A DNA stretch of 64,000 bases from Saccoglossus kowalevskii (taxonomy: Eukaryota > Hemichordata > Enteropneusta > Harrimaniidae). Of the stretch, positions 1 to 64,000 are shown piece by piece. Positions within the stretch are counted from its first letter, which is position 1. The number at the start of each line of letters is the position of its first letter. The stretch is from the NCBI RefSeq assembly GCF_000003605.2, contig NW_003135351.1:315991-379990 (forward strand), in the 5' to 3' direction. Made by a program: the position numbers and the translations under genes. The notes below the pieces were generated by a model. That model saw only the letters and a program-made list of their open reading frames with translations, did not search any database and had not been told where the DNA came from.

Positions 1-219
1 GGCATTGGACAAGTGAATTTATTATTTGTTATCGTTTTCCACAAGAAGCAATTCAGACTCACGGAGTGAAATGTGGTCATGACTTGAATGTAATTTACAT
101 GTAATTTGTCTGAACATAAATTACCCCTCGGCGCCTTATGAAGCATTAGTACACAAACCGCAGGAGAACAAATCACTATTGAAAGGCACTTCTTGTCGGG
201 TATATTAATAGTTCAACTG

Positions 220-560
220 ACTTGTGTGAACAGCTGCGCGTCTAGCACTCTGAGTATGCGCAGTAAATTACATATTGCATACTTGCGTATATATACAAAG
301 ACAGTGTAGCGGAAAGTCCCCTGTTGAGTTTCACTGGAAATGTCTGGTTGTTTTCACTTTATGGCTTCGATCGTTGGAAAATCGTAAAGAAATAGAAATA
401 TCGATTTTTGGGCTTTATATTTTAACTAGAAAACTATTGCCATTGACAACGTGTTCCTTGCTGCATTTACAAAGCACGTGACCGGCAAACACCTCAAACC
501 CCATGAAAATAATGCAGGACGGTAAATTAGAAAATGGGAATTTTTCGACGTTATACGACT
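220..560 (+). promoter_or_regulatory. Upstream module U1 of OTOP copy 1 (kappaB-like site)
   Basis: This is the first of four diverged tandem modules ahead of OTOP copy 1. It has a TATA-like tract near 286, a GC-rich TATGCGCAG segment near 254, and GGAAAGTCCC at 311-320, the reverse complement of the NF-kappaB/Rel site GGGACTTTCC. The tract TTGAGTTTCACTGGAAAT that follows is shared with the later modules. I see no clear splice donor. Regulatory function is inferred from motifs and repetition only. Confidence 0.4.
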
Positions 561-739
561 CCCATAATCAACGATGCTCTGCCTCTCCTAACCAGCAGTT
601 AAATTGACTAAATGGTTATACTGTCAAGCTATTTAAGTGGATAGACTAAGGGTGTAAAGTACAACACGTAATACACCTATCATTGCAGTCAAAGACATTC
701 AAATGTGTTGCGTACATAAATAAAATCATTCAATGTAAC

Positions 740-973
740 TGAATCGTCTGGTCAGCCGCGAATTCGCACTCCCACTGTGTATAGTACTATTACATACGAC
801 ATACATTTGCAGGGTGTGTGAAAGCCCCAGATTAACCGGAAAGTCCCTTGTTGAGTTTCTTAGGAAATTCCCGTTTCACTTTTATTTTGATACTATATTA
901 GCTGGGTATCATGGGGTATTAGGATGCGGGTACAGCGTTTATAAAGTTTTTTTTTTACTCTTTTCGAAATGAG
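740..973 (+). promoter_or_regulatory. Upstream module U2 with probable 5'UTR exon of OTOP copy 1
   Basis: This second module has two kappaB-like sites 15 bases apart: GGAAAGTCCC at 838-847 and GGAAATTCCC at 863-872. TTTCACTTTT at 874-883 follows, one base from the IRF/ISRE core TTTCNNTTTC. The module ends in a strong splice donor, GAG|GTAAGTTT, after 973. An acceptor at 2449-2450 lies just before the start codon of copy 1, so a non-coding first exon ending at 973 is likely. The transcription start is not defined. Confidence 0.5.
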
Positions 974-1109
974 GTAAGTTTTTTTTTTTTCAAAATACAT
1001 GTATGTGTGTTTGACTTTTTAGTGTGCGAGTGATTTGGGGGAAAATGAATCACTCATTCTAGACTATTTCTACGCAATGATGACTCAGCACATTTCAAAC
1101 ATTATTAAA

Positions 1110-1352
1110 AATGCATTATTCGCTGCGTATACATACTATAATCGATGGTCAGCTGCGCATCTCGGACCCTGGGCATGCGCATTATCACCATAAGTTGGAA
1201 AGTCCCGAATCAACCGGGAAAAAAACCCTTGTTGAGTTTCTCTGGAATTTCCCGTTTTACTTTTATTTTAATACTAGATTATCTCGGTATAACAAGACAT
1301 TTTGATGCTGGTGCGACGTTGTTCAAGTTAACTTCTTTTTTCTCTTTGCAAA
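1110..1352 (+). promoter_or_regulatory. Upstream module U3 with probable alternative 5'UTR exon of OTOP copy 1
   Basis: This third module is homologous to U2 along its length. It carries a GGGCATGCGCA tract near 1171, GGAAAGTCCC at 1197-1206 and GGAATTTCCC at 1244-1253 (reverse complement GGGAAATTCC, a classical kappaB variant). It ends in a donor, GCAAA|GTAAGTAT, after 1352. The same order of motifs and donor in U2 and U3 suggests duplicated alternative first exons rather than unrelated motif hits. Confidence 0.5.
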
Positions 1353-1469
1353 GTAAGTATTTTTTTTGACGTCTCAGTGTGATTTTTGAGGTCGAGTTAC
1401 TCATTCTAGACTAAGTCTATGCTATTATGAATTGGCACAATTCAGAAATTATTAAACTACACTACACTG

Positions 1470-1690
1470 CATATATATAACAGATTGTCCAATTGCTTAA
1501 ATCGAACTCCGGGCATGCGCAACACTATCATGATCGTATGTTTGAAAGACACGGATTTCCACGAAATACCCTTGCGAGATGCTCGTTTGAAAATTCTCGT
1601 TTGGCTGGCAACATGACGTTGTTCAAGCTATTTTACTCACGTCAAAATAAGGCCGCGAGTTTGCTCAAAAACCCAATGTGATCAGTATAT
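1470..1690 (+). promoter_or_regulatory. Decayed upstream module U4
   Basis: This is a fourth diverged copy: a TATATATAA tract near 1474, CGGGCATGCGCA near 1510 and the GACGTTGTTCAAG segment shared with U3. The kappaB-like sites are mutated and no strong donor remains. A short direct repeat, AATGTGATCAGTATATAC, lies at its end (about 1676-1711). Confidence 0.35.
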
Positions 1691-2459
1691 ACACAATGTG
1701 ATCAGTATATACGAAGTGATTCATTCCGGAGTTAGTCGCAGCGAAGCGAAAAGGACCTCCCATATTTAAGCGACTCGCGGAAGAGCGAACGGTTAGTATT
1801 CAGTGCCGGCGACACAGTGGGGGCAGAAGGGGCGGTCGCCTCTTCGAATAAAATGCATGAAATATCATTTCCGTGGATGTAGATTTCAAAATTGTTGAGG
1901 GAGAGCTTGGCCCTGGTGACCAGATCTCACCCCTCCATATACAATTCCGTGCCGCCGCCTCAGTATTCACACCCTTCTCACATGACTGAATTTTTAATGG
2001 CAATAATGAGGCAATAATATTGTACTCTACGTCGTCGCGTTGTTCTTATTCTACAAAACAAGCGTAATGCTTTGAAGCCAACAGATTTTCAAACCGATCG
2101 TTGATAACAATTTTTCCCGTCATCAATTTGTTGATAGATTTTATTAATTTTAAGGTTATTTTCATTCCTAGTAAGCTAAAACGAAAGTAGATCCACAAAC
2201 TGCAGTCACAAATGAATAGAAATTACTTGAATAGTCGATGTGCCCTTAATGAATAATTATTCACATTTGTAAATTCTTTAAACAAATATTTATTGATAAA
2301 ATACTTGCTTGCTAGTGGTGATTTGTCATGCGATGCAATTATATGATGACTACATATACACCAACAAAGGAACCATTTTAATTGTATTGCGTCTGTATTT
2401 AATGTTGAAAGTCGGATAAATTCATATTTTAAATCTCTATGATTCCCTAGATTACAAAT

Positions 2460-5400
2460 ATGCCTGGACGAGGTAGAAACTACCAAGCACTGGACGTTAG
2501 AGATGCCGTTGTTCATGGACGCAATCGACACAGGTAACACAACACTATTTCGTAACATTGGTGACAAACACGCGTTAGTTCATATGTTTCTGACTAAGCA
2601 GTGAGTTATTAATAATGATGAGAGAACCATACATTTTTGAAAAGTTATCTCATTGCACCCATAAGTGAGATGTATAGTCACGTGACATGAAAAGAGTTGA
2701 ATCAACGCACTTTTATCAAAACTACACGAAGAACCAATCACAAGACTGGTTACGAACCAGTTGAGCAAGGCTAACCGAGTCGTAACCTCGATGTGGTTCG
2801 TAGCCAGTCTTATGATTGGTTGTGGACAAATTCTGAACAGGCCACCGTGAGACGTCTCCAACTGTGCCGTGCGTTCGGGCCAACCGTTAATTATTCATAA
2901 ATGGAGTCAATTTGTGTAGTTTTCTTGATTTATTCTGCAGATATAGGTAAAATATGATTATAGGCTTTGGCGAAATTTGAAATAGCAAATAATATTCTTC
3001 AACCTGGTATTTTTTATAGATTTTATTTTTCATTCTGTTCGTCTGTTTTTTCCAGTTTAAAAAATATGAGCTCGCTGGAGCCTTCATCCCTTGTCTATTT
3101 CTTACACTAGATACCAGCCGATACTCCCCCCCCCCCGCTCATAGGGAGTGCGTACAGTTGATTATAGTTCCTGATGGGCTCCCTGTGGTAATTATGTGCG
3201 GCAATACCATACACGCTGAACTGTTTTTGGGTTTAATTTAGGAATGACTGTCTTGAAGGTTATATATGGGAATGTGGTGATGATTATTAATCCTCACATT
3301 ATACATATGACTTCTTACATTCTTACATTATTATTATTATTATTATTATTGTTATATTTTCTAGAACAAGGACAAGCGTTGCATGCAGTCAAGTCTTTGC
3401 CTTACTACATATCGTAGTCGGACTGGTTTTACCACTGGCATACGCCTTTCAGAAGTTTCGGCAACAAAACAAGCGATATGGCAAGGATGTACAGTTCTGG
3501 CAACTCGACGCATATCACATATATTTGTACGGCTTATCGATAATATGTGTTATTTGCATGATCGCATTTGGAATGTTGAAAACGCATGACGGGAAACAGA
3601 GCCACCAGGCGGCGTCAGAGTTCATAAAAGGTGATTTAGATGCCTTTCAAAAGATGTATTTTAAAGTAAACATAGTTTTTTTTACATTTGACATTGTACA
3701 CTTATTCCTGCATTTAACAAACAAACGTTAAACTATTTTTCAATTCAATAGCTGGCGCTGTTTTGTTCGGAGTCTGTGGTATGCTGCAAGCGGGATTTAA
3801 ATTCTGCTCAATAGTTGGCGACCATAGTTGTGAGAACTGTGGTAACCATGGTGTTGATGCTAGTGAATCGTTTCTGTCCATGCTGTTTATATTTATACTC
3901 TGGTTATTCGTTTGTGCCTACTCTAACAGATGCATAACAAAATGGAAGAGATTTGCAAGGTATTCATATTTAAAAATAAAATAATGTAATTAAATAAATA
4001 AAATGGGCAAACGTTAAATGGCGGTTGTCGCCGAGCCGCGTCGTGTTCAATATGTGACTCATAGCAAAATATACGTGTAAAACGCGTGTAAAATATACAA
4101 GTTTGTTTACGTGATACGACCAGCGGATATCGGCGTGTCGATTCCTTTTTGGCTTATATTTAATTTCTAGGCACGTACGCACAACCTTGTCTCGACAGGT
4201 TCCTGTTAACAGAAGCAGAGTCATGTCCATACACCCATGATTAACCCAGAGTTCAACCTTCATTTAATGTTCTTTCACTTACACAGGGTGGCGATCATGC
4301 TTTTATGGGCAACGTGTATGAGCTCTTGGAGTGGATTATTTGTTGATGAGGTTATGCACGACTTTGAACACGGCAATTTTAGTTATAAGATATGCAACTT
4401 GAAAAAGGAGAACGTTACTCCAGTGATGGAACTGGTTAGCTCCCTGGGTCTGTTCAGTGAATTCCCATATGTCGTCAGTTATCACAGAAATAACGGTAAG
4501 TACTGAATGTGCATTTTATGCTACATGGATTACTAAAGTAAATGTGTATTAATTCATCATTGGTACAACAAGTATATCGACAAAGTACATTACGCAGATG
4601 ATGACAGCGCCGGAAGTTCTAAAATTCCGTGTGACAAACATTATATGCGGACAGCTAGCTCTGGAGCTATTTAGATAGATCTAAAATTGGCTGCCTTGTT
4701 TTGGTTTATGTTTCAAAATTTTAATTATAAACAATTATAAAAAAGCTATTCTATCTTCGCCTACAGATGACAAAGTAAAATGTGTACCATAGTCTCATGT
4801 TATATTCCTTAACTGAGAAGAAGTTTAATATATTTGGTTGTAATTGTTTTTAGCAGAAGACAGTCAGGAAAAGATGTCATATGACGACGTCAAAGACGAG
4901 ACTTCTGCTTTCCTAATTCCAGGGGCAATGGAGTTTTATCTCATCATGTCTGGCTTCATGTACGTGATGTATGGAAATATCGGGAGAGATACGGATAATC
5001 AGGCTGTACGTGGAACGAGACACCTCACCCTGGACAAAAGTTACTTCGGACTAGGACTAGGTATTATTACGATAGTGTGCGCAATCCTAACGGTTGTAGC
5101 ACATGTCAAATCAGAAAAGGACATGGCAGAACTATTAGTAGGAAAACCCTCAGTAATCTATTTCGCGTTTGCTATTGGGGTGTATGCGTTTGCTATTGCG
5201 GGTAACGTTGTATCCCACCACATCATGAGGAACAGTGACGTCTGGGTAATTGATGATAGACGTGATGATGAAGTCAGGCTCACCATGGTTCTCATGTTTA
5301 TTTCAGCCAGTGGACTTTTTATTAACAGCGTGTTCACAATAATTGCGGCCTCGTTATCGATGCAATCCGTGCACCAACCAGAACTTGTAATTGCGCAGGA

Positions 5401-5704
5401 CACCATCAAAATCATTGATATAACATGTCAGATGGTATTCCTATACGACGCATTTCACAGAACGCCACCGAATGAATTTAAGCCGACCTTCGCTCGTAAC
5501 ATAACGATGTTTTTAATTTTTTCAAACTTCGTATTTTGGGCAATGAACATTTACGAGCAGAAAGACCTTGGTGTATATCCTATGCAGTACTGTTTCTATA
5601 GTTACGAGATTTGGTCGATTGTGTTACACCTAGTGACTCCATTAGAGATATATTTCCGATTTCATTCATGCCTTTTATATTTTGAAATTTGGTTGAGCGG
5701 ATGA
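2460..5704 (+). CDS. OTOP: Otopetrin-like proton channel, copy 1 (5 coding exons, 535 aa)
   Basis: Predicted coding exons are 2460-2533, 3365-3630, 3752-3959, 4287-4495 and 4854-5704, with GT-AG introns in phases 2,1,2,1; the total of 1608 nt is in frame. The product has about 12 hydrophobic segments, as expected for otopetrins: two in exon 2 (residues about 36-100), two in exon 3, one in exon 4 and seven in exon 5. Family signatures include LIPGAMEFYLIMSGFMYVMY (sixth segment), QMVFLYDAFHR, NFVFWAMNIYE and the C-terminal EIYFRFHSCLLYFEIW. Otopetrins are dimeric proton-selective channels of the plasma membrane and some organelles; the exact role here is unknown. At about 535 aa it is near the short end of the family. 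The start codon follows an acceptor at 2449-2450, implying a non-coding first exon in modules U1-U3. A tandem acceptor (TAGCAG) at exon 5 could add or drop one residue. Confidence 0.88.
2733..2820. repeat. Foldback inverted repeat in intron 1 of OTOP copy 1
   Basis: The left arm, starting CCAATCACAAGACTGGTTAC, is matched by an inverted right arm, starting TGGTTCGTAGCCAGTCTTAT, around a loop of about 33 bases. The arms are about 26 bp with a few mismatches. It could be a small foldback transposon remnant. I found no second copy. Confidence 0.5.
3329..3360. repeat. (ATT)n microsatellite
   Basis: A short run of TTA/ATT trinucleotides lies directly before the exon 2 acceptor of OTOP copy 1. A similar TTATTATTA tract precedes the same exon in copy 2 (10849-10865), so the tract was probably present before the duplication. 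Confidence 0.7.
4014..4135. mobile_element. Degenerate MITE, family 2, in intron 3 of OTOP copy 1
   Basis: It begins TTAAATGGCGGTTGTCGCCG, matching the TTAA-(A)GGCGGTGGTCGTCGCG end of the other family 2 elements, and shares GTGTTCAATATG and GTTTGTTTA blocks with the copy at 11490-11622. The right end is eroded, so the boundary is approximate. Confidence 0.5.
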
Positions 5705-6645
5705 TTTTTCTATCGAGTGACTGTTCACTTGAGACGCCTATTTTATTTGTTATACACATTTTCTGTATGATATTATATGTAAAGCTGCATCTGAAAGCAC
5801 ACGGAAGTCTTGATTTGTAAAGCACTGTGTAGTGGACTGTGATATGATTATATATAGATATATATATACCATGATTGCCGTTGCTTTGAGATATTGTTTA
5901 TAACTGGCCGTGATCTGAAACTTTTTCAAACCATACATTTCCGTCCGACTTTTAAGGATGGACGAAAAGTGCCGATAACTCATCGAAATACACGAATATT
6001 TTCAAAACATGTCATGAAACCACAGCCTTGTGCGTGTAAATATTCATGCCATAAAGTGTATTTATTCTTGAGATGATGCGCATTGTTTTTATTGTTAAAA
6101 CGTATATAGCTTGAATAAGCACAGAGTTACGCTACGTAAATCAGGAAGTGTCAAATCGTTGTCCGGCATTGTGACGACCACACTCATTGTTTTCATTTTA
6201 TATACTGACTTGATGGAATTATTATTATTTTGGAATCTCGTTTTTAACCGCAATTACAAGTCAAACAATCAAAAATATATACAAATGTCTCTGGGACAAT
6301 GCTACCCAAGTTTAGAAAGTTACATATTTTAGTTTAGTTGAATGCTCACCAGAAGTATCACTTACATGTGATTTGAGAACAAATTCTCAAAAACAGGAAC
6401 ATCATATGCATATAGTTGACATAAACAATGATAAAATATGCTTAAAACAAGGTGAAACGCTGATAGACATGCGCATAGTTGAGCATTCGTAAAGGACAAT
6501 CATTATGATAGTTATGGCAGGCAATAGACCTTTTGCGCAATACACCGGAAGACATTTCTGAGACTGCGCAGTGGTACGCAAGTCCCCCGGTTGACCCAGT
6601 TGAGAGGCGGAAGTAAACAAGACCGATGTTTATATTCAGTACGCT

Positions 6646-6789
6646 ATGGCTAACGTTCAAGATATCTCGTCTATCGACATTCTAAGGAAAAAAAAAACGG
6701 TGAAACAGTTAAAGGAACTACTAAAATCCAATGTCTTAAAGTTGGTGGCAACAAAAACGAGCTTTTAGCTAGAGCAATTGAGGGGAAAA
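6646..6789 (+). pseudogene. Orphan SAP-domain first exon with a 1-base frameshift
   Basis: Translation from the ATG at 6646 gives MANVQDISSIDILRKKKTVK followed by QLKELLKSN. After a missing base near 6733 the next frame continues LKVGGNKNELLARAIEGK up to a donor at 6789/6790. Together this is a textbook SAP motif (a DNA-binding helix-extended-helix, about 35 residues). SAP motifs occur at the N-terminus of many nuclear proteins and of several multicopy, transposon-associated gene families. No following exon is recognisable before OTOP copy 2, so this looks like a stranded fragment. A sequencing error at the frameshift is possible. A run of ten A at 6687-6696 stays in frame (RKKKT). Confidence 0.55.
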
Positions 6790-7785
6790 GTAATATTATT
6801 TTCTACTTTCGTTTATAGTTTTGTGTTACTGAATTCATCATATTGTAATTTGTAATGCTCCTGCCTCCTACATTATGGTCATTCAATAAACCTGTATTAT
6901 TACCCAAAATAATAAGAAGCCTGGCAACCTATATTTCCATAGTAACCCAAATCGCACCAACAGAATTATTGTCTGCTATGTCTGTTGTTGACTTGGTGGT
7001 ATATCTAGTAAATAAATGCAACCCTTAACTGCATATTGCGAGAATAAGACCGCCATGAGGTGTTCGAGTAAATTTAGAATGTACATGCATGAATACATGA
7101 AACACACGCACCTTCATTACCTGGATTGTTGATACGTCATTTGCATAGGAAAAAGGAGTGTCCTCACGAATAATGATTAATAATCGATAGAGACAGGTGT
7201 AATACAACGAAATGACTCTCGGTATCAACATATTCACATTTAATATATTCATTGATTGAAATTTAGTCCACACTATAAACTAGTCTGTTTCTATGGCTGT
7301 AAATTGGTACCCTGAATGTGAATGGCGAGATCAGACCATTATAGCAAGTTCTCATGACGACGGCGACAAGATCAGAACACCTGGCATATAACCTTTCTTT
7401 ATGACAGCAATTATTTCATCTATTAGGGTACGGCCAATGTAACTGCATTGTGTACGCAATTATCAATTTAGTAAACGTGTATGACCACCCTAAAATAAAG
7501 CAGTCTGAAGTCGTCTCTATTCGTAATATATCCCTGCATAAATGGCTTTACATGTACGTTAGCGACGTTTCTTTAAATTATCATCCCCGGTCCAACTCAT
7601 GAATGCTACTGCAAAGAATTTAAACGTTTAACCATGAGCTAACCACATTTGATCGTATCGCAATATATACACACAACGCAAACTTTAAAATTGTACTACT
7701 CAAGTACTTTAACTAAAATTTACGTGTCATCAGCAGCAGCGTATCTCAGCATAATTTTCTCACTCAACTCACAACATGCATTGCA
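6790..7785. other. Intergenic sequence without recognisable genes
   Basis: AT-rich sequence with only short unsupported open frames. I see no conserved protein motif, clear repeat or RNA gene. An AATAAA at about 6886-6891 could be the polyadenylation signal of the SAP-like fragment. Confidence 0.5.
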
Positions 7786-7789
7786 TGCA

Positions 7790-8000
7790 GGTAATTCGTG
7801 CACAGTAAACCTATACGATGATTATTTGGGCATGGGCATATAAATCGACGTTATATAAATCGAAATTCCGATTCATCACCGGAAATACCCTTGTTGAGTT
7901 TCGCTGGGAAACCCCCCTTTATTTTTACACTGAGGCTATATTATTATTGCAAATAATTTCGTTGAAACCACGATGTTGTTTCAAGTTGATTAGGGACAAG
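7790..8000 (+). promoter_or_regulatory. Upstream module of OTOP copy 2 (first copy)
   Basis: This segment is homologous to the modules before copy 1: GGGCATGGGCATA near 7828, then GGAAATACCC (mutated kappaB), the shared TTGTTGAGTTTCGCTGGGAA block, and a degenerate kappaB match GGGAAACCCC at 7906-7915. The expected splice donor is absent, so it may be a decayed promoter copy. Confidence 0.4.
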
Positions 8001-8050
8001 ACAATTTATATAATCTGTAGTCATACAATACCTGTTTCTGTTGGTGAGTA

Positions 8051-9190
8051 GCCTTTTAATGTTAGTAAACCACCTAATTTCTCAGTGATTAGTGACCTAT
8101 TTTAGAACAGGACTAAAGTCACCAGTAACATGCATGACCTCACTCGCTCACAATTAACAACAGGCGCGTTATTATACCAAATTGTGTTTATATACCTACA
8201 CTTATAAATTCAATTCGCTGCATTTTGTGAGTATATGGTGAATAGGTGCGTATGCCCACCCTCCCAACTTGCTTAATACATTACGCATTACATATACAAT
8301 GATATTTAAAGTGGCAAGCACATAGAATCTCTGACTAATATCGCTCAGACTCTACTGTTATTTAATAAATTTTATTTTCCAACTTGTTCTTAAAAACTTT
8401 TATTTATTATACCATGTTTCATTGTACAGATATTTGGTGTATACGTGTCTCCTAATTTTGGTTACTAACGCCATAAAACCTTTAGTATGAGCGTTTTCGA
8501 TTTGCTATATGCACATCTATGTAGGATGCTCCACCCCACGGAACATGAGTAATGTATTATCAGTTGTATTATGAATAATGAGCAGCAAGCTAAGGGGACC
8601 AACTCGCATCCGTATCGATTATTACACATGATTTAGGGAGTCGCGGGTGCCTTGGAGTTAAATAACAATACGTGTGTTATGCTGACAGCCATAAAGCTGA
8701 CCGAGGTGATGAGGCATTTACGATGAAGCTACTAACATACCTGGATTTACTCACGATTGATTGTGTCACAAATCACGATTATGGCATGGTTTTATGCATG
8801 GAAAATAACTGTTTCAATTAACAGTAATATTTTGTCTGACACTATTAAAGAATATTTTTTATTTTACAATTTCCATTGATGTATTTGACCAACTCATGTA
8901 TTTCACTGATTAAAATCAAGTTAGGTATCTGGCGATAGTGTACCTATGCATTCATTTCCTACTGTTGGTCGAAAATCAAATATAAATGCATTTGGTATAT
9001 TTGCCATGTAAAAAAATACTTAAATTTATAACACGTCCGAGCCAAATAAATTAGTCTAAAAGTTGTAACATTTTTTAAATCTACTCATATGGGTGCACCT
9101 CCACGTCAGATTGTCCTTTCTATTATGTTCATGATTACACTAATTGCAGTCATGTTACTGCATCAAAGAATGAGGTGAAAGGTCGCTGTT
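8051..9190. other. Intergenic sequence without recognisable genes
   Basis: AT-rich sequence between the two upstream modules of OTOP copy 2. Only short frames are present and I recognise no coding, RNA or repeat feature. Confidence 0.5.
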
Positions 9191-9194
9191 CATA

Positions 9195-9372
9195 GCATTA
9201 ATTATGCACAGACTCTGGGCATGCGCATTTTAATAATCATCACATGCATGATTAAGTCATTCGCATTGAAATTGGAAATTCCCGGTTTCACTGAAATGAC
9301 GCGTTTACTTTCACTTCGATGCTGTGATAGGCGTTGTTGACTGTTGACTGTTTTTTTTCATTTTAAAACAAG
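9195..9372 (+). promoter_or_regulatory. Upstream module of OTOP copy 2 with probable 5'UTR exon
   Basis: It contains CTGGGCATGCGCA near 9217, a kappaB-like GGAAATTCCC at 9274-9283, and ACTTTCACTTCG at 9307-9318, which resembles IRF-binding GAAGTGAAAGT on the other strand. It ends in a strong donor, ACAAG|GTAAGTTT, after 9372. An acceptor at 10028-10029 (or 10065-10066) precedes the ATG of copy 2. The layout repeats that of U2 and U3 upstream of copy 1. Confidence 0.5.
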
Positions 9373-10067
9373 GTAAGTTTTCTCAAATAAGTAATCATAC
9401 ACGATATTCTGTGTTAGCTGTAGAGCCAATGTTTCCGCGTAGTGTGTACCAGAGAACTCTCAGCAGCGCAAAACGTAGTATTAATGAATAACTATCCAGG
9501 CATAGTTTTGATTTGAGCGAGGCGTTATTCTCCGTCTTTATACGTCGTTCAAAACCCATGTGGTTCTCATTTCGTCAACCACTGCGCCATAGTTACGGTA
9601 GTGTTTTGAGGCATTTCCAATAATAATAATATTCCAATAATTTTATGCAAAATTTATTCATGTATTATATTGAAAGTTTAAATAAAAGTAGCAATTCTTT
9701 GGGCTTACCTTGGATGTTCAACGCTCGAAAATCTAAGGTTCCTTGCCGTGGCTAAACGAAACTAGAATAAAGCAATTATAAGTATATAAAAACCTTTATT
9801 TTGCATAGAGCAAAATATTTGTATATGTCAATTCCTGTTAATAGAAAGATTTAACCTTTCTGTATGACATTCACGTACGAGAACCTATTTCCGAACAAGG
9901 AAAACCGTAGTATGTCGCATATAAAACCACAGATTACAATCTGAAAGACGTGTACAGGCAATTTAAATGTTAGTAAAATACAATTCTCTATAATCTCTCA
10001 TAGCTTGTTTTATTCATTTATATTTCTAGTTATATTTGGGTTGAGTCTGAATATCTTGACGTTTAGG

Positions 10068-13000
10068 ATGCCTGGGCGTGGAGACTATCAATCATTGGAC
10101 ATAGAACGGGATGTAGTTCACGGAGTCAATCGGCACAGGTAACACAAACTGCAATAATGCTGGTGTCATGGTGACACATGTACCCGTCATCATTTTGAAT
10201 GGCAATGTGCATTATCAACAGTCTCGATAATGTATGTATTCCTGCATCTACAATTGTAAAGTAACTGCATTCAGACAGTGTTAATATTGTGGAGCTACAT
10301 CATAAGTGGAATATCCTAACGACCCCCCAAAAAAATTACCCACAAAACCTTCAAATATTTTTCTTTCCAACGCTCTGCATAATTTACAGATAATAAATGA
10401 ATAATTGAAAATATTAAAATTTTAAAAAAGTGAAACGTTTTGGAAACCGCTTTCTTATACGTTTTTGTCAAACTCACACCGGTTGAATGGTTATGTAAAT
10501 TATTCGCTCACCCCACGTATGATTTAAAGTTGGTCCTGAAAGAGGACTCGATCTTAAATAGCATTTTGGGTATAATACTTTGAGCTTTTTTCGTTTCATA
10601 TTTATATTCCAAAGCTTTCGCGCTTTGCTTCGAAAACACAATAAGTTAATAATATTTTAAAGTATTTACAGAGAGATGATGTCATATCCGCGAATGACCG
10701 GTCAGAAATTTCTGCATCAAGTCAGTTACACTATCTAAACACATGCCTCTCTGCTCAAGATTCCCACTTTCCTCCAAAAAAAACAACCTGTCCGTAATAT
10801 TCTGACATCACCACCCAGAAATAATAATTGCAGAAATAATAAATCATCATTTATTATTATTATATATTCTAGAACACGAACGAGCGTTGCCTGCAGTCAG
10901 GTCTTTGCCTTACTACATATCGTAGTCGGACTGGTTTTGCCACTAGCTTACGCCTTTCAAACGTTTCAGAAGAAAAACCTGCATAGCAAAAATTTAGAGT
11001 TCTGGCAACTTGACGCTTATACTATTTATTTGTATGGATTGTCGATTATATGTATATTGGCTATGATAGCGTTTGGAATGCTGAAGACACATGATGGGAA
11101 ACAGAGCCACCAGTTCGCCTCGGAATTCATTAAATGTAATCATTTTTTCGTAGATTCTTACCAGTGTGCTCATAACGTTTCTGATTTTAAATCTTCAAAG
11201 TGTTAATTTTCAACAATAATTTCAATTATTCTTCAATTCAATAGTTGGCGCCGCTTTGTTTGGGGTATGTGGCATGTTGCAAGCTGGATTCAAGTTCGGC
11301 TCAATATTACACGACCATAATTGTGAGAACTGTGATAACCATCGTGAAAGTATTGGTGCTACTGAATCGCTACTGACCATGCTGTTCATATTGATACTCT
11401 TTTTATTCGTATGTGCCTACTCTAACAGATGCATAACAAAATGGAAGAGATGTGCAAGGTATTACAACTTAATGCATGTTGTGTTGTAATTAAAGGGCAG
11501 TGGTCGTCCTCCCGCGTTGTGTTCAATATGGGACACACAGAGACGTAAACAACGCGTGATAAGTTCATTGTTTGTTTATATCAAATTCGGACACACAATG
11601 CGCGACGACCATCGCCTCTTAAGAAACTCGAAGTGTTTTTACAATCTAACGAAGCCAAACACAAAGTGTGCATATTATTTACCAGTTTTTGTATAATAAT
11701 TATTCAATTTTCGGCTTTTGCTTCAATATCTTAAGTATTAATCATCACATCTCAATGAAACATAGTACACGTATGATCTGAAACAATGGACAAACCTGAT
11801 TGTTTTGCGGTTGACTATGTTTCCCATGAATATTATAAGAACTAATCATTGCATTCCAAATTACATAGGTGTTTTAGGTCAATGCACATGACCGATTAGT
11901 CGAAGTCCGTGCATATTAATTAGCTATTTTGTATAATACTCCCGTATCAAAGAAACATAGTACATAAATACCCCACCAACATGATTAATTTAATACTGAA
12001 AACCATGCATATTGATTACCTAACTTATATTCAGATATCCCCAAAAATCAAATTTAATTACTTGTACTTGTATCTGTGGCTCTTGAATAAAACAGACTCA
12101 GACCACATTTGTGCAGTCATTAAATTGTTTTCACGTTCAGGGTCTCAAATAGCAGACTTATATCGTGTCAAGTAAGTAATAATAAAAACAAAACTATTTA
12201 CTAACACAGAGTGGCGTTAATGGTATTATGGGCAACGTGTATGGGCTCTTGGAGTGGACTGTTTGTGGATGAAGTCATGTACGATATTGAACACAGTGAA
12301 TTTAATTATGGAACATGCATGCAAAAAATATCGCCTATATTGCAGCTCACGAACTTTCAATATATAGTTAATCGCAACAGAAATAATGGTAAGCACCGCC
12401 TGTGTATTCGATTCTACATTTGCCACTTATTTGACTTTAATATGTAATAACCAAACATACGCAACCATTCAACCAGCCAAACATACCGAGACAGTTTACA
12501 AATAAATCACTGTATCACTACAATTCACGTTCAGATATATTAACAATGTACGCTCCATCAACAATTCAAAATGTGATTATTATTTTTCAATGATATCTTA
12601 TATATCATGTTTAACTTGAAACTAAATTATCTGTTTCAAGTTCCGGCCTTGAGTTTGATTCTAAGCGGTCAACCCCCTAACTAAGATAGATGATTTTAAT
12701 TGTACTGTCATCACGATTTTCCAACACATTTACAGCAATATCCCACTCCCTCCTACTGTAAAAACATGAGATATACATTATCCAATTCGTTCGTTATGCC
12801 CGGGCCTGTAGTTACAAGTGTAGACTTGTTACCAAACGCATCAGCGTGGTATTAAGAGTTTGTTTTCAGGAGTGGGTGATACCAAGGTGGAAAATCGATG
12901 TACACATGGGGGTAATTCCCGGAATTGCAATAGAGAGGGTTCAGGCTGAAATACAATATATAGTGTTTTCATGTTTTGTCTGATATTTCTGTGATATTCT

Positions 13001-15281
13001 GCTGCTGTAACTAATGCAAGATTTGTTCCGAAATTCAGTGTATTGTGTGCACTTCAGGGTTATTTGTTTTTTGCTGAGAACACCCCTATTTTTTAATGGC
13101 AGAGTCGAACCAGTTTCACTCCCACTGGGAAATTTGCATTGTTGCTTGAATGATAGCTAATTAAATACATTTTCCAGACCGGCGGAAGAGTATGTAATAG
13201 CCCATTTTAACAGCCTATCATGTAATTTACATGGAAAGAGGCTATTCTATTTTACGCAGGAATAATTGAGAGTAGAATATACGAGGAATTGTATCAACAG
13301 AGATGTGTATAATGAAAAGTTATATCTATCCTTCTTTTGCATCGCTGAGCTTTTCTGTTTTGGTATACTGGTTTGAAAATGTTGAATTTGCATGCTTTCC
13401 GATGTTTTTTTACTGAAACACCCCTAATAGTTGAATCCCAGGTTTGGAGGAGAGTGTAACAGCGCACCACGTGATTCGTGTGAATACAATGGTGAAAGAT
13501 TGGCACGATAGGGCACCGCCCGATCTCGGTGGAACCACAGTCAGCTGGCGCACACGTGATAATAAAATAAATGCGATACTGTAAAATACTTTATTTTCGC
13601 TTGGAGTTTATTTTCGCTTTATTAAAATCCAGCAGATATCCTTTTTTTCCTATATTTCACATTAAACTCATCAAAAATCTGTGAAAATAAATTCCATACG
13701 AAACGCCCCAAAGCCTTTTCAGTGAAAATTAATTCCAGCAAAAATAAGTATTCCACAGTATTTACTTTTATGGGGGTCATATCACAATAATTTTACTGCG
13801 GGTGGATCTTTCGAGAGCCCTTTAGGGTTGATAAAACTCAGTTTCCTGGTGGTCAACATACATCAAGTTCTCCAAATCGTAGTATTCCATATGAAGTACA
13901 CCTAATATGCCAAAAAAAATAGCAGACGAAAATTTGTTTACAAAATAAAATAGTTTGGTTGCCAATGGGAATACCACGTTCATTTGCATATCGACCATGA
14001 AAATACCAAAAAAAAAAACATTATTGCATGGGTGATATGCAAACTAGTTTCAGTCGAAATAAGTGACTGCCTAAAAGTACCATTACTATTTTTCAAATTT
14101 CACTCACTCGGCAAGTATATTCCTGTACCCCAAAGGTAAAATATCGTATAGATTTCTCATTGTTTGGTAACTATTTGCTGCAAATGCAACAAAAATCAAT
14201 ATAAAAACATTACCCACACAGCATTCTACAGGTTACTTGTTTTATAAGACATTGCCTTCTTTCATCCAAACTATTATATAAATGGTTACACAGGGAAAGG
14301 CTAGTCTTAACATTCAAACTGTTTTGATAGATACAATAAGACTGTAGTGGAATACAATTATATCACTTCATCCATGTTTCATTAACCTATCCGGCACGGG
14401 ACTATAATATGTTTGTTTACGTTTTTTTCAATAGTAAGTGTGGGTAACGAGACATTTGATACTTTACAACATGACGCTGCACCGTTCTTGACTCCGGGGG
14501 CAATGGAATTTTATCTCATCATGTCTGGCTTCATGTACGTGATGTATGGAAATATAGAAAGAGAGATACGGATAACCAGGCTGTACGTGGAGAGAGACAC
14601 ATCACCCTGGACAAAAGTTACTTCGGAATGGGACTAGGTATTATCATGTTAGTGATCTCAATCCTGGTGACATGGGAGCATGTCAAATCAGAAAAGCATC
14701 CAGATAATCAAATAATAGGCAAACCGTCATTAATTTATTACGGATTTACCATTAGCGTGTATATACTGGCTATTGTGGGTAACCTTGTGTCCCACCACAA
14801 AATGAGGAACAGTGATACATGGGAAATCGACGACAATCGCGACGATGAAGTCAAACTTACTATGGTACTCATGTTTATTTCAGCTAGCGGTGATTTTATT
14901 AATAGCACGTTTACTATAATTGCGGCCTCGTTATCGATGCAATCCGTGCACCAACCAGAAATAATTATTGCACAGAACGTCATAAAGATCATTAATGTAT
15001 CATGTCAGGTGATATTCCTGTACGATGCGTTTCATAGAAAGCCACCAGATGAGTTCAAACCGACGTTTGTTCGTAACATCATGTTGTTTTTAGTTTTCCT
15101 AAACTTCGTGATTTGGTGGATGGGCATTTACGAACATAAAGATCTTGGAGTGTGTCCCATTCAATACTGTTTCTATAGTTATGAGATTTGGTCGATTGTT
15201 TTACATCTGGTGACTCCACTAGAGTTATACTTTCGGTTTCATTCATTCCTATTATACTTAGAAATTTGGATGAGGGGATGA
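10068..15281 (+). CDS. OTOP: Otopetrin-like proton channel, copy 2, with a 2-bp frameshift in exon 5
   Basis: Coding exons are 10068-10138, 10873-11135, 11245-11458, 12210-12388 and 14435-15281, with the same phases (2,1,2,1) as copy 1. Exons 1-4 are intact. In exon 5 the tract AAAGAGAGATA (about 14558-14568) is two bases longer than in copy 1. This shifts the frame, and translation would stop at 14635-14637 after the sixth membrane segment. The downstream frame resumes at once and is open to the stop at 15281, keeping QVIFLYDAFHRKPPDEF and ELYFRFHSFLLYLEIW. With only one lesion, in a GA dinucleotide run, this could be a recent null allele, a polymorphism or an assembly error. AATAAA at 15633-15638 may be the polyadenylation signal. 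Intron 4 is long (about 2 kb) and contains a MITE. Confidence 0.82.
11490..11622. mobile_element. MITE, family 2, in intron 3 of OTOP copy 2
   Basis: It starts TTAAAGGGCAGTGGTCGTCC and ends GCGACGACCATCGCCTCTTAA: inverted termini flanked by TTAA. The total is 133 bp. It lies 32 bases after the exon 3 donor, the same intron that carries related elements in copies 1 and 3. Confidence 0.7.
13576..13761. mobile_element. 186-bp MITE in intron 4 of OTOP copy 2
   Basis: The left end ATACTGTAAAATACTTTATT and the right end (read inverted) ATACTGTGGAATACTTATTT form imperfect TIRs of about 20 bp around an AT-rich core. Elements beginning ACTGTGGAAT with TTTATTTTCG are common in marine invertebrate genomes. 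No coding capacity is present. Confidence 0.6.
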
Positions 15282-15715
15282 TTAAAAAGTCCCGTTATGT
15301 TCTATATTTGTTTTGTGTGTAAGCTCACATGTGATAATACATTTTTAGATATATCGCACTATGCCCCGCGTTGAAATGATGATTTTGTATTTAAAGCCAC
15401 GCTGTTACGTTCAATTCATAATTGAACTTGAGCAAGAGAGTGATGTATTTGTATTTGCCGGGAATAACCTTTTTAGCATATATGGAACTTTCTGTGCCAT
15501 TTTTTTGTAATCCGTTCAAGGCGGACGTAGAGTCAAACTCGTCCAAAACGCATCCCAACCCAAAGCCCTGGGGGCGGGGCTTTTTATTAACAATTTACTG
15601 TTGAATGATGTCATTTGTTGTCATATTATTGGAATAAATCTATCTTGCATTTATTGACATTGAATCCTGGCGAGTGTAATTATTTCTCCAGCGTGAGTGA
15701 CATGTACGCTTCAAG

Positions 15716-15754
15716 TTAAAGCGGGAGGGTCGTCACCTGCTCACCCCGCTTTAA
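15716..15754. mobile_element. Internally deleted MITE, family 1 (termini only)
   Basis: The 39 bp run from TTAAAGCGGGAGGGTCGTCA through CCTGC directly to an inverted end CCCCGCTTTAA. The termini match the roughly 165-bp family 1 elements at 41787, 45397 and 53541, but the core is gone. Confidence 0.65.
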
Positions 15755-16091
15755 ACTTTACACCAACGAATCCGATAATTTTATGTAATCGACTGATGTG
15801 TGTTCTGTGATCCGTTTAATACAAATAAACCTAACCACGTGCACCATCTACGCCTCCGCGTCTACAAAAACAACTACCACTATGTATCAAGGCAAAGAAT
15901 TCTTATTATTCAAGTTCAGAAGATACTTATCTAAATTTCATAAATTGCATAAAAAGTACTTTCTAGCAAAATGGAATTATTATGACCATGAATAATTTGC
16001 CTCACGAGCAGAAAATGCAAAATAGCGCAATTTAACCAAAAATTACGAACATTTTAAAAATCGTTACATAACTGCATATTTCTATCTGTGT

Positions 16092-16295
16092 TATTGGGAC
16101 AACTCAGGGATATTATTGTATCCCTTGTTGGGGCCACTCAGGAATAATATTGTCTCTCTTGTGGGGGCCAATCCGAGATAATACTACCTTACTTCTTGTT
16201 GGGACTACACATGGATAATATTATCTCCCTTGTTGTTAGGACCACTCAGGAAAAACTTGTTTCTGGGGCCACCCATGGATAATATTATCTCATTT
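16092..16295. repeat. Degenerate tandem repeat, about 34-37 bp unit
   Basis: About six imperfect copies share the pattern TTGGGRCCACTCAGG, then ATAATATTRTCTCYCTTG. Copies differ by small indels and substitutions. I see no coding meaning. Confidence 0.6.
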
Positions 16296-16299
16296 TTAG

Positions 16300-18290
16300 G
16301 TTTAACACCGTGCGTTGCTGTTAGAATACTGTAAATAATGTGTGTAAGAAAGAAAAGAAAAACCCGTGCAATGTCTTTTAACTTACAACCGACAAATGTT
16401 TTATTCTCATTTATTGTACGTCTAATCCCAATTCCAGTCGATGGGGACAATGTGTAATCTTATTAGCTATGATAGTTTGTGATTTGTTTTCGCTTGCAAT
16501 CCAAAATGTCAGATTGTAGATGGAACGATTCTAATCGGGCCTCTAGATCTCTGATACCAAATAAAATGGGTATACCGGAAATGTTGATGTATTGGCATGA
16601 GTGCCGGACGTTGAAGACAATTTTACGTCTTATACCTTGACGTTTTGATTGCTGCTTCTCTTCAAGATGGACGTTTCGGCCGCGGGTGTTAAACTAAGGT
16701 CATTAGATTGAATGTTACATTACAAATTGCAAGGCTTTTAATTTATGCTGTGTATGCTTATTTTTTCCACTCTCTCTGCAAAATACAATTTTCAACTTCG
16801 ATAAATATGAAAAGATTATATATGTTACAGTTTGATAGAAGACGTCAATGGATCATGCATTCTACATAATTTTGTTGTAAATTACCACGGATCTTTTCTC
16901 TATCTCATGAAGGCACTGTACACGGACGTAGTTATACGAATTGACCAAATACATAAGTGTCACGAAAATAATTAGATAATGGATAACACCATACAAATAC
17001 GCCCTCGTGAGTCAGGAAACGCCTATAATACGAGATACTGAAGTTACGAACACATCTTAGGAAAAACTCGCCCTAATTGTAATTCAATGTACAATTAACA
17101 GCAAATGGAACTACGGGCAACACAGATCTCTTTATCGTTCACATTTAGTAACTCGAACTTTAATTTACAGTTTACCAAATGACAGTTAACTTAAGTTACG
17201 GACAATAACTTTTTTCAGTTTGTTTATTTCTTTTGTCGTCTCAACATCCGATCACGTAAATTTAATTTAAGTCCACTCAGCAACTGAAATCAAATTTTGA
17301 AACAAGCTTATCACATAGCAATACTACGGTTTGTAGATGATTACACAACAACGGCAACATCAGCAGCGACAACAACAATGTTGCCCGTAACTCGTAGCTA
17401 CCCATAAATTGAACATTGTTTTTCAAAGCTAGGCGTAGTTATATAAGGGCATGGTTAATTTTTGTAACTCGAATATTCAGCATGTCGTATGATACAAATT
17501 TGTTAATACTAGTAATGTCTGTTTGTCTGGTCCATTGCCGCGATGCACACGTCCTGTTTTCGATGTCACCGTTTGGTTTGGTCACGTGACCCGCACTTGG
17601 TCTAAAGTATGCGGACATCTTACGCAACACACTATTCTCAGCATTTTTATAACACAATGTCTAGGCTTCATAGAAAATAATATTTAGGTAATCACGTATC
17701 CCGGCTGCACCAAATAATGACAAATACTCTACAAATTATAACGTGAAAATATCACTGGAACAGAATGCTTTCAAAGGTGAATCTCCATAGCCAGGCATTA
17801 ACCTCTTGTTCTCTTACAATAGCACGAATAATCGACGCGTGGCTGCACTTCCGTCGCTATGACATACGCTCTACGCATGCGCAGCCTGATAACAATTTCA
17901 CCGACTTGTTAGTGGATATAAAAAGCACACACTGGTCTAATTGTCAATACCTGAATAGAATTCCACGTGGGCTCCGCATGACTACCTGGCACTAGTAGGC
18001 ATCTAGTCGCTTAACTTGACAACACGCTGTTGTATAAGGGTTTTCTTCAAACTCATACCAGCTAACTGGGTTGTCAAAGATTATTTCAAATTCTGTTAAG
18101 CATTCCTTGTAAGTTATAATAACAATCAGAACAATATTTATATATTTAATTTAAAATTGAAATCTAGCCAATAAAAAATTATGATGCAACTCGCAGATAT
18201 CAATAGAGATTGTGGGGAAAACCAGTTTATATTACCACGCATGTATGACCTATGTTCATCCTGGTTATCGGGACCGTGGTTGATTCTCTG
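16300..18290. other. Intergenic sequence without recognisable genes
   Basis: This stretch between OTOP copies 2 and 3 contains only short frames. The minus-strand open frame at 17439-17657 shows no known motif and no splice context, so I leave it uncalled. Confidence 0.45.
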
Positions 18291-18301
18291 TATTGTATTT
18301 A

Positions 18302-18428
18302 TATATAAATGAGTTCGCCGAATAAGAAAAATTACTTTCACTTTCGTATCATATAACAGGACGATACTGTATGCAATTTGTTATTGTGTAATAAGTGGTG
18401 CTGTGGTCCGTCATCAACGTGCCGTATT
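18302..18428 (+). promoter_or_regulatory. Probable core promoter and 5'UTR exon of OTOP copy 3
   Basis: TATATAAA at 18302-18309 is followed by TTTCACTTTC at 18336-18345, an exact IRF/ISRE core (GAAANNGAAA on the other strand). A splice donor, ATT|GTAAGTAA, lies at 18428/18429. An acceptor (CTGCTTCAG, AG at 18398+1000, i.e. 19398-19399) precedes the start codon of copy 3. A first exon of roughly 100 nt starting about 30 bases after the TATA box would fit. No transcript supports this. Confidence 0.45.
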
Positions 18429-19412
18429 GTAAGTAATGTTCATCATGTATATACATCTGATATGTAGGTAAGCTTTAATTGACAACGCCAAGGTTTGATG
18501 AGGATACAACAGTAGTTATATACTCTTGAATCTGTTGACTGACAGGTATATGTACAGTATGCATATATTCTCCATGCGAGCGTCTAATTCAGGGATTCAA
18601 TATTATGCAAATATTGACCGCGGCCAAGGTCGTATACTGATCATTGACATACCAAACTAATGCACCTGTTTATCGACACATCTGTATATCGACATTTTGT
18701 GTTTCAGTTAGTGTACACCCTGGTGGGTATATACTAGTCACTTGTATCAATCACTACATGAATGCTTACAGGTGGAGCTCTTTGGGTTGGTAAATGTGTC
18801 GTAAAAAGTAAAATTTCGCGAGAAAGCGGAATTTCCAACACGGACTGAATAATTGACACATTTACTTTGAAAATCTCTTCGGCACTTAACCTTCATATTT
18901 ATAAATTAAAATGGTGACGGCTTCCAAGAAATAAAGATCATCTTCTGAGAAATCAATGTGTACGGATCAAATAACAACAATTATGGTGAATGGTCGTTTC
19001 GTAGAAAAAAACGATTCTAATTTGTATCATGATACTTTATTAGGCAATATCGACGACACAGGTCATGAAAACAATGAAATGCAAAACGTTTTTTGTTATG
19101 ATTTAGTATATAATTTATTCGGAATTATTTGTATAAATATTGAACGTCAATTTATATTATCAGTAGAAGTGATAATGGTCAGGTTTACCACTATGTTTTA
19201 ATTAACATGACATGAGCTCATACTGTACAATGCTCACTAAATTGTGTTTTAATGCTTCTCCAAGTGTCACATAGACTATATTATAATATGAGACAATTTT
19301 AATAAAATTGATCACTCATATTTTATATATACTTTTTGTTTAGATCCTATGCATTTCAATTTACGATCGAGCATAGACGGACTTTAATCTCTGCTTCAGT
19401 CGTCTCTCCAAA

Positions 19413-22400
19413 ATGTCAAAGGAAGAAAATGATCGTATAATCTCATCCTGTGAATTGGATGATTATTGTACGGTGCATAATAAAGATGGCGTTGAGTACG
19501 TAAATCTACGACGTTTACAGGTTAATCGAGAGTAAGTATATGATAGTTACAAATGGGTATAGTAAATATGTTTATTATTTAATATAATTATAGCGAGACA
19601 TATGTCATTGAAATGCTGTTAGTTTTGTTTTTTATAAATATGGGATGGAGCATGTGACCTCAAACCACGATTAGACACCATTTCACCACGATTTGACCAA
19701 TCAGAAGGATTGTGCGTCATCGGCCGTCAGTTGTTAGATACACGCTTCCGGGTAGATGGCAGCACACAGAGAAAATTGATCATGTCAGTTGGAGTTTCTC
19801 AAAAATATACAATTACCAAAGGGAGTTGAAAAATGTATCACTATAAAATACTAAATATAAAATAATGTTGTATCTACCTCTTCCTGTATAATGGACTGTT
19901 CTCCTGGCCAATTCTGAAACTATGCGACAACGTCCATTGGTCGAGGAAAACAGGAAGGGAAAGAAAAGATAAAAATATTGATATTTTTAATTACTTATAC
20001 TCTATTATGCAATGGAAGTATTCCAAAGTAGAAACGATAGTGTAGGTTATTCATTCCACTGATTAACAGAGTTTGAATAGTGCATAGTTCATGAGTAAAG
20101 AAACCTTAATGCTGCTGTCATGCGTTCTGTCCCAACCCGTGCTGACACTAGGATCTGCTCACTAATACAAGAATGCATATATGTAATTTAATTATCATAT
20201 AGTGTTATTAAACATTTGATTTGATATATCACATATTGTAATACATTCATTATTTAGAGCCACAATATTATTTTTATTTCAGATCAAAGGCGAGTGTGGC
20301 ATTTAGCCAACTCTTCGCCATTTTGCAGATTGTGGTTGCGATCGTATTGCCGTTCCTGGACATTTTACCAAACTTCAATGTTAATCATGGTAATTCTGAA
20401 AATGATGTGAGACGATGGAATATCTCCAAACATTTATGGTTTATTTACTTACATGTGTCATCAATATTATTCATAGTTTGTATCAGATTTTCTGGTATGA
20501 TGGTTCCACATTCAACCAACCAGCGCCAGCAGTCTGGTTCTGCTTTTGTTAAAGGTATGATCGTTTTTGCTTGGGGTCTATGTAAAGGGTAAAGGCACGA
20601 ATGGAGTGTATATGTGTACAAAAATGGCCAACACATATGGGAGCGAATTATCCAATAGTGCATTATTTGACTTACAATACATCACAACACTGGAAGTTTG
20701 TACTGGCTAATTACCTTCAACTACTTGTGTTGGTGTGACTGTGTACACGTGCCCGGACTTTGTCTAGCATTTACTTATATAACAATCGGTCAGAAAATTC
20801 TTTTCCAAAACAGTCAGATCACGTGCATGCACTATTGTAACTGACGTTTGATATATACACTAGTCAAGATATTTGATGGTTAATATTTAAATTATGTCTA
20901 GCTTATTATTGCCATGCCAACATTCCAAATATTGTAACAAAAACACGCGTTGGGGATTAGCGTAGAACACACCACGAGACAGATGGATGTGAGAGCGAGG
21001 TCCGAAACAACTCTCTGATGTTCTGTGGGGAGAAATACTTTGCAATGGAGAATATTGGCCAGTAACGACATTTCACTCAATAATGCGATAATCACCAATA
21101 ATATTCACTAACTGCAACGCGGATCGCTGATTGGCTTTTTGGCCGATGTATAACTCAATTTAAATATAAATCGGAAACTCGATGATGCAAATTTGTAATT
21201 CAGGACGATCGACGAGTCTAACATTGACCACATTTTTTACACATACAATAACCAAGAAAGATGTACCCGACATTATGTTAATGTAGACGTAGACAGATAT
21301 AGATTGTGTTTGTCTAAGGCATAGGATCCTTCATCTCCCTCGAAATAAAATAAGTCATTTTTTTAGTTAAAACTTTATAGAGGGTTGTTTACATACTTCA
21401 AGTTGCAAAATGGGACATGCGGTCGCACATCATGGCTGAAAAGGCAGTAAAAAATTAAGCTACAAATAGCTTAATTTGTGATGTGATATCGATAAAAGTA
21501 TAACGAATAAAATAACTGTGTTTTCCATTTGCCAGGTGGTGCAGCACTATTCGGTTTATGCGGTATGGTGCTTTCAGGAATGCAGTTTGGCTCCGTGTTA
21601 GATGACAGCTATGCGAAGAGTGACATATATGTCTATGCTGCCCATTCCATCCTAGAGATTGTTTTTATACTCTTTCTGTGGATATTCGTCTGTGCCTACA
21701 CCAACGTATGCATACCAAAGTGGAATTGTTTTGCTAGGTAACTAAACGCGTTCGTTATTGGTTATCTAAGACCATACGTCGGTAAATAGTAATCCCCACA
21801 AAATGTTTTTTTGTTGTTGAATGACTATGTTGAATGTTTAAAGCGCGGTAGTCGTCTCGCTGCGCATATGCGACATTTGTGTTGATAAACATTGATTTTC
21901 CCACAATTCAATGCGTTCTTCAAATGAAAATCACAAGTATGAGGTTTGACCTGGGAGCAATTTGCACTGGAAATCTTGGAAACGTCTCAGTTCGTACTCG
22001 TTGATCTGCGCAACAGTCAAAGTCGTCATCATTGTTTATATGAGACCCATATGCACATGCGCAGCGCGACGACTACCGCGCTTTAAATTAGTTTTCACTT
22101 ATAAATTTTTACTAGATACCCTGGCAATCACAAATGGCTCATTCTTCAGAATCTCCTCGGAAGAGGCGCAATCGATGCATATATGTAAATCGTACATAAA
22201 CAACGATCTGTATTTGTGTATTCACCTAACTATAGATTACTCGTTTTGACAGGATCGCAGTTATGTGTCTGTGGGCAACATGCATCAGTGGCTGGTGCAA
22301 TGAGTTTGTCGGAGAAATTGGTCATCATTTCAAGAACCCATTCGACTATGACGTGTGTAACTCGTCAACTGTTAACTCAAGTGCAACTGGTTTAGGTGGG

Positions 22401-23469
22401 TGTTTTGGTGTGGATAATTACGAGCCATATTTGTATGTGTATGTAACTGTTAGTTGTCGAACCAAAGATGAAAATGGCTTATCAATATCGGTTCGTTGAC
22501 CGAACTCCCTTTATATGTGTTGGTTTGTCCTGAACACATCAGCCAGGTTAGCATTCATGTTAGTAGAGATATCTGAGCCGCCAAATCGAAATACACTTAT
22601 GTTAATTTTGGTTACTTTTATTTGATGTAGATTTTAGGAATGAGAACAACGATTTTAGTCACATGATTGAGGACTCCTCTGCTATACTCGTGCCGGGTGT
22701 AATGGAATTTTATCTAGTTATGTCCGGTTTTATGTATGTTATACATGGAAACATTGGACGCCAGGCAACGGCGCAACACCACGCGAAGGAATCTAAATAT
22801 TTTACTCTGGAAAAAAGTTTTAAAGGCCTTGCTCTGGGTGGCGTTATTCTAGTCTTGTCTATTGTTATTGTTATCTACCATGAGGTAGAAGAGGACGAGA
22901 ATGGCGAGAAGTCTGCGATCGTTTACTATTTATATGGCATGGCTATGTACCCGTTGACGATAATTGGTAATTTAAATTGCCATTTCAAAATGCGATGGGA
23001 CAATACTTGGAAAATAAACGACAGTCGCGAAGACGGTCTTCGTCTAACCATGCTGCTCCTATTTGTCTCCACATTGGGCATGTTCGTAAGTGCAATTTTA
23101 AACATCATAGCGTGTTCCATGTCACCTGAACCAGTGACCAATTACGCGGTTCTATTAATTCACGAGTGCTTCAAGATCGTCGAAGTGTTCTGTCAAGTTA
23201 TTTTCCTGTACGATGCCCTTCACAGGGATCCACCAAAGGAGTTCAAACCTGGCATCGTTCGGGAAATAATGATGTGTATGGCTATTGTGTATTTCACCTA
23301 TTTCTGGATGACTGTTTATGAGTTGAAAGCTGAAAAAGTGAATCGACTCCAATATTGTTTCTATGGTTACGAGGTGTGGTCTATCATTCTTCATTTATTG
23401 ACCCCATTGGGAATTTACTGTCGTTTCCATGCTGTTCTGATGTATTTAGAACTTTGGATAAGTGGATAG
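19413..23469 (+). CDS. OTOP: Otopetrin-like proton channel, copy 3 (5 coding exons, about 524 aa)
   Basis: Coding exons are 19413-19531, 20283-20554, 21536-21737, 22253-22395 and 22631-23469, in phases 2,1,2,1. A second in-frame donor at 22389 would shorten exon 4 by two residues. The N-terminus (MSKEENDRIISSCELDDYCT) is unlike copies 1 and 2, but the membrane core aligns throughout: LVPGVMEFYLVMSGFMYVIH, QVIFLYDALHRDPPKEF, YFWMTVYELK and GIYCRFHAVLMYLELW. No lesion is seen, so it is probably a functional multi-pass channel. It is clearly more diverged from copies 1 and 2 than they are from each other. The start follows an acceptor at 19398-19399. AATAAA at 24282-24287 is a possible distal polyadenylation signal. 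Confidence 0.87.
21838..22086. mobile_element. Full-length MITE, family 2, in intron 3 of OTOP copy 3
   Basis: 249 bp, beginning TTAAAGCGCGGTAGTCGTCT and ending GCGCGACGACTACCGCGCTTTAA: inverted termini of about 20 bp inside TTAA. The core (TGCGACATTTGTGTTGATAA, then GGAAATCTTGG and CAACAGTCAAAGTCGTCATC) is shared with the copy at 42345-42620. Confidence 0.75.
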
Positions 23470-26126
23470 ATTGTAACCATGGCAATTATCTAAACTAAAC
23501 AAATTGTCATTTATTTCACGTTTTAGTGTACCTTGATTTATTTATGAATCACGTAATATCATCGTCTTAGATATATCCTGTCATGCAGCGTCATGCAGAG
23601 TATGTAATTTATATGAATGAATTATTTCTGGCAGCTAATTTCATCAAGCAACGCCCTCGCAGGCTATGGTGGATAAGACCTTGCTCCTTGGGAATCCAGT
23701 ACTTAAATAGTACATATTTATAGAATTCATCTTTGAGGGATTACTGTCTATCGGTAATAGAAACTTCGGGTTAGTGGCTTAAGCATGGATAAATGATCTA
23801 CTAGTAACTCCCACACGTCACATGCAACAAACGAGGATTACAGACTGCCCCCGCGACAATTAGTTAAACCTCATTATTATGTATTTTTGTTGTACTAGTA
23901 TTGATTCTTTATCCCAGCTCCCGTCAAAGCCAGTTGAATAACTTATAGTTCAGTCAAGATACATTCCTCTTTCAATTGCTCTGGTAGTAGTTGGTGTCAG
24001 CCTACACTTTATTTCATTGCTGTGCGGTAAATGAGCTGTGGGGATTAAACGGGTTACCGATAATAATGAAGAATTGCAGTAAAATTGTCTCTAATGAGTG
24101 AATAATAGATAAACTCTTTGGGAGGGTAATGGAATTGTAAAACATACTGCGTTAATCTTGCTGACAATTGCTCTTTTTTTCAAAATAACTTTTAACCAAT
24201 CTGCAGTTTTGTATTGTCCCAACAAAAGCGTGAAGGTCCCAGCCACATTTGATGATTTCTCGGATATTATAGATACGCTTGAATAAAAATAAAAATATTA
24301 TTTCACACACCACAGGTCGCACATGCAACTCAACTAGGAGTCATTATAAACACGTGCAAATAGTAAAATAGCACACCATAGCTGATACAAATAAATTACA
24401 TATGCTGTTTGCGTTGTCTAAAAGTTATAAGAACAATTATAGCTATGTCTACAATAAATAATTTCAGATATGATCTATATTGTTCAAGAGGTTAAGTAAA
24501 TATAACTTTTTAGCTCCAAAACGATCTTCCAAAACGGAAGTTGAAATAACTTACTGAGTATGGGTTCTATGGATATGTCTGATTGTTGCATATACCCGGA
24601 ATAATATATTCGCAAAAATGGATAGACTTAACAAAGATGAAAACAATTGTGTCAAACGGTTGACGGAATATACATTTTGTTTGTTTTTATGGGCGCTGGC
24701 TATATATAGTTCAGAGACTAGCTCACCTAACAGCTCCGGGACCCTAGACCATTGTTACTATAATGACATCACGTACGTACGTTTGCGTCACACGACGTTG
24801 CAGTATTATTTAGGATCAACGACTTGGGAGACATAATATACATATATTACATGAATTTAATAAATACATTGTTTACTAATCGTGTTCAGTAATGACAATT
24901 AAATGCTTTAATTTGTTAGACATATCTCTGGTAGTCATTGGATGATCGCATGTTTACTCTACCTCGTCTTAGAGTTTTATTGGAGAGTATGTAATTTTTC
25001 GTAAGAGAAATGGACAGCGAGGTGTTACCTTAGCTGATCGTTTAAATGAATAAAGCTAAACTCTCTGTAATGAACTAATGTGTATCCTTTTGGTCGAATC
25101 CCTACACACTACGATCAGTTTTTCGCCCATCTGGTATTAATGAAGCCACGTGGCACCCATGTATCGAATAACTATTGCATGTCTTTGTGAACTTAGCACA
25201 AATTCCAAGGCAAGAATAGTCATTCGTAATTTGCTGTTGATGTGTTACATACATTCCAGTATGCAACAGATCCGACCTCAACCTTTTTAATGACACCTTT
25301 CAAAATCTTTGAAACAAATTAAGGCACTGTGCCACAATATCTCATCATGTTTACCACTTAACTGAAATAAGCCAGTACATTGGCTGTTCAACCATACACG
25401 TGACGAACATGCAAATTTTATTCATCTCACTATGTCTACAACATTTGCATTTTCACGAAAAAAAATCGAAAGAATAAATCTTAAGACGAAACCAAATCGC
25501 ATTTGCAATGCTAAGAGATCGCTATGCAACCATATATGCTATGATTACAGCTACAAATTACTCACATGCAAGGACATTTGTCAATTATAAACCCCTATTT
25601 CGTGCTACTGACAGAAATGAGCTAAGAAGACACTCGTACTGGCTTGGAAAAAATACAACCCAATAAATAAGTGCGTAAATTTATTTTAATACGGTTTAAA
25701 TCGTGGCCCTTCCAAAGAAAATTACAGTTACCACTGATATGCGTGTCCATTTCACTCTCATTTGTGATACCACCTGGTAAAAATAAAATATATTAAATAT
25801 ATTTGAAATCATTCCTATTGAAGTTGAGTTATGCTTCATCATTATTATCATTTGTATCATTATATTACTTTATATAATTGTAAATATGTGAAAGTGTTTA
25901 ACCATGATATCCGATTTTTTTTATAAAACGTGAAAATTACCCAACTTGCTTACAGATCGTTGAATATGTATTGGTTGTATGTAAATGTTGACAAGTAACG
26001 GTTTCCTCCATAAAGGTATGTACATTTTTGCTATATCTTAGCCTTTTCGAAGTATTCATGTACTGGATGCATTATTATACTATTTATCGCTTACCAAAAA
26101 CAAAATATTACATCAATCGAGATCCA
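23470..26126. other. Intergenic sequence between convergent OTOP copies 3 and 4
   Basis: It should contain the 3' untranslated regions of the + strand copy 3 and the - strand copy 4. Apart from possible polyadenylation signals (AATAAA at 24282-24287 on +; TTTATT at 25680-25685 for -) I recognise nothing. Short frames such as 24618-24836 lack motifs or splice context. Confidence 0.5.
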
Positions 26127-28348
26127 TTAAAAGCTTTCCCAAATCTCCAACATCAGTATAACAGAATGAAATCGGAAGTACATTTCTAGTGGGGAGGATA
26201 GGTGCACTATAAGCGACCATGCAATTTTGCCATAGAAGCAATACTGTACAGGGTGGACGTAAATGTACTGGAGCTCGTAGAAAGTCAAAAGCCACAGCGT
26301 GAAATTCGAAAGGATTAAAAACAGTACAAACTGTCGAACTATAATCGCTCTCGATTGACCAGGTGGTGGAGATCTGTGAAGTGTTTCCACTAGAAAAGTG
26401 ACTTGTGCAAACACACCCACGATTCGAAGACTCTCCTTCACCAATAAAACTATTGCATTGTGTAAATGTCGGTAAGAATCGACCGAGTAATAAGCAGCAA
26501 CGCAGGCGAAAATTGGGTGTATTAACTGACCAACGGAAGATAGCAGTAACAGTCCGGTCTCAAGTTGTTTGTCGTTCCTCGCAGATGCATTATAAATCCA
26601 GTCGCTGTTACGTATTCGCAAGAATCCAGCAAGCGAGGCAATCACAGTCATTAAATACATGGTGCCTACATAACCATAGTACATAGATTCTGCTTCGAAA
26701 GGGTCTTTGCTGACTTCTCTGATATACCCCATGCATATCGCAAATGATGACACGATCACAAGTATACCCAATGCAAACCCAAAGTAACTGTTTTTCAGAC
26801 TTCTGTTTTTGCGCACCCTGGGTCGTATGTCCTCGATGACACACGTGTTACCAACGTTTGTATACATATAAAACATCACCCCGGACATAATGATATCATA
26901 CTCCATCGCTGCAGGTACCAACAACGCGGAAGCCGAGTGCAGGATACTCATGAAGGTGAGCTCGGTTGAGTTGTTAACAGTTGAATCTGTAATCATTAAC
27001 ACAGACTGCATGTTAGTAGCGGTTAAGATGTGTTTGTGTGTTAATTGCCTGAGTCTACATACACTATGTAAAATACGCGACACAAATAACAGAGCGTGTT
27101 TTGAAGACAGATAACTCGCACTTGGTGTTTATTTATTTTGCTATATAATTTGCATATAGTGAATATTCATGTATATTTTTTGCCCGGATATGACGATTTG
27201 TATAGGCTAACTCGGATAAGGAGATAAAAAGAGGCTGTTTATCGTTGATTTCAAAAAAAATACGAGATGATTCGGCACTGGCGTGTGACACTTATCTGTT
27301 GTCAGAAATTGGGAAAATGATTTCATCTATAACTTCAAAAGTTGAACTTCAAATTGACTGAAAGTTTAGAACATGGTAGCACACATGTATTAGTGCCAAA
27401 CATGCTTATAAAATAGTTGTCATGGAAACAAAACTGAAAATATTTTTTTTTATGTTTTTCTACCAAATGCTAAAATTTCCTTATATTGTACAGAATTTAC
27501 CGATGTGAGTAGGGTATACAGGTGATATATTACCTGTTGATCACAAAAAGGGGAAAAAAGTGTCATTCTACATACACGACTAAAGTACCGATTTTTATTT
27601 TTCTAACATTTTTGGCAATATTTTCACTTTATGTGTATTTATAACATTCTAATTTCCATTACTATAATTATATACATGAGTAATATGCACAACGAAAATT
27701 TGATGCGAACTAATTCGCATCAGTATTTCTCATGTTATAGATGAAATCATTTTCTGATTTTATGACAACAGATTCTATGATGTCATACTTTACCCACAAC
27801 CCTTTGCTTGAGAATCAAGATGGCTGACTACATATTACTAATGAAAAGTTAAATATCTAGAGAATGAAAAGTAATTATAATAAAAAACTGTAAATTGCAT
27901 TCTCATACATTTGTGGAGCTTTTACTTGAGGAATCATTATGTTGTTTGGCTTGATGTTTCCTTTAACTATGGCGTTATTGCTGCATTGCATTGTGGGTAC
28001 TAGTAACGAAGGTTTGGGTGGGACGCGCCGGTTCATTCTAAATCCACACTTGATTTTCGACAAATGTGTGTGACTTGAACTTCAATGTATGTTTGAAATG
28101 GTTTCTAAAACTGAATGACTCGCCTTTCAGATCTAGCCATTGGGTATTATTGACATCCGGGTTACTGCACCTGAGTTCACCTGTATCATCCTTTGTGATC
28201 CATGTTTCCGAAGTTTCCTTTGTATACAGCCGACACCATGTACCAATATTACCGGCCCAGATGCATATCACGCCTAATCTATCGACGAAAAACACCCCAA
28301 CATTACAATGGATTTAACTAAATGTTATATTAATGAGAATTATATTAA

Positions 28349-28392
<44 letters not shown>

Positions 28393-30079
28393 GTTTTGGT
28401 TTATGTTAGTATAAGTATACAAAACTTACCTTGCTAATAAATTATATTTGTTGATGCATACGTTGGAATATTCACACACAAATAGTAACTGTGCTAAAGT
28501 GAACAATATACGGCATATTGACGAAACAGCAGTTGTAGTGTTAGCTCCGATATAACTCTTATCATAGACAGCCGCCACTGTCAACCCACAGTATAGCATA
28601 GCACAAGCCCCAAACAAGACTGCGCCAACTTGGTAAGAGAAAAGAACACAACAAATTAAAGAAGAAGATGATTTTATTGGAGAAAGTATCTCTACATTGT
28701 AAGGCAAACCACAGCCTCATATAATGCATAATCTTACGCTTGTTTTTCAAAAATCCGTGATCGTCGAGTAGAGCCACTTTACTGCTATTTTAAAACCCGC
28801 GTTCAATGATGACAAAATGCGTGGATCTCGATAAAATTGTGCGTATACGTGCACGCACTCCCTAAATGAGATGGGATGAGAGACATGTCCCGCCCGAAAA
28901 GCATAGAATAATTACCGAATAAATAGTGCGACCTGGCGTTCCGTTGTACAAACTCGTCGCCGGACCTTGGGCGAATGAAAACAAACTTTAGCAGAATCAT
29001 TGAACATATCGAGGTGGTATACACAAATATGAAGTACCCATCGTTGTCTTGCTCAGCCACTTTCTCACCATGTTTGAGTATAAATGTCAGAGTTAAGGCG
29101 ACTCCAATAACGACCAATGTGATGCCAGCTAGCTGTCCACATACGGTACCGCCCGGTGACCTGAAACAGACACAAAGTACAATGCGTTGACTAATACCAT
29201 TGTTCCGGATGACAGTGATGTTACCTTATCGTACTCTGTACCATGCGTAAACCCTATAAATGGGTTTCGTAATCATCTACATATACCTTCTTTACTAAAT
29301 ATCATTAACACTACTGTTTTACCTAGACGATATTCTTGTGGAAAAGGCATGAGCAAATACTTCCCGATATCCAACGCAAACGTCCTCCTGTGATAAGTGA
29401 CAGGAAAGTTCACGTGTTTCGGGATCCCATGATTCATGTAGATTTAGACCATGACGTCATATAAAGGAGGCATTCATTGTGGCCAGAACGAGACTGATTT
29501 TCTGCCAAACTAAACGAAAATGAGAAGGCTTCTTAATAGATGCCCAAAATATTAACGTATATTAAAGTAAAGAAGACGTCACCTGCTCTCGCGCAGGAAT
29601 TGTGTTCCAAGCGACGACGATAACGCGTGCTAAAACGCAAAGGCTTTAATCGGTAGGCGCTTTTTATTATAATTATTAATTTAAATTATTTATTTTAATA
29701 TTTATTTTTACAATAAATTTGCTGGATCGGCACCACAAACAAAACAATTCTTGCAGCCACATATTTGTAACGTCAAAAACTAATTAAAATTAATAAATAT
29801 AAAAAATAATTAAGCCAACCAGGATCTTATTTTAATCGGATTGGGATATGGAGGTCTGCCGCGTGCGCAGGTGACGACTCCCCCGTTTTAATGACATATT
29901 CTTAGCAAGCTATTTACGCCATGACTGCATTATTGCAGTCGATCTTTCATTACTTACTCTTCTTTGCTGACTGCCCTTTTTCTTATAAGATTCCTGTATT
30001 CGTCAATGTCCACAGAATTTAATGAAATGGTCTCGAAGTCCGGCAAATCAGCATTAATTGCTCTATACGAGGTGGCCAT
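26127..30079 (-). CDS. OTOP: Otopetrin-like proton channel, copy 4 (5 coding exons, about 507 aa)
   Basis: Exons on the minus strand are 30079-29958, 29160-28916, 28628-28430, 28278-28181 and 26986-26127. Phases are again 2,1,2,1 and the sum of 1524 nt is in frame. The start context has an acceptor (TTTTATCAG, AG at 30094-30093) 14 bases before the ATG, so a non-coding 5' exon is expected. Otopetrin signatures include LVPAAMEYDIIMSGVMFYMY, QVTFLVETLHRSPPPGQ, NFTLWLLTFYELQ and EMYFRFHSVILMLEIW. Exon 4 is short (33 codons); its donor at 28181 was chosen because it alone gives the conserved phase. This copy groups with the pseudogene copy 5 (ETGLLL, same exon 2 length). Transcription is convergent to copy 3 and divergent from copy 5. 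Confidence 0.85.
28350..28386. repeat. (TA)n microsatellite
   Basis: An uninterrupted TA run lies within the 151-bp intron 3 of OTOP copy 4. Its length is likely to be polymorphic. Confidence 0.85.
29562..29891. mobile_element. MITE, family 1, carrying an AT-rich insertion, in intron 1 of OTOP copy 4
   Basis: The left end TTAAAGTAAAGAAGACGTCA and right end GCGCAGGTGACGACTCCCCC-GTTTTAA match family 1. The core shares CCAAGCGACGACGATAACGC and AAACGCAAAGGCTTTA with other copies. About 200 bases of AT-rich sequence interrupt it, perhaps a nested insertion. Confidence 0.6.
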
Positions 30080-30118
30080 TTTCACAGGAACACTGATAAA
30101 AGCAAATAACAAAACGAG

Positions 30119-31889
30119 AAATTGTACGTAACGCCGTTTCGATTATGTTGGTATTATCCACGGTCAGGGGGATTACTGTGGTTTTATAACATCGATATAT
30201 AACGGTGTGTCACCACCCAAAAAAACAAAGACACTGTTTTACTGTGCTTCCAAAGCGCGAGTTGAAAGCACTGAATGGACACTACACAGTACAACTTTCA
30301 GTTATGGCTGAAGAAGATACTTGAGACTCGCATTTTTAGTGACTTTTCGTTTGAGAGCAGTTCTCTAGAGCGTGGTCGGCAGGTTTGCAATAACCTAATT
30401 GAAATAGCTACAATGTACCCAATTCAGTAAAACACAAACTAATAGTTATGCACTAGTTGTCACGAATGCGAGAAGCGACTTCCCGAGAGTTACGCACTGT
30501 ATGCCGTTAACGAACACAACATACTAAGAAGAGAAGCCCCTCTCACTGCGAACGTCACTCATCTTGCGCCACAGACAGTAGATTAAGACAAATCTCACCT
30601 ATACTAGTCGTAACAACTAGATCATCAGCAGTTAGTCGGCATTTTCCAGCTACAATTCCACTTGCCATGTAACTAAGTACGATTATTTGCGTACGTGCTG
30701 TAGTGACTCATAGCTCAATATACAAGAAAGCTGAGCCACGACAAACCGCCCACTTTCTAAATATAACCACATTGGAAAGTCCCGCTCTCAACATGGATGT
30801 TATTGTTTGTTGACAACGTGTTTGGAAAATTAGTCTTTTAGAGTATCATAACACTGATTCTGATCCAGGTTCCGCACGTCTGTAGAGCTTTGTTCACATA
30901 AAAATGAGACAAATGTATTGTGGGTTATGCAAATGTAAATCTTCCAACGCTGGTAATTAATAGAAACTTTTAAGGCAAACTTGAGTAAGTGTCGGGTAGT
31001 ATATTTTATACACGCGTATGAACTGTAAGTTAAACCACAGTCCCTCTATGTAGGTAAACTTACATATTTTGCGTCATAAACTGAAATGTCTATGTCATCT
31101 AGATTTACCTGTAGTGTGACTAATAATCAGTCTATTCACTATGTATAAGATACTCCGAACGGCTGCCCCAATCAGCATTGAAAAACACGTTATATTTATG
31201 TCCATTGACCAAATTTAGAATGCGTGCTTCTACACAATCACAGGATGTCTCGGCCTACGGATGAAACTTTAGATTTTACCTGCGCCGGAAACTGGAAATA
31301 TGATAACTGTCTCCCCGGCACGGTGTTTATTGGTAATGTATAACCACATGAAGCTAAATAACGTTCACGGCATCGTATTATAGAAACAATGACAGATATG
31401 TCCAGGCAGGTTAAGTCACCGTACGTACATATAGTATTCCAGTTGTGATTGGCTGTCACCGTGAGGTCGACGACTACTCCGAGCTGATTAACATAATGAA
31501 TGAACACGCTCCTGTTGACTAGAAATCCCCAGATTCATCATAATGGAGGCCGTTTTAAGGTTGTTGATTAACATACTGTATTCCCGTTAGATGATAATAG
31601 TGATATATTATTTTTAATATAGTCTGATTTGAGGATATTTGTTAGTACTCAACAGTCTTATTTATCTAACTATCCAATTATTTATTTGCTTCAAATCGAA
31701 ACCTCGATTCGGATCTACTAATTTATTGTGAAATACAGACGAAAACAATTTCTCATAGTGGGTTGAGAGAAAGCGGTCGTGGGTTTGGGAAGAATATCTG
31801 AAACAAGACATGCACGGCTATTGAAATAAAAATTTCGGCATTGATATCTCTGCACTTGACGATTATACTTGAAACGTTTACAGGCGTCA
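30119..31889. repeat. Tandem duplication unit A between OTOP copies 4 and 5
   Basis: Unit A aligns along most of its length with unit B (31890-33505), with many substitutions and indels. On the minus strand it carries a donor, CTACAG|GTAAATCTAGA, after 31109, which is conserved in B. This fits a non-coding first exon for OTOP copy 4. A kappaB-like GGAAAGTCCC lies at 30774-30783. The minus-strand frame at 31238-31507 has no recognised motif. Confidence 0.65.
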
Positions 31890-33505
31890 ATTGTAAGTAA
31901 CGCTGTTTAGTAGATTATGTTGTATGATTGGGGGATATACAAATGGTTTATAAAATCTATAGGGCTTCGGTGTCATCGGCACCTATAAGAACAAAAACAT
32001 TGTCTTTTACCGGCTTTCAGAGTGCGGGTTCAATGCACTGAATGGGCACTACACAACACAACAACTGGGCGTTGAAGAAACTTGAGATCCGCATTCATAC
32101 TGTATTTCCGTTTGATCGCGGTTCCCTAAAGCGTGGTCAACCTAATTGAAATACCTACAATGGTAAATTCAGTAAATACAAACTAAAAGTCTAAACAAGT
32201 ATGCACTAGCTGTCGCGAATGGGAGAGCAGCCTCCTGGCACGTATGCAGTTAACGAACACAGCATACTAATAACTAGCCACTCTCACCGGGCATGTCAAC
32301 GTCACGCATCTTACGTCACATATAGTAGATTATAGTCAAATCTCGCCTATACTAGTCGTAACGTAGTTAGTTTTTAGTCGGTATTTTATTTCCAGCTTGC
32401 TACTATTTTACCTGCCAAGTAGTTAATGCGACTACTACATGCGTACGGGCTATCCAGCTTATAGTAACTTGTATATTGTCGTTTTTTGTTCACATAAAAA
32501 TAAGACAATTGTATTGTCGGTTCAAGTTAGGAAATTGCAAATTCCACTGAGTTAGTAATTAATACAAAGGGAACCCCGATTAAGTGTCGGAGTGTCTATT
32601 TTTACTTCACGTGTAATTGTAAACTTTGAGTTAAACTTACACATTTTACGCTATGAACTGAAATTTATCAGATCTAGACTTACCTGCAGTGTTATTGATG
32701 GTTGGTCTATCCACTATGCATAAGATGCTCCTATCGGCTGCCCTGAAAATACGTTATGTCCATTTACCAAACGTGGAATCGCGCGATGACTGGCCTGGAT
32801 GAAACTTTCGAATTTACCGGCGTCGGAAAATACGATAACTGTCGGCCCGGTACGGTGTTTATTAGTTGACCTAGTATTACATAACCACACGAAGCTAAAT
32901 AACGTTCATCACTTTAAAGCGGCATCGTATTATAGAAACAATGACAGACATTTCCAGGCAGGTCAAGTCTGTACGTATATATACTACTACGTACGTACAT
33001 TATTTAAATAGTTTATATAGTTAGTAATATGTGGGTGACTATGATCTCTAGCCTGAGGACGCCGATTTCCCCGAACTAATTAACATAATCAATGGAGACG
33101 CTCCTGTTCACTGGAAATCCACAGATTCATCAGAATGGAGGCCGTGATAAGGTTGTTAGTTACTGTTTTCAAGTTGGTTGAGCTTATTATTTTAGTTGTA
33201 CATTATTTTTAACGGCGAGTCTGATTTGATGAGATTTGTTAGTAATCAACAGTCTTAATTCTAACTATGTAAATATCTGATCATTTATTTGCTTCAAATT
33301 AAAAACTCAGTTCTTAGTTACTAATTTATTTCGAAGGACAGGAGACAACAATTTCCCTTACTGGGTTGTGTGAAAAGAACTGAGGGCTTTGGTAGAATAG
33401 TAACGATTACTAAAACAAGACATGCACGGCTACTGAAATTGCAACTTCGGCGTCGATAGCTCTGCATTTGACAGTTATACACTGAAACGTTTACATGTCG
33501 CCTAC
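31890..33505. repeat. Tandem duplication unit B between OTOP copies 4 and 5
   Basis: This is the second unit of the duplication. It shares long blocks with A, such as GCCTATACTAGTCGTAAC, TATTATAGAAACAATGACAG and ACAAGACATGCACGGCTA. The minus-strand donor CTGCAG|GTAAGTCTAGA after 32684 is preserved at the equivalent position. The kappaB site of A is not preserved here, but GGGACTTTCC occurs further out at 33785-33794. Confidence 0.65.
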
Positions 33506-34572
33506 GCGAGAGGTGTAATTTAGCATAGGCTTAACATATAGGGCCACCTCCTATATTAATTTCTTTCTCAGAATGTTAATATGCCATCGCAACTTTAGAT
33601 AAGCATAACAAATCTAATACGGTCACAATATATGTGATAATTAAGTACTGGCACTAGCTTCACACCTTGATGACAAAAAACAAACAAAAAACATGGATTG
33701 CCAACCCTGCCTAAAACGAGATTTCTAATATCCACTCTAGAACGACATTTTCGTGAATTCAATTTCCGCACAATGCAATTCACTGGGACTTTCCGATGAA
33801 TCAAACGTATGTTAAACAGTGCCTTGATATGCTAATTAGTTCGCAGAAGACAATGACCCCGGATGACACCCTCCCACACGTCGTTTAAAGACGATCGTGT
33901 TGAGACCAACTGCTGTTGCTAATATTCCGACATTGAAGCCCATCTAATTCGGGTTATTTAGATGCATGTTCCGATCAGTGGGAAGTCATTTTAGTTTTAT
34001 TTTAATTTCGCATGACGTCGGCAAATCGTTTTTTTTTTGTGGTTGTACACTGACCAATATGTTTTTATTCATATAATCGTGCTGTTTGCATTTACCATCA
34101 CAGTCCCTCGTGGAGGGATTGTGATTTGTCGTATCTGATTATTAAGAACCACTGTATTGAACTTTTTAGGTTAATATAAACACATAATTCACACATCTTT
34201 CATTCAATATAATCCTTGATATTATTTTCTATGTGTACTAGTAACTACGCATTTCATGATCAACAGCGCCACCAATCAATGTGGAGACAACGTACGCTTC
34301 TGGAACTGCAATTCAGCCTAAAAACACAATGTTGACCGACGTAACCTCCTCCGTTATGTAACATAGTCAGACAATTGCATTGTCGTGGGAGTGGCTCATC
34401 AAAGTGTCAATCAAAAATGTTTTTTGTAAAAATATAATAAAAATATACAAAGAACATGCTTTTTCTAGTACGTCACCATTACATGAGCTTTACGTTTTTT
34501 AATCCATTTTTACAAGTTAATAACTGAGAATCTACCATATTAACAACAATTATTCTTAATATTTCTCCCCGG
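33506..34572. other. Sequence before OTOP copy 5 with no first exon found
   Basis: By analogy with the other copies a first coding exon with a phase 2 donor should lie upstream of 34573. I find none here. GGGACTTTCC at 33785-33794 is the only motif noted. Confidence 0.4.
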
Positions 34573-34855
34573 ATCAAAGGCGGGTATTGCATTCAGTCAG
34601 CTATGGGGGATGACCCACGTGGTGGTGGGTGTTGTGCTGACTGTATCGTACGTGCTGGCGGATCCAGCAAACAGTCTCACACCCAGTCAAGTCGACGCCT
34701 TCTATTTCTACCTATTTATAAGTTCAATCTCGTGCATGGTGTTCATAAAAATGTCCGGAATGGTTCGGCAACACGATGGAGAACGTCGTCCACATGGCGT
34801 ATCAGCATATATCATTGGTTAGTGAACGCAAATCCATCAAAGAATATTATTGGCA

Positions 34856-35012
34856 TCAAAGCGGCGATGTCGTCACCTGCTCGTGCGGCAGGCGGCCACA
34901 GCGTGTCGTTGTTTACAAATAAGCGTCCACCCATAAACCTTTGCGTTTTTAGCGTGTTGTTATAGTCGCTTACGACCCAATTTTCGCGCAGGTGACGTCA
35001 GCTCCGTTTTAA
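34856..35012. mobile_element. MITE, family 1, in intron 2 of OTOP copy 5
   Basis: It carries the family 1 core (AGCGTGTCGTTGTTTACAAA, ACCCATAAACCTTTGCGTTT) and ends GCGCAGGTGACGTCAGCTCC-GTTTTAA. The left TTAA is eroded to TCAA. Confidence 0.65.
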
Positions 35013-35919
35013 TATTGAGACACATTTTAATGTTACGTACCATTTCTTCTATGCACACTATGTACACTATGTGTACCTGATTGTCTTCAGTACATAATTT
35101 GTATGTTTTTTTTCTCAGTGGGAGCAACGTTGTTTGGTGTATGTGCTATATTAGAGTGTGGGTTTACTGTTGGTGCAGTGGCAGATGGAAGTTACGCGAC
35201 AGGAAAGCCAATGAACGCCGCGGAATCAATCGCTCAAATAGCTTTTATTTTTTGCCAGTTGTTATTCGTGTGGGCTTTCAGATGCCATTTTAACTAAGTG
35301 GCCTCTGTTTGCTAGGTGAGTTTTAACTTCCTTTTTTTAAACAGTCTCCAATCAATGCAACACATGGAACATACGTAATCATGTCATGTTTCCTCAATTT
35401 TTGGCCATGTGATGTTTTGCTTGATTTTCAGTTGCGATCAATGTCGCGAATTTTTTCGTTTAACCACACCCTGTTTTTGAGGAATACGTATAATGTTGCA
35501 ATTCGTCTATATTACAAGTCAGTGAATCACGCATCACGAAGTTCTGATAACTGTTTATTGAACATCGTGTTACAATTTTGGCGTGGCTTCTCAATAGTGG
35601 GCGTGGTTTCTCAAATATGGGCGTTACTTGGTGTTTTCGTAGCTCGTAAATATTCAGCATCTCGTTGTTGTTTATTTGTCAATTTCACTATCGGTTGCCC
35701 TGGACGCCCTCCCCCACTGGTGTTATAAATATACTACAACTGAGTGCCAGTGCCCGACATGGTTTATTGAATTGGTGTTATATTACAAATACTGTACCTA
35801 ACATCGGTGACCACACAGTTGTAGAAACCCTTAAACGTTTTTCAACCTCGTCCTCGATCTCCTGCGTTCTTCATGTCGCAAAAACTGCACGTTCCCCTCA
35901 TGCGGTAAACTCTTGTATA

Positions 35920-37060
35920 AGGGATTGGTCAGTTACTTCGGCCTAAGGGGAGTCGGCAGATTCCATTTTGCCAGCTGTAAATCTCAGTTGACCCACCCCC
36001 TATCAAATAAAAAAAAGTGGGTGACCCACCCCCAACATTATATTTTAAAACATGCTGACCCCCCCCTAAAAACAAACATTAACAATTTTGGCTCTGACAT
36101 GATTACAAAATGTATATGTGCAGTAAAAATATGGTTTGCCATAATTTTTAGTGTTTGCATTTAATAGACCTTAGGAGGGGAGGGGAAGCATAAAGCCAAA
36201 AAACGACTACAGAAAAGGCTGCAGGAAGGAGGGAAATCTATGCTGCTAAAGATAGTAAATAAAAGCAAAGGTTAGAACTCTTTGAAAACTAATTTGGATT
36301 TAAAATATCTTTCATATCTTATAGACCAGGAATGCTTTACACCCGAAGTACAGTCTGTGCTTATGAAAACAAAGGACACTTTGATTTTTGCTTAAATTTG
36401 TGTTGGATTTTGGTATTTCACAGAGCAAAATATGCATTATTTAAAAGTTAAAAAAACTAAAAAAAACTATTTATTTTTTCATCATTTATTTTAATTTATA
36501 TATCAGCATTTTCACAAATTTAACTTTTTTGATTTGCTGAACAAAAACTGTCACTGCTTTTTGTACTAATTGCTGTGTCTTTCCGTCTCCCGTCTCCTGT
36601 TATATGGATAAATCCAGTAAATATCTTATACAATGGTGACTTCAGACTTTAAATAGAATAATCTGATATCAGCAGCACATGGACTTGGGATGTGCTTAAA
36701 ACTTAACTGTATAATTGGGGTTCTAGCCGCATTGCATAATCTGTTAGTTATTTGGCAACTTCAACCCCAAAATATTTAGCATATAACATTTTTTGCATCA
36801 ACAAATTCATAGGCAATATAGGTAATAGTTATTATTAAGAACACATTTGTACGATTAACTTTTTTATCTTTTGTTCTGAAATATTTTTTTTTTAAATATA
36901 TGCATAAGCGCATGTGTGAATTCTGGAAAACATGGTGACCCCCCTATTCATGATATCAAAAACAGGGTGACCCCCCTATTCGCAAAACCAAAAACAGGGT
37001 AACCCCCTTACTGATCCACCGACCCCCCCCCCCCTAGGCCGAAGTAACTGACCAATCCCT
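35920..37060. mobile_element. 1.14-kb non-autonomous TIR element in intron 3 of OTOP copy 5
   Basis: A perfect 26-bp terminal inverted repeat, starting AGGGATTGGTCAGTTACTTC, lies at 35920-35945 and inverted at 37035-37060. Subterminal C-rich blocks (GTGACCCACCCCCA; GGGTGACCCCCCTATTC, repeated) occur at both ends. There is no long open frame. No exact target-site duplication is visible; the flanks are GTATA and AATAT. Confidence 0.75.
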
Positions 37061-38454
37061 AATATCGTACCGTTTTTTCCAGAGTGGCAATGATGTTAAT
37101 CTGGGCAACCAACATCAGCAGTTGGTGTCGCTATTACGTCATCGAGACTTGGACTGATTGGACTCACAACAGCAGAATGTTTAATCGATCTGTCATGTGT
37201 CCAAGCTATTACAATTTATCTGACGTCAGAGCAAACGTGACAGCATTGACCCAATGGCAATATACGAATGTCGATAAAGGTAAGGAATTGAGGGAGTGTT
37301 ATAGTAGCAAAGTTTGTCAAAAAACAAAGAAAGTATTTGATGTAGGATCAGAAGTAGGATATCGTTGACAATGAAAAATGCAAAAAAGAAATCTTTTCAG
37401 TCGTTTTTTGCCACGTACACCTAGATGACCTCGTCCTCTCAAACGACAAATTGAAGTTGACAGCTCTACGTATATCGACTGTGATTAATTCGCCACTGGC
37501 AGTTAATGTGCTTTGATGTTAAAACATAGCATCATTTGCCAAAAAACTTGGCTTAATGTGCTTGTATATTATCCATCCAAATTACTAATGCTGTAGATTA
37601 AACTATGAATTCCATGATGGTGTATGTCCGTTTCTTACAGTGTCAAACTTAGATAAGGAAAACGAATTCTCGTTTAACACGATAGTAAATACATCCAGTG
37701 AATTCCTGAAATAATTATGTCCGGCATTATGTACTTCCTGTACAAGAACGTTACCGGAAGAGGGGACCTGGAAGCTGAAGGCAGAGATCGAAATCAGCCT
37801 CATCACGATAAGGCAAAGCATCGCACCCTCAGCCACAGCTACATAGGACTAACAATGTTTGTGTTAGCCCATATAGGGCTGGTGAAAAGAAGTGATGACA
37901 GTATGGCCGAGTATGTATACGATAGTTTTCCCATGGCGGTGTATATCTCAGGCTGCGTTGCTAGTCTGGTTGCTCTAATACGGATGAATTCACGTAGCTG
38001 TGGTTGGCGAATTGATAACACGGCAGAAAACAACCTAGAGACTGGGTTGTTATTGATCTCCTGCGCAGGTCAACTTATCACATCCTTATTCACGATTATA
38101 GCGTGTTCCCTATCTGCAGATAACACAGCAGGGATCGTGGTGGCTTTAGAGTATGCTAGGACTTTGCAAGTCTTCCCACAAGTGATATTCCTATACGACG
38201 CCCTCTATCGGATACCACCTCCAACGTTCCAGCCTTCTTGCACGCGACAGTTGGTTATATATTTAATTTTTTGTAACATCACTTTATTCTGGATAAGCAT
38301 CTATGATTTGAAGAACGTGTACGTCCATCTCATTTCAAATTGTTTCTATGGAGCCGATGCCTGGTCAATTATCCTTCATTTAGCAACACCCTTAGAAATT
38401 TACTTTCGGTTTCATTCCGCAATAGTCTTGTTAGAGATATGGGAACGAGGCTGA

Positions 38455-40884
38455 ATTTTTGTTAGATATAGTAGAACGAGCCTAAGAACACGACGTGTTA
38501 AGGCTGGCTGCTCACAGCTCATTATTTAATCTAGACTGTGGGATGCATCTTTGAATGCATGGTTAAATATTTTACAGGTGCTAATTTAGTGTTGTAACAT
38601 GGTTCCCATGGCAACTTATACAATCTTATTCCAACTAGTCACGTCTTCGGGACGTGTGTCAAAATAAAGCTCACTTACTGAGTTTACTGAGTGTGACATT
38701 TCTCACCACTCCTCTTGCCATTATGACACGTTTTCATACTGTGACGTGTTGTTAAAACCCGATCGTTTCCGGGCATACGAGTCTCACTTGTGAGAATGGG
38801 CATGTTGCATGTAAAGTAGGCTATGTTTGATGTGATTCGATATCCATGTGTATTAAGAAGAGATAAAAGAAAATCTATTGAATGAGAATAAGCTTCTCTG
38901 GGCAGAGTACTGTGTGTATGACAACACGATTGTTAGTGAGATCGCAGTATGTATGGCGTGCATTTCGGTATGTAACGCGATCGTCCTGCGCCACCGAATC
39001 ACCGTGATTACATCGAAAGTTGAAGAAAGGCGTTTCCCTCATGACAAAAGCAAGCGTTTTACTTACACCCAGTCTCGCTCGCCACACCAAGAAAATTGGT
39101 CTATGCTATCCTCTCAGGGGGGGGGGTCTTTCAACCAAAATGGGTAGGGGTGTATGGTCAAATTACTTTTGACCCCACCCACTTCCAGACCGATGTTTTT
39201 AGTAATTACATACCCACATCTAGACCAATATGTTGCTCTTATTTCAGTACTACAGAACGTATGCACATTGCCTCACCATGATTAATGTCAGATTCATAGA
39301 ACAGCAAAAAACATGTTTTCGGCCGTGGCAGACTTCGCCGCGATTTGCTGTATGCCGCACGCCCTCAAGCGGTTATAAGATTCACTTGGACTCATTTGCA
39401 TTACCCAATCAGAACTAACGATAGTACCGACACATAATAGTAATTTGTAAAACTAAAATGGTGGAATACGGAAATCAACGTGTTGCTAGCTTTTTGCTCT
39501 GTAAACGAACTTACTGGCATTCAAATGAAAGCGCTTAAAAACATAATTATTCATGACTATTCAACTAATTAAAGTTTGACTTTCAAACTCGAGTGCCGTT
39601 ATTCATATTAATATAATTTTAATGTACATTATGACCAGAAACACGTCTCGGCCAAGGACGTTAGGCTGAAGCTCAGTGTGTATCATATTAGTACACACAT
39701 GTAACTAGTTATCATATCCTCGGGGGCGGAGCTACGTCACAGACGTTCCACGTTGCTACGACGCGCACCACTGTACATGCATTTCTATGGGCTCTGTGCG
39801 CGCTGCTGTGGAACGACGGTCGAGTCGGTGAAAATTCGAGAAAACAACACAAACTCAACTTTGAAGTAATCCAGAAAAAACAAATTTATATATGTTACAC
39901 ACGTAGGGCTAATCGTGTTACACTGTTCAGAAGAGTCTCAACAATCATCCCAAAGTATCGTTTTCTGCGAGTTTTGGGCCTTTGTTTTCACCGCCGCGGG
40001 TTGCCAGGAGGTCAAAATGCCCGGATGTCCGCCCCCGAGGATATATGATATAATACTATTTTTGTTAAATATTTTTTCATATGTACTTTCTTCATCGTTT
40101 GTACACGTATCCCAGTGGCGTCGGCACGGGGGGGGGGTGAAGGGAGCGGTCACCCCTCAAAACAAATGTTGGGGTGGGGGCGTTGCCAAAATCAAGCTGA
40201 AATCCTTTGTGCCAGCAAAATTTGCTCCTCAAAATGCAGGAAATTTAGATATCACTATAGGGTTAATGAATATTTAACAGCGCCACCACCGACGGACGTT
40301 GACGATTGAGCTTCTTACTACAAGCAACCGAGGAGGATGACGACTAAGTACATCGACCGATCTGTTAGAATCCCAAACATATATTGTAAGAACTAAGTTC
40401 TGAATTTTGGTTTATGACACCGTAAACAACATGTTCACTGCCCTTAAGTTGTAATACTTAATTCTGTAATTCTGCGAACAAATCTAACTAGCTGCTACAT
40501 TTTAGTTCAATACAGGCTCGTTCCTCTAGTCCTTACATCTCATTATGAGAAATGAGGAAAAAAGACGGCCATAGATGGCGTCGTTTCTAGATATCGAGCG
40601 GATGAAAACAAAATGTTTTAAGTTTGATTACCGCTATAAGGCCCAATAGCGCCCTCTATCAGCACAACAATGCAAATTCCTACTAAATAGCATACGTTGA
40701 AGAAAAAGATTGTTTCTTAGAATAATATTCAGTTTATTTTGTTGGGAAAACAATAGACAGACTAGTTTTTTCAAAAAATGATAACAAAAGTACTCCATAA
40801 TGCCATGGTACAATTCCAGGAACCCCGTTTCAATAGATTGTTTGTGGGAGTATATCCAGCGAACTGACATTTAGAATTTTGTTT
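38455..40884. other. Intergenic sequence between OTOP copy 5 and the P4HA gene
   Basis: It holds the 3' side of copy 5 and, at 40733-40738 (TTTATT), a likely minus-strand polyadenylation signal of P4HA. A G-run segment at 40114-40180 begins CAGTGGCGTCGGCACGGGG, like the end of some hAT-type elements, but I find no matching right end. A GC-richer patch at 39720-39830 has no assignable role. Confidence 0.45.
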
Positions 40885-43800
40885 TCATTCATCTTCTGAC
40901 ATTCCACACTTTCGCTTTGAAAACTGATCATAATAGTTGAACCACTTGTTTATAACTGAAACAAATAAGACTGGAGTCAAATTCCTAAATATCTTTCAAA
41001 TACTAGTAGTATCTACTATAGTGGGGAGTCGGGCATTATGATTAATGGCTTAATGATGATTTCATGGATACAGCATATGCTTAGAATATACTACAAAAAC
41101 ATATAACTCACTCCATTTTTCGCCCAATAGGACAGGACAACTTCCATGTCCACTGTCCTTGTCGAACTCGCCGGACTTTTTTAGGTTAAACCAAAACGCT
41201 GCATCTCCCTGTAATAGAGATGGTATGATGAATCAGGAAATTCAAACATGACGTTTGTGACACAGCTTTTAGAATGAACAATTGTTTCCCGAAATACTTA
41301 CTTTTCGTGCATCAACTTTGACACCTAGTACATCAAACACCGTACTCCCTCCGTATTGCACATCGGTTAGCTGTGTGATGTTCGGAATATTCGAATAAAA
41401 AACAAACACACAGATTGTTAGGTGTATATTTGCCTATTTTGTATGCTTCAAGAGATGATTTACAGATGTTTGCTCAATGGCTGATTACATCATAGATCAC
41501 TTTATACGTCATCATATCGCACAACATCGCATCAAATCACATCTAGTAACACAATGTATGTCACAGTAATTCACTGATACACAGACTGTGTTTTTAGAAA
41601 ATCGAGTAACAGTGTCTGAAATGTAAATATAGTATACTTTTTGAGGAGACTCAGTAGTGCACTATCGTATGGAACAACTATAAAATAATTGTAAAGCGAC
41701 TGTGAAAAACATTAACTTGGATAAGCACTCGAGTCAACACATGTCAAACACATTGTATATAATCATATGCATACACAACTAAATCGTTAAAGCAGAAGGG
41801 TCGTCACCTGCGCACGCGCGGGAATTGAGTCCCATATGACGATAATAACACACGCTGAAAACGCAAAGGCTCATAGTAGACGCTTGTTTGTAAACAATGA
41901 CCCGCTATGGCCATCTGACGCACGCGTAGGTGACGACTCCCCTGCTTTAATCAAAACCATTCACAAGAACAGAACAACTGACAAGAACACCACACAACGT
42001 AATTATTTCCATGGCATACACGAAGCGATGTCAAGTGTTTCAAAATGCCAAATGCTGATCGCAGAATATCACTAAATAGTGGAGCATTGTGTAGTGTTTG
42101 ACCATTACCTTGATATTCATATATGCTAAATGTAGAACAATATACACACTCACGTATATCAATAAGGTAGCAACTCTTGCTTTTATCGTGTCGTTGGCAT
42201 TATTGACGTCCATGTGTGGTATAAAGTGACCACCAATCCCATAGTTGACAAGCTGCAAACAGAACGTAATGTAAGAGAATCATAGTAAACCTGACCGAAT
42301 ACCATCAAGGAGTTTCAATGTACCATCTTTGTTCAGTATGCTAATTAAGGGCGGTGGCCATCGCGCCGCGCATGTGCGACATTTGCGTTGATAAATATTG
42401 ATTTCCTCTCAATCCAATGCGCTCTTCAAATGGAAATCACGAGTACTAGTTTTGACCTGGACGCCACGTGCACGAATTACCGCCGGTAAAAGAAATGACT
42501 TAGTTAAAGCAAAGTAACGTATCTGCTTGTACTCGCTGGTCTACGCTAACAGTCAAAGTCGTCATTCATACGAGACCCATATCTCGCGCATGCGTGACGC
42601 GACGACCACTGCCTTTCAAATATGATACACCACGTTACTGTCAGACGGAACATGCTGACCATATATGTGGAATGTACACCGAATATGCATATATGTGGAA
42701 TGTACACCGACTATGCATATATGTGGAATGTACACCGAATATGCATATATGTAGAATGTAGACCGAATATACATATATGTGGAATGTACACCGAATAAGC
42801 ATATATGTGGAATGTACACCGAATATGCATATATGTAGAATGTAGACCGAATATACATATATGTGGAATGTACACCGAATATGCATATATGTGGAAAGTA
42901 CACCGAATATGCATACATGTGGAATGTACACCGAATAAGCATATATGTGGAATGTACACCGAATATGCATATATGTAGAATGTAGACCGAATATACATAT
43001 ATGTGGAATGTACACCGAATAAGCATATATGTGGAATGTACACCGAATATGCATATATGTAGAATGTAGACCGAATATACATATATGTGGAATGTACACC
43101 GAATAAGCATATATGTGGAATGTACACCGAATATGCATATATGTAGAATGTAGACCGAATATACATATATGTGGAATGTACACCGAATATGCATATATGT
43201 GGAATGTACACCGAATATGCATATATGTGGAATGTACAACGACTATGCATATCTGTGTGTTCATATGGATGTTACATGTATAAATGCGATACCTGGTACG
43301 GTTCAGCATTCTCAGTATTCAGGCCAGTTATCGCTTCCAGTCTTCGGCTTATTCGAGGAAGTAATATATTATCATCTGTCTCCTCTAACCAGGCACTGGT
43401 ATTTATAGACAAATATAAATGGTTAGTAGTTTCGCAGATGTTAGTAACATCTGTGTTATATTAATTTATAGATTCAAGTAACTTATATGTGTAACATTTG
43501 TCATAAAATACAGCCAGGAAAAGATATTGAAAGAATTACGTACGTATTGCTAACTCGGCTGGGTGTTATTCTGGATCCTTTGGATTTAGTCGATGTTGTT
43601 GATGCTCTGAGCTGCATGATATTAACACACATATGTTAGTCATTCGAAAAAACGAATATGGAATGTACATAAATTCCAGGTCATCAGGAAATACATGAAT
43701 CTTATGCCCAATCCAGTGCCACAAAATGTGCAAAAAAATATGCTCACATAAGGAAATGCACATTTTATCGTAAGCAGTAATGAATTTAAAGAAAAGCTAC

Positions 43801-46800
43801 CTCAACGTTACGAGAGCGTGATCTTACATACCTTTGGCACAGCAACACTTTTCAGTTGATCTATTTCATGATCGTCAATAACCCCGTGAATTAACACAAG
43901 TCGTGGATGAATATGAAGTACTTCCTCTCCAAACGCTCGAAACCCCAATGTCGGGTAGTGTTTTAAATAACATACCAATCCACTATTGCCCTTATGCTAC
44001 ATATTAAGTAAAAATATATGCATATCACCAATAAACACATTTATTTCTGCTTATAACTTTTGTACGAAACTATATTCCAATGTTCAAATCAAACGTACTA
44101 ACGTTTACTTTCCCGTTGCAGCAATCGTTGAAGTCTTTAAACTTTACAGTCCTCGGTGGATATAGTCGTTCAGTCTCATTATTAGTGGTATTGGCAATTG
44201 CTTCAAACGTTGTTCTATTCTTCAGAACATAATCGTTTTTTGGATCTGCTCATATTGTAAATTACATAATATATAGAGCAAGATGTTATTAGATATAAGT
44301 AAGTCATTTCTATTCTCGATCGCAAAAGTTACTCGACATTTCCGCCATTATGATATTAGTAGGTAGAAACATTGATAGTTATTTGCGCGTAGGTTAAATC
44401 TGACGTTTAGTTTTATCTAGTGTAATGTATTTGCCAGTTGTTATTGTTTTGTCCCTGTGAATTATTTTGTCAGTCGTTGTCATTTGTTTTGTGTTTTTTT
44501 TTTGATTTGCCAATTTCCCTATATGACTTTTCTCTAACGATGCGAGGTTGGGTGTATTTTTTCCACTATACATCGAAACGGTAGTATGCACATCTCTAAA
44601 CATCATTTGCACATAGTGAATAACAGTTTGATGTTTATATGCGAATTGAAGATGTTCACCCGGGTGGACTCAACATAGCGTGTCTCACCAGCCGATTATG
44701 ATTGCATTTTCAATATAAAATTCGCACTGTGTATTTCATATTATATGTGATTCAACGCCAACTTCGAACATTGACAGTGTTTTAAAGAGACATACCTAAC
44801 ATTGACAATTCTTGGAAATGGCTCCAGGCTTTATTGAACATATCTGCTTTATACAAGCATTCCGTTTTCAATTGGAGCATTGCAATTTCAGAGGACGATT
44901 CCCATGGCATAATAGAATAACCTTCTTTGTATCTTCTCAAACCTTCTTCCATCCATTTAACGCAATAGTGTGTGTCATTTGCCTTGTAGGCTTCATAACC
45001 AATCAAATAACAATCGTCAACACTCATGCCAGAAGGAGGTATATCAGGCTATATGGAAACAAATGCTACAAGTTATCTTCGCTATATAAGTGTAATAGGT
45101 TATATTGTTTTTATTTATTTTATTTTGCAGATCAGATTTCCCACTCACTCAAAACATGTCATAAACGTTTTTCACGAAACTCACGTCTGTTGCCTTTGTC
45201 TTCTGTATGAATTTTCCATCTGCCATGTCCCTGGTTGATATTTCATAGGTTAACTGTAATCGCAATATCGCCAGACAAGCGCCGCTGAAATCAGACTCAT
45301 CAGGTAACTGGTCATCGTACTTTGTCAAGAATGTGTGTAGATCTGTATGTACAAATAGAAACGCACTTATAATACCATCTTTCCAACTTGAGTTGTTTAA
45401 AGCGGGGGAGTCGTCACCTACGCATGCGTCAGTGTCCATAGCGTGTCATTGTTTACAAACAAGCGTCTACCCATAAGCCTTTGCGTTCTTAGCGTGTGTT
45501 ATCATCGCTTGGGACTCAATTCTCGCGCATGCGCAGGTGATGACCCTCCCGCTCTAACTTACAATTTTACAATTTTAGTACGTGCTCTCACAAAAGAAAA
45601 CTTCAAAAGAAAAAAACAGCTATGTTTTACGTCAAAGCAACGGTTTTTTTGTTTTTTTTGTCGCAAAGATTTGGTAACATTGGGAATTTTAACGGAAAAT
45701 GAAAAATCATTGAAACCATGTAGAAATCATTGAAACCATGGAGATGAATGTTGTTCAATATGTTTTATCTAAACTTGTATATTTGTGCGTGTACCTGTGT
45801 ACTGTGATCAGTGAGAGTAAATTGCAACTGAAATACATTTGATGATTATGGGAGTGGGGCATTTTTAAAGAATGTTTTTCAAAATGTGGAAATACTTGTT
45901 TTGAGACAACATTGGCAATTATATTTAAATATATTTAATTAGATTGTTTTACTAAACATTATTTTATCTATTAGATTCATTGCTGTAAGGTATAGATGCA
46001 GGTTCGTGAGCACTTGGAAGTAGAATTTTTGTTTTGCTTTTTATTATCCAAACAGTCTTCTCTATAGACTGTTAAAATTTTGTAGAATTGTGAATAGTGG
46101 AACATACTCAAAACACGATTTTAAAATATAGATAACAGGTGCAAACATTCTCTCTTTTGAATGCTTAGCAAGATTTAGCAAGGCTGTACATAAATAATAA
46201 AAAAGAAACATGGTGAAAAAAGAAATGACGGGATCTCCATATTATGCACTATATTTAACTTTTAACAAAACGATAATACATTTATATTTGGAACTGTTAC
46301 AGCCATTTTAATTACGAGCATTAGCAAACTTCTTACTGAGTGTTACTGAGTGCTAATTTTTATGCAAATTAGCAATTATCTCAGCCTCTTTTTAGTGCAC
46401 GTCCCAGAACTTAAAAAAATAGCTCCTAGACGCTTTGACATTTTGTTTTGAAATTTTCACAAATTATTGGCAATGTGTTTATCTTCAAAACGCCGTCGGG
46501 GCATTCTTTTTGGTTGAACAGTGTTACAACAATCGTACAGACAACTAGCCTGGGTGTTAAATTATGCATGAACTTGAAGTAGTGAAATTTGAGGTGCTGC
46601 CCTGCGAAATTGACAACTGGTAGACAGTTTTCAAGACGGCACTTTCTTCATAGTAAACAGATGTACCCATAAACCAATTTTGACAGGAAACAGAAGCACG
46701 GTTTAGAAGCTAATTTTGTTCAATCATTTTTGACCAAAAAGCACATTTTTTGTGCACATTTCTAACTACAGTGTCCATACAAAAAATACTAACAAAATTT

Positions 46801-49183
46801 TAAAATTCATACAATAAGCTTTCCGAAAATATATAGTTTTGTAGACAAAGGAGGTCATGTTGGTTTCCCAATTAACTAATTAAAATACCTGTCAGGTAAA
46901 CTGCATCTCTACCGTAAGTCTAAAGTTTGCCTCGTGAGAAATTATGCAAACAAAGCTGACATACAGTAGATTAATTCAAGTGAATGATTGAGAAATTGCT
47001 AACCTTGTACAATGATGGAGTCAATATCATCAGTCAAAGTTTTCCAAAATTTAACATAACGCTTCAACATATGGAATGCGTGGATTGGATGGGTCACGTG
47101 AGCGTCGTCTGTTACCGCAATCATTGCTGTTTTGGCATGAACCAAGCGACTGAAAGGATAATATATGATATACGAGTTTAAAACAGGTATATTGTTAGTG
47201 GCTAGCTTATTTTCAGTCCGATATTTCCTGTCTTAAAGCGGCAATAGATGACGCTCTTTTGGTCCACATTTCTGCGATGGTCGTTAAAATTGACACATTT
47301 TAAAATAAAAAATCGAAAAAAGATCGAAAGTTACAGTTATTGCCGCTTTGCAATTAGTTATTTTAACAAATGCCAGTCGCCGAAAACACAGCGTGGTAAA
47401 TATTAATATTCACAATAATATTATTGCGTTATGCACGAGTTTAGCCAAGTTGNNNNNNNNNNNNNNNNNNNNNNNNNNNNNNNNNNNNNNNNNNNNNNNN
47501 NNNNNNNNNNNNNNNNNNNNNNNNNNNNNNNNNNNNNNNNNNNNNNNNNNNNNNNNNNNNNNNNNNNNNNNNNNNNNNNNNNNNNNNNNNNNNNNNNNNN
47601 NNNNNNNNNNNNNNNNNNNNNNNNNNNNNNNNNNNNNNNNNNNNNNNNNNNNNNNNNNNNNNNNNNNNNNNNNNNNNNNNNNNNNNNNNNNNNNNNNNNN
47701 NNNNNNNNNNNNNNNNNNNNNNNNNNNNNNNNNNNNNNNNNNNNNNNNNNNNNNNNNNNNNNNNNNNNNNNNNNNNNNNNNNNNNNNNNNNNNNNNNNNN
47801 NNNNNNNNNNNNNNNNNNNNNNNNNNNNNNNNNNNNNNNNNNNNNNNNNNNNNNNNNNNNNNNNNNNNNNNNNNNNNNNNNNNNNNNNNNNNNNNNNNNN
47901 NNNNNNNNNNNNNNNNNNNNNNNNNNNNNNNNNNNNNNNNNNNNNNNNNNNNNNNNNNNNNNNNNNNNNNNNNNNNNNNNNNNNNNNNNNNNNNNNNNNN
48001 NNNNNNNNNNNNNNNNNNNNNNNNNNNNNNNNNNNNNNNNNNNNNNNNNNNNNNNNNNNNNNNNNNNNNNNNNNNNNNNNNNNNNNNNNNNNNNNNNNNN
48101 NNNNNNNNNNNNNNNNNNNNNNNNNNNNNNNNNNNNNNNNNNNNNNNNNNNNNNNNNNNNNNNNNNNNNNNNNNNNNNNNNNNNNNNNNNNNNNNNNNTT
48201 GTTATAGTCGCTTGGGACCCAATTCCCGTGCATGCGCAGGTGACGACCCTCCCGCTTTAACATTCAAATGACAAAATAATAAATAATAACACTGTGGAAT
48301 CATGGGATCATTACCTTTCCAACGTGTTTATTCTTAGAGAAACCAAAATTATATCTTGTTGTAGATTTTTAGCGTCTCTGGTGGTAATTTAAAAAATAAA
48401 ATTAATAATTTAATAGTGTTATACAAATATGTTGATAAACCGACAAAGGTTTGTACATATTATTTTAATTCTGATGTTGGAAGTTGACATACAACTAAAA
48501 GTGTATTAGAAATATCACAGAAAAATGTGTACAACATGAAGTTTTGGGCATTTTATTGTATTATATGGAGAGATACATCATAATATCCTAAACTTGAGCT
48601 AGGTGGCACATGATGAAACAATGCTATGTGTTCTGTACAGTACGTGTTGACACAAATAATTATGAAAAAATCACATAATATAGTGGAGTTTCAATGACTG
48701 AATATTTTCCCAATGTAGACTGTGCACACTTCTGCTATAATGTTAATTTGTGCATATTATTTCATATTTGTCTCTCAAAAAACAGAATGCATTAAAAATA
48801 CAGCTGCACAGAAAGGTAACTGATACCAAAATAGTTATAGAAAGATTTTAATACAAGATATTGTCATTTCTATATCTTTCTTTGGCAGTTGAAATACAAA
48901 TCTATACGCCCAGTTTATAAGACAACGGAAAGATCTTTTCTGTAAAAAATCATTTTGAAATTTCGTGAATTTGTAATGCGAGTTCTCACTAACAGTACCT
49001 TGTTCCAATGAATTCTCTGAAAACTTGAATATGCGTATCTAAATCTGTTATCAATTTATTTTCAATAGTCACCAAACTCCGGAGCTTTGCCAATGATCGA
49101 AATATTTCTTTGCCTTGCGCCAGGCCGAATGCTAAAGCCATCATAATTAGCAGAAAACAAACTGTTGATGGTCGGTTCGCCAT
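40885..49183 (-). CDS. P4HA: Collagen prolyl 4-hydroxylase alpha subunit (12 exons, 516 aa)
   Basis: Exons on the minus strand are 49183-48999, 47149-47004, 45342-45185, 45048-44796, 44245-44109, 43996-43832, 43611-43544, 43395-43293, 42252-42154, 41370-41302, 41208-41112 and 40955-40885; the sum of 1551 nt is in frame. The start gives a signal peptide (MANRPSTVCFLLIMMALAFG), as expected for an ER-lumen enzyme. Residues about 25-160 match the N-terminal dimerisation domain, 164-247 the peptide-substrate-binding TPR domain (WMEEGLRRYKEG), and 350-516 the 2-oxoglutarate/Fe(II) dioxygenase fold. Iron ligands are H418 and D420 (PHMD) and H482; K492 binds 2-oxoglutarate (GHGSCPVLLGEKW). The family hydroxylates X-Pro-Gly prolines in collagen as a tetramer with protein disulfide isomerase. 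The length is close to vertebrate enzymes. Exon 5 has a tandem acceptor (44248 or 44245). The gap lies wholly in intron 1. Confidence 0.92.
41787..41950. mobile_element. MITE, family 1, in a P4HA intron
   Basis: 164 bp from TTAAAGCAGAAGGGTCGTCA to GGTGACGACTCCCCTGCTTTAA, with inverted termini within TTAA. The core, read inverted relative to the copies at 45397 and 53541, includes CGCTTGTTTGTAAACAATG. Confidence 0.75.
42345..42620. mobile_element. MITE, family 2, in a P4HA intron
   Basis: It begins TTAAGGGCGGTGGCCATCGC and ends GACGCGACGACCACTGCCTTTC. The core GTGCGACATTTGCGTTGATA and CAACAGTCAAAGTCGTCAT-like blocks match the element at 21838-22086. The right TTAA is eroded. Confidence 0.7.
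42661..43252. repeat. 28-bp minisatellite, 21 units, with 84-bp higher-order repeat
   Basis: Units begin GTGGAATGTACACCGAATAT and are 28 bp long. Three variants recur: A (TATGCAT), B (AGAATGTAGACC with TACAT) and C (TAAGCAT). Read along +, the order is A A' A B C A B A A'' C A B C A B C A B A A A'. The C-A-B triplet is an 84-bp unit repeated four times, three of them consecutive. It lies in a P4HA intron just after the donor at 43292. Since 28 is not a multiple of 3 and no unit contains a minus-strand stop, all three minus frames stay open; these are not genes. Confidence 0.92.
45397..45557. mobile_element. MITE, family 1, in a P4HA intron
   Basis: About 161 bp from TTAAAGCGGGGGAGTCGTCA to CGCAGGTGATGACCCTCCCG. 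It carries the family core (CATAGCGTGTCATTGTTTAC, CGTCTACCCATAAGCCTTTG) and lies upstream of exon 3 of the minus-strand gene. Confidence 0.75.
45600..46980. other. Intron sequence of P4HA with nothing recognised
   Basis: AT-rich sequence between P4HA exons 3 and 2 on the minus strand. The only repeat noticed is a short direct duplication (GAAATCATTGAAACCATG) near 45705-45740. Confidence 0.5.
47233..47350. mobile_element. Small TIR element in P4HA intron 1
   Basis: The left end TTAAAGCGGCAATAGATG and the inverted right end (AAAGCGGCAATAAC) share AAAGCGGCAATA. The element is about 118 bp with an A-rich core. The right flank is not TTAA. Confidence 0.5.
47453..48198. other. Assembly gap (746 N)
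   Basis: A run of N inside P4HA intron 1. A truncated family 1 MITE abuts its right edge, so a repeat may have broken the assembly here. Open frames reported across the N are artefacts. Confidence 0.99.
48199..48260. mobile_element. Right half of a MITE, family 1, at the gap edge
   Basis: It runs from TTGTTATAGTCGCTTGGGAC to GGTGACGACCCTCCCGCTTTAA, matching the right halves of the copies at 45397 and 53541. The left half must lie in the gap. Confidence 0.7.
48261..48998. other. P4HA intron 1 sequence with nothing recognised
   Basis: AT-rich sequence between the MITE remnant and the donor of P4HA exon 1. I see no further feature. Confidence 0.5.
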
Positions 49184-49659
49184 TTCTGCAAAAGTAAATC
49201 TGGTCAGTAATGACCTAGTGATATTGATATTCAATTAGATTCATTTACTTTAAATAACTAGGATTTCGAGTAAGCGTGACAACATACGTTACAGATAAAT
49301 AAATTCAGGGTCATACATAAATAGAACGTTTGTGTATTTATTAAAAAAAACACGAAAGGATTTTAACTAAATAATTGCATTCCTTTGTCAGTTTAGTTGT
49401 TATTTCTATACTCTGGAATGGTTACTAATGTTATTTAATGTGGCTGATGTAAAGCAAAAAAAAAATAACACTGAATGCACGACATGGTTGAAGTAAACAT
49501 GTGACTCGAGTCGACGCTTGCGTACAAAAAAGACCTAGTTACACGTTAGGCCACGTTTTTCCATCGGCCACCGAGCATCTCCTAACAAATTCTGATTAGC
49601 CAAATAGCAACATTCACTGAGAGAAAATCGATTATAGTCATGTTAGAGACAACTGCTAC

Positions 49660-49756
49660 TATAAATACCGGACGCTATCTAATCTTAATCCTTTCTATTA
49701 AGGGATAGCAATGTCCGATGAATTCCCCGTCGAGCAATTTCACTATAAGCTTTCAG
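49660..49756 (+). promoter_or_regulatory. TATA box with short first-exon candidate, head-to-head with P4HA
   Basis: TATAAATA at 49660-49667 is followed 44 bases later by an ATG at 49711. That opens MSDEFPVEQFHYKLS, ending at a donor CAG|GTAATA (49756/49757). It lies about 0.5 kb from the P4HA start on the opposite strand. No second exon could be matched, so the gene is unconfirmed. Confidence 0.25.
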
Positions 49757-50010
49757 GTAATATATAGGTTGTTATAGTATCATGCTTATTAATTTTAGAA
49801 AATATCTGAAATTTAGATCAATTGACACTCATTTTTCCTGTTTCTAACTAAATATAGATTGTAGGTGTAACTTGTAAGCTGACGTGTGGCATTTAGTGTT
49901 GGGTATTATATTCATATAAAATAAATACGTTTTATAGCATACTGTTTCTAATAAGCGAATCTGGCATATAACTAGGTATTGTATACGTCGAGTAAATAGA
50001 CTAGACATAC

Positions 50011-50192
50011 CTGTTATATAGCTGACTGAACCACTGCTTCACGTCTACATGTGTATGTACATGCGTTACTCCAATGAACACGTAAATATCAAATGGTGAT
50101 ATTTCTAAATATATCATTGTAATCGGTTCAGAGGTTGGCATTACACGGGGTGTTGTATATCTCCAACCGTTGTGATTTAATGGGCAACGTCT
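50011..50192 (-). other. Orphan coding-exon candidate
   Basis: On the minus strand an open segment of 182 nt lies between an acceptor (TATGCAG, AG at 50194-50193) and a donor (AACAG|GTATGT, after 50011). It encodes the segment containing RRCPLNHNGWRYTTPRVMPT and ISPFDIYVFIGV. The compositional look is protein-like, but I do not recognise the family and found no partner exons. It could be chance or a relic. Confidence 0.3.
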
Positions 50193-50199
50193 CTGCATA

Positions 50200-52948
50200 C
50201 CACAATTGACATTAAAATCAACAAAAATATCTCTTTCTTGTAATGCATTTCATATATATTTGAAATGACAGACATATCGCCAATATAAACTTGTAAACTC
50301 AAATGACCGCTATGATATGACGGGAGCGAGAGGACCGCGCGACTTGTTCTTGCTTTTCAAGCAGTGTTCTATTTACCCCTGTCATTGCGTTCACGCCTCT
50401 CTTGATACGGTGCAACGACGAAGTCTCGTGGCTTCCCTACCGGGATCTCGACGCAAATGGGCGTTTAAGGTTTATCAGATAACCTGCGTATCTATGCAAC
50501 GATTCATCCGCCATAGACGCCATCTTCTCTTCAGTCAGACGTTTCGTCAGATTTAGTTTACAGTATGAAATATTGTGTTCAATCCTAAATGATTTATATA
50601 ATTTACTATTTATATATTGGTCAGCAAAGCAAACTGAGTCACCATCGTTTGTATGGTCTAATAATAAACTTGGCTTCCAACGACAAACACAACAAAAACG
50701 GAGAATATATAAATACAAATCCAGTGATATCGCGTTATATTTAGGAATAATGTTGTATATGACTATGCGTTAATACAGCAGCGTGCGAACATCGAAAATA
50801 GTAGTCTGGTTTTGGCAAACTAAGTATTACAATCCAATAGCATATTAATATATTAATATAATATATTATTATACATCTGTCACCGTAACGCCATAAGTTA
50901 CAGCGTGCCGTAATTTTGCGGTATTTTACGAGTTATTTCATTCTACCAAATTAAAAAATACATATTCCAAATATGGAATAATTACGCGCATAAGCGTTCT
51001 CGAATAATAAAAACAAACATGACTGCCACCAGGGTTTGACCGGATTCCTCACAAAGTGGGAAGTTCGCTGATTCTGTTCTAAACTTTTTTTTGAACTTCA
51101 GCATTCCCATGATCTATCCATGGAAGGAAAAGATGTATAATGTTACGGTCATCACGAGTATCCTCGTAATAACCTCATATTATTGTCAACCACAATTAAA
51201 CTGAAACATTTTCAGTTCGAAAATTATTTTCAACTCACGATGAACACAAAAATCAACTCTGTTTTTGAAATGACCTGATATATAGATTTATCGGGCGGGA
51301 AGAACACTAGATCCAATGAGAGATTGGGGAAGACGGTATACACGGTCTAGTCCGTCCCTGCCATTTCGTATACACGTATATTCACAAAGAGTTCACGCGG
51401 CAAGGTTTGAAGCAGTAAGACTACAAACATGGTATGGTGTTGCATGCAGCACTGTATGCTGATATTTGAGCGAAATACTTCAAGTAACGCGAGAGTACAT
51501 GCAATATAGTCTGCACGGATCACCTTTCACAATATGAATGCATGTATTTAGTGTATACAACAATAACACGATCTGGGTAATCAATATACTGTCATTGTAT
51601 GTTATTAGTAATTTGCATTTCGCTGTCCACCTGTCGAGTTCCGTGAGCTGTGATACCATGCTTATGCGCAGACCTATGCTGAGCAGACTATTGCCCCTAC
51701 AGAGCGGAATGTGCTCCACATAAATTTTGTTTCAGTACACATTCGGTTAACAATTTCTTGTCCACTTCCGAGGGCGGACTTAGAAGAGGCGCAGGGGACG
51801 CCGTCTCGTTAAATCCGTCGCATTAAAAAAAACAGCAACAACATATACCCCACAATGCAATGCGTCTATGACCTCACTGTAAACGTGCTTTCTAACTGAA
51901 TATTCTGCATCAGCTCCTGACTTTTTGAAGTTAATATTCATTATATAAACTACTTTTATTCAACATTAATTAATAAGAAGTTAATGAATGATTGGCTTAT
52001 CGACCAGCCCAGGAACTATTGCTTGTTTGAGCACGCTCACTTGCAGTTACCAAGGCACGAGATCGTTATCTTGTAACAAAACAAACACTTTAATAGAGTA
52101 AGTTTTGAATAAGGTGGACATAGAATTAAGTCAAAATAATACCATTAGACGTTATTGCGATATTGGTTTTCAATTCTTCGTACTAATAGAATTGACAGTA
52201 CGTCGTATTCGTGCCAAATGAGGTCACGATTAAGTACAAGATATATTATATTGGAAGAAATGTTTTATTTCAATCGTTATGCTGCAAAAGCACACACACG
52301 GACCCGTTTTAACAACCATTACATATCTAGGAAACATCCGATATTTTAATTATATATATATATATCGAATTTGTTTATCCGATTTTATAAAAAAAAAACT
52401 TCGTGCCACACCACAGATTAGTGCACGTGGTCTAAAGTGTCTTTATAGTGACACTCATAATTTGGCAATTTGTAAGTAGCCGATATCACGACAATTGTTT
52501 TTGAATATTGACAGTATATAGCAAAATAGATGACCATATTTTGTATCACGTGCACACACTTGCCTAAGCACATACAAAAATACGAGTTCGTTACAATCAT
52601 GTATAAACAATAACATATCAAATAACAAATAACTTATTGATCATGTCATGGAAATATAAAATGATATCAGTATAGCAAAGTTCACTGTACATTTCTATTG
52701 GTAGTAACTTGGGACTAATTTAATGTACACACCAGGGTCAAACCGTTTAATGTATGTCTGTTCTGTACTTAGGTTCGATGTTCGAAATTCACTTAAGGGA
52801 GTGATATCACAAAGCAAACATAGAGCGATATCATATAGATGACAAAACTGCTCAATACATTTAATACAAGGTTATATGAAGCGGTTCTCATATGACAAGG
52901 AAAACGTGTACATTGTTAAGCATCGTCGCGATGACCAGTACGTTGATG
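50200..52948. other. Intergenic sequence between P4HA and the NACHT-WD40 gene
   Basis: It should contain the 3' untranslated region of the NACHT-WD40 gene. Around 50320-50540 the sequence is more GC-rich, and a minus-strand ATG (MASMADESLHRYAG) is followed by a weak donor. No further coding evidence was seen. A short TA run occurs at 52351-52366. Confidence 0.45.
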
Positions 52949-55900
52949 TTACTCCTCGCCCCCATCTTTAATTTCTTCACTTCTGGTTTCGCTTTCATTT
53001 TTCGCTGTTTCTGAGCCTGGATCTTCTTCATTTGCGAATGCTTGTGAGAAATCTAATACCAAGTGCTCACCTGACATTTTTAAAAAAAATGGCAAAGTTC
53101 TGTTATAGTTCAATTAAGCGCGATGATTGGGCCATCCAGAGAAACACACTTTGTGATTGTATGTAAACGAGTATATTGGTCTTGATTGCACTAGTGAATG
53201 TTTGTTCAAAAAGCGAATAACATTTGTATTAATTAAATAATTTACATCATTACCTTTTTGTTGGTAGAGAGCCGGCCACTCGGTGGGGACTTCGAATCGG
53301 TGGAGTGTTTTGCTCTGTGCCCTCAACGTAACAGGCGATCCGATCGTGGCAGTAGGTAAAACTATCAAGTGGCCATTGCACAGAAGATGAACAGTTTCCT
53401 TCTAGAAGATCACGGAATAAAGAAGAAATTAAGTAATGTATAATAGTCGTGTTTGAATTGTCTGTCACAAAAAAATGTTAAAAATAGGCTGCTTCAAGAT
53501 TTACTAGTAATATCAATTCTCAACTGATGAGCTTATTTACTTAAAGCGGGAGATTCGACGTCGTCACCTGCGCATGCGTCAGATGGTCATAGCGTGCCAT
53601 TGTTTACAAACAAGCGTCTATCCATGAGCCGTGTTTAGCTTGTGTTGTTATCGTCGCTTGGGACTCAATTCTAGCGCGTGCGCAGGTGACGACCCTCCCG
53701 CTTTAACAAAATTCCAACTGTTTCACACGCACACTAAGTAGGAATTTGACGAAGATAATTAAACGTCGTTGAAACGAAATACCGTTTACATTCATCGGTG
53801 TCTCGCCTGATAACGTGGGACGTCGGCTCGAGTAGCCCTGAGCTTGGCATGGCCATATAAATTACAGTGATAAAACGTAAACACGGTATAATGACATTAC
53901 CCGATAAGAAAGATTTGGAACGTAATCCATCCTAAAATCACCGATTTTGTAACCCTCTTGCAGATTCCATAAAACGAGTAGCCGTTCACTGTCATGGTAA
54001 CCACAACTTGTCATAGATAGTGCTCGCTGTCCATCTGACGAAATTTTTAAAATTGTCGGCGAAATTGTATGTCCGTTTAGCATGTGTATCACATTAGCTG
54101 TAATGAACCATTAAACATTTTTAATAACACCGAACGACTGATTTAGCAAAAAAATAGCGCCAACACTCATGAATTGAGACACATTAGACTCTATTTTTTT
54201 TAAATTGAACTAAGTGAAAGAGACATACCTTCCGATATGTTCCATAGCATTACAGTACCGTTGTCATAGGCAACTAATATTCTATCCGTGCCAGTAGTTA
54301 CATACGTCTTGACCCGTCGCCATTTTTCCTTAGCCTGCAGACGATGCACGACATCTCCGTTTTCCAAATCCCATACCATAATAAACTCCGCTTTGTACGC
54401 ATGACAGAGATAGCGACTGTCACGTGATAAAACCATTTCGCCAATCAAAAGCCTTAAACAGCACTGTTCGTCCACGTCACATTGCAACACGTGCATTAAC
54501 GAGAACGACGTGACGTCCCACACGTGAAAAACGCCCACGCTACTTTCCAACTGGCTCACTAGTATAATCCCCATACCGTCGTCGCTGGCACAAATTCGTG
54601 AGACGCGACATTTTTTTTCGTACCCCCTCAAAATTATTGGTTCATCGGTTTCAATATTGTACAATTTAATAACTTCCCTCGATTCTTCAATGGCTGCAAT
54701 TTTTTCTCTGTTATTGACAAGTACTATCCTGTCGGACGTAACCTTTCCATTCAAAGTTCTTAGCACCAGACTATCGACAAAATCCACAAGTACTAACGTG
54801 TTCTGTAATATGACAACAGCTATTTTGTCATTCACAGTCACAATCTGGGCTGTGTCGAATGTCTCCCGATCGCAGTGCCGTGATCGATACATGACGCTTT
54901 GTCTCACCGGTGTCAGGGTCGACAGGTCCAATATGGTGATGGAGTATTGGTTATTATTTTTGGATTTTACAAGTACGTACGTAGTACATCCGGGGATTTC
55001 CTCGATTTGCTGAACAACGCATTTGATTCGTTCTGACGGATACAATGAATAATCTGTGTAGAATATATCATGCGCGTCAGATAACAATTGGCACACATCG
55101 AACGTATATTGTGTTTTTTCATTGATGATGTCACTTCCGATATATACGTCGCTAGTGGTGACCACTTCCATAGAGTCATCATTAACCACGCTTCTATCGT
55201 CATCAGTGGACTCTCCGTGGCGAGGGAAACATTTTGACATAAGGACATGACTGTCCCAATCATTTCTTATAAACATTGATTCTTCTTCATCCTTAGACAC
55301 ATCCCATATTCTTACTACGTGATCTGTTGCTATGGTGACGAACCTCTTCATGTCTACAGATGCGACGCCTGTTACGTCAGTTGGATGTTGCAGGCCGTAC
55401 CACTTGCCATCACTGCCCGCGAGATCCCACACTGCAACTGCGTCTTGCACGGGAAAAGCCAAGTTGTGGTCATCATACACAATTCGGTGAACCGACGTCT
55501 TCCCATACAGATGCTCGGAATGGTTACGAATTCGCCTTATCAATCTTAATGAGTGTCCATCGTAAATACTTACATCATTGAAGTTACGACAAATAACAAT
55601 CACGTATCGCGATGACGTAACAGCCACGTCGGACACAATAGTGTCTTTATGCCCTGGTCGGTGATAGTCCGACTTGTCGTCGGGGTTGATTTTTATCGAT
55701 TTCAAGACTGGCTTGACTGTATGGACACTGGTCACTTTTATCGACTTCTTCTTGTAATTTGGATTAAAATAAGCGACCATGTCACCTCTTGCCGATATTT
55801 TCGTGTCCTCACAAGTCCGCTGAAGAGCGGTATCTCTTATTTCTGATAACGTGTTTCCTTTGGCAACATCGACAATTACTAATTTACCGGGTCGAACAAG

Positions 55901-58900
55901 GAACGCAGTCTTCTTTCCTTTGCCTCCTATCGCGAATGACGGGGCTTTGCCGTGCAGTCCTCGAATATTCAAGACATACTCAGTTACTAATGTGATAGCG
56001 TTTATGAACTTCAGACTATTGGAATATGAAATGACTAAGAGCTTATCACCATTTGCGTAGTTGACTCGTCTGATACCTTTGCCAATCCAATCAACCGATT
56101 TGAGGAGGACGCCATCCTTTACTGCCCAGATATGTATGCTCTCATCCACGGAGGCTTAAAGGAACAACATAATATACACAATTACCCCCGGATAAGTTTT
56201 AATATTTAAATGGTTGTAAAATACCAACATCGTTCTTACGTGCGACTATTGTTATATGATTTATACTTTACAATGCACTGATATTGCTGATACTGATATT
56301 TAGGGTCATTGAACACATTTTTGAGAAAAACAAGTCCGAAATATCCTGGAAAAATTACAAAATATCATTGATCCATGTGTTTGTATTGGTTTCTATTAAT
56401 TATTTCTATGGCTGAAAAAAGCCAAATACTGGTCTTGATTTAAATTACTACAAATTGACAAATAATTGATTTTTAATTACTTTTCAATGTGATACTATTT
56501 CCCTATTAAGAATTATAATTTTCATAACTAACCAGTTGCAATGTAACGTCCATCTTGAGTTATATCCATTGACGTAATAGTTGACGTATGTCCCGCCATG
56601 CTATGAACCAATTGACATCCGGGTGGTGATAGAAATGGCAGGAACGGTGTAAGGCTTGTAATATCTGGCGCTCGGGCACGCTTTAAAAGTTCTTCAAGCC
56701 CTGCTGTCTGAATAGCAGAGAAATAAAACAGACAATTTACACGAAATAAATTTCTGATGCGTAATATGAAACAATAAAATTGACGGCAGAGGTACCTTCG
56801 TTATCCTGCCCACAAGCTGGGACGCCAAGTGGTGAGGGTGGATCTGCAATGCATCACGTGAAAGTGAAAGCGTTTCAGCAACCACCGTGATATTTTCGTC
56901 ATCCGGGTATTTCTGTAAAGCCATCTTGAAGTCTTCCTGCAATTGACTGTTATAATAACAGAAATAAAGTAAGTACACACATAGTCTGTATTTTGTCCGC
57001 AGGAAAAGTGTAGTTAAAATGAAATATAGACGAGAATGTGTATACTGCACATTGGACAAAAAATGGTTAAATAGTTAATGGTTAAAATAGAACTAAAATG
57101 TTGTTTTTTGCACTCACTAAACTACATAAGCATTGATTGATATTGTACGAGACAAAGCAATCTAATTGAAAAGTTGAACTATGCCATCTGGTCTCCAAAT
57201 CTAAAATATATATTTAATTTTACTTAAGAAAAGTTTATGGAACAATTATTCAAAACTTGTAAATGACGAAGATTTATATGAGCCAGACACTTTAAGAACA
57301 CGTGACTACCTGTAAGATGTCGCCTTTAACTTTGCTATTAGCCAATCATAATTGCACAGGACCTTGACTTTCAGAGTCCCTAGCCTATCACTCTGTAGTA
57401 AATGATACGGTAACTCGTTCAGTTTTCTCATATTGTATGTATCGTCGTTCAGCATCAGTGGCTGTGCCGCCACCAAACGATCGTTCTTTCCAAATTCCAT
57501 TTTGCAGGTAACAAATGGCTTTTTGACACCTGTTGAATACAATGATTTTTTTATCAGTCTGTCATATTGCACAATGCCATTCGCATTTGATTGTGATTGT
57601 GATTGTTAGTTTAACGTGCATTAATCGCTAGGATCAAGTCGGGTATGTTCATTTCACTTTCAATAGTACGTACAATAGATACACAGAACACAGATGTTCA
57701 AAATGACAGCAACTACAAAAGCTTAACTTGTTGGTTTCCGAAAAGAAACCTTATATCCGCTGATAATGGTTTCATGCTCCGTATTCAAAGAGCATTTGCC
57801 TTCGGGAAAATAAAATATGCTGCACACAATCCCCCATGGGCTGTATTATAAAAAATTGAGTACTAAATAAGCTACTGATAATTCATTTTGGGATGTGGCG
57901 TAGACCAATTTATTTTATCTGCTGAAACATGTAGAATTCCTAAATATTTATCATGTATCTGGGCTACTTGTAAGATTTAGAGACGAACCTGAAATTGAAT
58001 CCAGTCAGACGTATTGAAGCAAAAGAGTCACAGCGAAATATGGGATGACGTACACTAGATACTACAAATTCTAGTAAGTATATATATATTCAATATTATC
58101 AGGCTTTATAGCTTTAATCCCACTTGAGAAGACATACACAATGTTTTTGACTAACCATTTGACCAAGCACCAAGAAAATAATCCGCTATGTTGGAGTGTA
58201 ACATCTTTCTTTTGTCATCATCAACAAAATACCGCAATGCTGAGAACTCTTTGAGTTGCGAGTGACTCCACGATGTGACTACTACATTGTCGATAGTTCT
58301 TTCTGTAAAGTACACCGATAACTTCTCACGGATGCGTAACCATAGTAGCGATGGGATGCGACGGACCGGGGGAAAGCAGTCTTCGTACAGGTCATTGAGA
58401 ACTTCATCATCACATGACATTATGTCTTCTAGTTCGTTTTCACTCAAGCCATACCTTGCTGTTGGGAAGAAAACGGATAAATATATTTAATTGAATTAGT
58501 TCAGTAACACTAACTTTAAAACAACAACATATTATATATGCATAAGACCATAACTGTCAAAGTAACTTTATTAACATATACTTATATGGAATAGATAAAT
58601 GCGAACTACTGGTTATGAAGACGAGATATAAGGAAACACATATGCTTGGTCTTGTGACTCACATATCAACAACTCATGGAAATGTTGATGGTTGCAGAAT
58701 GCCAGAAAAACTGAAATGCATATATAGGTATATATTGGCAGGATATTGTATTGGCAGCAGATCGTGGAGACAATGGTTAAATGATTAGTCTCACATTGGT
58801 AACGCGGCTATGAGAACATTATTGAACTCGCCCATGGAGAGCACCCGTTTGTTTTTATTTTTTAACTATTAGCAAGAATGATACTACTGACTGTATTTTC

Positions 58901-61900
58901 CATACTTTGCTTAGTACTGAATCTTGAGAAAATAAATATAAAATAACATATTTTACAATGTAAAATGAAATGTATATGTGAAATCATTCTTACACACTGT
59001 AATGTATCCAAGCACGTGACTGACGAGACACTTCCCAAATGTATCCTCCAACTTCTCGAAAACAGACTGAACGAGCTCTTTCACTGTGAATCCCAACCAG
59101 GCCTCTTGAAATTTGGTATACGACTTCCACTTTGAAGACTGGTGAGTAGCTAGCGTGGCGAATAGTGGGTAAGGCGACCTACCACAGGCTGTGAGAAGGA
59201 TGCTCCATTGCTGAGCTTTGAGTGTGCGATTGGATGCCACGAGTAACCGTCTGGTGAGTTCGCTTATTTCTCCCTCCGTTAAACGTGGAATTCCAATGAA
59301 GCACGAACTGTCCGTTAAATAGTCCTGTTAATAAAGGCATACGAAGATAGCTCAGGCACACGCAATGTTCAATCACACAGCATGTAGGAATATGTATATT
59401 AAACCAAATTAGATTTACTTCGCGCATTTGTGCATTTAGTTCACATCAATCACATCCATCGATTGTTTTGATCACTGCGTAAATGGAACAAAGGACATTT
59501 GTTTTGGATAAATTCATAACCATGCAGCTGTGTTTAGAACAGATAAGGCAAAATATGAATGATTTTATACAATTATGTTACTACCTCCTGTAACATTTGA
59601 AAAATCTCTTCTTTAAAATGGTTTTCTAATAAGCATTTAACAAGCAAATACTTTCAATCCAGATGTTTCCGCCACAGTAGTTGTATTGCTTCATCCGCGT
59701 GTTCGCACCTTCTGCGCATATCACGTGACTTGAAATGCCGATTTGAATGATTATATGTCGATTACTCTACATAGCTCCATGATGTCATGCTTATTTCTCT
59801 CGAAATACACAATTGAACACATGCTTATGATTGTATGTTTGAATATATTTATGTCGATGTTCTGTTACCTGCAGCTCTGCTAAGCTTCTCGATTTATCCT
59901 CCACTGATACGGTCAGTATCACTTTGACGTGGTGTGGAAGACGTATTGGTAACCAGGACAACCGACGTGATGTTCGAAATGTCTTTGCGTCATCAATGGA
60001 GTCCAGAATGATTACGAGAGGTCGCTCCTCAGATGCTTGTGAGAGTGTTCTTGGTAGACGTTGAATTAGATAGTTGAGATCCTATGGAGATGGGGACAAT
60101 CACGGTTGTTAATTTAAGTGTTTAATGTTTTAAGTGTGAGTGTTTGGCTAGAATAAAATAAGACTCAATTTTTCGATTCAACCTACAAATATACGAAATA
60201 TGGGTGCACCATAATAAAATAAAGTGTAACCATCAAGCCCAAAATATATGCTAAGCTGTAGATATAGCTGTTCATGTATGGAGAATGTGTAGATGTAAAT
60301 GGTAACATCGTTTCAAAATGCTATTACGGAAAAACGTCCATTCTGAGTATATAACCATCAACATAGTACGGATAAATCCATTAGACCTTTCCTATACATG
60401 TCATGCCATCTACAAACAGAGCGCCTTTTTGAAAATCAAAATGACGTAAATGGGTGTAAGCATTGTCGTTCAAATCGGCGACACAATTTCTTAAATGCAA
60501 TATTTATTCGCTGAATACTACAGATGGAAACAATATCGACGATATGAACGCTTTCATTTGACATACTCCCGTCACATAAGCGAGAAGGTGTAACTTATAA
60601 GAAATGTGTTTTATGGATTAGGTTGTATAATCGAAATAGCTGAACATTCACGCAACCACGAACACTATCTGTCACGCAGAATATAGAGTACTGCGCTTTT
60701 ACAGATATCACTGTTTGTGGTCGATATGATAAAACGTCATGTTATTTGTGATTATTTTCATGGATCAAGCGATCAAAGCTGTACAGCCCTGAGTGTTAAT
60801 GAGTGTTAGTGCTTGGCTGGTGAATAAGCTTTAAAATTAGTGTCAAGTTTCATAATAAAATTTCAGACTTCGAAATGTACTACTGAATCAATGTAATTGA
60901 AATATTTAAAATACCTGTAGTACATATCTTTTATTTCCATATGCCTGATTAATTTGGCAGACTACGCTGTGCAGCAGTCCTCTCAGGGTTTTACTATTTG
61001 GCGATGTGCCAACAAAGCGTACAACAACGACTGCGTCCAAATCACCAGGTATCCACGTTCTTAACATTTTAGTAACCATAGAGGCGATTGCCGTCTTACC
61101 GCTTCCTGGCGGACCATGGATTACAAGAGGAGATCTCTTGCTGGTGGCGAAATAACCTTGGATGTTCTGTAAAAGAGAAGACCAAACTTGTGAAACCGTA
61201 AAGCGGGTGGCGCATTGCATTATGGGTTATAGTGTACCATTTGAAGGTATCGGGTGTGCGTTTATCCTGCTCAATTACGTAAGCAGTAAGTTTAGTAATA
61301 ATTAGGATATCGCAGTTAAATCAATCATTGGCCGCATACAAACATCATACAAAATCAGGTTGTATGATTATTTATGAGCCAGATTAATCAGTTGGAAATT
61401 AAGGCGGCAGATTCAAATAAAACTATTATGTGGCGGTAAAATCCGGAAATATTATACCTCATATGTATACGTCAAATCCCCTATAACTATTCACATATGT
61501 ACCCACCTTTAATACCTCGTCTCTCCCTACAAACGTCTGACAATAACTCTTACATATATTCATGTGGTGGTGAACTTCATAGAACAACTCATCATTGTTG
61601 TTCTTAAAGAAATGTTTGTTTTCCGAAATAGCTGATGTGATCAAATCTATAAGTTTATCTTCGACATTCCAACATAGAGAATCCACGTGGTCCTTATGAC
61701 TTGTCACTTTACTTGGGTCGATACCTGGAGAAATAATTTATTTAAAGTGAGGTCACGCCACGCATGATTTGTTTGTTTCTGGTAAATTGTAACATGCACA
61801 CAATACTCTTATTATCACAAGTGAAGCGAACATAAAACACGCTTACAAAGACACAAGTCCCTGACATTTAAGAGCCGATGAGAACCGAATGTACATAGTT

Positions 61901-63712
61901 GACTAATGAGAAATGAGAACAGGGCAATAGGGCAACTTCGCAGTACGTACCGAACTCATTGTTCCATTTCACGTAGTATTTCAAAGCATTGTGTGGAGAT
62001 ATATTGCCGTGCAAAACGTTCTTTTTTAAATTTTCCAACAGATCATTCTCTTCATTCTTTTCTACATATTTGGACAGGTTTGCCACTGGGACGTGTTTGC
62101 TTTTAGGTTGATACCCGACTTCAATAGACCTCTGACACCAAATACACTCTTTGCATGGATCAGAACATTGCAACGCGCACTGCACCTCTAATTCGGTTAC
62201 TGTTGATTTCAACAAATACACAAATAACATACTTACGTTAATAACTTGCTAACCAAAATAGTTTTTTTTATATATAAAATAAACATAAACCATTTGACCA
62301 ATCAGAGTACCTTAAGAGATGAATACGTCAGTGTTGAACATAAACTGAAGGTCTTATCATGATCGAAAACAAGCAGCATGTATCCAAATACACGTTGACT
62401 AATCATGTTAATTTCAACGCTATTCAAAATGAATACATTATATTAACAAAGCGGTGGTCGTCGCGCCACGCGTGCGCGGGGTATGGGACTCATATGAACA
62501 AAGATGGCGTCTTTGAGTGCTGTGCAGACCAACGAGTACAAACTGGTACGTTACCAAGCTTTAACTACGTAATGTATTCGATGATTGGAAGGTATAGAAG
62601 AATCACCGGCGGTAATTAGTTAACGTACCGCCAAGGTCAAAACTCATACCAATAGAAGAGCGCATTGGATTGTGTGAAAATCAATGTTTATCAACACAAA
62701 TGTCGCACATGCGCGGCACGACGACTACCGCCTTTAAACGATAATGCTATAATATATTTCTGTGAAGTGTTTTAATAAGCTTGTCATGGCGTTGTCTGTG
62801 GTGTAGCGTTGCATGAATGCTTATGTAGTCAATAACATGTTTTTTTGGAATTTGAATCCAAATCTACATAGTTACCTCCGGGTATGTCTTTAAAAGGAAA
62901 ATCCAAAAACAAACACTGCTTCATGTTTTATGAGTTCCACATAAGCAAAGAGGTACAGCAACGAGGACACAACATTAATTGTCTAACTAGCCTATCAGAC
63001 GTTGCCGTGATACCAAGATTGTGGGTAATATCAAAGGGGTACTCGTTTATCTCGCGATTTCTCCTGAACAGCGAATACCACCACAGTTGCTTACCATTAT
63101 CTTGTTATCTAACTTAAATAACAACTAACGCTGCAAGTTTAATATCCAATAATTCAAGTATTATCAATGGTTTTAATTTGCAGTTATACCTGATAGAAGA
63201 AGATGACAAAGAGATTCATCTTTCGCTTTTGCACTAGATATTATACTTCTTAATCGTTGTTCTATCGTGTATTGCTTTTGTCGTCGTTGTATTTTTTGTA
63301 CTTGGTCATCGACTTCATCAGATGCCGGAAATAGATTGGTGTAATCTTGTAGCAAATATACGCCAGGTTTGGAGTTGTTATCCTTTTTATACCATCTAGT
63401 ATGAGATTACGTTATAGAAAAAGAAGGTACACAATCATTTTCATTCATCGCAGAAAATTTAAAGCACACAGAAAATACCAAGCAGAGTATATTGTCGGTT
63501 GGTTTTCCAGTGAATAAATTATCAACCATAGTTTTGAATTCAATTGAAATATTAAAAATATTTCGATTCTGTTTTGAATATTATTTTTCTACTTACAGAC
63601 TGAGAAAAAGACCGTCATCAGCATCTGTCACGTGGTGAGTTATCTTTTGATAATCTTCTTCGGCAAGACATCTTGGCAGCGCCCTCAGGCCATACTTCTC
63701 GGAGAGGAGAAT
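52949..63712 (-). CDS. NACHT and WD40 repeat protein, NWD-like STAND ATPase (5' partial, 15 exons, 1608 aa in window)
   Basis: Exons on the minus strand: 63712-63597, 63395-63190, 62199-61951, 61724-61507, 61166-60915, 60081-59869, 59324-58994, 58458-58156, 57529-57310, 56946-56796, 56707-56533, 56154-54229, 54097-53901, 53401-53254, 53070-52949; the sum of 4827 nt is in frame. Window residues 1-190 match the NWD N-terminal region (SEKYGLRALPR, VTELEVQCAL). The NACHT domain has Walker A GPPGSGKT (about 281-288) and Walker B PLVIILDSIDD (about 368-378). A winged-helix/linker region follows (VLGYITV, YGLSENELEDI, LNELPYHLL), then WD40 repeats from about residue 790 (GHTSTITSMDITQDGRYIAT, VRIWDVS, IMVWDLENGDVVHRLQ, VMLWNIS, LLVLWNLQEG). 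The C-terminus is an acidic tail. STAND proteins are nucleotide-switched signalling scaffolds; the partner and role are unknown. Exon 1 side lies beyond 64000. No lesions were found. Confidence 0.9.
53541..53706. mobile_element. MITE, family 1, in an intron of the NACHT-WD40 gene
   Basis: 166 bp from TTAAAGCGGGAGATTCGACG to CAGGTGACGACCCTCCCGCTTTAA. The core matches the 45397 copy in the same orientation (GTGCCATTGTTTACAAACAA, GTCGCTTGGGACTCAATTCT). It is a good reference copy for the family. Confidence 0.8.
60082..60914. other. Intron of the NACHT-WD40 gene, nothing recognised
   Basis: About 0.8 kb between the Walker A and Walker B exons. I see no repeat or RNA feature. Confidence 0.5.
62443..62737. 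mobile_element. Full-length MITE, family 2, in an intron of the NACHT-WD40 gene
   Basis: 295 bp from TTAACAAAGCGGTGGTCGTC to GCGGCACGACGACTACCGCCTTTAA. Internal blocks (AATCAATGTTTATCAACACA, CCAAGGTCAAAACTCATACC, AGAGCGCATTGGATTGTG) are the reverse complement of those in the 42345 and 21838 copies. Confidence 0.75.
62880..63115 (-). pseudogene. Possible relic of an NWD exon inside an intron
   Basis: Minus-strand reading gives an open segment with TSDRLVRQLMLCPRC, a TAA at 62930-62928, then KQCLFLDFPFKDIPG before a donor-like GTAACT. The spacing vaguely resembles the functional exon at 62199-61951 (VTELEVQCAL...CIWCQRSIE). The functional exons on either side join in frame without it. It may be a decayed duplicate exon or chance. 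Confidence 0.2.
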
Positions 63713-64000
63713 CTAAGTCACGGGGGGGGGGGGTAATAGTTCATATAATTAGGATTAAAGTTTCCGGTTGTAACACCAACGTCTTATCAGAAGTTTATTA
63801 TGGGGGTCAAACATTAGAGGTGCGGTGGCTTTTAGACTAGATCAATTCTTTGTTTTGCTGTGTCTTGTCTGAGCAGTTCTAATTGTTTTGAATGTGCTAA
63901 CATGTGTTTCCTGCAACACCTTTTATGCACGGATTTTTTTTTACTTTTCCTTCGGTGTCTAGCTTGCAATCTTCTAAAAAAACCCATAATTTCGAATGGT
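63713..64000. other. Window end: intron of the NACHT-WD40 gene
   Basis: A polypyrimidine tract (C-rich on the minus strand, a G run at 63723-63734) directly precedes the acceptor of the first exon in the window. The remaining sequence to 64000 shows no upstream exon. Confidence 0.5.

Follow-up and report, generated by a model that had tools for sequence, protein, structure and literature searches.

Otopetrins are proton carriers that have been studied mostly in taste, balance and the gut. Otop2 of the mouse makes use of four such exons at the 5′ end that are non-coding (first exons 1a-1d), some of them probably rodent-specific, according to the available part of the source (PMC3038909). The locus of Saccoglossus kowalevskii examined here would resemble it in that an otopetrin gene is preceded by several putative non-coding first exons joined to a common downstream part. 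It differs in that the mouse exons are not described as mutual tandem duplicates and kappaB is unmentioned in the available text (PMC3038909), whereas the S. kowalevskii cassettes, whose first exons are predicted from the sequence, share homology among themselves and with the cassettes at the neighbouring paralogue. A second point of reference is the human IFN-beta enhancer, in which the PRDII and PRDI elements stand 2 bases apart, as taken from probe sequences in the accessible part of PMC11476177. One of the cassettes (M6) likewise has a kappaB match, 2 bases and TTTCAC (reverse strand), in another (U2) the gap is 1 base, and the second kappaB match of a third (U3) is the PRDII sequence of that enhancer. 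Unlike the enhancer as given there, U2 holds a half-site only, U3 and M5 hold none, and the further IRF sites differ in order and number.

Otopetrins have also been considered in inflammation. According to the accessible parts of the reports, OTOP2 is lowered in inflamed gut and was examined in LPS-treated macrophages (PMC13241748), and a null strain did not reproduce the adipose inflammation reported for Otop1 mutants (PMC10561838), so that links between otopetrins and inflammation have already been studied in mammals. Together with the first exons of Otop2, the OTOP2 report softens the view of the first-pass annotation that Rel/IRF-type sites are unexpected at a proton channel, as far as these two sources can be judged from their available parts (PMC3038909, PMC13241748). 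A kappaB-driven otopetrin promoter was found nowhere among the matches listed for the literature on otopetrins and immune regulation, which does not prove its absence.

The stretch of DNA analysed here, called the window, comprises 64 kb (C2732:315991-379990) of a genome of 572.1 Mb in 4830 contigs, and holds five otopetrin genes: g1 (coding exons 2460-5704, plus strand), g2 (coding exons 10068-15283, plus), g3 (19413 to 23469, plus), g4 (30079 down to 26127, minus) and g5 (exons from about 34574 to 38454, plus; first coding exon not found). When the last exon of g1 was searched against the genome, six of the eight matches fell in these five genes and the other two in distant single-ORF otopetrins, one each. 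The closest pair among the five is g1/g2, identical at 74% of the amino acids across 510 aligned codons, with a dS of 0.79 and a dN of 0.155. The last exon of g2 is broken in frame relative to g1 at 14554-14565; as the dN/dS ratio of the pair remains near 0.2, either the loss of g2 is recent or the break is an assembly error. A frame change in the third coding exon of g5 (35245-35316) suggests that this gene may be a pseudogene. Beyond the otopetrins, the window contains a 28-base minisatellite of 21 copies, open in three minus-strand frames (42660-43257), and a 651-codon ORF on the minus strand (54200-56155) with WD40/beta-propeller matches that are all under the curated cut-offs. Members of one family of short interspersed repeats, which are 77-91% alike, occur in both orientations at 29577-29645, 34858-34990, 41786-41954, 45393-45558, 48199-48262 and 53541-53707.

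In the region 220-1690, upstream of g1, one module is present four times in diverged form (U1-U4), as the first-pass annotation had proposed, and two further copies, which it had missed, lie upstream of g2 in the same orientation (M5, 7811-8023; M6, 9197-9384; all six on the plus strand). The module reads, in order, as a CATGCGCA box, about 30-60 bases, a first kappaB site (kappaB1), about 15 bases, a second kappaB site (kappaB2) and a T-rich tract, which in some copies includes TTTCAC; GATGCTG...CGTTGTT, present in the majority of copies, comes next, then a T-run and finally a splice donor. The spacer between the two kappaB sites carries CCCTTGTTGAGTTTC, which is missing from M6; this is the most exact string common to the modules and is not a kappaB site. 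M6 is the most complete module, with its box (9215-9227), a kappaB match (9274-9283) followed after 2 bases by TTTCAC, an IRF/Blimp1-like AAGTGAAAGT on the minus strand (9307-9316) and a GTAAGT donor (9373-9378) all present. U3 (1135-1375) has its box at 1169-1181, kappaB matches at 1197-1206 and 1244-1253 and GTAAGT at 1353-1358. U2 (738-1000) has lost the box, and holds kappaB matches at 838-847 and 863-872, TTTCAC 1 base past the second of them, an IRF half-site on the minus strand (874-881) and GTAAGT at 974-979. U1 (215-450) combines a box with two mismatches (250-262), a single kappaB match (311-320) and an IRF half-site on the minus strand (352-359), and is without a donor at the aligned place. 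M5 has a near-box with two mismatches (7826-7838), a one-mismatch kappaB site (7881-7890), two overlapping kappaB matches (7906-7916) and a tract without an IRF match; its aligned donor is lost, and a GTGAGT stands downstream at 8044. The decayed U4 (1475-1665) has kept a box with one mismatch (1509-1521) and lost both kappaB match and donor. In the left flank of 9.9 kb, 7366 bases are an assembly gap of N that ends at the first base of the window, and the 2.5 readable kb gave no convincing module match; the array may thus be cut off by the gap and have been longer.

The individual sites lie where the first-pass annotation had placed them: the kappaB matches to GGRRNNYYCC are exact (GGAAAGTCCC at 838-847, GGAAATTCCC at 863-872, GGAAAGTCCC at 1197-1206 and GGAATTTCCC at 1244-1253), and both tracts, TTTCACTTTT at 874-883 and TTTTACTTTT at 1255-1264, are present, as are the GTAAGT strings at 974 and 1353. 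The two kappaB sites that it gave for each of U2 and U3 hold; U1 has one (311) and U4 none; an IRF-like tract is borne out in U2 by the half-site, whereas TTTTACTTTT of U3 has no IRF match; and donors are present in U2 and U3 and absent from the aligned place in U1 and U4. The first sites of U2 and U3 are not homologous. That of U3 (1197-1206) is off-register: its equivalent in U2 is TGAAAGCCCC at 819, and the U3 equivalent of U2 838 is interrupted. Both modules thus have two sites by way of partly different positions, which could reflect site turnover or chance.

That the copies at the two genes share a common origin is supported by profile searches in both directions. A profile built from U1-U3 alone recovered M5 (7798-7957, E 1e-10), U4 (E 4e-7) and M6 (9211-9381, E 6e-6) in the window, and its next match in the 64 kb reached only E 1. 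Conversely, a profile of M5 and M6 recovered U3 (E 2e-10), U2 (E 1e-5), U1 (E 2e-5) and U4 (E 0.056), with no other match better than E 2. The best six alignments between the upstream regions of g1 and g2 were all pieces of the module, covering its kappaB core, its CTGGGCATGCGCA box and its donor, with E values from 1e-7 to 0.38. Because a second gene also carries modules, the finding is better supported than could be known from the first-pass annotation. When the introns of the two genes were compared, the best match had E 0.9 in intron 1 and E 0.3 in intron 4, and intron 2 gave a 21-base alignment near the acceptor (E 4e-4). A 51-base block of non-module sequence in intron 3 is kept between g1 and g2 (4014-4064 and 11490-11540; 78%, E 3e-8), and the modules can therefore not be claimed as the sole conserved non-coding sequence of the pair.

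At g3, g4 and g5, no modules were detected by profile search (best E 0.7). Ahead of g3, about 1.1 kb 5′ of the ATG, there is a perfect GAAAGTGAAA of IRF/Blimp1 type (18332-18346), with a GTAAGT at 18429. This element has TTACTTTCACTT in common with M6, which is suggestive; two GAAAGTGAAA-type matches arise in 2 of 100 shuffles as well. Upstream of g4, an old tandem duplication (30120-31882 and 31889-33495, about 69% identity) carries duplicated donor-like sites on the minus strand (CAG|GTAAAT at 31103-31111 and CAG|GTAAGT at 32678-32686), so first-exon duplication may recur in the cluster; its aligned parts are without kappaB matches.

Repeated units in one orientation with promoter-like parts could also stem from a dispersed transposable element that inserted by chance upstream of both g1 and g2. 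The genome-wide distribution makes this very improbable. Allowing up to 2 mismatches, the core pattern CCCTTGTTGAGTTTCNCTGG has six matches in the 572-Mb genome, four of which are U3, M5, U1 and U2, and the reversed-pattern control has one. The 3-kb loci around the other two contain no kappaB match and, apart from the matched string itself, nothing of the module, whose profile reached E 0.02 and 0.36 there. On these counts a dispersed repeat was rejected for the core motif; the search is blind to M6, which is without the core string. A DNA query of U2-U3 found only itself and its tandem neighbour, missing M5 and M6 too. Judged by the core motif, the block is apparently confined to this locus.

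The position of the modules suggests what they may be. In g1-g4, each coding first exon that was read has an acceptor AG shortly 5′ of the ATG, so that an upstream non-coding exon is expected. For g1, the acceptor lies at 2449-2450 (plus strand), 9 bases 5′ of the ATG at 2460, and would pair with the donors at 974 and 1353; for g2, it lies at 10065-10066 (plus), 1 base 5′ of the ATG at 10068, and would pair with the donor at 9373. The 6.8 kb ahead of g1 and g2 contain only three plus-strand GTAAGT, each of which ends a module at its 3′ side (U2, U3, M6). The probability that three random GTAAGT would all fall in six 30-base module slots is about 2e-5, with a slot width chosen post hoc. The donors at g1 are able, judging by their sequence, to join a common acceptor, as alternative first exons would, and at g2 there is one clear donor (M6), with M5 offering only the GTGAGT at 8044. 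Duplicated first-exon units, as put forward by the first-pass annotation, thus gain support from the acceptors before the ATGs and from the GTAAGT at the module ends, and the modules are probably promoter/first-exon units from which transcription would start.

The kappaB matches are far denser in the modules than expected by chance. In 220-1690 there are five against a mean of 0.08 after shuffling, a number that none of 5000 shuffles reached; this count is inflated, as duplicated copies are not independent. The outcome that would have told against the first-pass annotation, a density no higher than in shuffled sequence, was not observed. Five of the six modules hold a kappaB match, two of these five ahead of the second gene. 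In the whole 64 kb there are 11 matches against a shuffle mean of 3.3 (1 of 100 shuffles reaches 11), and 8 of them are located in the 1385 bases of the six modules, the remaining 61.9 kb having 3. As the matches at 7906 and 7907 overlap, the eight occupy seven separate places. The background from the same genome, 136.5 readable kb in 20 non-randomly chosen stretches (one wholly N, two taken for holding the distant otopetrins), yielded eight matches with no pair within 60 bases, and four of these eight fall in the two otopetrin stretches. The minus strand at 311, 838 and 1197 reads exactly GGGACTTTCC, which we take to be the immunoglobulin/HIV-type kappaB site, as it does at 30774 and 33785. 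The latter two are lone GGAAAGTCCC sites (30774-30783 and 33785-33794, one per strand) in the interval from g4 to g5; they have the same sequence as the sites in U1-U3, and their flanks are only weakly module-like.

Whether these sites still matter is a separate question. The modules may be decaying tandem duplicates, most of them now without a regulatory role, with kappaB sites inherited by chance from the founder. U2 and U3 are as alike in the kappaB core (77% identity) as in the flanks (79%), so that their likeness by itself is no sign of selection; in addition, U1, U4 and M5 are without an aligned donor, U4 is without kappaB, and only 6 of the 12 in-register kappaB positions match (two of the non-matching six being in U4). 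We nevertheless regard this reading as unlikely: box, kappaB block and donor are recognisable at both genes despite a dS of 0.79 at which introns 1 and 4 can no longer be aligned, and a kappaB match was kept in all modules except U4. For pairs that were picked after seeing both members match, the probability of retaining kappaB under random substitution was 0.02 from U2 to M5 (3 differences) and 0.004 from U3 to M5 (4 differences), or 0.05 and 0.013 with a transition bias, and 0.32 or more for pairs with one difference.

An effect at the RNA level was also considered. The paired sites are near-palindromic and could form a hairpin in the 5′ leader, and TATA-like strings in U1 (288) and M5 (7852), about 23-29 bases ahead of kappaB1, would put this site near the transcript start. 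This has next to no probability: folding energies of five module cores fell among those of shuffles (z 0.97 to -1.56), by which the hairpin was ruled out, and positions 1-12000 contain no known RNA family at the Rfam gathering score.

To compare candidate readers of the block, the counts of 17 patterns in the modules were set against those in the window outside them and in the background of 136.5 kb. The largest excess was found for three kappaB forms, the general form with 8 matches against 0.08 expected (about 100-fold). Others exceeded expectation as well: CCTTGTTG, a pattern drawn from the modules themselves (3 vs 0.06), NRF1-like/GCATGCGC (3 vs 0.08), the CATGCGCA-type box (4 vs 0.16), the TonE-like TGGAAANNYNY in U1, U3, U4 and M6 (5 vs 0.27), the IRF half-site AAGTGAAA in U1, U2 and M6 (3 vs 0.17), ETS-type patterns (2 vs 0.15) and STAT-like patterns, N3 and N4 together (6 vs about 1.1; 1.09). 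CSL and CTTTGTT-type patterns had no match in the modules. Several of the enriched patterns overlap on the same block and are thus not independent. A kappaB match followed by TTTCAC at 1-2 bases occurs at two of the eight module matches (U2 and M6, homologous to each other), at none of the three other sites in the window and at none of the eight in the background.

Of the Rel/IRF-type control suggested by the first-pass annotation, the Rel part is in line with the kappaB excess and with Rel-homology domains encoded on two contigs, C4441 (RFRYLCEGRSAGSLPGE) and C3323 (RFRYGCEGGSHGGLPG), which their loop motifs would place in the Rel class and the NF-kappaB class, respectively. The IRF part comes down to half-sites: the full element GAAANNGAAA is not clearly enriched (1 in the modules vs 0.23 expected). 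IRF DNA-binding domains are encoded on two contigs, with three matches spanning the first half of the domain. That a Rel-family factor reads the kappaB sites is plausible, and we consider the predicted binding about evenly balanced between true and false.

The cassettes could be real and the block be read by STAT, NFAT5/TonEBP (in an osmotic response), Blimp1/PRDM1 or an unnamed factor of CCCTTGTTGAGTTTC, with the likeness to kappaB as a by-product. We hold this to be a tentative possibility with perhaps a minor share of the probability. TTCN4GAA stands at one aligned place in U1, U2 and U3, with a TTCN3GAA nearby in M6, TonE-like matches are in excess, the best-kept common string is not a kappaB site, AAGTGAAAGT of M6 is of Blimp1/PRDM1 type, and an N-terminal fragment of TonEBP bound a PRDII-type kappaB site, according to the accessible part of PMC11476177. 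Set against this are the highest excess, which belongs to kappaB, the overlap of several TonE and STAT matches with kappaB sites or with the block between them, which makes them dependent, and the second kappaB of M5, which differs from those of U2 and U3 at 3-4 bases and still matches (in pairs selected post hoc).

The reading that we favour, at roughly even confidence, is that of duplicated promoter/first-exon cassettes at different stages of decay, probably read by Rel/NF-kappaB. The duplication, the confinement of the core motif, the kappaB excess, the homology across two genes and the encoded Rel, NF-kappaB and IRF domains are observed; transcription start, splicing, Rel binding and inducibility would follow as predictions. 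Each tandemly duplicated cassette would consist of a core promoter with the CATGCGCA/NRF1-like box, a block of kappaB and IRF half-sites and a non-coding first exon, which would end in the GTAAGT donor and be spliced to the acceptor just 5′ of the otopetrin start codon. A cassette of this kind would already have stood at the gene ancestral to g1 and g2, and may then have been recopied ahead of each gene to give four at g1 and two at g2. Subsequent decay would have left U2, U3 and M6 looking usable, U1 and M5 partly so and U4 not, and a Rel or NF-kappaB protein of the animal would probably recognise the kappaB sites, leading to inducible transcription of the proton channels. Several observations count against this reading: half of the in-register kappaB positions do not match, U2 and U3 are equally alike in core and flanks, the best-kept common string is not a kappaB site, the intron 3 block is conserved without being part of a module, STAT-, TonE- and NRF1-like patterns and CCTTGTTG are in excess too, profile search detected no modules at g3-g5, and g2 has a broken frame.

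The kappaB sites upstream of g1 and g2 hint at immune or stress control of these channels. Immune induction of the two genes as such is a guess and unlikely to be right. A more far-reaching reading, which appears improbable to us, is that a pair of invertebrate acid channels was drawn into innate immunity via a repeatedly copied cassette resembling the IFN-beta enhancer, giving each gene a stack of Rel/IRF-inducible starts. In that equally improbable case, each cassette would join a kappaB site and an adjacent IRF half-site to a first exon, and the kappaB sites would be replaced over time with no fewer than one retained. If the kappaB sites are kept in the copied unit, whose core motif is otherwise absent from the genome, acid transport would be tied to Rel signalling in this animal. 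With six copies at two genes, the locus offers a compact natural series for promoter duplication, decay and the swapping of sites.
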